In this document: piece by piece, positions 1 to 43,787 of the stretch | Layout of the letters: every line of letters begins with the position of its first letter | Numbering within the stretch: the first letter of the stretch is position 1 | Origin: Deltaproteobacteria bacterium | GTDB taxonomy: Bacteria; Desulfobacterota; DSM-4660; Desulfatiglandales; Desulfatiglandaceae | DNA length: 43,787 bases | NCBI GenBank assembly: GCA_019308785.1 | Contig: JAFDHL010000032.1 | Location: 1 to 43,787 of the forward strand | Direction of reading: 5' to 3' | The notes under the pieces: model-generated | What the model saw: the letters and a program-made list of their open reading frames with translations, nothing else | Database searches by the model: none | What the model was told of the DNA's origin: nothing | Translations under genes and position numbers: made by a program

Positions 1-69
1 CCTTTTGAAAAAAAGGAGCTATATTTGTTGTAGTCAAACCATCTATTTTAATTCTTTTTCATTTTTTTG

Positions 70-101
70 TTGACAATTAGCTATAATTGTATACAATTAG
101 C
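70..101 (+). promoter_or_regulatory. Promoter with overlapping repeat/palindrome operator
   Basis: TTGACA (70-75) is followed after 16 bases by TACAAT (92-97), a good sigma-70-like promoter. Superimposed on it are a perfect 12-bp palindrome, ATTGTATACAAT (86-97), and two direct copies of ACAATTAGC (73-81 and 93-101) exactly 20 bp apart. Repeats on one helix face covering both promoter boxes suggest a repressor site. The small helix-turn-helix protein just downstream is the obvious candidate binder, which is inference. Confidence 0.6.
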
Positions 102-141
102 GCCAAACATTAACATTATGATACTAAAAGAGAGACGTGTC

Positions 142-330
142 ATGGCAATTGATCTCAGAAAAATCGACCCGGAATTAAATTACCCCCTTAAACAGGTAGC
201 TCAATTTCTTGAAGTATCCTACGGGACAATCCTGAATTTAAGAAAGGTTGCCAAATTAAAGTCTATCAGAATAGGCAAAAAATACTATATCCAAGGCAAG
301 GAAATCTTATCCTACATTGATAATGGATAA
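142..330 (+). CDS. Small helix-turn-helix (excisionase/MerR-like) DNA-binding protein
   Basis: This 62-residue protein is almost entirely one winged helix-turn-helix of the HTH_17/excisionase type. It shows the pattern PLKQVAQFLEVSYGTILNLR followed by IGKKYYIQGKEILSYI, which matches the recognition helix and wing of that family. An upstream in-frame start at 67 would lie inside the promoter, so the ATG at 142 (preceded by AAAGAGAG) is chosen. The gene sits alone behind a repeat-rich promoter and 76 bases ahead of the AAA ATPase gene. It probably regulates its own promoter and perhaps the downstream genes, though it could also be a leftover excisionase from a mobile element. The fold is well supported; the target is not known. 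Confidence 0.7.
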   Translation: MAIDLRKIDPELNYPLKQVAQFLEVSYGTILNLRKVAKLKSIRIGKKYYIQGKEILSYIDNG

Positions 331-406
331 TATTTTATATTTAAGTGGTCTTTAAATCATTGAATGAAAATATATATTATATTAAAAACTTTTGGGTTAA
401 GGGTTA

Positions 407-1207
407 ATGTATTTAGATTATTGGGGTTTCGAGAAGTTTCCATTCGACAATGTGCCTGATACGGACTTTTTTTTCCTTTCCAGGCCGCATAAGGAAGGTT
501 TGGCACGCCTGATATATGCCGTGAAGAGGGGCAAAGGCTGTACATTGCTGTCGGGAGATATTGGCTGCGGCAAAACAACCTTGAGCCGGGTCTTTATAGA
601 AAGGGTATTCGAAGAGAGACTTGATATTGGAATCATATCAAATCCTTGTGCAGACCCCACAGAATTCTTGAAAGATGTTCTTTATCAATTCGGAACGTCC
701 GATGTTCCTGACACCAAGGTGGATATCCTTCAGGTGTTACAGAACAAGCTGATTGACAATATGAATGGGGGGAAAGAGACTCTCCTGATCGTTGATGAGG
801 CGCAGTTACTTTCGGATGAAACACTTGAAGAGATCAGGCTTCTTCTTAATTTTCAATTATCCAAACGGTTCTTGATAATGGTCTTTCTTGTGGGGCAGCC
901 GGAGGTATTTGAAAAAATTAGGAAAAACGAACCGCTCAAGCAAAGGATCGCCATAAAATATTCATTGAGACCATTTAACTTGAGGGAGACAATAGATTAC
1001 ATCCATTTTCGACAGAAAAGAGCGGGCAGGAACGGCAATGCGTTTAGTCGAAAGGCCATTGAAAGGATCTATGATCATAGTGAGGGATTACCAAGAAAGA
1101 TCAATCACCTTTGCGATTTGGCCTTTTTGGTTGGTTTTGGCAATAAAACAAAAATGATTCGTGCAAGGACCGTAAAGGACATTATTGGTGATGGTACGGT
1201 TTTCTGA
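407..1207 (+). CDS. ExeA/XrtA-associated type AAA ATPase
   Basis: This 266-residue cytoplasmic ATPase opens with the family signature YWGFEKFPFDNVPD. It has Walker A GDIGCGKTT near residues 50-58 and Walker B LLIVDEAQ near 126-133, then a C-terminal arginine/lid region containing GLPRKINHLCDLAFL. It belongs to the ExeA/GspA-like AAA group found in type II secretion and in PEP-CTERM/XrtA exopolysaccharide loci. With a polysaccharide exporter and a Wzc-like kinase close by, the exopolysaccharide-associated subgroup fits better than secretin assembly. It lacks the C-terminal peptidoglycan-binding domain of full-length ExeA. Its end overlaps the start of the next gene, suggesting translational coupling. 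No exosortase gene is visible in the window. Confidence 0.85.
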   Translation: MYLDYWGFEKFPFDNVPDTDFFFLSRPHKEGLARLIYAVKRGKGCTLLSGDIGCGKTTLSRVFIERVFEERLDIGIISNPCADPTEFLKDVLYQFGTSDVPDTKVDILQVLQNKLIDNMNGGKETLLIVDEAQLLSDETLEEIRLLLNFQLSKRFLIMVFLVGQPEVFEKIRKNEPLKQRIAIKYSLRPFNLRETIDYIHFRQKRAGRNGNAFSRKAIERIYDHSEGLPRKINHLCDLAFLVGFGNKTKMIRARTVKDIIGDGTVF

Positions 1208-2264
1208 TATTCTTGGAGACGAGAAGAAAAAGGGAAAAGAACCCCTATCCTCCGAGCCCGGTCAGGTGGCCGAATCCCCCCAAGAGGACATCCGGATTAA
1301 AAAAGTTCGGATGACCGATTCGCAAATTCTGAGTCCAGAAGAAATCCCGAATTTCTCTGATCCTTTTTCAACCAATCGGTATAGTGAGGATGTAAAGACA
1401 TACTACGCGGAACTTCTTGAGAAAGCAGCGGAAATCCGGGACAGAGTAAAGACAAACCAGGGATTAAGCCATTCACCCATCCTCTCCTTACTCCATGATA
1501 TCATTGATCAGGATCTGGTTGATCAACTTTATGAATATGCCCTTTCCGTTGTGGAGGACAAAGGCGTCCAATCCCACACCGTTTCAGTGTCCCTTGCCTG
1601 TATGAAAGTGGGCAAGGGCATGGGGTATGATACAAAAAAGCTTTTAAAATTGGGGCTTTCGGCCTTTCTTGAAAATGTGGGAATGTATAAAATCCCTGAA
1701 CGCATCCTCCAGAAACAGGGAAAGCTCAGTCCGGAGGAAATGGACGTAATCAGGAAACACCCTGAGTTCAGCGCTCGGATTCTCGGGCAGATGGGAACGG
1801 CATTTCAATGGCTGGAAAAGATTGCCCTACAAGTCCATGAAAGACCGGATGGATCGGGTTACCCCAAGGGACTTAAAGGGGAGGAGATTTCCGAGTTTGC
1901 GTCGTTAATAGGGCTTATGGATGTCTACATGGCCATGATAAAGAACAGGCCCTATCGCAACAAGTTCATGCAAACCGAGGCCATAAAATCAATTATTGAT
2001 ATAGGCAAATCGAAATTCCCGTCCAGGGTTCTTAAGGAGTTTTTGAATCAAATTTCCCTGTTTCCTGTCAATACCTATGTGAAACTCAATAACAAATCCA
2101 TTGGTCGGGTGCTATCCACCAATAAAAGCCAGCCCCTACGACCAACGATCGAACTTCTTTATGACGGGTTGGGACAAGAAATGGAAAAAGGAAAGTTAAT
2201 TGATTTATCCAACTTTCCATTGCTGCATATCGTGAGCACTATTGACGAAGAGGAACTATCCTGA
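1191..2264 (+). CDS. Degenerate HD-GYP domain protein
   Basis: A 357-residue protein with a charged N-terminal region of about 115 residues and an HD-GYP-like domain to about residue 280. The order of motifs is that of cyclic-di-GMP phosphodiesterases: KIPERILQKQGKLSPEE, a conserved RKHPEF, then HERPDGSGYPKGL and a RPYR-containing helix. The metal-binding HD dyad is replaced by Glu-Asn (about residues 161-162), and the first His of the usual HHE triplet is Val (about 215). Loss of these ligands argues against hydrolysis; a binding or scaffolding role is more likely. TTG, GTG and ATG starts lie in a row at 1185-1191; ATG is chosen, giving a 17-base overlap with the ATPase gene. The last ~80 residues are not recognised. 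Confidence 0.8.
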   Translation: MVRFSDILGDEKKKGKEPLSSEPGQVAESPQEDIRIKKVRMTDSQILSPEEIPNFSDPFSTNRYSEDVKTYYAELLEKAAEIRDRVKTNQGLSHSPILSLLHDIIDQDLVDQLYEYALSVVEDKGVQSHTVSVSLACMKVGKGMGYDTKKLLKLGLSAFLENVGMYKIPERILQKQGKLSPEEMDVIRKHPEFSARILGQMGTAFQWLEKIALQVHERPDGSGYPKGLKGEEISEFASLIGLMDVYMAMIKNRPYRNKFMQTEAIKSIIDIGKSKFPSRVLKEFLNQISLFPVNTYVKLNNKSIGRVLSTNKSQPLRPTIELLYDGLGQEMEKGKLIDLSNFPLLHIVSTIDEEELS

Positions 2265-2331
2265 AGATACTTAGCGCGCCCCAGTGAAATATGCATTGTC
2301 CACAGGTGGATAGACTGAAGGTGGAAGGCTA

Positions 2332-2472
2332 ATGAAGGAACTGCATTATCAACTAAGTTTATCGAAGCGTTTGGGCTTCTTGTCCAACGAGGATTCATCT
2401 CTGATTGAACCAAAAGTAGTCGAGACCGAGAAGGTCTTGAATGGCTTGATTCGAGCGTTGCGAGATGGTTGA
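2332..2472 (+). pseudogene. C-terminal relic of a four-helix-bundle (23S rRNA IVP-like) protein
   Basis: The 46-residue translation reads like only the last third of the family of four-helix-bundle proteins related to 23S rRNA intervening-sequence proteins: LHYQLSLSKRLGFLSNED, then a helix ending VLNGLIRALRDG. Full-length members are about 110-130 residues. The preceding bases do not continue the helical pattern in frame, so this is interpreted as a 5'-truncated remnant. The match is by pattern and from memory of the family. It may still be translated from its ATG, but no good ribosome-binding site is seen. Confidence 0.6.
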
Positions 2473-2688
2473 AATACTTCAGCCACGCCTGCCGTCCGGC
2501 GGGCAGGCTTCAGTCTTCAACCTAAATAGCTGCGTAGTTACGAATATTCTTTATATTTCACGAGACTGGCATTTAGTGGGGCAGGCTGAACCCCCGGGTT
2601 TTTACATAGTAAGCTTTAAATCTTTATTAGTTTGATAGTCGTATTTTTTCCATGAAGTTGATATTTTTAAGACCCTGGATCTAATATC
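2473..2688. other. Intergenic region with GC hairpin and dispersed repeat
   Basis: Between the four-helix-bundle relic and the export gene lies a GC-rich inverted repeat, GCCTGCC (2487-2493) pairing with GGCAGGC (2502-2508) around an 8-base loop. It is followed by CTTCAGTCTTCAACCTAAA (about 2509-2527), which is nearly the reverse complement of the TTTAGGCTGAAG-type repeats near 36178. The rest is AT-rich and could carry the export-operon promoter, but no convincing -35/-10 pair was found. Confidence 0.5.
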
Positions 2689-3855
2689 ATGCAAAAAGAT
2701 AGAGAAGATCGGAAAAATTTTCCGATATTATCCATAAGAATCCTCCTGTATATTATCTATTTGTTTCCGGCCTTGATTATCCAGTCATGTTACTCCAGCG
2801 TGGCTGTAAAGGGCACGCCAGTGGAAGAACTTGCCCTTACAAGAGATGAGGTGACCACCAGAAAGGCAGATAGAGAGGCAGAAAAGGAAGCGGTTTATGT
2901 ATTGAGCAGGCTAAAAGAAAACAAGGTTTTTGTGGAAATTGCCGGGATCCCGGAATACCGTATTGGTCCCCTGGATGTACTAGAAATCAGTTCACATGTC
3001 GGGAATAAGGTCACGGCAACTACTGTCACGGTAGATAACAGGGGTAGGATCTCATATTCATTCATAGATGACCTTGAGGTAGCCGGGTTGGCCCCCAGCC
3101 AATTGGATGGCATGCTGACCAAAGAAATTGCTAACTACATAAAAAATCCCAGGATTGATATCCTGGTAAAGGAATTTAAGAGCAAGAGCGTTTTGATCCT
3201 GGGAGAACTTGCTTCCCTGAGAACGACCCATATATCTCAAGCCAGAAGTGGGAAGATCTATCTGAAAGGTAAGACAACCCTGATGGATCTTATTGCCCTG
3301 GCAGGTGGCTATACAGTTGATGCTGATATAAAGAATGTAAAGCTCATGAAGCGCGGTAAGACCTATAGGATCAACCTCTACGATATTATTGAAAAAGGTG
3401 ATGAGAGGCTGAATGTCATAGTTGATGATGGTGATGTGATAGATGTTCCGGAACTGCCCGAATATGGTGAAAGGGTTTATGTGATGGGTGAGGTAAACAG
3501 CCAGGGCGTATATTCCCTTAAAGATGCTCAGGACCTTCTGGCTGCCATCGCTCTGGCAGGCAGTTTTACCTCGCTGGCCAAGGAAGAAAATACGCTTATT
3601 GTAAGGGCATATGAACCGGGCAAAAGCCCGCTTGTCATGATGGCAGACCTGAAGGCTCTCCTGAGAAAGGCTGATCTGCGCCAAAACATTCCCCTTGAAG
3701 ATGGGGACCTGGTCTATGTTCCCCGCATGCGTATAGGGGACATCAATGAGTGGATCGCCAATACGAAGCCTTTGCTGGATCTGCTCCTCTACCCGGCAGA
3801 ATTCGAAGAAAAATATTTTCTCCGCAGATTTTTGCATTTTGACCGCCGAAAATAA
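2689..3855 (+). CDS. Outer-membrane polysaccharide export protein (Wza/OPX-like)
   Basis: A 388-residue export protein with an N-terminal hydrophobic stretch ending IIQSC (about residues 31-35), a plausible though imperfect lipobox, so the mature protein may be an outer-membrane lipoprotein. A Poly_export domain follows (YRIGPLDVLEISSHV to about residue 165), then two SLBB-type beta-grasp segments (about 170-255 and 264-345, each with a GDVIDVPE/GDLVYVPR ending). It should form the channel that lets polysaccharide leave the cell, working with the Wzc-like protein encoded 60 bases downstream. The length is normal for the family. The C-terminal segment after the second SLBB is short and could be the membrane anchor. 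No strong ribosome-binding site precedes the chosen ATG. Confidence 0.9.
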   Translation: MQKDREDRKNFPILSIRILLYIIYLFPALIIQSCYSSVAVKGTPVEELALTRDEVTTRKADREAEKEAVYVLSRLKENKVFVEIAGIPEYRIGPLDVLEISSHVGNKVTATTVTVDNRGRISYSFIDDLEVAGLAPSQLDGMLTKEIANYIKNPRIDILVKEFKSKSVLILGELASLRTTHISQARSGKIYLKGKTTLMDLIALAGGYTVDADIKNVKLMKRGKTYRINLYDIIEKGDERLNVIVDDGDVIDVPELPEYGERVYVMGEVNSQGVYSLKDAQDLLAAIALAGSFTSLAKEENTLIVRAYEPGKSPLVMMADLKALLRKADLRQNIPLEDGDLVYVPRMRIGDINEWIANTKPLLDLLLYPAEFEEKYFLRRFLHFDRRK

Positions 3856-3915
3856 AATGGGGCAAGTTATCTTTAACAGTTAAGAAAATCCTGCAAAAAA
3901 CAGGAAGGGACTGTA

Positions 3916-6900
3916 TTGGCACAATACGATGTAGATCTTCGGGAATACTGGCGTATTTTAAAAAAACACAAATTAACGGTCCTTCTTGTTGTTTTTGTAC
4001 TAGGCATATTCAGCACCTCTTTTGCCATCCTGAGGGCCCCTACCCCTCTTTACACCTCTGTTTCCAGCGTAAAATTTGAAAAAGAAACCACCGTAGAGGG
4101 CCTCTATGCCAGAACGCTCTCATGGTCTTCTGCGGACGATATTGAGACCCAGATCTCTATTATCAAGAGTTATTCAATAATGCAGAAGGTGGCTGAAAAA
4201 CTGGGAAAGATCCCTAAAGGGGCCGTATCGGAGAAGGCTCTTTTGAAATCCAGCATAGCGGAAGCGGTTAATGACCTTCAGGCTAAGGTTAAAGTTTCAA
4301 GAGAGACCTACACCAACATCATAAACATTGAAGTGACGGATACCAACCCGGCTTTTGCCCAAAGACTTGCAAATACCATCGCGTTAATTTTCAAGGAGGA
4401 ACACGCTCGAGAACAAAACAGGCGCACAGTTGATGCACTGAAATATATTTCTGTGCAGTTAGAGGAAGCACGGCGAAAACTCCGGGAATCTGAAGATGAA
4501 TTTAACAGGTTCACACAGGAAAACCAGTTGCTTTCTATAGACTTGCAAAGCGAAAACCTGTTCTTAAGGGCCAAGGAAATAAAGGATAAGATAAGAGATC
4601 TGGATGAGGCTGAGAATGAGTTCAATGAGTTGCACCTGAAGCTGGAGCAATTCCTAAAAGACCCGTCAGCTACTGGCACAAACCTTTTTTCAGCTCACGC
4701 CAATAAACAGTATCAAGATGCCAATGACACCCTGGTAGAGCTTGTACTTAAAAGAGATTCTTTATTGAAGGACTACACGGCCAAGCATCCTGAGGTTATA
4801 GAAATAGAGCGCAAGACAATCGAAACTGCTCGAAAGATGGTAATGATAACCCAATTGCAGATCAGCAGTATAAATAATAAGAAGGTGGATCTAAAAAAAG
4901 AACTGGAGATTGTTGACAAGAAAACCAGTGAGTTGATGGAAAAAAAGCTCGAATATAATCGGCTGAAAAGAAAAGTTGACTCCTATAATGATATGACCGC
5001 ACTTCTGGAACAAAAGAATCAGGAGGCATCCATAAGAAAGGCTGAGAAACCAGAGGAAATTACCATTGTCAGGCCTGCTTTTCTCCCAACCTCCCCAATT
5101 AATCCACCGAAGACAGCGGCTACAGGAATGATGGGTGTGATCGTTGGCCTAATTCTCGGGATAGTAATCGCCTTTATCGTTGAAACCTTTGACACCTCTC
5201 TTGGGGCCATTGCAGATGTGGAAGAGACGCTCGGGACTCAAGTCCTGGGTGTCATCCCTCAAGGGGATATCAAAAGTATCTTGGAGAGCTTGAAGGACAC
5301 AGGTCCCAAAGGCGCACATAAAGATTCCTTTAAACTGAATATGTCCCTTGTGTCTCATTTTGCACCCCAGTCCATTATGGCAGAAAGCTTCAGGGGACTC
5401 AGGACCAACATTCAGTTTCGCATCCTGGATAAAAAGGTAAAAACGCTCAGTGTTACCAGCGCATCCCCACAGGAGGGGAAAACCATGGTTGCCATCAACC
5501 TGGCCATAACTATGGCTCAGGCTGGAATGAAAACACTCCTGGTGGGATCTGATTTGAGAAAACCCATGTTGTCGAAGGTATTTGGTATAGAAACCAGCCC
5601 GGGACTGACTGATGTCTTGATTGGAAATTATTCCTGGAGTGATGTGATAAAGACCATTACAGATGTCATAATCGGAGAAATGGACTTTGATGAGGTGATG
5701 TTTACACCTGGTCTTGATAACCTCCACATAATGACGAGCGGCACTATACCGCCCAATCCATCAGAACTAATAGACTCAAAGCGACTTGAAGATTTTATTG
5801 AAGAGGTAAAAGATGACTATGATATTATCATCTTTGACACCCCCCCAATCCTCTCCACGGCTGATCCCTTGATATTAGGGGCCAAGGTCGATGCCGTGGT
5901 CTTTGTATACCGTATAGGGAGTGTGTCAAGGGGTCTCCTCAAGAGGTCTACCCTCCAGTTGTCACAGGTCAAGAGCAACCTCATGGGTGTGGCCTTAAAT
6001 GGCATAAAGGCAGAGGTGAGCCCTGATTTTCAAGGCTTCAAATACTATAAATCCTATTATGCCTACGGGGAAGAAGGAAAAGGAGAGAAAGAGAAAAGGA
6101 AAAAGAGGAGAGGCGGCGCTTTAAAGATTCTGATGATATTGATAGCACTGGCTCTATTAGTCGTCGGGTTGCTCTGGCAAGGTGGTGTTTTGCCCATTGA
6201 AAAATATCTGTTTAAAAACAAAGGATTCTCAAAAGAGATCAGCAACAGGGCGGTGTCCTCAAGTAAGCCCTCGCAACCCATCAAGATGCCGGTTGTGTCT
6301 GTCGGTTCCGGAAAAACGGTCCACGCGCCGCAGGAACAAATCTCAGTTGAGGAAAGATCCCTGCAACCGATTAAGGAACCCGTTTCGCTCGTTGGTTCTG
6401 GGGGCTCGGTTCCATCACCTGAGAAAGAGGTTGCAGAAAGCAATTTGAAAATCTCCCGAGCTACTGAAGAGAACCTGCTCTCGCGACCAGCCAGAGTGTT
6501 CGTGAATGTAGCCGCTGCAAACCTGCGTTCAAGGGCTACAACAGAATCATCTATACTGTATAAGTTAAAAAGGGGGAGCGAGGTTACCCTGGTAAAACAG
6601 AAGGGCGAATGGTATATTTTGAAGTTTAAAGATGGCCGTACAAGCTGGGGGCATCAAAGCCTTTTCCTCCGCAACGGCAACACTTATGAATCCGCAGTCC
6701 TCTCACAGCCCAACGAAGAAGCAGAGAGCAAGTTCGTTCTTAAGGTCGACACTGGTCGCGTCCGTGAAAAACCCTCGTTTGAGTCTCAAATAAAGTACCT
6801 TCTAAAGAAAGGAGATACTGTAACGCTTCACGAGGCGAACGGAGATTGGTTTCTTGTGGAACTTGAGGATGGCACCCTTGGCTGGGCATACAAAACTCTC

Positions 6901-6951
6901 TTCTCCAAGAAATCGGGACCCTCCGAACCTTCAAGAGAAAAACGGCTCTGA
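3916..6951 (+). CDS. Wzc-like co-polymerase/BY-kinase with C-terminal membrane segment and tandem SH3 domains
   Basis: A 1011-residue protein starting at TTG, chosen because AGGAAGG lies 7 bases upstream. It has a Wzz chain-length domain (membrane segments about 17-37 and 398-420, long coiled coils about 165-250 and 330-370). A tyrosine-kinase domain follows: Walker A ASPQEGKT (516-523), Walker A' with D546, Walker B FDTPP near 641, and a tyrosine cluster YYKSYYAY (710-717). Unlike ordinary Wzc it does not stop there: a basic stretch leads to a third membrane segment (about 735-755), a Ser/Pro-rich linker with repeated QPIK(M/E)P-type motifs, and two SH3-type domains (about 860-925 and 938-1000). 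By topology these SH3 domains would be periplasmic. The core function, controlling polymer length and export by tyrosine phosphorylation, is well supported; the SH3 role is inferred. Confidence 0.92.
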   Translation: MAQYDVDLREYWRILKKHKLTVLLVVFVLGIFSTSFAILRAPTPLYTSVSSVKFEKETTVEGLYARTLSWSSADDIETQISIIKSYSIMQKVAEKLGKIPKGAVSEKALLKSSIAEAVNDLQAKVKVSRETYTNIINIEVTDTNPAFAQRLANTIALIFKEEHAREQNRRTVDALKYISVQLEEARRKLRESEDEFNRFTQENQLLSIDLQSENLFLRAKEIKDKIRDLDEAENEFNELHLKLEQFLKDPSATGTNLFSAHANKQYQDANDTLVELVLKRDSLLKDYTAKHPEVIEIERKTIETARKMVMITQLQISSINNKKVDLKKELEIVDKKTSELMEKKLEYNRLKRKVDSYNDMTALLEQKNQEASIRKAEKPEEITIVRPAFLPTSPINPPKTAATGMMGVIVGLILGIVIAFIVETFDTSLGAIADVEETLGTQVLGVIPQGDIKSILESLKDTGPKGAHKDSFKLNMSLVSHFAPQSIMAESFRGLRTNIQFRILDKKVKTLSVTSASPQEGKTMVAINLAITMAQAGMKTLLVGSDLRKPMLSKVFGIETSPGLTDVLIGNYSWSDVIKTITDVIIGEMDFDEVMFTPGLDNLHIMTSGTIPPNPSELIDSKRLEDFIEEVKDDYDIIIFDTPPILSTADPLILGAKVDAVVFVYRIGSVSRGLLKRSTLQLSQVKSNLMGVALNGIKAEVSPDFQGFKYYKSYYAYGEEGKGEKEKRKKRRGGALKILMILIALALLVVGLLWQGGVLPIEKYLFKNKGFSKEISNRAVSSSKPSQPIKMPVVSVGSGKTVHAPQEQISVEERSLQPIKEPVSLVGSGGSVPSPEKEVAESNLKISRATEENLLSRPARVFVNVAAANLRSRATTESSILYKLKRGSEVTLVKQKGEWYILKFKDGRTSWGHQSLFLRNGNTYESAVLSQPNEEAESKFVLKVDTGRVREKPSFESQIKYLLKKGDTVTLHEANGDWFLVELEDGTLGWAYKTLFSKKSGPSEPSREKRL

Positions 6952-7389
6952 GTCCGCGCCTGTGGAACACTATAAGTTTCGGAGCCAGCCCTTACCCTTC
7001 AAGCAATGTGTATGGATTTGAATCGTTTTAGTACAAGGTAAGGCAGAGAATTCGCTATGAAAAATACCTCCGGCCAAACCACTATTCAACTCCTTCTCCC
7101 ATTAATAATTCTACTGATTATTGCCGCTGCCTTTGCCTTTATGATGCCCGAATTATCAACCCTCCAGGCATTTTTACTGGGGGGAGGCATCATCTTTTTT
7201 ATCATCTGTTTGGCCAGCACGGAAGCCGCCCTATATCTTCTTATATTTTCCATGTTACTCAGTCCTGAATTTGTTGTTGGCACAACTAAAGGAGCCTCTT
7301 TAGGTCGGGGCGTGACATTAAGGTTTGATGATTTTGCGATCCTCATTATCGGGTTCAGCTGGCTTGCAAAAATGGCCATTAATAAGCAA

Positions 7390-7417
7390 TTGGGCCTGTT
7401 CCTTTGGGCCTGTTCCT
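7390..7417. repeat. 14-nt perfect tandem duplication inside the polymerase gene
   Basis: TTGGGCCTGTTCCT occurs twice back to back (7390-7403, 7404-7417). The extra 14 bases shift the frame and bring a TAA at 7417-7419 into frame. With one copy, the reading is KQLGLFLKTPLNKPIGYY. Confidence 0.95.
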
Positions 7418-7609
7418 AAAAACGCCCCTCAACAAACCTATTGGTTATTATATCATCGTCTGCCTGAGCTCTACTCTCTTGGCATCAGTATTTGGAAGCG
7501 TTGATTTAAAAACCGGATTCTTCTTTGTGCTTAAGTATTTTGAATATATGTTGATATATTTCATGGTGGCCAATCATCTAAAAGATAGGAAGCAGATACA
7601 ATACTTTCT

Positions 7610-7683
7610 GTGGGCCATGCTGATTACCTGCATCATTGTTTCGCTCGTGGGCCATGCTGATTACCTGCATCATTGTTTCGCTC
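7610..7683. repeat. 37-nt perfect tandem duplication inside the polymerase gene
   Basis: A 37-base unit beginning GTGGGCCATGCTG and ending GTTTCGCTC is present twice without mismatch (7610-7646, 7647-7683). The peptide LITCIIVSL is encoded twice in different frames. 14 + 37 = 51, so the two duplications together restore the original frame, but only beyond the stop created by the first. Confidence 0.95.
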
Positions 7684-8516
7684 ATAGGAATAGCTCAAAT
7701 CCCTGAAGGCGGTAGAGTCTCAGCACCGTTTGAGGGAGAGGTAGGTGAACCGAATACCTTTGGAGGTTACCTGCTTTTTATGATCTGTATCACTACGGGC
7801 CTGTTCTTAACCGCCACCGTTTTTAGAGTTCAATTGATATACGGTATCCTCATATTCCTGTTTGCCATACCATTGCTTTATACCGAGTCCAGAAGTTCAT
7901 ATCTTGCAACGATTCCCGCCCTGCTGGCCTTTGTCTGGTTTTCGGAAAAAAGACAAGGGGTCTTTCTGATACTTGTGCTTATTGGTCTTGTTCTACCCTT
8001 CATTGCCCCGAATCCTGCAAAGGAAAGAGTTGCCTATACGTTTGAGCAGGGCAAAGATCGCACTGATGTGGTGGAGATATCAGGGATAAAACTGGATACC
8101 TCAACGACTGAGCGTGTGAAAGGCTGGAAAAGGGTTGCCAGGGATTGGATCAAGCATCCCATTTTTGGCTTTGGCGTCACCGGTTATGGATTTGTGGACG
8201 CCCAGTATTTCAAGGTCCTCATTGAAACAGGTGTCCTTGGTTTATTTACATTTTTTATCCTGATGTCCAGGATATTTGCACAGTCCTACCGTATATTGAA
8301 AGAAACACATGAACCTTTCGAGAAGGGCCTTTGCATGGGCTTTTTGGCCGGTTTTATAGGGCTGCTAGTGCACTCCATTGGCGCAAATACCTTTATTATC
8401 GTGCGAATAATGGAACCCTTCTGGTTCGTACTGGCCATGGTGATCATGATACCGAGCCTAAAAGGGGAGAGTGGAGAGTTAAGAGCGGAGAGCTAAGTTC
8501 CATTTTCTCTATTTGC

Positions 8517-8569
8517 TTGACAATGAAATTTTTTTTCATTAGCATGCAACTATATCAATTGATATAGTT
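8517..8569 (+). promoter_or_regulatory. Toxin-antitoxin promoter with 22-bp perfect palindrome
   Basis: TTGACA (8517-8522) and TAGCAT (8540-8545) are 17 bases apart, and the spacer holds ATGAAA...TTTCAT. Immediately downstream, positions 8548-8569 form a perfect 22-bp palindrome centred on CAATTG with outer arms AACTATAT/ATATAGTT. Autorepression of Phd/YefM operons through such palindromes is established for the family, so this is very probably the antitoxin's own operator. Confidence 0.75.
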
Positions 8570-8585
8570 CAGGGGGTTATAAATT

Positions 8586-8873
8586 ATGTCATTAAAGGTA
8601 GTTACAGCCCTTAAGGCCCGAAAAATACTGGGTACGATAATGAATGCAGTATCATTCGGCAGCGACCAGTATATTGTAGAACGAAAAGGGATCCCTATGG
8701 TGGCAATTATTCCAATTAAGAGATTCAAACAAATGGAAAAAGCGAGGCAGCATTTTTTTAGTAACATGTCAAAGATTAGTGATTCTTTTATTGGCGAAGA
8801 TCCTTATAAGCTCGACCAGATTTTGGAAGAAGCAACACAGGCAGCCAAAAATATCGAAGTCTCTCAGGGATAG
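8586..8873 (+). CDS. Phd/YefM-family antitoxin
   Basis: A 95-residue protein with the Phd/YefM N-terminal DNA-binding fold: VVTALKARKILGTIMNAV, then QYIVERKGIPMVAIIPIKRFK, the usual beta-strand pair. Its C-terminal helix-rich tail (about residues 60-95) would be the toxin-neutralising part. AGGGGG at 8571-8576 is a good ribosome-binding site for the ATG at 8586. It begins right after a 22-bp palindrome and ends 6 bases before the PIN-type toxin gene, the standard antitoxin-first layout. Phd-like antitoxins more often pair with Doc or RelE-type toxins, but Phd/PIN pairs are known. The frame is intact even though its partner is broken. Confidence 0.85.
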   Translation: MSLKVVTALKARKILGTIMNAVSFGSDQYIVERKGIPMVAIIPIKRFKQMEKARQHFFSNMSKISDSFIGEDPYKLDQILEEATQAAKNIEVSQG

Positions 8874-8879
8874 ATTTCC

Positions 8880-9283
8880 GTGAAGATTGTTGTCGATGCA
8901 AACCTTTTTGCAGGCGGTCTTATCAAGCCGAATTCTAATCCTGGCAAGATTTTTGACTTGGTCAAAGAGAATCAAGTTGAATTGATTTTATCTCCCTCTA
9001 TCATAAAGGAAATCAAACGTATTTTGCTCTACCCCAAAATTCAGAAATATCACCGAAAAAGTGTTCATGAAATAGATGCATATTTTGAAGATATCTTAAT
9101 GTTTGCCTGGGTTGTTGAGGGAAAAGAACCTGTTGATGTAATTAAAGATGATCCGACAGATAAGAAGCAGATTGTATCGTGTCCGGAGATCATCACTTGT
9201 TGGACTTAAAAACTTACAAGGGCATTGAGATTATCAGCCCAAAAGCATTTTTGAACATTTGGAGAACAAAAAGGGAATCATAG
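8880..9283 (+). pseudogene. PIN-domain toxin gene, broken by an internal frameshifting deletion
   Basis: Starting at GTG 8880 (AGGGA upstream), the first ~95 codons read as a PIN-family ribonuclease toxin of the COG1569 type: VVDANLFAGG with the first catalytic Asp, LSPSIIKEIKRIL, and KDDPTDKK with a later acidic pair. After about 9167 the true continuation lies in another frame: ADCIVSGDHHLLDLKTYKG to a stop at 9281-9283, carrying the last catalytic Asp. Family members normally have about ten residues (a helix) between DPTDxK and the ADxIVSGD strand; these are missing here. So a small deletion removed the helix and shifted the frame; as written the protein ends early with IITCWT at 9207-9209. 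Toxin activity is unlikely. Confidence 0.8.
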
Positions 9284-9377
9284 ATTCAGGAGTGCGGGGA
9301 GTGATTAGATCCTGGTGTGAGGGAAGGATAACTCAGCGGTCATAATCTCTAAGTTATAAAGCCTTATTGCTGATAAA

Positions 9378-10883
9378 ATGAAAAATTCTAATGATAATGA
9401 TGAGGAGGTGATTGGAAAAAACAACCTGCAACAGCCTGAATCCCTTTCGAAGAAGGTTGTGCGAGGTGGAATATGGGTTTTCGCTCTGAGAATAACTAAC
9501 CGTGGTCTGGGATTCATAAGGACGATAATCCTGGCAAGGTTGCTTGCCCCGGAAGATTTTGGACTTCTCGGCATTGCTATGCTTGCCATAAGCACTCTGG
9601 AAACCTTTTCCCAGACAGGATTTCAGGCAGCTTTAATACAGAAAAAGGATAATGTTGAATCATACCTTGACACGGCATGGACGGTTTCCGCTATGCGGGG
9701 GATTGTCCTGTTTTTAGTCCTGTTTTTATCAGCGCCAATAGTTGCCAAATTCTTCAATTCACCACAGGCCACGCTGGTGATAAAAGTCATTGCCGTATCT
9801 ACGCTCCTTTCAGGATTCAGAAATATAGGCATTCTTTTTTTTCAAAGGGAACTGGAGTTTAACAAACAATTCATTTACGAACTGTCGGCAACTTTAGTTG
9901 ATTTGACGGTTGCCATCACATTGGCCTTTATGCTGCGAAATGTCTGGGCCCTGGTCTGGGGGGGACTTGCAGCTAATTTTGTTAGACTTTTCATGTCATA
10001 TATACTTCACCCATACCGGCCTCATGCCAGGTTTGACAAGGGTGAGTTCAAGGAACTTTTTGGTTTTGGTAAATGGGTATTGGGTTCCAGTATATTGATT
10101 TTTTTAATTACACAGGGCGATGATATTTTTGTAGGGAAAATGCTGGGTGTCACAGCTTTAGGTTTTTACCAGATGGCTTACCTCATATCCAATTTGCCAG
10201 CTACCGAAATAACCCATGTAATCTCCCAGGTAACATTTCCTGCTTATTCAAAACTGCAGGAAGATTTGCCGAAATTGAGAGAGGCATATCTCGATGTATT
10301 ACAACTCACTGCCTTTATTTCGATACCGTTAGCTGGAGGAATATTTATTCTTGCTCCAGATTTTACGCAAACATTTTTAGGGGATAAATGGATGCCGATG
10401 GTGCCGGCAATACAGATGTTAGTTTTAGCTGGCTTGGTAAGGTCCATTGCAGCGACAACGGGACCGATTTTTCATGGAATTGGCAAACCAAGGATAGACA
10501 CTATATGGCAGGTTATACGGCTGATTGTGTTGATTGCCTTAATATACCCTTTTACCATGCGTTGGGGTATATTAGGTGCTTCCATTTCTGTGCTATTCAG
10601 CATTTTAGTTTCCACCCTTGGTTTTAGTTTTATGGTTATAAAAATTACAAAATGTGAACTTAAGAATTTTGGGAAGATGATAGTTTTGCCCCTGTTCTAT
10701 TCAATGATTATGATAGTAGTCGTAGTTGTTTTGAAGAGTAGTATGCAACCAATTGGGGTTTTTGAATTATTTTTTCTTATTGGAGTTGGAGTAATAAGTT
10801 ATTTTTTTGTAACGTTCCTGTTTGACGGTCTGCTTAATTATGGAATAAAAGAAATTATAAAAAGAAGATTGGGTTCACTATGA
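9378..10883 (+). CDS. Wzx-like lipid-linked oligosaccharide flippase (MOP superfamily)
   Basis: A 501-residue integral membrane protein with about 12-14 hydrophobic helices and the Polysacc_synt signature near the N-terminus (RGGIWVFALRITNRGLGFIR, ILARLLAPEDFGLLGIA). Members of this family carry undecaprenyl-linked repeat units across the inner membrane to the polymerase. The first ~20 residues are polar and low in complexity (NSNDNDEE), and a GAGGAGG inside this stretch could serve an internal start, but the first ATG is kept. The downstream methyltransferase overlaps by four bases (ATGA), so the two are translationally coupled. It is intact, unlike the polymerase gene upstream. Confidence 0.9.
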   Translation: MKNSNDNDEEVIGKNNLQQPESLSKKVVRGGIWVFALRITNRGLGFIRTIILARLLAPEDFGLLGIAMLAISTLETFSQTGFQAALIQKKDNVESYLDTAWTVSAMRGIVLFLVLFLSAPIVAKFFNSPQATLVIKVIAVSTLLSGFRNIGILFFQRELEFNKQFIYELSATLVDLTVAITLAFMLRNVWALVWGGLAANFVRLFMSYILHPYRPHARFDKGEFKELFGFGKWVLGSSILIFLITQGDDIFVGKMLGVTALGFYQMAYLISNLPATEITHVISQVTFPAYSKLQEDLPKLREAYLDVLQLTAFISIPLAGGIFILAPDFTQTFLGDKWMPMVPAIQMLVLAGLVRSIAATTGPIFHGIGKPRIDTIWQVIRLIVLIALIYPFTMRWGILGASISVLFSILVSTLGFSFMVIKITKCELKNFGKMIVLPLFYSMIMIVVVVVLKSSMQPIGVFELFFLIGVGVISYFFVTFLFDGLLNYGIKEIIKRRLGSL

Positions 10884-11512
10884 TTAAGTCGAAATCTTTT
10901 AAAGAGCAGTATCATTATTTCAACATTTCCTATGACACTAAAGAACGCTTCATCAGCTATTGGCATCAGATTGACGAAATTATTTCATTAAAGCCAAAGA
11001 AAGTACTAGAGATTGGTATAGGCAATAGGTTTGTAACAAGGTATTTAAGAGAGAAAGAAGTAAATGTTACTACTTTAGATATTACTCATAACTTGCGGCC
11101 TGATGTAGCTGGATCTGTATTGGCAATTCCGTTCAAGGATGGTTTTTTTGATGTTGTCGCATGTTATGAAGTTTTGGAGCATGTTCCTTACAGGAACTTC
11201 GCTGGAGCACTTAAGGAATTAGGCCGTGTTTCATGCAGACATGTCATTTTGTCTTTTCCTGACGTCACTTCAGTTTATAGACTTAATATCGAACTGCCAA
11301 GGATCAAGGAAATTAAAAAGCTGATTCCTCATCCTTTTCCACAAGCTACTGTTCACGTTTTTGATGGCGAACATTATTGGGAAATAGGGAAGACAGATTA
11401 TCCTCTAAAAAAAATAAAGTTGGACATCAAACGCGCAGGGCTTAGGATCAGGAAAACGTATAGGGTTTTTGAGTCTTATTATCATAGGCTATTTCTACTG
11501 GAAGCAAAATAA
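10880..11512 (+). CDS. Class I SAM-dependent methyltransferase
   Basis: A 210-residue Rossmann methyltransferase. Motif I is VLEIGIGNRFVTRYL (about residues 40-54), motif II ends in TLDIT (about 65-69), and the Methyltransf_11 pattern continues with FKDGFFDVVACYEVLEHVP (about 85-103). It has no membrane segment, so it acts in the cytoplasm. Its place directly behind the flippase with an ATGA overlap suggests it methylates a sugar or a precursor of the polymer; the acceptor cannot be told from sequence. About 210 bases without a clear gene separate it from the next glycosyltransferase. Confidence 0.85.
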   Translation: MIKSKSFKEQYHYFNISYDTKERFISYWHQIDEIISLKPKKVLEIGIGNRFVTRYLREKEVNVTTLDITHNLRPDVAGSVLAIPFKDGFFDVVACYEVLEHVPYRNFAGALKELGRVSCRHVILSFPDVTSVYRLNIELPRIKEIKKLIPHPFPQATVHVFDGEHYWEIGKTDYPLKKIKLDIKRAGLRIRKTYRVFESYYHRLFLLEAK

Positions 11513-11724
11513 CATGGCTGTATTGTTGACTCTGAAATATCAAAATAACTTGCTGAAACAGCCTAATATGGTTTCCAGTATTCAGAAGAGTCTGATGAAA
11601 TTAGTTCGAAAGCAAGAACAAAATTGATGGAGAGATACAGCTGGAGCGAATTGAAACGATACTTGTTCTGCGTTTTCAGAAAGATGAATGCAGTTTATCC
11701 GTAATAATCGCTTAGAGTATCACT

Positions 11725-12648
11725 ATGCCAAAAGTCAGCATAATAATTCCTACATACAATAGGGCTCATTTGGTAGAGAGGGCAATCAATTCTGTGTTGA
11801 ATCAGACATATTGCGATTTTGAGCTGATTGTGGTTGATGACGCCTCAACCGACAATACGCAGGAGGTCATAAAAAGTATTGGTGATAAGCGAATAAGATA
11901 TATTCGACACGGTGCAAACCGAGGTGGCTCGGCAGCGAGGAATACAGGCATTGGGTTATCAGAAGGTAAATACATTGCTCTATTGGACGATGACGATGAA
12001 TGGCTGCCTGCAAAGCTGGAGAAGCAAGTAAATGCATTCGAAGAGGTTTCTGACAAAGTTGGATTGATTTACACAGGCTCAGAAGTAAGAGAGGAAGGGA
12101 ACAATGCTCCATTAAAAACATATATCCCGAGGTTTAGAGGGAATGTTAGGAATAGACTACTTATGGGGCCGACGGTCTGTGGCTCACAGTCGGTATTAAT
12201 AAAAAGAGAGTGTTTTTCGAAAGCAGGTGTGTTTGACGAATCACTAAAAAGCTGCCAGGACTGGGATATGTGGAAGAGGATATCAGAGGATTATGATTTT
12301 GATTTTGTGCCGGCAGTACTCGCAAGAACATATTTACATTCGGAACAGATATCGTCCAACTTCGCATCTTTGATTCCGGGAAGAACAAAAATGCTGGAAA
12401 AGCACATGAAAGAATTTCAAAAACATCCAGAAATCTTAATTATCCATTTGAAAAGACTGGGAAAACTTCATAGCATAAACGGCACATGGAGCCAAGCTGC
12501 ATACTGGTTCAAGGAGGCGTTAAAGGTGGATTTCTGGCAGATATTCAAGATAGCGGCATGGTGTATCGTGGAACTTCCACGGGTCAAATGGTTTTCAGAT
12601 GCCAAAATATTCAACAGATACGTGGACACCACAAAATCCGGAGAGTAA
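11725..12648 (+). CDS. Family 2 (GT-A) glycosyltransferase
   Basis: A 307-residue inverting glycosyltransferase. The N-terminus VSIIIPTYNRAHLVERAI and VDDASTDNTQEV are the nucleotide-sugar binding strands of GT2. ALLDDDDEWL carries the DXD-type metal site (about residues 90-99). A central CQDWDMWKRIS resembles the usual acceptor-side ED/QDWD motif holding the catalytic base. The C-terminal ~60 residues (KRLGKLHSINGTWSQAAYWFKEAL) form helices that resemble a TPR-like tail, common in this subgroup. It probably adds one sugar to the lipid-linked repeat unit at the inner face of the membrane. The downstream gene begins 5 bases after its stop. Confidence 0.88.
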   Translation: MPKVSIIIPTYNRAHLVERAINSVLNQTYCDFELIVVDDASTDNTQEVIKSIGDKRIRYIRHGANRGGSAARNTGIGLSEGKYIALLDDDDEWLPAKLEKQVNAFEEVSDKVGLIYTGSEVREEGNNAPLKTYIPRFRGNVRNRLLMGPTVCGSQSVLIKRECFSKAGVFDESLKSCQDWDMWKRISEDYDFDFVPAVLARTYLHSEQISSNFASLIPGRTKMLEKHMKEFQKHPEILIIHLKRLGKLHSINGTWSQAAYWFKEALKVDFWQIFKIAAWCIVELPRVKWFSDAKIFNRYVDTTKSGE

Positions 12649-12652
12649 TCCC

Positions 12653-13669
12653 TTGAAAATCCTTGTCGTCAGCAACCTGAACCCGCACTTCACAAATACG
12701 AACGTCTATAGACTCAACGCCATAAAAAAATGCGGCCATAAAGCCATGTTTTTCGATGACAGGGCATTTTTTCTGCCGGGTAGGCTCAGGGATCGCTTCA
12801 GCATTCTTAATGCCTGGGACATGGCGAGGCTCAATAGCAAACTGGTTCACACTGTTGCCGAAAAAAAGCCAGACCTCTGTCTTTTTGTTGGAAGTTTCCG
12901 CACGCACAGAGACGCTTTGATGGAGATCAAGTCACTTGGCCCTAAAATAGTGCTGTGGACAACAGATGCCCCCAGGCAATATGACAACATCATAAAAACA
13001 GCCCCGATTTATGGCCACGTCTTTTGTGCTGGTACAGAGGCCATAGAGCTTCTGGAAAGGCATGGCATCACGGGCGCAAGATGGTTGCCGTTTGCCTGTG
13101 ACCCGGACTATCATAGACCTGCGGAACTCAGGCACGCAGATAAGGAGATACTGGGCAAGGATATCGTCTTTGTCGGAGGTTTTTCTCAAAACCGGTGGGA
13201 AATCCTGAATCAGCTCGGAGAGTTTTCCGTTGGGGTCTGGGGGCCATTCTGGGAAAAAGCGGCCACACAACGGCCAAAAAACTGCCAGGTAACAAGTGGA
13301 CACATTGATGTCTCGAGTTGGGTGAAAATATATCGTGCCGCTAAGATTGTCCTTGTCGTCCACTACCAGGACGGCGTGACGCCCTGTTTTCAGGCAAGTC
13401 CCAAGATTTTCGAAGCCCTTGCATGCGGCTGTTTCGTGCTTGTGGATAGGCAAAAGGATGTTTTTCGGTTGTTTGAGGACGGCGTGCATCTGGTGGGCTT
13501 TGATGACATCACCGACCTGAAAAGGAAGATACGCCACTACCTGGAGAACCCTCGAGAGCGCATGAAAATCGGGGTCCAAGGGCAGCGGGAGGTCATAGAA
13601 AAGCATACCTACGCTCATCGCTTGCAGAGCATGTTTGAAATCGTCAGTCAATCACAGCGTGATCTGTAA
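12653..13669 (+). CDS. CgeB/DUF3880-like glycosyltransferase
   Basis: A 338-residue GT-B-type protein: KILVVSNLNPHFTNTNVYRL at the N-terminus, CLFVGSFRTHRDAL and VLWTTDAPRQYDNI in the first Rossmann half, then IVFVGGFSQNRWEIL and FQASPKIFEALACGCFVLVD in the second, matching CgeB/glycosyltransferase-1-like proteins. TTG at 12653 is chosen because GGAGAG lies at 12640-12645 and the protein then starts exactly at the first beta-strand. Longer in-frame starts would overlap the previous gene by 50 bases and add a peptide of no family likeness. It likely transfers a sugar during repeat-unit assembly; donor and acceptor are unknown. Confidence 0.82.
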   Translation: MKILVVSNLNPHFTNTNVYRLNAIKKCGHKAMFFDDRAFFLPGRLRDRFSILNAWDMARLNSKLVHTVAEKKPDLCLFVGSFRTHRDALMEIKSLGPKIVLWTTDAPRQYDNIIKTAPIYGHVFCAGTEAIELLERHGITGARWLPFACDPDYHRPAELRHADKEILGKDIVFVGGFSQNRWEILNQLGEFSVGVWGPFWEKAATQRPKNCQVTSGHIDVSSWVKIYRAAKIVLVVHYQDGVTPCFQASPKIFEALACGCFVLVDRQKDVFRLFEDGVHLVGFDDITDLKRKIRHYLENPRERMKIGVQGQREVIEKHTYAHRLQSMFEIVSQSQRDL

Positions 13670-13689
13670 AAATAGGAAAGCAGGAAAAT

Positions 13690-14406
13690 ATGAGCAGAGA
13701 CATTCTGTCGGAAAGCTACTTTGAATCCACCTTTTCGCGCCACAACATATTGACGCGTGATCAATTTGAACGGGCCTGCCTTGAATTCGATGCTTGTTAT
13801 TCTTCAATTCTGCCAAAAGATAAAAATTCCAAAATCCTCGATGTCGGCTGTGGCGCAGGGCATTTCTTGTACTATTTGGAGAAAAAGGGCTACAAAAACC
13901 ATTGGGGTATAGACGTATCCGGGCAACAGGTAGAGTTCTGCGAAAAATATGTAACCAAGAGGGTCTCAGAAAGTGATGCAACCACCTTTCTGGAAGACAA
14001 TGACAGCGCCTTTGACCTTATTGTTGTTCACGACGTTCTGGAACACATTCCAAAAGACTCCACACTGGCCCTCATATCATCGGTTTGGCGCTCACTAAAA
14101 AGTGGAGGAAGGTGTATTGTGCGAGTTCCAAACATGAGCAATCCGTTCTCGCTTGACTCGTGCTACAGGGACTTCACTCATGAGACCGGCTTTACGGACA
14201 AAAGCCTTTTCCAGATAATGTGGAGCGCTGGTTTCCGCACCATCGAAATGACTTCATCACAAATTCACGTACGCTCATTGAAAAACCGCTTCCGTCGGCT
14301 ACTGGTCAGAACACTTCATCAGGCTATTCGATTCCTTTTCTATATCCAGGACTACTCAGTCCCAGACCACCTTGGCAAGAACCTGATTTGCGTATGCAAA
14401 AAATGA
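13690..14406 (+). CDS. Class I SAM-dependent methyltransferase
   Basis: A 238-residue methyltransferase with motif I ILDVGCGAGHFLYYL (about residues 55-69), a GIDVS acidic strand end (about 80-84), DLIVVHDVLEHIP (about 110-122) and GGRCIVRVPN (about 140-149). This is the Methyltransf_11/23 pattern. The N-terminal ~45 residues (SYFESTFSRHNILTRDQFERA) resemble those of exopolysaccharide-cluster enzymes that methylate sugars. GCAGGA 6 bases before the ATG serves as ribosome-binding site. It overlaps the next glycosyltransferase gene by ATGA at 14403-14406. The substrate is inferred only from the neighbourhood. Confidence 0.85.
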   Translation: MSRDILSESYFESTFSRHNILTRDQFERACLEFDACYSSILPKDKNSKILDVGCGAGHFLYYLEKKGYKNHWGIDVSGQQVEFCEKYVTKRVSESDATTFLEDNDSAFDLIVVHDVLEHIPKDSTLALISSVWRSLKSGGRCIVRVPNMSNPFSLDSCYRDFTHETGFTDKSLFQIMWSAGFRTIEMTSSQIHVRSLKNRFRRLLVRTLHQAIRFLFYIQDYSVPDHLGKNLICVCKK

Positions 14407-16652
14407 CCGGCAAGAAAATCAGATTAATCCACCTCGTGGAGGACCTTAAAATCGGGGGTCTGGAGCGCGTTGTCGAAACCCTGGCCGACAGGCTTGACAG
14501 GTCCAAATACGATGTGAGCATCTGGTGCCTTGCCGGAGGCGGGGCCATCGCGGACAAAATAACCCGTAAGGGACATGACCTGCAGATACTCAATCTCAAG
14601 ACGTACCACAACCCCATCAACATACTTTCTCTCGCCCTTAGGCTCAGGAGGCATAAGGTAAAGGTGCTCCATGCCCATGGGTATTACGCGTCCACCATGG
14701 GCAGGCTTGCCGCTCTTTTGGCCCGCGTGCCCATCGTCCTGTCGCACGTCCATACCGTAGGAATGCAGTTGAACCGAAGGAACTTGTGGGTGGAAAGGAT
14801 TCTCGGCCTGACCACAGACCGCGTCATCTGTTGCTCGGAGGCTGTGAGAGATTTCATGGTCTCCCGTGCGGGCATAGACCGGCAACGGACAGTGGTCATT
14901 TATAACGGAGTGACCTGCCCAAGGCCGTTATCCCGATCCGTTCAGGAGGATAAAGACAATTTGGTCCGAATCCATATCAGTGCCTCTTTGGTCGAGAACA
15001 AGGGACACCGTTATCTTTTTGAGGCTTTTGCCAGAATAGTCCAACATCATCCGAATGCCATGCTTTCCGTTGCAGGCGACGGCCCGCTTAAATCCGATCT
15101 TTTGAAATATGCAAACGATCTCGGGATTGGCAACCGTGTCGAATTTTTAGGGCTGGTTGACGACATCTGGCCGGTTGTTGCGATAACAGACATTTGTGTG
15201 TTGGCCAGTGTCGATAGGGAGGGACTGGGGATAGCCCTAATAGAGGCCATGTGCCAGGGTAAGCCTGTTATCGGCACACGGGTGGGGGGAATCACCGAGA
15301 TTATTGAAGACGGCGTCAATGGATATTTGGTGCCTCCCAAAAACGTGGAAGCCCTGGCTGGACGGCTTGGAACTTTAATTAACGGCAAAACCGCCCGGCA
15401 ACGTATGGGAAAGGCTGGGTACGCCAAGTTTAGAGAAAAATTCGATGCAAATATCATGATCGGACGTATCGAAAATGCATACGATACATTGGTCGCAAAA
15501 AAGGCTCGTGTCAGGTATTCGGTCTTGTACCTGCACAACTCGGTCAATATCGGCGGGGGTGAGCAGAGCCTTTTAAACCTCTGGCGGAACCTGAACCCGG
15601 ACAGGTACCGCCTCCATCTGCTGATCCCGTCCCGCGGCCCCCTGGTGGAAGAAGCACGTCCCCTTGGCATGGAAGTCCATTATTGCCAGGTTCCCCAATT
15701 GCGTCCGAAAAACCTCGTGTCCATCTCAAAAACCCTGGCCACACTGTCACGCATCTGCTGGCATGAACGGATTGACATCATCCACTCCTACAGCCCCAGA
15801 AACAATGTCCTGTCCGCCGTGATCGGTCGCGCAATGGGCATCCCGGTCATCTGGCACGAGCGCAACCTCGTTTTTGGAAAAGAAACGGATATCTCACGCA
15901 GGCTCTGGTTTCTGCCCAATGGGATTATTTGCAATTCCAAGGCCGTTGCGGAAAGATTCCGGCTTTCATCCGGAATCCCGGACAGGGTCCGGGTTGCCCT
16001 CAATGGAGTGGACGGAAAAAGATTTTCGCCCGGAGATCCTCCGGAAGCAATTTTGAAAGCGTACGGCCTTGAAGGGAAGAGGGTCGTGGGCCTGGTTTCC
16101 AATCTGGGCGGGCGCAAGAACCCGGATTTTCTCCTGGAGGCTGCCCCGACCATCCTTAACAGGTGTCCTGACGTGGTTTTTCTTTTCGTGGGCGGTGAGT
16201 TTTCCGAAGACGACAAGGGACGCAAACAGGAACTCACGCAGCGGGCCGAAAGCCTCGGCCTGCGTGGCCACGTTGTGTTCACGGGTTTTATTCCCGATCC
16301 CTCCGGGCTTATCCGAACGTTTGACGTGGGAGTTGCCGTGACGGAAAGAGAAGCCTGCAGCCGGGCCATTCTGGAAATCATGGCCACGGGCAAACCGACA
16401 GTGGGCTTTGACACGGGCGGGAACCCGGAACTGATTGACGATGGAGTGACGGGTGTTCTCGTGTCTGTCGGGGACATTTCCGCTTTTGCCGACGCTGTTT
16501 GTCGTATCCTGGAAAACAAAGGCATGAAACAGCGCATGGGCCGCACGGCCCGGGAACGTATGGAGCGGTGCTTTGACGTCAAGGTTAATGCAAAAAGGAC
16601 CGAGGCCATTTATGAAGGTCTTGTCCTGCAGGCGCGCAAGGAAAGCCTTTGA
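14403..16652 (+). CDS. Tandem GT4-GT4 fusion glycosyltransferase
   Basis: One 749-residue frame holds two complete GT4-type glycosyltransferases. The first (about 1-365) has RLIHLVEDLKIGGLERVV, an acceptor-side HAHGYYAS, and the donor site ALIEAMCQGKPVIGTRVGGI with the E-x7-E pattern. The second starts at about residue 370 with VLYLHNSVNIGGGEQSLLN, has IIHSYSPRNNVLSAV, and its own donor site REACSRAILEIMATGKPTVG. The start is ATG 14403, overlapping the methyltransferase stop as ATGA; the longer in-frame upstream extension is a shadow of that gene. Both halves keep their key residues, so the protein may add two sugars in succession. GC content is visibly higher than in most neighbours. Confidence 0.88.
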   Translation: MTGKKIRLIHLVEDLKIGGLERVVETLADRLDRSKYDVSIWCLAGGGAIADKITRKGHDLQILNLKTYHNPINILSLALRLRRHKVKVLHAHGYYASTMGRLAALLARVPIVLSHVHTVGMQLNRRNLWVERILGLTTDRVICCSEAVRDFMVSRAGIDRQRTVVIYNGVTCPRPLSRSVQEDKDNLVRIHISASLVENKGHRYLFEAFARIVQHHPNAMLSVAGDGPLKSDLLKYANDLGIGNRVEFLGLVDDIWPVVAITDICVLASVDREGLGIALIEAMCQGKPVIGTRVGGITEIIEDGVNGYLVPPKNVEALAGRLGTLINGKTARQRMGKAGYAKFREKFDANIMIGRIENAYDTLVAKKARVRYSVLYLHNSVNIGGGEQSLLNLWRNLNPDRYRLHLLIPSRGPLVEEARPLGMEVHYCQVPQLRPKNLVSISKTLATLSRICWHERIDIIHSYSPRNNVLSAVIGRAMGIPVIWHERNLVFGKETDISRRLWFLPNGIICNSKAVAERFRLSSGIPDRVRVALNGVDGKRFSPGDPPEAILKAYGLEGKRVVGLVSNLGGRKNPDFLLEAAPTILNRCPDVVFLFVGGEFSEDDKGRKQELTQRAESLGLRGHVVFTGFIPDPSGLIRTFDVGVAVTEREACSRAILEIMATGKPTVGFDTGGNPELIDDGVTGVLVSVGDISAFADAVCRILENKGMKQRMGRTARERMERCFDVKVNAKRTEAIYEGLVLQARKESL

Positions 16653-16654
16653 CC

Positions 16655-17777
16655 ATGAAAATCGGCATTGACGCAAGGGAAATCCAAAACGGCGTGGTGA
16701 CGGGCATCGGGAGGTCCCTTGCCAACTTCCTGGAGTATTTTGAGGCACACGACCAAAAACACGTCCTTTTCCTTTTTTCCGAAAAGCCCTTGCCTATGCG
16801 GTTTTCCGACAAGATCGGTCAGGTGGTCATCCCCTCCTGCCCGACGTTTTTCTGGGATCAGGTGAAGCTTCCCCTGGCCATCAAGGCCCACGGGATTGAT
16901 TTTTTCTACTCTCCCTACTACAAGGCTCCTATGCTTACTCGCACCTGTACTGTCAATCAGGTACTTGATTTGATGTTTCTTGTGTTTCCTCTTTACCGAA
17001 AAAAGTTGGGGATTTTGGGAAGATATTACTATGCCATATTTGGAAGGGTGTTTGCCCGAAAATCAGTCAGTATAATCACCGATTCAGAACATGCGAAACA
17101 GGATATAATAAGACTCTGGAGGATTGAGCCGGAAAAGATTGCGGTGATTCCTTTGGGTGTCGGAAATCGGTATGCCTGTTAAGGATATTGAATTGCTCGC
17201 CCGGGTCAGAAAGGAGCTTGGCCTGCCTGATAGATATGTGCTTTATCTCGGTAACTTCAAACCTCACAAAAATATTGAGTCGCTCGTAAGGGCTTTCGGG
17301 AAAATAGCCGGGGGATTCCCCGAATACAAGCTGGTCCTGGCGGGGCCGCTTGATGAACACGGTCTTAAGATCCAAAATCTTGTTGCCGGTCAAGAACTCA
17401 TGGATAGGATTGTTTTTACTAACACCATCAGGGAAGAAGATCATCCGGAGGCCCTGTTGTCGATGGCAGACCTTTTTGTCTTTCCTACCTTATACGAAGG
17501 TTTCGGCTTGCCCCCTTTAGAAGCCATGGCTTGTGGCACTCCTGTAGTTGCATCAAACCTTACAGCGGTGCCCGAAGTTATAGGTGATGCAGGTGTAATG
17601 GTAAATCCGCTTGATGTTGATGAACTGAGTCGAGCTATGGCAGATTTGTTAGCTGATCCTGAAAAAAGGGAGTGTTACTCTCAAAAAGGCCTGGAAAGAT
17701 CCAGGCTCTTCAGTGAAGAGGATACCTCAGGAAAAATTTATAGGCATATTATTAAACTGATAGAGGATATAAAATGA
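16655..17777 (+). pseudogene. GT4 glycosyltransferase split by a frameshift
   Basis: The first part (16655 to about 17173) is the N-terminal half of a mannosyltransferase-like GT4: KIGIDAREIQNGVVTGIGRS, FFYSPYYKAP, IITDSEHAKQDI and AVIPLGVGNRY. The second part continues in another frame from about 17175 with PVKDIELLARVRKELGLPDR, YVLYLGNFKPHKNIES and the donor motif FPTLYEGFGLPPLEAMACGT to the stop at 17777. Joining them needs one base lost or two gained near 17174. As written, translation ends at 17180-17182. Downstream translation could restart at GTG 17157 or ATG 17172 but would yield only the C-terminal domain. ATG 16655 is the chosen start (AAGGAAAG upstream). Confidence 0.82.
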
Positions 17778-18761
17778 AAATTTTAATCACGGGCGGCGCG
17801 GGATTTATAGGGGCCAATTGTGCCACTTATTTTGCTAATAAAGGTCATAAAGTTGTTCTTTTTGACAACCTATCACGAATTGGCTCAGATAAGAATCTCC
17901 AGTGGATCAAAAATGTATGTTCGGTCGAGTTTGTAAAAGGAGATGTGAGGAAATTTGAAGATCTGATTGATTTAGTTACTCAAAAAGGGCCATTTGATTT
18001 AATCCTTCACATGGCTGCTCAGGTGGCGGTTACAACGTCCGTTGTAAATCCACGTGAGGATTTCGAGATTAATGCCTTAGGCACCTTTAATCTCTTAGAG
18101 GCCATTCGAAAGTATGACCCGGAAACAACTTTAATTTATGCCTCTACCAATAATCGAAAGAGATGGTCGATATATTTACCAGGACCTGCCTGAAGGTGTT
18201 GACGAAAAGCGGAATCTTGACTTTCATTCCCCTTACGGATGCTCAAAGGGTTCGGCTGATCAGTACTGCCGGGACTACTATAGAATCTATGGTCTGAAGA
18301 CGATTGTGATGCGGCAGTCGTGCATTTATGGCTATCGTCAATTCGGGGTTGAGGACCAGGGTTGGGTTGCCTGGTTCTGCATAGCCGTCGCATTAGGAAA
18401 ACAGATCACCATTTACGGCGACGGCAAACAAATTCGGGACGTCCTTTTTATCGATGATCTTGTCCGGGCCTATGAACTTGCGTATGAGAAAAGGGATCGG
18501 ATTGCAGGCAGGGTATACAATATTGGCGGAGGTCCAAAAAATACACTCTCGCTTCATGAACTCATCCGGTATTTGGAAAAGCTCAAAGGCGAAAGGATTC
18601 CGTTGGCGTATGACGACTGGCGACCAGGAGATCAGAAGGTCTTTATTGATAATATCTCTTTAGCTGAAAACGATTTTGGATGGAAGCCGGTTATAAAGAC
18701 TGATGAAGGAATAGAAAAGCTTTACAAATGGACATACGAAAACAGGCATATTTTTGAGTGA
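17774..18761 (+). pseudogene. NAD-dependent sugar epimerase (CDP-paratose 2-epimerase-like), split by a small deletion
   Basis: The N-terminal half is a clear extended short-chain dehydrogenase with ILITGGAGFIGANCATYF (NAD site), LFDNLSR and LILHMAAQVAVTTSV. It runs to IYASTN at about 18150, after which the frame is wrong. The true continuation is PLPIIERDGRYIYQDLPEGV, SPYGCSKGSADQYCRDYYRI (the YxxxK catalytic pair) to the stop at 18761. Relatives have a KVYGGMED-like segment between ASTN and LPII; it is absent here. The 10-mer CTACCAATAA lies at the junction and could encode both STNK and LPII edges, so recombination between two copies would remove about 32 bases, which fits the observed frame change. 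Overlaps the previous gene by ATGA. Confidence 0.8.
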
Positions 18762-18853
18762 GGGGAATAAGCCAGGTATATCGTAATCGCAAGGAAACCT
18801 AATATTACATTGGCTCTACTTTATGTACCGAAACATACGGATGAAACCGGAGC

Positions 18854-19999
18854 ATGAAAATTCTATTTATAGCCGATGTTCCTTTGGAGGAGCCAACCAG
18901 CGGGTCTGAGCAAGTGCTGCACCAGCAGGCTGTCGGATTAGCGCGGGAAGGCATGGAGGTCTATGCCATCACCCGTCAGGAGGGGCTGCCATCGTTCACC
19001 ATTAGGGATGTGTTCAAGTGGCCATCTGCCACCAGCCTTTCAACACTTTCTCCCTTTCCATTATGAGACGCCTCAAGAACGTTCCCCTGCTCTATATATT
19101 TCACGAGACGCCTCAAGAACGTTCCCCTGCTCTATATATTTCACTCACCGAGCCATGAGGAGTATTTATTATCACACGCAAACAGGAGCCGGTTGAGAAA
19201 CGTCCCTCACGTTAATATCCGCCGCAGGATTGAAAGATTCTGTCTAAAAAGGGCTGTAAAGATTGTGGCCCTCAGCCAATACATGAAAGAAAAGGTGCAG
19301 GATATACATGGAATACAGGCCGACCGGATTGTGGTCAATCCGGGTGGTGTGGACCTGGATCGTTTCAAGCCGCCTCAAGATCGCGTAGCCCTTAAAAATA
19401 AATTGGGTTTTCCAGAAGGCAAGACCCATCTTCTTACTGTCCGGAACCTGGAGCCAAGGATGGGCATTGAGAATTTATTAAAATGTATTCGCATCCTGAA
19501 GAGAAATCAGGATGCGATCCATCTTATCTTGGGCGGCGAGGGAGTTGAGAGACAAAACCTTGAAAATCTGATTGAAGAATACGGCCTGCTTGATGAGGTT
19601 ACTATGGTGGGGTTCATCCCCTCAAATATACTACCCGAATTCTATGGCGCTGCTGATTTTTTTGTTTTGCCGACTCGGCACTTGGAGGGCTTCGGTCTTG
19701 TGACGCCCGAATCCATGGCCTGCGGCACGCCGGTCTTAGGCACACCTGTGGGTGGAACAAAGGAAATTCTGTCCAATTTCGGTTCCCGGTTTCTTTTCAG
19801 GGACACCTCGCCCGAGGCAATGGCAGAGGGGATCCGGATGGCTATTGGCGAAGTTTTTACCCGAAAGAAGCAATATGATCGGTTGAGGCTTGATTGCCGT
19901 GAATATGTGGTAAAAAATTATTCGTGGCAACGCCATACATACCAGTTAAAGTTGATCCTTGATGAAATGCTTATGGAAAAGGAATCTTATTTAGGTTGA
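18854..19999 (+). pseudogene. GT4 glycosyltransferase broken by deletion and 40-nt duplication
   Basis: The N-terminus (ILFIADVPLEEPTSGSEQVL) and the second half (IVVNPGGVDLDRF, FVLPTRHLEGFGLVTPESMA, CGTPVLGTPVGGTKEI) are a typical GT4 enzyme. Between them, at about 19012, the frame changes to one reading VQVAICHQPFNTFSL then MRRLKNVPLLYIFH, and a stretch of roughly 50-80 residues normal for the first Rossmann domain seems to be missing. Then a perfect 40-base tandem duplication (19065-19144) shifts the frame again; with one copy the reading joins as YIFHSPSHEEYLLSHANRS. The two shifts cancel in sum, but a stop at 19064-19066 lies between. The protein is almost certainly not made full length from this sequence. 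Confidence 0.85.
19065..19144. repeat. 40-nt perfect tandem duplication in a glycosyltransferase gene
   Basis: The unit beginning GAGACGCCTCAAGAACG and ending ATATTTCAC occurs at 19065-19104 and again at 19105-19144 with no mismatch. Removing one copy restores a continuous coding frame across the junction. Confidence 0.95.
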
Positions 20000-20037
20000 C
20001 GTAAATACTGTTTCGTATTTCATAGGACTAAAAAGCT

Positions 20038-21207
20038 TTGAATAAGATTTTTCACGTCATTACGCGTCTGGACAGGGGAGGTTCAGCGGAAAATACGCTG
20101 CTCACGTGTCTGGGTTTGGCTGATAAATATGAATTGATGCTGGTCCACGGTCTTTCCCTTGAATCTCAGATGACCGCTCTGGAAAAAGAGTCGGTTGACC
20201 GCGGAATTGAAAAGGCTGAAAATGCTGGAGTAAAGGTCATTTCCATGCCTTCTCTAGTGCGAAGGATAGACCCTGTTCAGGATCTTCGCGCATTTTTTTC
20301 TCTGTGGAGGTTGATGATTCGCGAAAAGCCAGCCATCGTTCACACCCACAGCTCCAAGGCAGGGCTATTGGGCCGATGGGCCGCCAAGCTGGCCTGCGTC
20401 CCTATCATAGTCCACACTCCTCACGGCCATGTGTTTTACGGGCACTTCGGCCCACTTGCTTCAAAATTATTTCTTCTGTTGGAAAAGGTTACCGCCCCTA
20501 TCACAGATCGCATGGTAGCCCTCACCGAGGCTGAAAGGAACGATTATATTGAGTTTTCCGTTTCTAGTCCGCACAAAATTGTCACGATTCACAGCGGGGT
20601 TGAGATAGAGCGGTACAAGACCGCAAAGGTCAATGCGAGGGAGAAGAAAACCTCCCTGGGCCTGAATCCTCAAGCATTGATAGTAGGCGCGGTGGGCTGG
20701 TTGCTTCCTATCAAAGGCCCTCTGTACCTGCTCAAGGCCATGGTACAGATCTGGCAAAGCATTCCCGAGCCAGAGCTGATTTTTGTGGGGAAAGGAGAGC
20801 TTGAAGACGAATTAAGAAAAGAAGCTTTGAAAATGGGCGTAGCAGACAAGGTAGTGTTCTTGGGGTGGCGAGGTGATATTCCCGAGATTATGCAGATACT
20901 GGATGTTTTGGTCCTTCCCTCTTTAAACGAAGGTATGGGGAGGGTATTGGTTGAGGCCATGGCGGCCGGAAAGCCTATTGTAGCAAGCCGTGTGGGGGGC
21001 ATCATCGACTTGGTCAAAAATACGAAGAACGGATTGCTTGTCGAGCCTGGTGATGTGAATGGCCTGTCACTTGCTATCAGAGAACTTTTGATGGATAAGA
21101 AGATGCGAGTTGAAATGGGTCAGAGAGGCAGAACAATGGCCCATGACTTCAGTGTGGAAAATATGGTTGAGAAGATTGACGCACTTTATTCTCAACTCTT
21201 CAAATAA
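20038..21207 (+). CDS. GT4 glycosyltransferase (EpsD/PelF-like)
   Basis: A 389-residue retaining GT4 glycosyltransferase, intact. It begins at TTG with KIFHVITRLDRGGSAENTLL, contains the acceptor-domain strand IVHTHSSKAGLLGRWAAK and TPHGHVFYGHFG (about residues 100-140), and ends with the donor-side pattern VLPSLNEGMGRVLVEAMAAG KPIVASRVGG around 295-325. The substitution of Met for the usual Phe in EGMGRV is minor. AGGA at about 20023 is somewhat far from the TTG; no better start exists. It should add one sugar to the growing lipid-linked repeat unit on the cytoplasmic side. The PHP-like gene follows after 28 bases. Confidence 0.88.
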   Translation: MNKIFHVITRLDRGGSAENTLLTCLGLADKYELMLVHGLSLESQMTALEKESVDRGIEKAENAGVKVISMPSLVRRIDPVQDLRAFFSLWRLMIREKPAIVHTHSSKAGLLGRWAAKLACVPIIVHTPHGHVFYGHFGPLASKLFLLLEKVTAPITDRMVALTEAERNDYIEFSVSSPHKIVTIHSGVEIERYKTAKVNAREKKTSLGLNPQALIVGAVGWLLPIKGPLYLLKAMVQIWQSIPEPELIFVGKGELEDELRKEALKMGVADKVVFLGWRGDIPEIMQILDVLVLPSLNEGMGRVLVEAMAAGKPIVASRVGGIIDLVKNTKNGLLVEPGDVNGLSLAIRELLMDKKMRVEMGQRGRTMAHDFSVENMVEKIDALYSQLFK

Positions 21208-21235
21208 AATAACCTCGAAAAAAAGCTCGCGGGAA

Positions 21236-22672
21236 ATGGCAATGCGTTTAATACGACTGGTTTTTTTGATACCTGCTTTTGTTATTCTGACCTCTTATGC
21301 AGCATGGGCATCAGGGTATATTCAGGTCGCGGGTCTGATTGACCTAAGGACGACTTTCAGTGATGGCGAACTACATCCGGAAGCCCTTGTTAAACTTGCC
21401 AAGGAAAGAGGGTTTGAGGTTCTGTTTATCAATGACCATGACCGGTTGGCTATGGAATACGGTCTTTTCCCGTTAAGGAATATCTTTAAAAAAAGGGTAG
21501 AGCTGAATTCAATCAACAAAGGAGGGGCGGAAAATTTTCTGAGGTGCATCAATGAAGTAGCAGAAAAGGTTCCCGAAATGATCATTATTCCCGGTTCTGA
21601 AACAGCTCCCTTTTATTACTGGACCGGCTCATATTTTAAAGGCAATCTCACCGCACACAACCATGAAAAACGGATTTTGACCATAGGGTTAGAAAAGTCT
21701 GAAGATTATGAAGACCTTCCTATCCTGCACAACGGTTTTTCCACGCGCTATGTCATGATTTTTTTACCGCAAATATTGCTGTTTTTGATTCCGTTCGTTA
21801 TGGGCCTTTTTATGTTAAGATGGAAAGGGTTTTCCAGGATATGGGGTATTGTCATTTGTGGGCTTTCTCTCGTGTTCTTTATCAATGGAGCCCCCTTCAG
21901 GAGTTCTCCCTTTGACCAGTATCATGGTGATCAGGGTATAGTACCGCATCAACTGGTTATCGATTATGTTGATTCCAAGGGCGGATTGACCTTCTGGAAT
22001 TACCCAGAGACAAGATCGGGCGTCCGGAAGATGGGGCCGATTTTTGTAAATACGCCGCCATACCCCGAGGTTTTGCAGCAAGCTAAAGGTTATACGGGAT
22101 TCGCAGCCCTGTATGGGGATACTATAACGGTAACGGAGCCCGGTCATCAATGGGATAGGGTCCTGCTGGAGTATTGCAGGGGTGAAAGGGCCAGGCCGGT
22201 ATGGGCCATTTCAACGGCGGATTTTCATAAAGATGGCGGATCTGGTGAAAAATTAGGGAATTTTCCAACAATACTCCTGGTGAAGAAAAAGACAAAAAAG
22301 GAAATTCTTTTTGCCATGAGACAGGGAAGGATGTATGCTTGCAGGGGAAAATATCCCCAGCGCATGGTCCTTAATGATTTTTCTGTTTCCTCGGCCGGAT
22401 GTAAGAACAAAGCAGTATCCGGTGATGAAATAGCCTTAAACGACAACCCGAGAGTTCATGTTTTTCTGTCCCTGAAAGAACCCACTGAAAACCGTGTGAA
22501 AATAAGGTTAATAAGATCGGGTGAACTGCTGGAGGTCTTTGACGGTTCTTTACCAATAGAAATCGATTATGAAGACAAATATTTCAAACCGGGCCGGAAG
22601 ATATATTACAGGATCGATGCCCGGGGATGCGGGGACCTGGTTTCCAACCCAATCTTTGTAACTTTCAGGTAG
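21236..22672 (+). CDS. Membrane-anchored PHP-like protein with degenerate metal motif
   Basis: A 478-residue protein with an N-terminal signal or anchor (LIRLVFLIPAFVILTSYAAW), a PHP-phosphoesterase-like region, two adjacent membrane helices in the middle (about residues 170-220, IFLPQILLFLIPFVMGLFML and IWGIVICGLSLVFFI), and a C-terminal beta-rich domain. The PHP pattern is recognisable in FSDGELHPEALVKLAKERGF, VLFINDHD and STADFHKDG, but the opening DLHxH motif reads DLRTT, so two metal-binding His are gone. Active phosphoesterase function is doubtful for that reason. The start at ATG 21236 puts the signal peptide at the N-terminus; earlier in-frame codons lie within the previous gene. It may process or hold sugar phosphates at the membrane, which is speculation. 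Confidence 0.7.
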   Translation: MAMRLIRLVFLIPAFVILTSYAAWASGYIQVAGLIDLRTTFSDGELHPEALVKLAKERGFEVLFINDHDRLAMEYGLFPLRNIFKKRVELNSINKGGAENFLRCINEVAEKVPEMIIIPGSETAPFYYWTGSYFKGNLTAHNHEKRILTIGLEKSEDYEDLPILHNGFSTRYVMIFLPQILLFLIPFVMGLFMLRWKGFSRIWGIVICGLSLVFFINGAPFRSSPFDQYHGDQGIVPHQLVIDYVDSKGGLTFWNYPETRSGVRKMGPIFVNTPPYPEVLQQAKGYTGFAALYGDTITVTEPGHQWDRVLLEYCRGERARPVWAISTADFHKDGGSGEKLGNFPTILLVKKKTKKEILFAMRQGRMYACRGKYPQRMVLNDFSVSSAGCKNKAVSGDEIALNDNPRVHVFLSLKEPTENRVKIRLIRSGELLEVFDGSLPIEIDYEDKYFKPGRKIYYRIDARGCGDLVSNPIFVTFR

Positions 22673-22775
22673 GTCAAGGAGGGAGGGACCGGGGAGAGGA
22701 GGTTTTAGGCATTCAAGGGGTGGAAAATAGCTCATTACGGTTCGTTGAGCACATCGCAGAAAGGAGGGAAAGAAA

Positions 22776-23111
22776 ATGAAAAAGGATGAGGTGGGCAACA
22801 TTTTTTTAAGGCATCTTATCATGGCAATCCCATGGGGTATCGTCTTGCTTGCAGTGTTTTTCATTGCGGCGGCAGCTATGAAGCAGCAGATCAAAGAAGG
22901 GATACAATATGGGGTGCAGACGGCCGTTTATGAGACCGCCAATCTTGCCTTTTATCCTCGTGTAATTGACGGTGTAAAGCAGAATGTCAAAGAGGGTATT
23001 GAATTTGTGGCAAAGACCGCGAGGAGTGAAATAAAGCATCTCCTCAATGATCCCCAGGTCAAACAGGATATTAAAGAAGCCTTGGAATATGGCGGCGAGA
23101 AATTCAAGTAA
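22776..23111 (+). CDS. Small single-pass membrane protein of unknown function
   Basis: A 111-residue protein not recognised from any named family. It has one membrane segment (LIMAIPWGIVLLAVFFIAAAAM, about residues 14-35) followed by amphipathic helices with a loose repeat: IKEGIQYGVQTAVYE, VKQNVKEGIEFVAKTA, VKQDIKEALEYGGEKF. These recur about every 25-35 residues, which suggests a coiled or membrane-lying helical array. A strong ribosome-binding site (AGGAGGGA, 6 bases from the ATG) supports expression. It lies between the PHP-like and WbqC-like genes, so it is probably part of the polysaccharide locus, perhaps as a small membrane scaffold. Confidence 0.7.
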   Translation: MKKDEVGNIFLRHLIMAIPWGIVLLAVFFIAAAAMKQQIKEGIQYGVQTAVYETANLAFYPRVIDGVKQNVKEGIEFVAKTARSEIKHLLNDPQVKQDIKEALEYGGEKFK

Positions 23112-23142
23112 CAGGCACTCGGAGAATCTGAGGTAAATAACG

Positions 23143-23826
23143 ATGGTTGTGGCCGTACATCAACCTCAGTACCTGCCATGGTTGGGGTATTTTAATAAGA
23201 TTGACAGAGCAGATATATTTGTCCTGTTGGATAATGTGCAGTTCAAAAAGAACGAGTGGCAGAACAGGAACAAGATCAAGACGGCCCAGGGATGGCAATG
23301 GCTGACGGTTCCGGTCAGGTATAAGTACCCTCAGTTGATAAATGAAGTGGCAATCAATACCTCGGTAAAATGGCAGCATAAACAGAGACAGTCGATCTTG
23401 ACCAATTACAAAAAATCGCCATACTATCATAACCTGGATGAATTCCTTGAAGAGATTTTTGCCTCTCACTGGGAGATGATTTCACAACTGAATATAGCTG
23501 TGATAAGGAGATTGGTCGCTTTGCTCGGGATAGACACACCCCTGTTTGTGGCATCAGAACTCGGAGAGCTTCCCCATGACGCGGATGAAAGACTCGTTGC
23601 CATAACAGAGTATTTCGGTGCAGACACATATCTGGCAGGAAGCGGCGGCAGCCAATATATGGATCTACAGAAATACGCAAACAGTGGTATCAAGGTAATT
23701 TTTCAGGACTACAAACATCCTGAATATAATCAACTTTTTCAAGAATTTGAGCCATATATGTCGGTAATTGACCTTGTACTTAACCATGGAGACAAGAGCC
23801 TGAGTATCTTACGGGGGAACAAATGA
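23143..23826 (+). CDS. WbqC-like protein
   Basis: A 227-residue member of the WbqC family found in O-antigen and exopolysaccharide clusters. The diagnostic N-terminus is VAVHQPQYLPWLGYFNKI, followed by DIFVLLDNVQFKKNEWQNRN and WLTVPV, and later DTYLAGSGGSQYMD and VIFQDYKHPEYNQ. The family is thought to take part in making amino- or acyl-modified sugars, often beside DegT aminotransferases and deacetylases, as here; its exact reaction is not settled. It has no membrane segment. Its stop overlaps the start of the PIG-L gene (ATGA at 23823), so the two are coupled. Confidence 0.88.
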   Translation: MVVAVHQPQYLPWLGYFNKIDRADIFVLLDNVQFKKNEWQNRNKIKTAQGWQWLTVPVRYKYPQLINEVAINTSVKWQHKQRQSILTNYKKSPYYHNLDEFLEEIFASHWEMISQLNIAVIRRLVALLGIDTPLFVASELGELPHDADERLVAITEYFGADTYLAGSGGSQYMDLQKYANSGIKVIFQDYKHPEYNQLFQEFEPYMSVIDLVLNHGDKSLSILRGNK

Positions 23827-24440
23827 ATATACTCGCTATCGGGCCTCATCCCGACGATATTGAAATAGGCTGTGGAGGAACGCTAATCAAATATGCCAAG
23901 AGGGGCCATAAAATATTTCTGTTGCTCATTACAAAGGGGGAAAAGGGAGGAAACACAGAACTAAGATACCAAGAACAGCTAAAAGCGGCAGAGATTATCG
24001 GTGCCAGGGACGTTTTCTGGGCCGGGTTTAAGGACACCGAACTGCCCGACAAGGGCAATGAGATGATTCATACGGTCGAACGGTATATTGACTCGATTAA
24101 ACCACATTTTATTTTTATCAATTTTTTCGACGATACACATCAGGATCACCGCACTGTTAATAGATCCGTTCTCTCCGCCACGAGGTATGTGAAAAATGTT
24201 CTGTTTTACGAGGTACCAACCACCAACAATTTCACACCCCAAGTGTTTGTGGATATTTCCGAATCTCTTGACAAGAAGATCAAGGCACTTGAGGCCCACG
24301 AGTCCCAGGTAATGAAAACCAATATCGAGGACCTATCAATCGTTGAGCTTGCTCGATCGAGTGCGAATTTTCGTGGTATCCAGGGGAGGGTCAAGTATGC
24401 AGAGGCATTTTGCCCTCTCAGACTCTTTATCAATATCTAA
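23823..24440 (+). CDS. PIG-L/LmbE-family N-deacetylase
   Basis: A 205-residue zinc-dependent deacetylase of the PIG-L/LmbE family. The zinc motif PHPDD is at residues 8-12 (NILAIGPHPDDIEIGCGG) and a second cluster FDDTHQDHRTV (about 98-108) supplies a further His and the catalytic acid region. These enzymes remove acetyl groups from N-acetylated sugars. With the WbqC-like protein before it and a DegT aminotransferase after it, it probably belongs to a route that makes a modified amino sugar for the polymer. The length is normal. The ATG overlaps the preceding stop codon, so it is translated by coupling. Confidence 0.9.
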   Translation: MNILAIGPHPDDIEIGCGGTLIKYAKRGHKIFLLLITKGEKGGNTELRYQEQLKAAEIIGARDVFWAGFKDTELPDKGNEMIHTVERYIDSIKPHFIFINFFDDTHQDHRTVNRSVLSATRYVKNVLFYEVPTTNNFTPQVFVDISESLDKKIKALEAHESQVMKTNIEDLSIVELARSSANFRGIQGRVKYAEAFCPLRLFINI

Positions 24441-24507
24441 CCCCTTAGATTGAAGTTTACCGAAGCGAGCTAATGAAAGGCGTTCGTCCGCGTAGTTTTT
24501 GAAAGGC

Positions 24508-24530
24508 ACTGATTGATAACCTCGTAAAAA
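24508..24530. repeat. Solo copy of the CTCGTAAAAA repeat end
   Basis: ACTGATTGATAACCTCGTAAAAA matches both termini of the hairpin element at 38413-38590. Here it lies in a 99-base gap, only 10 bases before the chosen start of the DegT aminotransferase, so it may be the scar of an excised or truncated element. Confidence 0.7.
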
Positions 24531-24539
24531 TTAAACCCA

Positions 24540-25610
24540 TTGAAATCTGCAAAGCATCACACATCTATTCCTCACTCCAGGCCAACTCTGGGGCATGAGG
24601 AAATACAGTTCGTATCAGAGGTCATCGGTTCGGGGCATATTGCTCAAGGGGCGATTGTCTCGCGTTTTGAGCAGGCCCTGGCAAAAAATGCGGGCATTAA
24701 GGGTGCTGTGGCGTGCAGTTCGGGAACATCGGCCCTGCATTTGACACTCCTTGCCATGGAAATCAGGTCCGGGGACGAGGTAATTTTTCCAAGCTATGTC
24801 TGCTCCGCCCTTTTAAATGCCGTTCGATATGTTGGCGCTACTCCTGTGCTGGCAGAAATTAATCCATACACCTGGAACATTGATCCTGAAGATGTGAAAA
24901 AGAGATTAACCCATCGGACCAAGGCCATAATCGTACCACATCTTTTTGGGCTGGCAGCGGATCTAAACCAATTGATCTCATTGGGTGTGCCGGTCATCGA
25001 GGATTGTGCCCAGGCAGTGGGAGCCACCTGTGACGGTAAAAATGTCGGCAGCCTGGGCTTTGCGGCCATTTTCTCTTTTTATGCGACAAAGGTGATCACC
25101 ACAGGCGAAGGGGGGATGGTCCTGTCTAATTCCCAGGATCTGCTAAACCGGATCCGTGACCTCAGGGAGTACGACCAGAAGAGCACTCTGCGTGTACGAT
25201 ACAATTACAAGATGACCGATATACAGGCCTCAATGGGGCTTGCCCAACTGGATCGGCTTCAGTCATTTATCCGTAAGAGGAGGTCAATCGCCCAACAATA
25301 CTACAAGGGCTTCGATTCTTTGCCCTTTCAATTGCCGTTAAGGGATGATGGTCACATATATTACCGCTATGTCATAATACTGGAAGAGGACTCGGGACCA
25401 CAGATCCTTGCCCTGGCAAAAAAGGGTATTGAGTGCGCCAGGCCTGTATATATGCCCCTCCACCGTTATTTGAAAACAAGAGGCTACCGTAGAACGGAGC
25501 AGATCTGGAAGAAGTCCCTTTCGATTCCAATCTATCCTTCCTTAACAGACGATGATGTTAATCGAATTATTGATTCGGTCGTTGAAGTTCTCGGGGAGCT
25601 CATCTCGTGA
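24540..25610 (+). CDS. DegT/DnrJ/EryC1-family sugar aminotransferase
   Basis: A 356-residue PLP enzyme. It has the family opening IPHSRPTLGHEEIQFVSEVI, GAVACSSGTSALHLTLLAM, the PLP-ring aspartate in VPVIEDCAQAVGA, and the PLP lysine K184 in FYATKVITTGEGG. Enzymes of this group aminate keto-sugar nucleotides. The WbqC-like and PIG-L genes upstream point to an amino-sugar branch. The start is uncertain: TTG 24540 has no ribosome-binding site and lies next to a repeat remnant, so the native upstream sequence may have been replaced; homology only demands a start by about IPHSRP. The next gene overlaps by GTGA. Confidence 0.9.
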   Translation: MKSAKHHTSIPHSRPTLGHEEIQFVSEVIGSGHIAQGAIVSRFEQALAKNAGIKGAVACSSGTSALHLTLLAMEIRSGDEVIFPSYVCSALLNAVRYVGATPVLAEINPYTWNIDPEDVKKRLTHRTKAIIVPHLFGLAADLNQLISLGVPVIEDCAQAVGATCDGKNVGSLGFAAIFSFYATKVITTGEGGMVLSNSQDLLNRIRDLREYDQKSTLRVRYNYKMTDIQASMGLAQLDRLQSFIRKRRSIAQQYYKGFDSLPFQLPLRDDGHIYYRYVIILEEDSGPQILALAKKGIECARPVYMPLHRYLKTRGYRRTEQIWKKSLSIPIYPSLTDDDVNRIIDSVVEVLGELIS

Positions 25611-26767
25611 AGACTAAATTCCATCTTCAAGTGTCATGGTACACCTTCTTATTTGTTGTTTTTGTGACGTTGATTCTCCTTTTTCCTCCTACGAAGAGGT
25701 TCTTTTCATCGCTTGGGCAAAGGTGGTTCTATATTACGGCCCTTTCCTTTACAGTATCTTTTTGCCTCACACCTCTTTTTAGATATCTTGCTATCAAATG
25801 GGGCCTCCTGGATAGTCCCGATGCAAGGAAGATCCATAAGAAAGCTACTCCCCTGCTTGGAGGTGCGGCGATTTTCGTTGCTTTTGGTATCGGCATTCTG
25901 ATCAACGGGGTCTATTCCACAGAACTCTTTGCCATTCTTGCAGCATCATCTATCGTATTTGTCACAGGTCTCATTGACGACTTTAAGGAGGTCCCTGCGT
26001 CCATAAAGCTTTTCGTTCAAGTTGTAAGCACTGTACTGGTGATGTCTTTTGGGATAGTGCTGAGAGTCTTCCCAACAGGCCTGGGACCTTTTTCTCAGGT
26101 CTTAAACATTGCATTGACCGTTTTATGGGTGGTGGGAATTACCAATGCAATGAATTTTTTCGATGGGATGGATGGTCTGGCTACCGGATTAGGAGCGATT
26201 CTCTCCTTTTTTCTCGGGATAGTGGCCTTTCAGACAGCTCAGCCCTTTCTCGGTTGGATTGCTGTGGCAATGATGGGAAGCTGTCTTGGTTTTTTACCCT
26301 ATAACTTCAGGTCAAAGAGGAGCGCATCTATTTTTTTGGGAGACGGGGGAAGTACATTTATCGGTTTTCTTCTTGCCTGTCTTGCTGTCTATGGAGATTG
26401 GTCAGAGAGCAACCCTATTGTGGCCCTGGCATCACCGGTGCTGATATTCTGGGTCCTGATCTTTGATATGGCGCATATAACTGTGGATCGAATTGTTACC
26501 GGAAAGGTTTTAAGCTTCAAGGAGTGGATCGAATATGTTGGTAAGGATCATCTCCACCACAGACTGTCCAGTGTGCTGGGAGGACCGAAAAAGGCTGTAC
26601 TTTTCATTTATTTTTTGAGTTTGGCACTCGGGATAAGTGCCGTAGTGCTCAGAAACGCCAGGACCATTGACGCTATTCTACTGCTCCTGCAAGCCCTGCT
26701 GATCGTTCTTCTTGTGACCATTCTGGAAAGGCACGGACACGGGCTGTCTGGAAATGATAAAACTTAA
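25607..26767 (+). CDS. WecA/MraY-like polyprenyl-phosphate sugar-1-phosphate transferase
   Basis: A 386-residue integral membrane enzyme with about 10-11 helices. It carries the DDxxD-like VTGLIDDFKEVP (about residue 120-131), NAMNFFDGMDGLATG (the NxxNxxDGxDGLA motif), IFLGDGGSTFIGFLL and KDHLHHRLS, all hallmarks of the WecA/TagO/MraY family. It transfers a sugar-1-phosphate (often GlcNAc-1-P) from a UDP-sugar to undecaprenyl phosphate, the first step of repeat-unit assembly. Being last in the polysaccharide locus with a GTGA overlap to the aminotransferase gene, it is the likely initiating enzyme. After it a new promoter and a different gene set begin. Confidence 0.92.
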   Translation: MKTKFHLQVSWYTFLFVVFVTLILLFPPTKRFFSSLGQRWFYITALSFTVSFCLTPLFRYLAIKWGLLDSPDARKIHKKATPLLGGAAIFVAFGIGILINGVYSTELFAILAASSIVFVTGLIDDFKEVPASIKLFVQVVSTVLVMSFGIVLRVFPTGLGPFSQVLNIALTVLWVVGITNAMNFFDGMDGLATGLGAILSFFLGIVAFQTAQPFLGWIAVAMMGSCLGFLPYNFRSKRSASIFLGDGGSTFIGFLLACLAVYGDWSESNPIVALASPVLIFWVLIFDMAHITVDRIVTGKVLSFKEWIEYVGKDHLHHRLSSVLGGPKKAVLFIYFLSLALGISAVVLRNARTIDAILLLLQALLIVLLVTILERHGHGLSGNDKT

Positions 26768-26800
26768 CCCAGGGTTTTCGGAATGTTAGAGATATTTGAT

Positions 26801-26829
26801 TTGACTTTATTTTTTTGTATATATATACA
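26801..26829 (+). promoter_or_regulatory. Promoter of the Cys/Arg-rich peptide gene
   Basis: TTGACT (26801-26806) and TATACA (26824-26829) are separated by 17 bases in an AT-rich gap that includes a run of alternating TA. This is the only clear sigma-70-like pair before the peptide gene. A separate TATAAT stands at 27299-27304, just before the radical SAM gene, but no matching -35 was found. Confidence 0.55.
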
Positions 26830-26874
26830 TTTATTTAGATTGCCAGTTAAAAATGTTCCAAATGGAGGGGAAAG

Positions 26875-27204
26875 ATGAAAAAGCATGATAAAGATCCTGA
26901 CCCTCAAAAAACGGAGAAGAGAGAAGACAGGCCCGATGAGCAGAGGCGCGAATTCATCAAAAAGCTGGCCTGGGTAACTCCTGTGGTTACAACCCTTCTG
27001 ATCACGCATGATTTTTCCACTCCCGATTCTACCAAGGCGCAGCCGGTGTGTGTCAGACAATGTGCATGTCGCAGGGAATCCCCGTGCAGGACGGTCCAGC
27101 CGTGTCGGAGACAGTGTTGTGTGCAGACTATCCAGCCGTGTAGAAGACAGCCATGCAGGCGAGAGCCATGTCGCGTAGAGCCAGTATGCGTTCGGCAATG
27201 TTAA
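26875..27204 (+). CDS. Tat-like Cys/Arg-rich peptide, candidate modified-peptide precursor
   Basis: A 109-residue protein in three parts. Residues 1-23 are highly charged. Residues 24-43 resemble a twin-arginine signal: QRREFIKK then the hydrophobic LAWVTPVVTTLLI, with TKAQP at 53-57 as a possible cleavage area. Residues 59-109 hold 12 Cys and 12 Arg, arranged as repeats (QPCRRQ twice, CRREPCR), and both ends read VCVRQC. A strong ribosome-binding site (GGAGGGG) precedes the ATG. It sits directly before a radical SAM/PqqD gene, so it is a good candidate substrate of a peptide-modifying system. It could instead be a metal-binding or disulfide-rich exported protein. No named family was recognised. 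Confidence 0.75.
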   Translation: MKKHDKDPDPQKTEKREDRPDEQRREFIKKLAWVTPVVTTLLITHDFSTPDSTKAQPVCVRQCACRRESPCRTVQPCRRQCCVQTIQPCRRQPCRREPCRVEPVCVRQC

Positions 27205-27306
27205 CAATAATAGTGAAATAGCCTGCCTTTGTTGCCTTTATTCAATCACTTAGGCACAAGGACATCCCCGCATCTTCCCGTCAGTTTAATACTATTTCTA
27301 TAATAC

Positions 27307-28914
27307 ATGATGCCAGATCCGGCCCAAAATACAACTATGAAATACCATGACCTGGATAAGAAATTTCTGGTTCTTAAAAAAGATTCATTTTTTGTCCCTG
27401 GCCCGAAAAGAGGGGCGATTTATGATATCAGCGCCCACAGGCTCTATCATCTTGAGGAAAGACTGGCCGGCATTTTAAAACGATCATTAGAAGGGCTTAG
27501 CGTGAAAGATGCCTTCACTAAAGTGGGAATTGCTCGTGAAGATGAAGCGAAAATAACTCTTGAAATGCTTCTCAATATGAGCTGTATTTCAATGGAGGCA
27601 AAGGCTATGGCCTTTCCTGATGTCAAGATAGAAAAGTCTCCTGTAAAACCAAGGGTGGCGTGGCTTGAACCCACAGACAGGTGTAATCTTTTTTGTGTGC
27701 ACTGTTATGCGGAAAGCCGTCTTGGACGGAAGGATGAAGAGCTTTCCACAGAAAGATGGTTTTCGATCATAGATGAACTTGAAGAGATCGGTGTGGAGCA
27801 AATCGTTGTTACCGGTGGCGAGCCGCTTTTAAGGAATGATTTGCTTGAAATCCTGAGACGTATTTTAAGCAAGGAAGGGCTCCAGTATATTCAAATACTG
27901 ACCAACGCGAGTCTCTTTGCCCCTTCCCCCCTGTTAGATTTTATTGCTGAGAAACAGGTTGGTGTTGGGATTTCTTTTTATTCACACAGACCGGAGGTTC
28001 ATGACCAGGTAACCCGGACTCCCGGAAGCTGGGAGAAGACTGTAAATGGCATTAGGCTCCTGGTGGACAAGGGCATTAGTCCTGCTGCCAATATTGTGCT
28101 TACAAAAATTAACGAAAGAGATGAAAATGATACCAGGAAGTTCCTTGTTTCACTTGGGCTTGAGAACGAAAATATTATCAGCAATGTTGTCCTTCCCACC
28201 GGCAGGGGCTGTCACAGTGATTACCAGATAAAGAATTACGATTATTTCATTAGAAAGAGTTATGCCTTTGATAATTGTTTTGGACCCGGTGGGTGGAAGG
28301 ATTATCAGGGGACCTGCTGGCGGGGGAAATTTACCATCAAATCGAATGGAAAATTGAGCCCCTGTACCATGTGCCGAGAGATAGAGCTGGGAGACATCCG
28401 TCACAACAGCTTGAAAAAACTAATAGAAGAGGGGGCCTTTGATACTGTCTGGGATATTGACTTTGATTCCACCAAGGGGTGTTCTGAATGTGAATTGCGC
28501 TATGCCTGTTCAGATTGCCGTGCCTTGACCTATGCATTTACAGGGGATCTTTATGCCAAAGACCCCACCTGTCCGTATGATCCTCACACCGGCAATCCCG
28601 CAGACCTGTTTTTTCCTCCTTTGTTTCGTTCACCATCTTTTTCTCTGAAAGCCAAGCCAAAAAGAAGAGAAGATATTGTACACAGCCGGGTAGGAGAAGA
28701 ACTGGTTCTGTCCAACAGGGAAGAGGGAATACACCATAACCTGAATGCTGTGGCAGGAGAAGTGTGGGCTCTTCTTGATGGTGAGCATTCCCTTGAGACG
28801 GTTGTAGATGTCATCGGGCAACGGTTCGACAGAGAGCGGTCACTCCTTGAAAAAGACATTATTCAGCTTGCAGAACAGTTTGCCCGGCTCGGATTGTTGG
28901 AACATGGCCTATAG
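27307..28914 (+). CDS. Radical SAM/SPASM peptide-modifying enzyme with terminal PqqD-like domain
   Basis: A 535-residue fusion. Residues ~15-95 form a small winged-helix-like region (SAHRLYHLEERLAGILKRS), possibly a peptide recognition element. The radical SAM core has the cluster motif CNLFCVHC (C126, C130, C133) and VVTGGEPL (GGEP 170-173). A SPASM-type region follows with Cys in TCWRGKF, LSPCTMCREI and GCSECELRYACSDC, fit for one or two auxiliary iron-sulfur clusters. The C-terminal ~85 residues (HHNLNAVAGEVWALLDGEHS) are PqqD-like. Such enzymes crosslink or alter ribosomal peptides; the Cys-rich peptide gene just upstream is the likely substrate. Start choice among ATG 27307, 27310 and 27337 is uncertain as no good ribosome-binding site is seen. 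It overlaps the kinase gene by 11 bases. Confidence 0.9.
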   Translation: MMPDPAQNTTMKYHDLDKKFLVLKKDSFFVPGPKRGAIYDISAHRLYHLEERLAGILKRSLEGLSVKDAFTKVGIAREDEAKITLEMLLNMSCISMEAKAMAFPDVKIEKSPVKPRVAWLEPTDRCNLFCVHCYAESRLGRKDEELSTERWFSIIDELEEIGVEQIVVTGGEPLLRNDLLEILRRILSKEGLQYIQILTNASLFAPSPLLDFIAEKQVGVGISFYSHRPEVHDQVTRTPGSWEKTVNGIRLLVDKGISPAANIVLTKINERDENDTRKFLVSLGLENENIISNVVLPTGRGCHSDYQIKNYDYFIRKSYAFDNCFGPGGWKDYQGTCWRGKFTIKSNGKLSPCTMCREIELGDIRHNSLKKLIEEGAFDTVWDIDFDSTKGCSECELRYACSDCRALTYAFTGDLYAKDPTCPYDPHTGNPADLFFPPLFRSPSFSLKAKPKRREDIVHSRVGEELVLSNREEGIHHNLNAVAGEVWALLDGEHSLETVVDVIGQRFDRERSLLEKDIIQLAEQFARLGLLEHGL

Positions 28915-29734
28915 CTTTTCCCTCAGATATCTTGACACATCTCTGGTCTTTAAGTCCGCCAAGGCCGCCCCAATCGATCATATCTCCTTTATTTACGGAA
29001 AGATGCAAGAAAATTCGCCGTCCGAAAAAAGGAAGGTTTATACGATAAAAAAAGGGATTAGGGGCTACAGCCTCATCCATAATAAAAATCGTATGTTCAG
29101 GAATTTCGGCCTTGATACAGCCATAGAAAATATTGAGATTTCAATTGAAATGACGGTGGTATCTGAAAATCCTGGAGTCGTGTTTTTTCATGCAGGTACG
29201 GTTTCAGATATGGAGGGCAATATTTCCCTGATTGCCGCTGAAAGCGGCGAGGGAAAGACAACCCTTTGCGCCATGTTGGCGCAGAGGGGACTCTTTTCGG
29301 AGGGCGATGAACTTGTAGGTATTTCCCCTGAAATGCCTCTCAGGCCAATTCCCTTTAAAAAGGCATTGAAGGTGAGAAAAGAGAGTTTGCCTTTTCTAAT
29401 GGAAAGTGGAAAGAGGCTTATTATAGAAACAGAAAAACGTGGCGAAAGCAATTTGATATATTGGTTGCCGGATAATATCGCCGATACGGTTCCAGAAACT
29501 AATAAGGAGATTCGGAGGGTTTTTTTCCTGCGCTTTTCTCTCGAAGGACCAAATAGCGTTTCGCATGTATCAGCGCAGGAAGCGATAAAGAGACTTGCAG
29601 ACGCATGTCATGATTTTTCAGAGAAGAGATCGTTGGCTATGGGGACTATACTCTTTATCGTCAATCAAGCAGAGATAATTGAGATCGCTTACAATCACCC
29701 GGACTATGCCGTTTCATGTATCCAGGATGTTTAA
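28904..29734 (+). CDS. HPr-kinase-like protein (HprK-related kinase A type)
   Basis: A 276-residue protein with a P-loop, AAESGEGKTTLCAML (about residues 112-126), placed as in the C-terminal kinase domain of HPr kinase, followed by FSEGDELVGIS, whose acidic residues resemble the HprK second motif. HprK-related kinases that travel with PqqD-like proteins and nucleotidyltransferases are a known but biochemically uncharacterised group, and this gene keeps that company. ATG 28904 is chosen, giving an 11-base overlap with the radical SAM gene, so the two are coupled. Its stop shares TTAA with the stop of the convergent methyltransferase gene. It probably phosphorylates a protein, peptide or small molecule; the target is unknown. 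Confidence 0.8.
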   Translation: MAYSFSLRYLDTSLVFKSAKAAPIDHISFIYGKMQENSPSEKRKVYTIKKGIRGYSLIHNKNRMFRNFGLDTAIENIEISIEMTVVSENPGVVFFHAGTVSDMEGNISLIAAESGEGKTTLCAMLAQRGLFSEGDELVGISPEMPLRPIPFKKALKVRKESLPFLMESGKRLIIETEKRGESNLIYWLPDNIADTVPETNKEIRRVFFLRFSLEGPNSVSHVSAQEAIKRLADACHDFSEKRSLAMGTILFIVNQAEIIEIAYNHPDYAVSCIQDV

Positions 29735-31122
29735 GGTTTTTTTCTTAATATGAGGGCATGAAATACAGACGGACTACCCTGGGAGCCTGCCTGTTTTAGT
29801 GAACTGAATCGTAGATTGTAGATATGGGGATAGAGATCACCTAAGGCTTGTTTCAACATTTCAGGCGTAAAGGCTAATATGGGGAGGGGATCCTGGCTGA
29901 GATGAGATAAAAGGCTTTGATTCAGGATTGTCAGGGACATCCTTTCAAGCGTTGTTACATCAAGGTCCATGTCGAAAAAGTCAGCCATTTTTTCTAACCT
30001 GACATCAAATCCGATTCTGATTGCAATTTCCTCGAGATGGCCAAAGTGGATGGCATATTCCGTGTGATCAGGGAGATGGACCGCTACAGGGTATCTCCAT
30101 GGGCTTCCATACTCGGTGATAAGCGCAAATCCTCCTGGAGTTAGCAGGAGATGGATATGTTCTAAAAGTTGCCAGGCACCGAGGTTTACCAGAAACTCGG
30201 GGAAGGCATCCTTCACCGTAACATCAAAATCATTAATGTATTTGAGGGCCGGAATTGCTTCTGCGGGAATTTCGTGGCCGGTGTTCCTGTTCATCCATTC
30301 CTTTTTCACAAATACAGAGGGAAGATCGGCAATCATCTCATTGGCGATAATGAGGGAAAATTTTCCTGCGATAAATGGCGGAGCTAATGCATCACCCAAT
30401 ACCTGTGCGATTGTATTTGAATACATCCGTGTATATTCCTTCTGGCCTTCTAATAATACCGGGGAGAGTTCCAGGAGGACGTAATAGAGGTTTTGAAAGA
30501 CAATAGATTGATTCTGATGGAGGTAGCCTAAGAAATCTCTTGCCACAAAGCCTGTTCCACCACCAATCTCAAGAATGTTTGTGCATTTTTCCATAATTTC
30601 CATTTCACAGAATTTTTCTGCCAGCCTTGCCCCGTATGAAAGTCCTCTCAGAGCTGGATGAGGCTGCTGGTATACATGGGAAATGGTTGTTTCGTGGGAT
30701 TCGAATTGCTCGATGGCATCGGTGATTTGTCCTGTGTGGTATTCGTGTAACAGTCCCGTATTATCAATGAATTCGTGAGCAGAATCCCGTTCGCTGAGGA
30801 TCTCCATGGCGATCTCCATATGAGGAGTCGGGGATGGATGCTTTTCAGTATCTTCGATGAACTGGAGGAAAAGGTCTGGTTCCTTTGAAAACTTGTCTGA
30901 AGTGGACTTCACCTGTGTTTGGTCCATATTCAGTTTAGCGGCAATATCGGTTAACGTAATCTCGCCCTGACAGAGGGTTAAAATACGCGCCTCATCATCT
31001 GTTATCTCTCTGATAGTTGGTTTGTTTTCCTCAGGGGGACCCGCTAAGAAAGGTTTTTTTCCGGGAGAGTAATACAGGATCATGCAGGGAAGGAGGATAG
31101 GCTGTCGGTTCATGACAGTCAC
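29731..31122 (-). CDS. MidA/NDUFAF7-like methyltransferase with N-terminal winged-helix-like extension
   Basis: A 463-residue protein. The first ~95 residues carry a helix-turn-helix-like pattern (DDEARILTLCQGEITLTDIAAKL), which may be a peptide- or partner-binding module. The methyltransferase part has motif I NILEIGGGTGFVARDFL (about 182-198), YYVLLELSPVLLEGQ (acidic strand end about 218) and LIIANEMIADLPSV (about 257-270), matching the SAM-MT family that includes MidA and the arginine methyltransferase NDUFAF7. Translation starts at GTG in a GTGA overlap with the PqqD gene. A protein-arginine methyltransferase relative next to a peptide with 12 Arg is notable. The family call is moderate; target is inference. 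Confidence 0.75.
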   Translation of the reverse strand: MTVMNRQPILLPCMILYYSPGKKPFLAGPPEENKPTIREITDDEARILTLCQGEITLTDIAAKLNMDQTQVKSTSDKFSKEPDLFLQFIEDTEKHPSPTPHMEIAMEILSERDSAHEFIDNTGLLHEYHTGQITDAIEQFESHETTISHVYQQPHPALRGLSYGARLAEKFCEMEIMEKCTNILEIGGGTGFVARDFLGYLHQNQSIVFQNLYYVLLELSPVLLEGQKEYTRMYSNTIAQVLGDALAPPFIAGKFSLIIANEMIADLPSVFVKKEWMNRNTGHEIPAEAIPALKYINDFDVTVKDAFPEFLVNLGAWQLLEHIHLLLTPGGFALITEYGSPWRYPVAVHLPDHTEYAIHFGHLEEIAIRIGFDVRLEKMADFFDMDLDVTTLERMSLTILNQSLLSHLSQDPLPILAFTPEMLKQALGDLYPHIYNLRFSSLKQAGSQGSPSVFHALILRKKP

Positions 31123-31439
31123 TCAGCGAGACTTGCAGCAGGTGTTAGTGTCAGCAGGTCTTGATCCCGCAATTGGAGCAGGAGGGCAATAAAATCTTGT
31201 TTTATAAGGTCTGCTTCGGAATCAAAATGCCCTATGAGTTCATCGAGAATATCACGACATCTGCGTTTTCCATCAATCCTTTCCCAGATGAAGGAGGCAG
31301 TTGGATTTAGAACCCAGAGTTTTTCTTCCGCCTCTTTCCGGGTATCACGTCTTACAAGATAGTCTTCATCTTTCACCCTGCGGACCATGATTGATTCATC
31401 TTTAAAGGGTATGGCATTCATGTCCAGATCAGTTGACAT
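31119..31439 (-). CDS. PqqD-family peptide-binding protein
   Basis: A 106-residue stand-alone PqqD-like protein: EKLWVLNPTASFIWERIDGKRRCRDILDEL is the typical pattern in which a short beta-region leads to the NxTAxxIW helix. PqqD proteins bind the leader of a precursor peptide and present it to a radical SAM enzyme. It resembles the group found beside HprK-related kinases. It is encoded on the minus strand, coupled to the methyltransferase by a GTGA overlap, and diverges from the nucleotidyltransferase gene across 154 bases. Together with the PqqD-like tail of the radical SAM protein, the island thus has two PqqD modules. Confidence 0.88.
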   Translation of the reverse strand: MSTDLDMNAIPFKDESIMVRRVKDEDYLVRRDTRKEAEEKLWVLNPTASFIWERIDGKRRCRDILDELIGHFDSEADLIKQDFIALLLQLRDQDLLTLTPAASLAE

Positions 31440-31593
31440 TATAGAAAGTCTCCAGAAAGTTTTAATGAAACAGGGTATTACTTATTATCAAAAATTAACA
31501 ACAGGCACAAGTATCAAATGAGACGAAAAGCAATATACCGCATTATCCGCGAATAATGGAAAAAGAATTTTGAATTGATTTATTCTTGGTTCA

Positions 31594-32823
31594 ATGATAG
31601 TTCCAAATTTTGTTATTTCCTTCCAAGATGAACTCATAATGATCGTTAATCAAAATATGAATCTGACAAGAGAAGAAAAGTTATTGAGACTGATTGCCGC
31701 GCAGAGGCTGGAAAGCACGCAAGCTGCAGCCATAAGGCGTGAGGTCAATAATGGGCTTGAGTGGTACAGGCTTATCAATATCGCGTTATATAATGGACTG
31801 GCCTCTTTATTGTACCGGCACTTAAAAGACCTTGAGCTGTTTCCACTTGCCCCGGAATGGTTTGAGGAAGCCCTTGAGAAGGTCTATAACAAAACAGTCT
31901 TTCATAATTTGAGGATACTTAGGTTCCTCAATGATCTGGGTCAAATTCTCAAGAAGGAGAATATTCCGGTAATTATTCTCCAGGGCGCGGCCCTGTTAAT
32001 GTCTGTTTACGATGATCCTGGTGTTCGCCCCATGGAAGATATAGATTTGATGGTCAGGCCGGATCATAGAAGGAGGCTTCAGCGGATTTTTCAAGAGATG
32101 GGATTTTCGTCTGATTCCATCTACCCTGATACATACAGGAAAGGGATTATCTATATTGATATCCATGTTGATATACTCTCAAGCGAACGTATCCATGCAA
32201 GAAAATGGGTTATGAATACAGGGCCTGAAGATATCTGGAACTCGGCGCTTCCATTGATGGATAAATCAATACCCCTTTACAGGCTTACCCCGTTTGATAA
32301 CCTGATTGCCCTTTCCAATCACCTGTTAAAACATAATCTTGAACGCCTGAAATGGTTTATGGACATACGGGAGATTATACTGGCTGAATCCGGCACATTC
32401 GACTGGGACAGATTTGTCTTTCGCTGCAGGGAAAGCGGGAGCGACCGCTGTGTTCTCTATATATTGCTGCTGGCAAGACGTCTTTTGGGTTTGGAAGTGC
32501 CTGAGATAATTTTTGACAGCTTTGGAAGAAAGAGGCTTTCTTCTATTGAAAAAACGATTCTAAGACTGCGGCTTAAAAATAAAGATGTGGGGCGACTGTT
32601 CCAGGTCTTATGGCTTTTTCAAATTAATAAGAAAAGTGAACAATTTCGATTTATTATTGAGAATATCTTTCCAAGGAAGGAAATTATGAATCAGATTTTT
32701 GTGTCCTCTCCTCGCGTGCCTCCCAGCTATACGCTTAGATTTTTCAATATCCTCTCACATGGGCTTTATGACATTTTCTCAGCTTTCCGCCATATCATTT
32801 TCAGCAGGCTCCCGCGGTTATGA
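31594..32823 (+). CDS. Nucleotidyltransferase-fold protein (NTP_transf_5 type)
   Basis: A 409-residue protein with a nucleotidyltransferase-like core of the uncharacterised NTP_transf_5 family. Key strands are IPVIILQGAALLMSVYDDPG and RPMEDIDLMVRPDHRRRL (about 127-160), with the paired acidic residues of the active site in EDIDLMV, and IYIDIHVDIL further on. The C-terminal 200 residues are helical, with ALSNHLLKHNLERLKWFMDI typical of the family. Members occur with HprK-related kinases and PqqD proteins in peptide-modification and exopolysaccharide loci, as here. The start is uncertain: ATG 31594 is given, but ATG 31639 (MIVNQNMN) is equally possible. Possible role: nucleotidyl transfer to a peptide or sugar; no evidence from sequence decides. 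Confidence 0.85.
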   Translation: MIVPNFVISFQDELIMIVNQNMNLTREEKLLRLIAAQRLESTQAAAIRREVNNGLEWYRLINIALYNGLASLLYRHLKDLELFPLAPEWFEEALEKVYNKTVFHNLRILRFLNDLGQILKKENIPVIILQGAALLMSVYDDPGVRPMEDIDLMVRPDHRRRLQRIFQEMGFSSDSIYPDTYRKGIIYIDIHVDILSSERIHARKWVMNTGPEDIWNSALPLMDKSIPLYRLTPFDNLIALSNHLLKHNLERLKWFMDIREIILAESGTFDWDRFVFRCRESGSDRCVLYILLLARRLLGLEVPEIIFDSFGRKRLSSIEKTILRLRLKNKDVGRLFQVLWLFQINKKSEQFRFIIENIFPRKEIMNQIFVSSPRVPPSYTLRFFNILSHGLYDIFSAFRHIIFSRLPRL

Positions 32824-33210
32824 AAGACACTGAATACTTACTAATGAGGTCATATACACACGGTATAAATCATACCTGATAATCGGGTCATAGCTACTGG
32901 CCAAGTGGCGCAAAGCGCAAGGTACAAGGCGCAGGGTAGGTATTTTGTTCTATTTATCTGAAAATCTATTATGAATCGGAAGTGTGCGCCAGGCGTAAGA
33001 TCCTGATTATGAACTCAGTCAGCCTCTTAGCCTGAAGAGGGCTTCTATTGCCTCCAGTTTATGCTCTTTTGAAGGATTGGAATCGAGGCATTTCAGAAGC
33101 TGCGATATTAATTTTAAAAAAATTTTCATGTTTTGCTGAAAGAAAAAATGTCCGCTCTGCTCAATTAGCTTAATTAATATGGAAACATAAAAATATAATG
33201 GAGTTATATC
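32824..33210. other. Intergenic region with a low-complexity GCGCAAGG repeat
   Basis: A 387-base gap. Positions about 32908-32937 hold a degenerate repeat of GGCGCAAAGCGCAAGG and ACAAGGCGCAGGG, a type of short dispersed repeat and not a tRNA (no cloverleaf could be drawn). A minus-strand stretch of 36 codons at 33019-33129 reads like a helix-rich protein fragment but has no ribosome-binding site. TATAAT at 33194-33199 lies just before trmO, with GGAG overlapping the expected start of transcription, so it is a doubtful promoter. Confidence 0.45.
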
Positions 33211-33696
33211 ATGACAGACATAAAATACAGTCCAATTGGAGTCATACACTCTCCGTTTGAAAGGCCAAACGGGACACCCATACAGCCCGCAGGTGCCAAG
33301 GGAATCAATGGAAGCGTAGAAGTCTTCCCTCAATATACTGAAGGCTTAAAGGATGTTGAGGGGTTTTCCCACATTATCCTTATATATCACTTTCATCTAT
33401 CCGGAGAATCCTCCTTAACGGCAAAGCCGTATATGGATACTGAATCGCATGGGGTATTTGCAATGCGAGGCCCGAGCAGACCGAATTCAATAGGCATTTC
33501 TGTGGTACGACTTGTAAAGGTTGAAGAGAACATACTCCGTATCGAGGATGTGGATATTGTAGACGGAACCCCTCTTCTGGATATCAAGCCTTATGTGCCG
33601 GAATTCGACATAAGAGACGTTGAGAACATTGGGTGGCTTGAGAAAAAAGTGCATAGACTTTCAGAATCGAAAGATGATGGGAGATTCAGGAAATGA
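33211..33696 (+). CDS. trmO: tRNA (N6-threonylcarbamoyladenosine37-N6)-methyltransferase TrmO
   Basis: A 161-residue protein of the TrmO (older names TsaA, UPF0066) family. It shows the N-terminal PIGVIHSPFERPNGTPIQP, the core GSVEVFPQYTEGLKDVEGFSHIILIYHF, the SAM-binding GVFAMRGPSRPNSIGISVVRL and the C-terminal DGTPLLDIKPYVPEFD. The enzyme methylates the t6A base at position 37 of certain tRNAs. The length and all signature segments are normal. It stands alone, and no functional link to the neighbouring cluster is evident. GGAG lies 8 bases before the ATG. Confidence 0.92.
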   Translation: MTDIKYSPIGVIHSPFERPNGTPIQPAGAKGINGSVEVFPQYTEGLKDVEGFSHIILIYHFHLSGESSLTAKPYMDTESHGVFAMRGPSRPNSIGISVVRLVKVEENILRIEDVDIVDGTPLLDIKPYVPEFDIRDVENIGWLEKKVHRLSESKDDGRFRK

Positions 33697-33750
33697 GAAA
33701 TGGGGGACACCCCATGCAATGAACAGAGATTGAGGTGCGGGCAATCTCCA

Positions 33751-34953
33751 TCAAAGCGCCTTTTCCGCCTTTTCGATGGCTTTCAGGATTTTGGGAATCT
33801 GTTCTTCCATGTTGATATTGATTGGAATGGTGAGGCACAGTGACAACAGTTTTGCCGTTTTCGGCAGAGATGCGGCTTCATAGGCGCACCTTGGCTCCCC
33901 TGATTCTGTTCTAAAGGGATAGCCGGAACGGATTAGGGTCTTGCTGGCCAGCAGATGCTCCCATCTTTCGTAATAATGCCAGGTATTATCATACCAGTAA
34001 ACCGTCGGACACCCTTCCTCAGTCAGGACACTGTTAAAGGCCTTAGCCTTCTCCTCGGTGGGAAGGAAAAAGATAAGAAAAGAGGCAATGTCTCCTTGCG
34101 GGTCAGGAATGCTCCTGAAGCTGATCTGATCAATTCCGGCTAAGGCCTCTTTGATTCGAAGTTTATTTTCACGCTGTCTTGCCAAGATGACGTTATCCAG
34201 TTTTTTCAACTGGGCAAGGCCAAGTGCCCCCTGGAGTTCCATCATGCGATAATTGAGCCCGATAAAGCTTCTCTTCTCAAGCCCCCTGCCTACATTCGGA
34301 TCATGGTCATGGCCGTGGTCGTGATATTCAGACGCCCGAATGAACATGTCTTTGTCATTGGTGATAACCATGCCTCCTTCACCCGTAGTCAAGGTCTTGA
34401 CCGAATCAAAGGAAAAGGTTCCCATTTTCCCAAATGACCCTAATGCCTTTCCTTTCAGTTTACCGCCACATGCCTGAGCCGTATCTTCTATGACGGGAAT
34501 GTTCAGACGATCAGCCTCCTCCATAATCTCAACGATTCCGGCCTGGCTCCCGCACATGTGTACCGGAATAATTGCCTTCGTCCGTTCGGACACCCTCTTT
34601 TGGATGTCGGCAGGGTCAAGGCACAAGGTGTCATCTATTTCGGCAAAGACCGGTATGGCCCCTGCATCAAAGATGGCCTCCCAGGTGGCCACAAAGGTAA
34701 AACCCTGTGTGATCACTTCATCGCCCGGACCGATGCCGAGGGCGGCTAAGGCTACTCTCAGGGCGGCTGTGCCTGAGGATACGGCCAGGGCATGACTTAC
34801 CCCGCAGTATCCGGCAAATTCCTTTTCAAATTCCTCAACCTTATATATCCCCTGTCTTTGTTCATCGAACTCGTATCGAAAAAGGGTTTTTCGTTTCAAA
34901 ACCTCTAATATTTCCTTTTCTTCCTCTTTTCCTATGACCTCAAATCCAGGCAT
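33751..34953 (-). CDS. DegT/DnrJ/EryC1-family aminotransferase
   Basis: A 400-residue PLP aminotransferase, second of this family in the window. It has ALAVSSGTAALRVALAALG, QGFTFVATWEAI, IPVIEDTAQACGGK (PLP-binding Asp) and the PLP lysine K186 in FSFDSVKTLTTGEGG, and ends in a helical tail typical of the longer subgroup. Members near sugar-alcohol or alcohol dehydrogenases are known for making amino sugars or for aminating other keto compounds. Here the downstream gene on the same strand order (upstream in the operon) is an iron-containing alcohol dehydrogenase that is interrupted by a stop. Only 26 bases separate the two, so they form an operon. Substrate not predictable. Confidence 0.88.
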   Translation of the reverse strand: MPGFEVIGKEEEKEILEVLKRKTLFRYEFDEQRQGIYKVEEFEKEFAGYCGVSHALAVSSGTAALRVALAALGIGPGDEVITQGFTFVATWEAIFDAGAIPVFAEIDDTLCLDPADIQKRVSERTKAIIPVHMCGSQAGIVEIMEEADRLNIPVIEDTAQACGGKLKGKALGSFGKMGTFSFDSVKTLTTGEGGMVITNDKDMFIRASEYHDHGHDHDPNVGRGLEKRSFIGLNYRMMELQGALGLAQLKKLDNVILARQRENKLRIKEALAGIDQISFRSIPDPQGDIASFLIFFLPTEEKAKAFNSVLTEEGCPTVYWYDNTWHYYERWEHLLASKTLIRSGYPFRTESGEPRCAYEAASLPKTAKLLSLCLTIPININMEEQIPKILKAIEKAEKAL

Positions 34954-34979
34954 GTTTAAGCCTCCATATTACTATTACT

Positions 34980-36146
34980 TTAGATTCCTTCAAATGCCCT
35001 TTTGTAAATATCTTCCGCAACCTTGGCCGTCATCGGTCTTGGATTATTCATGATCGGTCTTTCTATCTTCATTGCAGCTTCGGCCATATCGGAAATAGAA
35101 TCTTCCGGAATCCGGAGATCCTTAAGTGTTCGCGGAATCCCAATATCCCGGGCAAGGTCCCGGACTGCTTTCACCACAAGGGTAGCCGTATCACGCTCCG
35201 AACACCCTTCTATTTCTTCTCCCATTGCCCAGGCAATACGCGCGAACTTGTCTATATTCCCGGGATAGTTGTATTCAAGTACATACGGAAGCATTAATGC
35301 ATTTGCCATGCCGTGGGGGACATCAAAGAACGCCCCGAGGGGATAGGCAAGCGCGTGGACTGCCCCAACCCCGGACATGGCTAAACCCAGGCCGGCCAAA
35401 TAGCTGGCCTTCATCATAAAATTGCGAAACCGGATGTCACTCCCACTAAAGACAGCTCCCCTCAAATTGTCAGAGATGATCTCAATAGCCGTGAGGGAAA
35501 GCGGTTCACTCATGAAGTGGGCTTAAAGGGAAGTAAAAGACTCAATCGCATGGGTCAGGGCGTCCATACCGGTGGAGGCGGTTACATCCGGAGGGAGTCC
35601 GAGTGTGAGTTCAGGATCCAGAATGGCCGTGTGAGGATAAAGAAAAGGGCTGTTGATGCCGCCCTTTGACTTTGTTTCCCTCATTGTAAAGACCGATGTG
35701 AAGGTCGCCTCACTTCCTGTGCCTGCCGTAGTCGGAACCATAATTGTGGGAAGCCCCGGTTTTTTTACGAGGTTAAGGCCAACATAATCCAGGGCCTTAC
35801 CCTCATTCTTACCAAGAATAGCAATGGCCTTGGCAACATCCATTGTGCTGCCACCCCCAACGGCTATGACGCAGTCTGCCTTCTCTTTTTTTGCCAGTTC
35901 AGCCCCCGTATCGGCCAGGGCAGGCGATGGTTCAGGCGTCACCTCAAAGTAAGGGATGGCCTTGACAGGGCTTTCCTGAAAGGTTTTCTGAATACGTGCG
36001 CACATTTCTGTTTCACTCAGGGCTCGATCTACAACAAGAAGCGCCCTGGATGCTCCCAGTAACTGACATTCAGATATAATCTGATTAATGGCGCCAACTC
36101 CAAAAATCGTCTTCTTCACCCCTTCAGTGGTTACCAAACTCTCCAT
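34980..36146 (-). pseudogene. Iron-containing alcohol dehydrogenase interrupted by one in-frame stop
   Basis: A 389-codon frame that is continuous apart from one TAA at 35523-35525. The upstream part (36146-35523) has TTEGVKKTIFGVGAINQI, CVIAVGGGSTMDVAKAIAI (NAD site) and STGMDALTHAIESF. The downstream part (from about 35520) continues as SEPLSLTAIEIISDNLRGAV and GAVHALAYPLGAFFDVPHGM. Asp and His of DALTHAIE and the two His of HALAYPLGAFFDVPHG form the iron site and are kept. Relatives have a Lys-Ala pair (SKKANPISD-like) exactly where the stop falls, so AAA or AAG to TAA fits. Either a recent nonsense mutation or a sequence error; readthrough cannot be excluded. Confidence 0.85.
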
Positions 36147-36662
36147 TTGATTTTCCTTATGGTAATTACTCAGGTTATTTAGGCTGAAGGCTGAAGACTA
36201 TTAGTAAAGAGCTGAACGTGTTACAAATGGGGCTCCTATTATTGTATTACTGTAACTGCTTTATCTCTGAAAAGAACTCTTTCGGTTCTCTTTCCCCTTC
36301 AGTCTTCAGTCTAAACACCTTCAGCCTGACTACGTTCAGTCTAAACACCTTCAGCCTGACTACGTGAGTAGTCACTCCTTATGTACTTAAATGAAATTAT
36401 TTTATGTTCGGGAAACTTCAAGGCTTGTCCATGATATAAATTTTTATATTGCAACAATTAAACCAATATAGGAAATATATCAAGATGTGGAACAATACCA
36501 AGCTCCGCGATCCGAATTTGGCAGCTCTGTGACTGGAATAAGCTACATTTTTGTATTACATAGTGTATTAATGCTACATTTTTGTATTGCCTGTTTTATT
36601 TTGTATGTAATCAAATAGCATAAGTAACTGAAAAAACGTGTGATTCATTTATTTATTATGTT
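36147..36662. other. Long intergenic region with inverted and tandem repeats
   Basis: About 515 bases without a gene. TTTAGGCTGAAGGCTGAAG (about 36178-36196) is nearly the reverse complement of CTTCAGTCTTCAGTCTAAA (about 36297-36315), making a 138-base inverted-repeat structure, and a perfect 30-base tandem repeat follows. The rest (36370-36660) is AT-rich. The sigma-54-type promoter of glnA lies at its end, so this region may hold upstream activator sites, but none was recognised. Confidence 0.55.
36305..36364. repeat. 30-nt perfect tandem repeat (two copies)
   Basis: The unit starting TTCAGTCTAAACACC and ending CAGCCTGACTACG appears at 36305-36334 and 36335-36364 without mismatch. It resembles the tandem duplications found inside the broken polysaccharide genes, but here it is non-coding. 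Confidence 0.95.
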
Positions 36663-36678
36663 TGGCATCATCATTGCT
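36663..36678 (+). promoter_or_regulatory. Sigma-54 (RpoN) -24/-12 promoter of glnA
   Basis: TGGCATCATCATTGCT matches the sigma-54 consensus TGGCACGN4TTGCW at the invariant GG (36664-36665) and GC (36676-36677) with the obligatory 10-base spacing between them. Transcription would begin near 36689, leaving a leader of about 50 bases before the glnA start. Control of glnA by RpoN and an NtrC-like activator is established in many Proteobacteria, so the match is credible. Confidence 0.75.
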
Positions 36679-36741
36679 ATTTTTTAGAAGTCAGGGCAGA
36701 ATGGTTTGGCCAGAAAATTTTTTCCAACAGGAGGTAACAAG

Positions 36742-38070
36742 ATGAATTGCCAGAATGAAGACGATGTAAGAAAAATCGTAAAGGATATGGATATCAGCTT
36801 TATTCAATTCTGGTTTACCGATGTCCTTGGAGTCCTTAAAAGTTTCGCAATTACACCCTCGGAACTGGAAGAGGGTTTGACGGAAGGGATGGGATTTGAC
36901 GGCTCTTCCATCGAGGGCTTTGCCAGGATTGAGGAGAGCGATATGATCGCAAAACCGGATCTCACCACATTCCAGTTGGTACCGTGGAGGGGCGGTGACC
37001 GGCCCGTGGCCCGTATGTTCTGCGATATTTTGAATCCGGACGCAACACCCTATGAAGGGGATCCCAGATATGTATTCAAGCGATTATTGAAAAAAGTGGC
37101 CGAACAGGGCTACACCTTTTATTTAGGACCCGAACTGGAATATTTTTATTTCAAAGACAATACGTGCACCGAGACAATAGATACGGGCGGGTATTTTGAT
37201 TCCCGGCCACTGGACATGGGAAGCACCTTGAGAAGGGACACTATATTTGCCCTGCAGGAGATGGGGATTCAGGTGGAATACAGCCATCATGAGGTCGCGC
37301 CCAGCCAGCATGAAATAGACCTTCGTTATGACGAGGGTCTGAAGATGGCCGACAAGACCATGACATACCGTCTGGTTGTAAAAGAAATCGCTCGGGAGCA
37401 CGGTGTTTACGCCACGTTTATGCCAAAGCCCATTTTCGGGGAGAATGGAAGCGGTATGCACGTGCACCAGTCGCTTTTTCAGGGGGATCGGAATGCCTTT
37501 TATGATCCCAATGACAAATACAATCTTTCTGATCTGGCCAAGCACTACATTGCTGGAGTGATGCGTCACGCACCGGAGATAGCGGCCGTGACAAACCAGT
37601 GGGTCAATTCATACAAACGATTGGTACCCGGTTTTGAGGCACCTGTGTATGTGTCGTGGGCCAGGAGAAACAGGTCTGCAATGATCCGGGTGCCCATGTA
37701 TAAGCCGGGGAAAGAAGCGGCCACCCGCATGGAGTTTCGCTCCCCGGACCCTGCTTGTAATCCCTATCTCGCTTTTGCTGTGATGTTAGGAGCCGGACTG
37801 GAAGGGATTGAGAAGAAATATGAGTTGCCGGAACCTATTGAAGAGGATATTTTTGAGATGAATCCGGCGGAACGAAAGGCCCACGGGATTACAGACCTTC
37901 CAGGGAATCTTTACGCAGCCATCTTAGAGACGGAGAAAAGCGAACTGGTCAGAAGCGTGTTAGGCGATCACGTTTTTAACAAATTCATTGAAAATAAAAA
38001 GATCGAATGGGATCAATACAGGACCCATGTAAGCCAGTTTGAACTTGAGAGATATTTACCAAGGCTGTAA
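36742..38070 (+). CDS. glnA: Glutamine synthetase, type I (alpha-like)
   Basis: A 442-residue glutamine synthetase that makes glutamine from glutamate, ammonia and ATP in the cytoplasm as a dodecamer. Signature segments are GMGFDGSSIEGFARIEESDM, FYLGPELEYFYF, GENGSGMHVHQSLF (ATP-binding) and the C-terminal YLPRL. ATG 36742 is chosen for AGGAGG 7 bases upstream; an in-frame TTG at 36706 lies before the ribosome-binding site. At 442 residues, without the extra ~25-residue insert and the NLYDLP adenylylation loop of the beta type, it is alpha-like, so covalent adenylylation is unlikely and transcriptional control (the sigma-54 site) may dominate. It leads a nitrogen-assimilation block with gltB. 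Confidence 0.95.
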   Translation: MNCQNEDDVRKIVKDMDISFIQFWFTDVLGVLKSFAITPSELEEGLTEGMGFDGSSIEGFARIEESDMIAKPDLTTFQLVPWRGGDRPVARMFCDILNPDATPYEGDPRYVFKRLLKKVAEQGYTFYLGPELEYFYFKDNTCTETIDTGGYFDSRPLDMGSTLRRDTIFALQEMGIQVEYSHHEVAPSQHEIDLRYDEGLKMADKTMTYRLVVKEIAREHGVYATFMPKPIFGENGSGMHVHQSLFQGDRNAFYDPNDKYNLSDLAKHYIAGVMRHAPEIAAVTNQWVNSYKRLVPGFEAPVYVSWARRNRSAMIRVPMYKPGKEAATRMEFRSPDPACNPYLAFAVMLGAGLEGIEKKYELPEPIEEDIFEMNPAERKAHGITDLPGNLYAAILETEKSELVRSVLGDHVFNKFIENKKIEWDQYRTHVSQFELERYLPRL

Positions 38071-38412
38071 TTCTAATTCGTTGAGTCGACAAATAATATA
38101 CGCCTTTAATTAGTTGGTATTGCTCAAAACTGTTCGCACGGGATATAAATTTATCCGATTCCCAGGTATGGATTCTTAAGTCTGGCGCCTAAAAATCCGG
38201 ACCAATATTGTTAAAGCGAAGGGTATGGGGCTCTTTTTTCAGAATCGACTCGGCCAGATCGCTGGACTTGGCAATCCTGCAAACCAAGGCGGGCGGCGGG
38301 CTGCCCAGGTTTATGCCCTATCCTGTGTCCTGGGCGTGAAGCACAGCAAGCTACCCGCCCGCCTCAGGTAGCAAACCCCATGTCCTTCAAGATGTGAAAA
38401 GTTTTGAACATT
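38071..38412. other. Intergenic region with nested GC-rich hairpin
   Basis: After glnA, AGGCGGGCGG (38287-38296) pairs with CCGCCCGCCT (38355-38364) and, inside that, GCCCAGG (38303-38309) with CCTGGGC (38329-38335). A third stem GCTACC/GGTAGC (38350-38372) competes with it. These could act as RNA structure or be dispersed repeats. No gene was seen in 38071-38412. Confidence 0.5.
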
Positions 38413-38590
38413 ACTGATTGATGGACTCGTAAAAAGTCCATCAACAGGCCGTGGGCGATTAAGCCCCGGCCTTGGGTGGGGGTGGTCCCGCGGTACGCAG
38501 GATTGAATTCACTTCAAATGGCGGGGGAGGGGTAGCCCTCTCCCGCCGAGTAAAAAGGCGCGAAGCGACTTTTTACGAGGTTATCACTGA
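38413..38590. mobile_element. MITE-like hairpin element with CTCGTAAAAAGTC inverted ends
   Basis: About 178 bases, no coding capacity. The left end CTCGTAAAAAGTC (38426-38438) is the exact reverse complement of the right end (38567-38579), both flanked by TGAT-like bases. Inside are a 9-bp hairpin (TGATGGACT/AGTCCATCA, 38419-38443), a 12-bp stem with one mismatch and GTAG loop (38520-38547), and GTAAAAAG/CTTTTTAC (38550-38576). A solo end occurs at 24508-24530. Terminal inverted repeats plus more than one copy suggest a non-autonomous mobile or REP-like element; the transposase that moves it is not in the window. It could also terminate glnA transcription. Confidence 0.6.
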
Positions 38591-38644
38591 TTAGTTAGAT
38601 AGACATTTAACGAATTAACCATTCAATAAGGAGACAAAAAGATC

Positions 38645-39877
38645 ATGAAAGATGAAACCATGTCCGTTATTGGCCGGAGCCTCTTTGGTTTTCAGGCTGC
38701 TTTGCAACAGGCCGGTTCGAGCTTTGAGGAATATCTGGATAAGTATTACTTCCGGAAATGGATGGGGGATACCCTTTATGCGGCCATGGCGTTGCGTACT
38801 ACCTTTGTAACTGCCATGCATCAATTCCTGACCGATGAGGGGCTGTTCAACCTTGAACGGATACAAATGAGTCCGGTGACAGACCCATTAGCTCATGACG
38901 TGGAACATATCCCGAATATCCACTACAAGGGCCAGGTTTATGTGATGACCCACAGCATGATCTATTCCAAATTTCTGGCGTGCCATAACCCTAAGATCAA
39001 AGGAGTCTTTGTGGATTCGCCCAACATCAGGCTGGAAATTGAAAGTCCGGACAGGGTACAGAGGGGCAAATACCTGATCGATTTTAGTCAGATGGATCTT
39101 GAGGTAAGGCGAAACCGGGGGATTGATCTGGAGACATATCTGAAGGAACCGGAAAAGGTGAAAAAGCTTCTATCCGAGGATATGGAGAAAGGGATGGATC
39201 TGTTTGAACGGTTGATCATCCATGCCATGACACAATTGGTGGAAAAGAGTGAGGATGCTTTGAAAACCCTCGGGGTAGTGATTGAGGTCCCTAAACAACC
39301 TTTTCCACGTTTTGCGTGTGATGAGGCCAAAAAGAAGTATAGATCCGGCCACGAGGTGAAGCTTGGAGAGGAGATCAAAGAACAATTTTTCTGGATTACG
39401 GGGCTTTTGAGAGAAAACTATGATTTGGTATATCCCTACCTGAGACCCGAAGGCAAAGTCTCTCTTTTGGAATTGACCTCGGACATGATTTACAATTATG
39501 ACATTTGCGCAAAGAGTATTGTCCGGGATACGGGAAAGCAGACTCCTGCGCTCGAAATTCTGTCGGGTGCTGTGAGGGAGTGGATTTATGAGGCAATTGT
39601 GGAAAGGCTGCTGGATAACGGGGTAATCCCTGCAAGGCCTGTTATTTTTGAAGGTAATATTAAAAATATTGACGAACTGGGAGGTTACGGGCCTTTCCTC
39701 ATGATGGCCGCCAAGAAAAATGATCAGGGTCAATCAACATTTCCTGAGACCTATGGTGGTGGCATAGGGGTGGAGAGGACTCTTTATGCCATCTGCCGGG
39801 GACCAGAGCTTGGTAAAATCGATGACATAACCTGCTTTGGGAAAAACCCCGACAGCCATCAGATCTATATGTTTTAG
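38645..39877 (+). CDS. Class II aminoacyl-tRNA-synthetase-like protein (archaeal-type asparagine synthetase A-related)
   Basis: A 410-residue catalytic-core-like protein without a tRNA anticodon-binding domain. It shows class II motif 2-like features ([20 protein letters not shown] resembles the ligand-side strand of AspRS/AsnRS) and motif 3 in [18 protein letters not shown]. Such stand-alone AspRS/AsnRS paralogues are known from archaea as asparagine synthetases; related bacterial proteins occur near glutamate synthase. Its place between glnA and gltB fits a role in making asparagine from aspartate and ammonia or glutamine. An alternative is another amide- or peptide-bond ligase. AGGAG at about 38630 supports the ATG at 38645. 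Confidence 0.75.
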
Positions 39878-39890
39878 TAATTGCAGGATT

Positions 39891-42800
39891 ATGACAAGTG
39901 TTGACAACATGATGTTTGGCCGCTTTCCGCAAGCACAGGGGTTGTATGATCCCGGCCAAGAACATGACGCCTGTGGCGTTGGATTTGTTGCAAATATTGA
40001 CGGAATAAAAAGTCATAGCATTATCGAGAAGGGGATCAAAGTCCTGGAAAACCTGCTCCACCGCGGTGCCGTAGGCGGGGATTTTACGACCGGAGATGGC
40101 GCGGGAATCCTTTTTCAGATTCCCGATGCCGCGCTTCGGCGGGATTGTAAGGTTGCGGGTATCAGTTTGCCTGATCCGGGCAACTATGGTGTAGGCATGA
40201 TCTTTATGCCCCAATCCTCAGGCTTCAGGGAAGAGTGCTCCCGTATTATAGAAAAGACTGTCGCCTCCGAAGGTCTGGGATTCCTTGGGTGGAGAAAGGT
40301 GCCCGTTGATGAAAGTGCCATTTCGGGCCAGGCCAGGCAGCAGCAGCCTGTCATAATGCAATGCTTTTTGCACGGAAAAGGACTGGTTTCAGCGGCACTG
40401 GAGCGTAAGCTCTATGTGGTTCGCAGACAGGTTGAGAATCAGGCAATGGCAGCGGTTGGCGATGGGGATATCTTTTATATTCCAAGTTTCTCCTGCCGGA
40501 CAATCATCTACAAGGGCCTTTTTTCGGCTCCACAGTTACTGAGGTTTTACAAGGACCTGAGTGACCCTGAACAGGTCAGCTCAGTTGCGGTTATCCATCA
40601 GAGGTACAGTACCAATACCTTCCCCTCATGGGAACTGGCACAGCCTTTCCGGTATCTGGCCCATAACGGGGAGATTAACACCCTGCGCGGGAATCTAAAT
40701 CAGATCAGATCACGCCAATCCATGTTGAAGTCAGACCTGTTCGGGCATGACATCAAAAAGCTCCTGCCGATCATTGACGAGAGGGGCAGTGATTCAGCTT
40801 GCCTCGATAATGTCCTGGAACTCCTCGTTAATGCCGGGCGCTCACTTCCACACTCCATGCTTATGCTTGTGCCCGAGGCATGGGGTGCCAAATACCCCAT
40901 GGGTCCGGATCAACGCGGGTTTTTTGAGTACCACGCGGGCCTGATGGAGCCGTGGGATGGACCAGCAGCCATAGCATTCTCAGATGGGAGTCAGGTGGGG
41001 GCCATGCTGGATCGCAATGGCCTGAGGCCCGCCCGTTATACCATCACCAAAAGCGGGTTCATGGCTTTTGCGTCCGAAGCGGGTGTTCTGGACTTCCCGG
41101 CTGATGAGGTTGCCGAGAAAGGAGCTTTACGGCCGGGTCAGATAATTATAGTCGATACGAATAAAAAGCGTGTTCTTAAGAATGGAGAAATCAAGACATT
41201 TTTTGCCAGGCGACAACCTTATCGCAGATGGGTTGAGGAGAACAAGATTACTCTGCGCGGATTTTACAGTGATGTGGCGTCTATTAAGCCTGATTTTGAT
41301 CGTCTCCTGTTTAGCCAGAAGCTTTTCGGGTATACACGCGAAGATCTTCAGATGCTCTTAGCGGTTCTTTCAGAAAAAAATCAACTGCTTTATTCCTATT
41401 TTAAACAGCTCTTCGCCCAGGTGACAAATCCGGCAATCGATCCTGTCCGGGAAGAACTGGTCATGTCACTCATGACATTTATCGGTAACCCCGGCAATAT
41501 CCTGTCTGAGGTTCCCCAAAACAGCCGTTTGATCAAGTTGTTGCATCCGATTCTTTCCAATGAGGATTTGTCACGTTTAAAACACCTGAAGATTGAGGGC
41601 TTCCACTCTGTAACGTTGCCCATGGCATTCCCCGCCCGTGGGACCGGAAAGCATTTAGATGTGGCGATTGAGCAGCTCTGTGACCAGAGCGAGAAGGCTC
41701 TGGCCAAGGGAGACTCCCTGATCATCCTGAGCGACCGGGATCTTCCTGAAGGTTCCGCGCCCATACCGGCCTTTCTGGGGGTATCGGCGGTTAACCAGTA
41801 TCTGGTTCGTAAAGGCCTGCGGGCCGACACAGGGCTTATCGTGGAAACCGGTGAAGCCAGAGAAGTGATGCACATGGCTTTGCTCTTAGGCTATGGAGCC
41901 ACGGCTGTGAATCCGTATGTGGCCTTTGATACAGTTGCTGCAATGGACTTGAAAGGAGAGTTGAGCAAGAACCTGATCGTCGGGGTGGCTATTGAGAACT
42001 ATATCAAGGCACTGTGCAGGGGGTTGCTAAAAATCATGTCGAAGATGGGCATTTCTACCCTGCGGAGTTACAGGAGTGCGCAGGTTTTCGAGGCTATTGG
42101 TCTGAATAGTGATCTGGTCGAAAAGTACTTTACGGGTACAGCTTCACGCATAGAGGGCATAGGACTTGATGAAATTGCTGCAGAGGCAAACGCCCGATAC
42201 GAGGAGGCTTACAACAAGGCGCCGGACGCGCCAAAGATCCTCCCGAGCGGCGGGCATTACAGGCTCCGCCTGGACGGGGAACGGCATCTATGGACACCGG
42301 AATCCATTAACGCCATTCAGCAGGCGACCCGGAAAAACGACTACAGGTTATACGGAAAATACGCAGACTTGATCAACAATCAGGCAGAAAGAGCATCGAC
42401 GCTCCGTGGTCTGTTCCGTTTCACTAAAACAGATCCTGTTCCCCTAAAAGAAGTAGAACCGGCCTCTGAAATCATGAAGCGATTTGTGACGAGCGCCATG
42501 TCGTTCGGTTCCATCAGCCGGGAAGCCCACGAGACCATTGCCATTGCAATGAACCGCATAAAAGGCATGAGCAACTGTGGTGAGGGAGGCGAGGACCCGG
42601 CCCGTTACCAGCTTCTCCCGAATGGGGACAACCGTTCAAGTGCTGTAAAGCAGGTGGCAAGCGGGCGCTTCGGGGTGACAGCAGAGTACTTAGTTAATGC
42701 CAGGGAGCTTCAGATCAAGATCGCACAGGGTGCCAAACCCGGCGAGGGTGGCCAGTTACCCGGGCACAAGGTCAATGAAGAGATCGCGCGGGTGCGTCAT

Positions 42801-43787
42801 TCTACACCGGGGGTCACGCTGATTTCACCATCGCCTCACCATGATATCTATTCCATTGAAGATCTGTCACAACTTATCTTCGACCTGAAAAATGCAAACG
42901 CTGATGCCAGAATTTCAGTGAAGCTTGTGTCCGAGAACGGAGTAGGAACCATCGCTGCCGGGGTATCCAAGGCGCGTGCGGATATGGTTCTGATCAGCGG
43001 TTATGATGGGGGTACGGGTGCCTCACCGCTTTCGTCCATCAGGCATGCAGGCGCTCCGTGGGAACTGGGCCTTTCAGAGACACAGCAGACGCTTGTTCTG
43101 AATGGATTGCGGAGCAGAATCAGGGTGCAGGTGGACGGTCAGATGAAAACGGGTCGTGATGTCATTATCGCCGCGCTTTTAGGGGCAGAGGAATATGGCT
43201 TTGCCACAGCAGTTCTGGTTGTATTGGGTTGTGTGATGATGAGAAAGTGCAATAAAAACATCTGCTCAGTGGGTATCGCAACGCAAGACCCAGGATTGCG
43301 CAAATTTTTTGCCGGCAAACCGGAATATGTTCAGAATTACTTTTCCATGGTTGCGGAAGAGGTTCGTGAATATATGGCTCAACTGGGATTCCGCAAAGTG
43401 GACGATCTGATCGGCAGATCTGACATTTTGGAGATGGATAGGGCAGTGGATTTCTGGAAGGCAAAAGGCCTGGATCTTTCAAAGATCCTTTACCGTCCGA
43501 AAATGGATGAAAATATCCCCTATCGCTGCATTGAGCCACAGCAACACAACATCGAAAACGTCATGGACAGAGACCTGAATCGGTCCGTCGGCACTATGCT
43601 TTCCGGAGAGATTGCCAGGCGTTACGGTAATATGGGCCTGTCTGATGATACAATCGTTTGCAGGTTCAGGGGAGCGGCAGGCCAGAGTTTCGGTGCATTT
43701 GTCTCAAAGGGTCAGACAATGATTCTGGAAGGTGAAGCCAATGATTACCTGGGTAAGGGATTATCGGGGGGCAAGATCATTGTAAAG
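39891..43787 (+). CDS. gltB: Glutamate synthase large subunit (partial, runs off the window)
   Basis: An open frame of 1299 codons with no stop to the window end. Near the N-terminus [15 protein letters not shown] carries the glutaminase Cys (about C28), which in this family is freed by removal of a short propeptide. [13 protein letters not shown] is a glutamine-amidotransferase signature. Later come [13 protein letters not shown] (FMN-binding domain) and [21 protein letters not shown] with three Cys for the 3Fe-4S cluster, and the frame ends in the GXGXG domain at [15 protein letters not shown]. It makes two glutamates from glutamine and 2-oxoglutarate. About 200 residues are missing at the 3' end. 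The ribosome-binding site is only 2 bases from ATG 39891, so ATG 39909 or 39912 is possible. Confidence 0.95.

Follow-up and report, generated by a model that had tools for sequence, protein, structure and literature searches.

The question raised by this locus is whether a short gene for a Tat-like, Cys- and Arg-rich peptide and the enzyme genes beside it constitute a single peptide-modification system and, if so, which of them belong to it. The locus sits within an exopolysaccharide cluster on a deltaproteobacterial contig of 43,787 nt, referred to here as the window. A first-pass annotation had read six adjacent ORFs as one system; all six were confirmed at their coordinates (Table 1) except for the start of the kinase gene, and the domain calls (Radical_SAM with SPASM and PqqD, HprK_rel_A-like, PqqD, Methyltransf_28 and NTP_transf_5) are backed by Pfam and NCBIfam. 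Judging from homologues, the kinase start probably lies at 28904 rather than 28808, inside the radical SAM gene, which would give an 11-nt overlap with the radical SAM stop. By their layout the genes form three transcription units, namely peptide-radical SAM-kinase (+), PqqD-methyltransferase (-) and NTP_transf_5 (+), the second being convergent with the first and the stop codons of the two overlapping.

Table 1. Features of the peptide locus and its flanks in window coordinates.
Feature	Position	Strand	Basis
RBS of peptide gene, GGAGGGG	26864..26870	+	Sequence; strong, ATG 4 nt downstream
Candidate precursor peptide gene, 109 aa	26875..27204	+	ORF; homologous peptides in four other operons (alignment A4; L054)
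Tat-like leader motif RREFIKK, residues 24-30	26944-26964	+	Sequence
Cys/Arg core, residues 59-109	27049-27201	+	Sequence
Radical SAM/SPASM enzyme (535 aa) with an RRE-like domain at its N-terminus and PqqD at its C-terminus	27307..28914	+	Pfam; alignment A3; AlphaFold topology; SkfB/PqqE/TbiB1 matches
N-terminal RRE-like domain, residues 21-89, four strands and three helices	27367..27573	+	Predicted topology, pLDDT about 52-69 (moderate)
C-terminal PqqD domain of radical SAM enzyme, three strands and three helices	28675..28899	+	Pfam PqqD E 3.9e-10; profile match to TbiB1/TfuB1; topology
HprK/PEPCK-type P-loop kinase-like protein	28904..29734	+	TIGR04352 E 1.4e-14; HPr kinase 1ko7 E 1.6e-5 (profile); PEPCK-type fold; same position in other operons
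MidA/NDUFAF7-family methyltransferase, second gene of convergent operon	29731..31122	-	Pfam Methyltransf_28 E 4.5e-11
Free-standing PqqD protein, first gene of convergent operon	31119..31439	-	Pfam PqqD E 6.5e-14
NTP_transf_5 nucleotidyltransferase, possible accessory	31594..32823	+	Pfam E 3.6e-47

In the window peptide the RREFIKK motif is followed by a hydrophobic stretch, LAWVTPVVTTLLI, and then by a signal-peptidase-type site (TKA↓QP). The final 51 residues contain 12 Cys and 12 Arg, exactly as first counted, a Cys content unmatched among the 140 window ORFs of at least 60 aa, where the runner-up has 5 Cys per 51 aa. The core includes one Ser and two Thr, and a C-terminal Ser is absent. 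Spacing of the Cys residues is irregular, with 3 of 11 gaps equal to 4 (shuffle p = 0.11), whereas in the relatives described below a Cys recurs at every fourth residue (7/7, 13/14, 11/12 and 12/14 gaps; p < 0.0001). The abundance of Arg is likewise peculiar to the window peptide (12 Arg versus 3-5 in the other operon peptides).

A search for the same gene order beside a short Cys-rich frame, as the first-pass annotation had proposed, was positive in four further genomes: a Tat-like Cys-repeat peptide, a radical SAM-PqqD fusion and a kinase follow one another in a distant deltaproteobacterial MAG (L010) and in three Kiritimatiellia/Verrucomicrobia MAGs (L007, L009 and G440, the last with its operon split across two contigs). 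The radical SAM and kinase reading frames overlap in L007, L009 and L010 too, and the window radical SAM enzyme clusters with those of all four genomes (93/86 support). Across 395 genomes of the phylum and 193 of the Kiritimatiellia class, strong matches to the peptide profile are confined to the five genomes with this radical SAM type; peptide and enzyme thus co-occur in 5/5, with no further strong match in about 585 genomes, although the profile was seeded with operon peptides and independent evidence therefore comes only from G440 and from the lack of matches elsewhere. A Tat-like Cys-rich ORF lies within 1 kb of the radical SAM gene, on the same strand, at 8 of 30 loci, as against none in 542 strand-kb of background. 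Conserved order and co-occurrence support the earlier suggestion that the peptide is the substrate. The wider radical SAM family adjoins other Tat-Cys-repeat proteins in Deltaproteobacteria and in a Woesearchaeote, its Firmicutes members are paired with non-Tat Cys-repeat proteins, and Type B relatives bear a C-terminal peptidoglycan-binding domain. No homologue was found in other members of the order to which the window belongs (60 relatives, then the 395 genomes of the phylum), and simple vertical descent within that order is therefore unlikely.

What is conserved is only the peptide-radical SAM-kinase segment, a compact three-gene unit whose bacterial hosts span at least two phyla. The PqqD-methyltransferase operon was seen at the window locus alone, and NTP_transf_5 adjoins the radical SAM gene at one other locus only (L013, directly before it; E 3.4e-17), so that a single system of six genes is not supported. 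Two weak peptide-profile matches were rejected: the G067 hit belongs to the Tat Fe-S proteins, and the G402 hit is a Cys-free Tat-like peptide that neighbours an HprK-like kinase within an exopolysaccharide cluster.

The ten Cys residues assigned as Fe-S ligands of the radical SAM cluster (CX3CX2C; C126, C130 and C133) and of two auxiliary clusters (SPASM; C337, C353, C392, C395, C401, C404 and C422) are all invariant in family alignment A3, and the Pfam SPASM match has an E value of 6e-5. Among solved structures the best relative is the sactisynthase SkfB (E 1.7e-30), a thioether synthase that is closest in both sequence and fold, with PqqE also among the best; for the C-terminal domain they are lasso B1 RRE proteins. 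The AlphaFold model is of moderate confidence (pLDDT 65.7). Scores of the window enzyme against all NCBIfam maturase models fall far below cut-off.

These features are best accommodated, with a probability of about 0.6, by a RiPP-like maturation and export system in which the radical SAM enzyme cross-links the Cys core, the kinase acts, Tat exports and signal peptidase cuts; the three-gene unit probably makes chemically stapled, exported Cys-rich peptides. The Tat-type signal sequence would double as the leader, gripped by the two RRE-type domains of the radical SAM enzyme (N-terminal and C-terminal PqqD), which would introduce multiple cross-links at core Cys residues, with SkfB-type thioethers the likeliest chemistry. 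Translation from the overlapping start codon would yield the HprK-like protein, which may act on the same precursor, perhaps phosphorylating Ser/Thr, although this step is uncertain. Cross-linking would come first, followed by export through Tat and a signal-peptidase cut immediately ahead of the Cys core, and the product would serve as an envelope or secreted peptide. It is suggested, more tentatively, that a RiPP class exists in which a Tat signal is the leader for a two-RRE radical SAM enzyme and a cross-linked, perhaps phosphorylated, Cys-repeat peptide is exported rigid and folded.

Cys-rich repeats with little else would also be expected of an exported metal- or cluster-binding protein of the metallothionein type, the radical SAM enzyme then catalysing epimerisation, hydroxylation, Arg modification or cofactor building and no stapling. 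SPASM enzymes are varied in their chemistry (the window enzyme also matches EpeE, SuiB, PqqE and anSME), and the peptidoglycan-binding domain of Type B relatives points to a possible structural or sensor role for the product. This interpretation is nevertheless considered unlikely, given that the nearest solved enzyme is SkfB and that a regular CX3 spacing, as most relatives have, is in keeping with local cross-links formed repeatedly.

The RR-x-F-[ILV] motif is invariant across the five operon peptides, all of which, by inspection, combine a twin-Arg motif, a hydrophobic stretch and a signal-peptidase site; a site of the -3/-1 type lies upstream of the first Cys (TKA↓Q in the window, SEA↓Q in L009, SQA↓Q in L007 and VHA↓A in L010). 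Of the 41 genomes in the relatives set, 38 encode TatC, as do four others bearing the operon or its near form; TatC was not found in the window's own genome G000 (a draft, 95% complete, in 399 contigs) or in the 1.1-Mb G439. These two absences, and the irregular Cys spacing of the window peptide, count against the cross-linking and export system. The Tat-like segment could instead be an RRE-binding leader common to HprK-associated peptides, any export taking another route, and the lack of TatC in the draft G000 would fit, as would the Tat-like leaders lacking a Cys core that occur next to HprK-like kinases, or close to them, in L083, L086 and L071 (one with KR for RR), in lasso-type, glycosyltransferase and exopolysaccharide neighbourhoods. 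The invariance of the motif and its accompanying elements, the TIGR01409 TAT signal match of the Woesearchaeote peptide and the presence of TatC in nearly all relatives make this doubtful.

With respect to the kinase, the window protein scores 53.9 bits on the HPr-rel-A model TIGR04352, far under its 200-bit cut-off. Where lasso kinases have His-Lys-Asp-Asp, the window and L010 proteins have H-K-D-E, L007 H-K-E-H and L009 H-K-D-Y; H and K are kept in the operon kinases, and the L013 kinase retains the D-D acidic pair. Partial retention of catalytic residues and a window core with one Ser, two Thr and no C-terminal Ser count against the preferred system.

A six-gene island, in which the MidA-like enzyme would methylate Arg and the NTP_transf_5 protein would nucleotidylate or glycosylate the peptide after phosphorylation, appears improbable: the transcription units are separate and convergent, a convincing methyltransferase homologue is absent from the other operon genomes (11 related genomes tested), an N-terminal RRE in the methyltransferase is unsupported (hhalign probability 8.7), and the Arg activity would be carried over from its family, NDUFAF7 proteins acting on Arg. 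It draws on the coincidence of the sole Arg-rich peptide with the sole methyltransferase locus, the NTP_transf_5 gene of L013 and the precedent of PsmK/PsmN (PMC9266682). The free PqqD is not adjacent to the other operons, and for neither the methyltransferase nor the NTP_transf_5 protein did a plain sequence search return a solved relative.

The preferred system adds to a type of peptide that has hitherto existed only as a bioinformatic prediction. It provides a compact operon, directly testable as three genes, in which a radical SAM family outside every curated NCBIfam model has an identified candidate substrate. If correct, it would explain the need for Tat, since the peptides would exit the cell already stapled, and would point to a new class of candidate substrate for those HprK-like kinases that are encoded next to PqqD proteins.

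The novelty first claimed is reduced because TIGR04117 already names Cys-Xaa-Xaa-Xaa repeat radical SAM targets (Syntroph_Cxxx), and HprK-like kinase, PqqD and NTP_transf_5 recur in the same order elsewhere with radical SAM or lasso machinery; what stands is the proposed joining of twin-arginine export with radical SAM RiPP maturation, for which no precedent was found among the open-access texts searched. Haft and Basu (2011), as cited in PMC7470986, predicted radical SAM target peptides. TIGR04117 and the present system have in common the notion of a radical SAM substrate built on Cys repeats, and the peptides of L009 (22.2 bits, E 1e-4), L010 (23.8 bits, E 3.5e-5) and L007 (14.3 bits, E 0.03) match the model along leader and core, all scoring under the 50-bit cut-off of TIGR04117; for the window peptide there was no match, and no locus above cut-off was found in the genomes sampled. 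Weak matches at seven further loci of the phylum proved to be Tat proteins of the Fe-S ferredoxin type, or else Cys stretches that were out of frame or due to chance, and none had the operon.

The HxsA His-Xaa-Ser repeat system and the SynChlorMet cassette, with two radical SAM enzymes each, resemble the present system in pairing a repeat peptide with a SPASM enzyme, but the repeat differs; HxsA is matched by Type B through its peptidoglycan-binding-type domain, and the PqqD-related and ScmC members of SynChlorMet match weakly here, in both cases far below cut-off. The HPr-rel-A system (TIGR04352) is likened by a distantly related kinase and an exopolysaccharide setting, although the operon kinases reach only 37-71 bits. 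Lasso tailoring kinases and the pseudomycoidin enzymes, of which PsmK phosphorylates and PsmN adds a hexose, share an HprK-like kinase, PqqD and a nucleotidyltransferase-type protein acting on a ribosomal peptide (PMC9266682). The window differs in its incomplete acidic catalytic pair and in lacking a C-terminal Ser and, by inspection of its ORF list, an asparagine-synthase-like cyclase and a transglutaminase-like protease. The sactipeptide maturases SkfB, CteB, AlbA and StsB share the RRE, radical SAM and SPASM domains and two auxiliary clusters, to which the present system adds a C-terminal PqqD domain, a kinase partner, a Tat-like leader and a longer Cys-repeat core.

The six genes and domain assignments of the first-pass annotation stand at their coordinates (see the table below), as does its count of 12 Cys and 12 Arg within the last 51 residues of the peptide; every other ORF of the window has at most 5 Cys per 51 residues. 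The peptide gene is preceded by a good ribosome-binding site, and homology places the most likely kinase start inside the radical SAM gene, near its 3′ end. The methyltransferase and free PqqD genes form a two-gene convergent unit whose last stop codon overlaps that of the kinase. Elsewhere in the window, the frameshifted glycosyltransferase and epimerase genes, together with an alcohol dehydrogenase gene split by one in-frame stop (ESFTSL*AHFMSEPL), suggest assembly indel errors or gene decay; a short repeat (GHADYLHHCF) marks the breakpoint of a fragmented O-antigen-ligase-like gene.

Coordinates of the features discussed
Locus	Positions	Strand	Feature
Window	7057-8496		O-antigen-ligase-like gene, in pieces
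Window	16649-17777		Glycosyltransferase, frameshift-split
Window	17774-18761		NAD-dependent sugar epimerase, frameshift-split
Window	26875-27204	+	Cys/Arg-rich peptide
Window	27307-28914	+	Radical SAM/SPASM-PqqD fusion
Window	from 28904 (most likely)	+	HprK-like kinase
Window	29731-31122	-	MidA-like methyltransferase
Window	31119-31439	-	Free PqqD
Window	31594-32823	+	NTP_transf_5
Window	34980-36146	-	Iron-type alcohol dehydrogenase
L014	8714-9238		Peptidoglycan-binding/CxPx fusion
L015	5517-8645		Three tandem Tat-type proteins, enzyme
L017	6856-7290		Cys-repeat protein
L022	8688-8963		Cys-repeat protein
L025	8630-9031		Cys-repeat protein
L026	1741-2130		Cys-repeat protein
L083	936-15342		Lasso-type cluster
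L084	2662-7620	-	Six-gene row

The operon of peptide, radical SAM-PqqD fusion and HprK-like kinase is real and recurring. Across 395 genomes of the same phylum, four other relatives of the enzyme were detected; the genome of one of them, G393 (contig L010), encodes a Tat-like CX3-repeat peptide, the fusion and the kinase in the window's order. A wider scan using one genome per species (34 loci) detected two operons of window layout (L007, L009) in Kiritimatiellia/Verrucomicrobia, plus a further one (L008) for which the peptide and the start of the enzyme are encoded on a different contig of that genome. The kinase start overlaps the enzyme end in L007, L009 and L010, as in the window, and the window enzyme clusters with those of all four operons (93/86). 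Strong peptide-profile matches were confined to the five enzyme-bearing genomes among the 395 and 193 Kiritimatiellia-class genomes; since four of the five operon peptides seeded the profile, the independent evidence is the Kiritimatiellia/Verrucomicrobia genome G440 and the absence of matches elsewhere. In L013 (Desulfobacterales), NTP_transf_5, fusion and kinase genes adjoin counterparts of the HD-domain and ATPase genes (39% and 45% identity) that open the window's exopolysaccharide cluster, and a Tat-like Cys-rich peptide is encoded on a separate contig.

An RR-x-F motif and a hydrophobic stretch are present in each of the five operon peptides, and in four (window, L007, L009, L010) a small-X-Ala site upstream of the first Cys is plain. 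Of the 41 genomes in the relatives set, 38 encode TatC; no TatC was found in the window's own draft genome. An Arg-rich, irregularly spaced core and a MidA-like enzyme each occur only at the window locus among the operons, a suggestive coincidence (n = 1); the methyltransferase had no convincing homologue among 11 genomes tested.

The ten cysteines expected to ligate Fe-S clusters are all invariant in the enzyme family. The best profile match among solved structures is the sactisynthase SkfB, followed by PqqE; fold comparison is led by SkfB, SuiB and the sactipeptide thioether synthase 5why. The predicted structure (mean pLDDT 65.7) has strand-helix domains of PqqD topology at both ends, and the C-terminal domain matches lasso B1 leader-binding proteins. 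These relatives and termini favour a leader-guided peptide modifier and, less firmly, thioether formation.

In other relatives of the enzyme the C-terminal PqqD domain is missing, and no kinase accompanies them at the loci inspected, but they too adjoin Cys-repeat proteins. A same-strand Tat-like Cys-rich ORF lies within 1 kb of the enzyme at 8 of 30 loci, against none across 542 strand-kb of background taken from those loci. In Deltaproteobacteria (L003-L005, L014, L019, L028), the neighbouring Tat-CxPx proteins carry a peptidoglycan-binding domain; in L014 and relatives this domain is fused to the repeat region beside the enzyme, suggesting cell-wall anchoring of a modified repeat. Firmicutes neighbours (e.g., L017, L022-L026, L030, L038) are non-Tat Cys/Pro/Trp/Arg repeat proteins. 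The Sporomusaceae-type near-perfect repeats (CWPRQQ, CFPRP; L017, L022, L025, L026) adjoin the enzyme, in some with tig/clpP nearby, and no signal sequence was seen in them. In a Woesearchaeota MAG (L015), in which no TatC was found, three tandem Tat-type Cys/Pro-rich proteins directly precede a member of this radical SAM/SPASM family.

The kinase matches HPr kinase 1ko7 by profile (E 1.6e-5), and its predicted model matches the related PEPCK fold. Most operons retain only part of the acidic catalytic set described for lasso kinases (PMC9266682), so phosphorylation by this HprK-like protein is uncertain. Within the window's taxonomic order, lasso-type machinery is likewise accompanied by HprK-like kinases and PqqD proteins, as are a GCGCGC peptide with a different radical SAM enzyme and Tat-like peptides devoid of Cys; the kinase-plus-leader concept is thus broader than the Cys core. 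Lasso-type machinery is paired with a Tat-like leader in the L083 cluster, where a 60-aa Tat-like peptide (KRDFLKK) is encoded alongside two asparagine-synthase-type cyclases and three PqqD/HprK-like modules. In same-order relative L084, consecutive genes for a peptide ending GCGGGCGCGCGSVL, radical SAM/SPASM, HprK-like kinase, signal-peptidase-like, PqqD and NTP_transf_5 proteins look like another undescribed peptide system.

No paper linking Tat export with radical SAM RiPPs was found in the open-access literature, and the enzyme has no above-cut-off match to curated models. NCBIfam TIGR04117 is a named family of Cys-X-X-X-repeat radical SAM targets, which three operon peptides match weakly, scoring below its cut-off. 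We regard the operon as a new variant on a kind of system already predicted.

Follow-up and report, generated by a model that had tools for sequence, protein, structure and literature searches.

The arrangement of an RRE, a radical SAM domain and a SPASM or Twitch domain is common to SkfB, CteB and SuiB (excerpts of PMC6231123). In lasso peptide biosynthesis, the leader motif YxxPxL is recognised by B1 proteins (excerpts of PMC10368454), and in the pseudomycoidin pathway the kinase K phosphorylates a Ser of the precursor, with N linked to the addition of a hexose on that phosphate (excerpts of PMC9266682 and PMC8498205). PMC9062424 lists 22 unreported radical SAM pathways, among which could be the enzyme family considered here, whose targets carry C-x-P repeats; in the open-licence PubMed Central literature we found no description of such targets or of this family.

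Here we analyse a gene pair from a bacterium labelled Deltaproteobacteria (Desulfobacterota, Desulfatiglandaceae; assembly GCA_019308785.1, contig JAFDHL010000032.1), and refer to the whole 43,787-nt stretch of DNA as the window. The first gene encodes a small protein with a Cys- and Arg-rich repeat tail, and the second a radical SAM/SPASM enzyme. Our preferred reading, to which we give a probability of about 0.62, is that the small protein is a RiPP-type precursor and that the adjacent enzyme alters its Cys residues, most likely by forming thioethers. Features of the window are collected in Table 1, and related loci are denoted by L numbers.

Table 1. Positions of the gene pair, its sequence motifs and its neighbours in the window.
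Feature	Position	Strand	Evidence or remark
XrtA/PEP-CTERM-type ATPase	407..1207	+	TIGR03015 222.8 bits, under cut-off 324.5
Exopolysaccharide genes WbqC, PIG-L deacetylase, DegT aminotransferase, WecA-like glycosyltransferase 4	23143..26767	+	syntenic in L087/L088/L095/L096
Likely ribosome-binding site GGAGGGG	26864..26870	+	read from sequence; 4 bases upstream of ATG
109-aa precursor-like protein (leader 1-57, Cys/Arg tail 58-109)	26875..27204	+	orthologue L012:1081-1449
RREFIKK, Tat-like basic motif before hydrophobic stretch	26944..26964	+	invariant in L012
WVTPVV, lasso-like [WYF]xxPx[LVMI] leader motif	26971..26988	+	YVAPVV in L012, YVKPVV in L013/L014
Opening VCVRQC	27046..27063	+	residue 58; VCIRQC in L012
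Cys/Arg repeat tail, 12 Cys and 12 Arg	27049..27201	+	residues 59-109
QPCRRQ copy 1	27097..27114	+	residue 75
QPCRRQ copy 2	27133..27150	+	residue 87
Closing VCVRQC	27184..27201	+	residue 104; codons differ from opening copy
Radical SAM/SPASM enzyme, 535 aa, presumed maturase	27307..28914	+	PF04055 1.1e-24, PF13186 6.1e-5, PF05402 3.9e-10
N-terminal RRE-like domain, enzyme residues 20-97	27364..27597	+	AF2 secondary structure; CteB 5wgg aligned from model residue 26
CNLFCVHC, radical SAM CX3CX2C motif	27682..27705	+	
SPASM region, Cys 337, 353, 392, 395, 401, 404, 422	28315..28572	+	seven Cys invariant in 34/34 aligned enzymes
C-terminal PqqD domain of enzyme	28699..28899	+	PF05402 residues 465-531
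HprK-related kinase	28808..29734	+	TIGR04352 1.4e-14, 53.9 bits, cut-off 200; 58% identical copy in L012
Methyltransferase (Methyltransf_28)	29731..31122	-	
Stand-alone PqqD-family protein	31119..31439	-	PF05402 6.5e-14
NTP_transf_5 nucleotidyltransferase-like protein	31594..32823	+	PF14907 3.6e-47

The small ORF is short, has a low-complexity composition and is overlapped by an antisense ORF (26764-27207), features expected of a chance ORF or low-complexity artefact, a reading that retains practically no probability. It is contradicted by the ribosome-binding site, the conserved gene order and an orthologue of 122 residues in a MAG labelled Deltaproteobacteria (L012), encoded in the same place, just 5' of an enzyme 64% identical to that of the window. 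The 47 tail codons aligned with L012 comprise 17 identical, 21 synonymous and 9 nonsynonymous codons (Nei-Gojobori pN 0.12, saturated pS 0.87, dN 0.13), and the 57 aligned leader codons comprise 17, 16 and 24, respectively (dS 1.29, dN 0.36). The small ORF is therefore a real gene. The sequence-only reading would have been refuted by a loss of the Cys positions, and these are kept: 11 of the 12 tail Cys align with Cys in L012, the one orthologue of the Cys/Arg form known, with the same result when Cys is masked before alignment. The remaining tail differences are in-frame indels of whole, Cys-bearing units of 5 (PCRRE) and 13 residues, which supports the growth by internal duplication that had been proposed. 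No orthologue of the Cys/Arg form was found among 148 relatives, in which a leader-only profile matched the window itself alone. Matches to the small protein in genomes G074, G080, G029 and G085 were rejected, the ORFs of the G074 and G085 loci including no Cys-repeat protein; three further matches in its own genome have E > 0.09, two of them with internal stops.

The tail had been described as containing equal numbers of Cys and Arg. The count holds for residues 59-109 of the window protein (51 residues, 12 of each), but the equality is a coincidence, with 14 Cys and 12 Arg in L012. Elsewhere in the six reading frames of the window, stretches of 51 residues without a stop reach at most 7 Cys. 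The two QPCRRQ units (residues 75 and 87) and the VCVRQC at the two ends of the tail (residues 58 and 104) are confirmed, as is the DNA repeat CCAGCCGTGT, present at 27096 and 27132 and nowhere else in the window, with an in-frame spacing of 36 bases. Five repeated 5-mers in the tail are matched by 0 of 20000 shuffles, indicating repetition beyond composition, and the PC dipeptides (5 of the 6 Pro) and the six CR dipeptides are matched by 44 and 403 of 20000, respectively. The description of the tail as near-palindromic is dropped because its mirror symmetry (4 matches of 26) is reached by 10907 of 20000 shuffles, which is chance level; the ends are related as a direct repeat and not as mirror images. 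V and R are encoded by different codons in the two VCVRQC copies (GTC/GTT, AGA/CGG), which are therefore old copies maintained by selection.

The adjacent enzyme reaches the cut-off of no NCBIfam model (best 129 bits against 500), nor do its homologues L035, L063, L049 and L013 (among the best 25 matches each for L063, L049 and L013). The closest solved sequence is the thioether synthase SkfB (4.7e-36), followed by anSME (6.2e-22). An AlphaFold2 model of the enzyme (34 sequences, mean pLDDT 87.5) is nearest in fold to CteB (Z 25.3) and SkfB (Z 24.6), which are tied, and then to SuiB (23.8) and anSME (23.3), with enzymes of other chemistries also among the matches within 2 Z units. CteB is aligned from model residue 26, and the match therefore takes in the RRE part of CteB, most of model residues 1-107 and 436-535 being barely probed in VIA-align. 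The likeness of the enzyme to SkfB and CteB favours thioether formation, to which we give an even chance as the chemistry involved. The enzyme was found in 1 of 85 genomes of the order, which makes the cassette sporadic; viral contigs gave only 3 short, remote radical SAM matches, and plasmids gave 3 records, all below 60% identity and with partial cover.

A scan of GTDB contigs gave 67 loci with enzyme homologues, in Bacillota, Bacteroidota, Latescibacterota, Krumholzibacteriota, Chloroflexota, candidate phyla, archaea and Deltaproteobacteria-labelled MAGs. An adjacent C-x-P repeat ORF, defined as a same-strand ORF within 500 bases of the enzyme that carries 5 or more Cys, of which three quarters have Pro at +2, is present at 38 of the 56 closer loci (L012-L067) and at none of the 11 remote loci (L068-L078), the count being automatic and its criterion itself containing C-x-P; 18 of the closer loci lack such an ORF by this test. 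More than 1.5 kb from the enzyme, 5 of 2959 ORFs qualify, all on the enzyme's strand, and these are likely enzyme targets too. Among 41 hand-curated peptides, Pro stands at +2 of 449 of 468 Cys and no other position is nearly constant, a curated figure since loci were removed by hand (L017, L020, L031, L051, L055, L060, L061, L062, L065, L067, L068, L069, L074 and L078) and peptides were set by hand after the C-x-P motif had been seen (L052, L067, L023 and L037); L079 and L081, which repeat L016 and L063, and the near relative L080 are left out of the total. The enzyme and Cys-repeat pairs form a widespread and apparently undescribed family. Cys is the likely modified residue because it alone is common to all targets, including that of the window.

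The sequence-only reading had suggested thioether crosslinks made by the SPASM enzyme. The substrate relation is strongly supported by adjacency across phyla and by the RiPP leaders that some family members carry, and the thioether chemistry is plausible; that the adjacent enzyme acts on the 109-aa peptide we regard as very probable. Conserved Cys would also be expected of an unmodified metal-binding or redox-active surface protein, with the substrate of the enzyme elsewhere, and the 12 Cys, which include CAC and CC pairs, could bind metal. Such a protein is nonetheless very unlikely, given that Cys-repeat ORFs follow the enzyme family across phyla at the 38 loci counted above, some with RiPP leaders, and that the small protein has no match in Pfam, NCBIfam or the PDB (best PDB E 0.24).

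Several members of the family have distinctive architectures. Two peptides exceed the curated cut-off of the Nif11 RiPP leader (32.3 bits), scoring 43.2 and 38.2 bits, and C-x-P repeats lie behind a Nif11-like leader with a VAGG end at L049:2845-3231 and L056:5598-5940. At L016:6275-6799, L063:6277-6846 and L083:816-1388, a Tat-like start and a dense C-x-P-x array are combined in one protein beside the enzyme; that of L016, the one scanned in this group, contains a PG_binding_1 domain. In a Woesearchaeota MAG (L032:2291-4717), three tandem C-x-P array proteins precede the enzyme and another lies upstream; in the one scanned, a Tat signal exceeds the TIGR01409 cut-off. Two neighbouring repeat proteins at L061:8225-8834, with CWPWRGGGGG and CWPRRRPP units, are encoded about 2 kb from the enzyme. 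At L013:721-1278 and L014:2163-2597 the PqqD protein has a Tat-like N-terminus (PF10518 just under cut-off in L014) and the peptide has none, and the Tat-like anchor seems to sit on either the peptide or its PqqD partner.

The window has a homologous maturase next door, as in the rest of the family, but not the Pro at +2 of nearly every Cys: C-x-P occurs at 0 of 12 Cys in the window and 1 of 14 in L012, against the near-constant Pro elsewhere. Arg occupies +2 at 6 of 12 and 6 of 14 Cys, and Pro directly precedes Cys 5 and 6 times, respectively. The Latescibacterota peptides L013 and L014 combine both features (CRPxPC), and their enzymes are of the same C-terminal PqqD type. In a quick enzyme tree, the window and L012 pair with support 99, their deeper placement being unsupported. 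Both enzymes carry Q167, E196 and R260, where all 32 other compared enzymes share V, Q and A, respectively; the three columns were found after looking and the two rows share one ancestor, so that they give a specificity lead and not a test. The form in the window is best read as a divergent branch that replaced the C-x-P of the family by C-R-R or C-x-R, and since its peptide is without C-x-P, its recognition must differ.

The motif for sulfatase maturation is C-x-[PA]-x-R, with C-x-P as its core, and the 449 C-x-P sites of the family are in keeping with an enzyme that acts like an anaerobic sulfatase maturase, forming formylglycine or making another single-residue Cys change to give a reactive repeat protein. 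anSME is moreover the second family by sequence and within 2 Z units in fold, and no constant crosslink acceptor is visible in the peptides. We nevertheless judge this quite unlikely: SkfB lies far above anSME by sequence score, and Arg at +4 is no family feature, the commonest residues there being C, Q and P. In the window tail, +2 is never Pro nor Ala and the C-x-[PA]-x-R site is absent, which disfavours formylglycine there.

In the leader, RREFIKK and the hydrophobic stretch behind it may form an export signal or membrane anchor, though the Tat profiles TIGR01409 and PF10518 have no match in the window protein. WVTPVV is the presumed RRE-binding element. Its general form precedes the first Cys in 25 of 43 family peptides drawn from the curated set above, where shuffled leaders would give 1.3, for a motif picked after looking. 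Between this motif and the tail, Thr39, Thr40, Thr44, Ser48 and Ser52 are conserved in L012 and are, by analogy, candidate kinase sites.

The gene pair lies in a Wzx/Wzy-type exopolysaccharide cluster (Poly_export, Wzz/kinase, Wzy_C, flippase and glycosyltransferases), followed by the HprK-related kinase gene, whose true start is probably 28904. In the Latescibacterota loci L087 and L088, NTP_transf_5 is followed by a PqqD protein with a Tat-like N-terminus, then by the Cys/Pro peptide, the enzyme, the HprK-related kinase and exopolysaccharide genes; homologues of the window's WbqC and DegT genes are present in L087, and of its PIG-L, WecA-like, PEP-CTERM-type ATPase and HD protein genes in both. 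L095 and L096 both encode the enzyme, a PIG-L and a WecA-like protein; a P-loop kinase was recognised in them by eye, and L096 has the ATPase and HD protein as well. The contigs end inside the Cys/Pro peptide (L095) and inside the enzyme gene (L096). L012 has the order ATPase, peptide, enzyme, kinase, its contig ending inside the kinase gene, and NTP_transf_5 was not found in its genome. L097 has NTP_transf_5, enzyme, kinase, HD protein and ATPase, with no Cys peptide on its 6.7-kb contig. The XrtA/PEP-CTERM-type ATPase thus lies beside the cassette in L012, L087, L088, L096 and L097. All seven C-terminal PqqD-type enzymes found, that of the window included, lie beside such genes, and the HprK-like kinase, PqqD, NTP_transf_5 and exopolysaccharide genes go with the pair across phyla. 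The proposed link of the small protein to the exopolysaccharide is thereby supported as gene order (synteny).

In the window, genes for a glycosyltransferase, a GDP-mannose dehydratase-like epimerase and an iron alcohol dehydrogenase each appear as two ORFs, with apparent split genes at 7404-8496, 16649-17777, 17774-18761 and 34980-36146; these are apparently assembly errors or pseudogenes, and a Wzy-like gene may be cut too. A Phd/YefM-like antitoxin (under the Pfam cut-off) and a PIN-domain protein are encoded inside the exopolysaccharide cluster (8586-9209).

The conserved exopolysaccharide locus also suits a structural polycation, in which the Arg-rich tail (about +9 over 51 residues) binds an acidic exopolysaccharide and the Cys form disulfides or enzyme-made matrix crosslinks. 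Tail charges, tabulated with L057 left out, are +9 in the window, +11 in L012, +8 in L014 and +5 in L013. However, equally basic tails occur in the Bacillota loci L029, L041 and L028, other members are neutral or acidic, and two such loci with listed neighbours (L019 and L035) have no exopolysaccharide genes by eye. We consider a polycation of this kind unlikely.

Under the preferred reading of a RiPP-type precursor, the N-terminal part with RREFIKK and WVTPVV would be a leader or anchor and would dock on the RRE and PqqD domains of the enzyme and on the PqqD protein, and the enzyme would modify the conserved tail Cys unit after unit, most likely through thioether (sactionine or ranthionine) bonds. 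The product would then probably cross the membrane or be anchored at it, and act at the cell surface with the exopolysaccharide of the locus. That the cassette keeps its place among exopolysaccharide genes points to a RiPP-like product with a structural role at the surface, and export with a surface role is about evenly balanced in our estimate. Further tailoring by the kinase and by NTP_transf_5, the family (PF14907) to which lasso N proteins presumably belong, is possible at somewhat less than even odds. By analogy with pseudomycoidin, the HprK-like kinase could phosphorylate a conserved Ser/Thr of the leader or linker (TT..T...S...S) and NTP_transf_5 could glycosylate via the phosphate, making the protein a covalent anchor or primer of the exopolysaccharide; this elaboration is improbable. 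If true, it would place a RiPP-type conjugate in cell-surface architecture instead of among antibiotics, with a maturase re-tuned from C-x-P to C-x-R. More generally, an enzyme family without an NCBIfam name tracks C-x-P repeat proteins through Bacillota, candidate phyla, Bacteroidota, archaea and Deltaproteobacteria-labelled MAGs, and the natural C-x-P to C-x-R substrate switch, with its three enzyme position changes, opens substrate recognition and the chemistry by which repeated Cys are modified to direct tests.

Among known systems, TIGR04117 (Syntroph_Cxxx) likewise describes a Cys-repeat target of a radical SAM enzyme, with Cys-Xaa-Xaa-Xaa units. This model has no match in the window protein (E <= 1) or L012, matches L032 and L016 weakly (16.2 and 12.9 bits; cut-off 50 bits), and gives 3 weak matches, none over cut-off, across 297 genomes of the phylum. 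The His-Xaa-Ser (Hxs) system resembles L016 in having a repeat protein with a peptidoglycan-binding domain beside a radical SAM enzyme; the repeat here is Cys-based, and by Pfam the window protein is without a PG-binding domain. In the TvgA/TvgB system, one radical SAM enzyme also modifies a repeated motif many times, but, as described in the available part of PMC9062424, the motif is TVGG, without Cys, and the product is cyclopropylglycine. With the lasso tailoring set (PqqD-like B1, HPr-kinase homologue K and nucleotidyltransferase N; excerpts of PMC8498205, PMC9266682 and PMC10368454), the window shares PqqD, HprK-like and nucleotidyltransferase genes and a YxxPxL-type leader (WVTPVV, YVAPVV in L012) together with a PqqD-like B1 counterpart in the stand-alone PqqD protein. 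In place of the B2 peptidase and C cyclase of lasso systems it has a radical SAM enzyme, and no B2 transglutaminase-like peptidase or C asparagine-synthetase-like cyclase is found among the 38 window ORFs scanned with Pfam. Sactipeptide and ranthipeptide systems (SkfB, CteB) share the RRE, radical SAM and SPASM architecture and a Cys-rich substrate encoded beside the enzyme. The window has the CX3CX2C motif and SPASM Cys, RRE domains (PqqD by Pfam, N-terminal in the model) and a leader with a Cys core conserved in one orthologue, and it differs from these systems in its long 12-Cys repeat array, its extra C-terminal PqqD domain, its Tat-like leader and its place in an exopolysaccharide locus.
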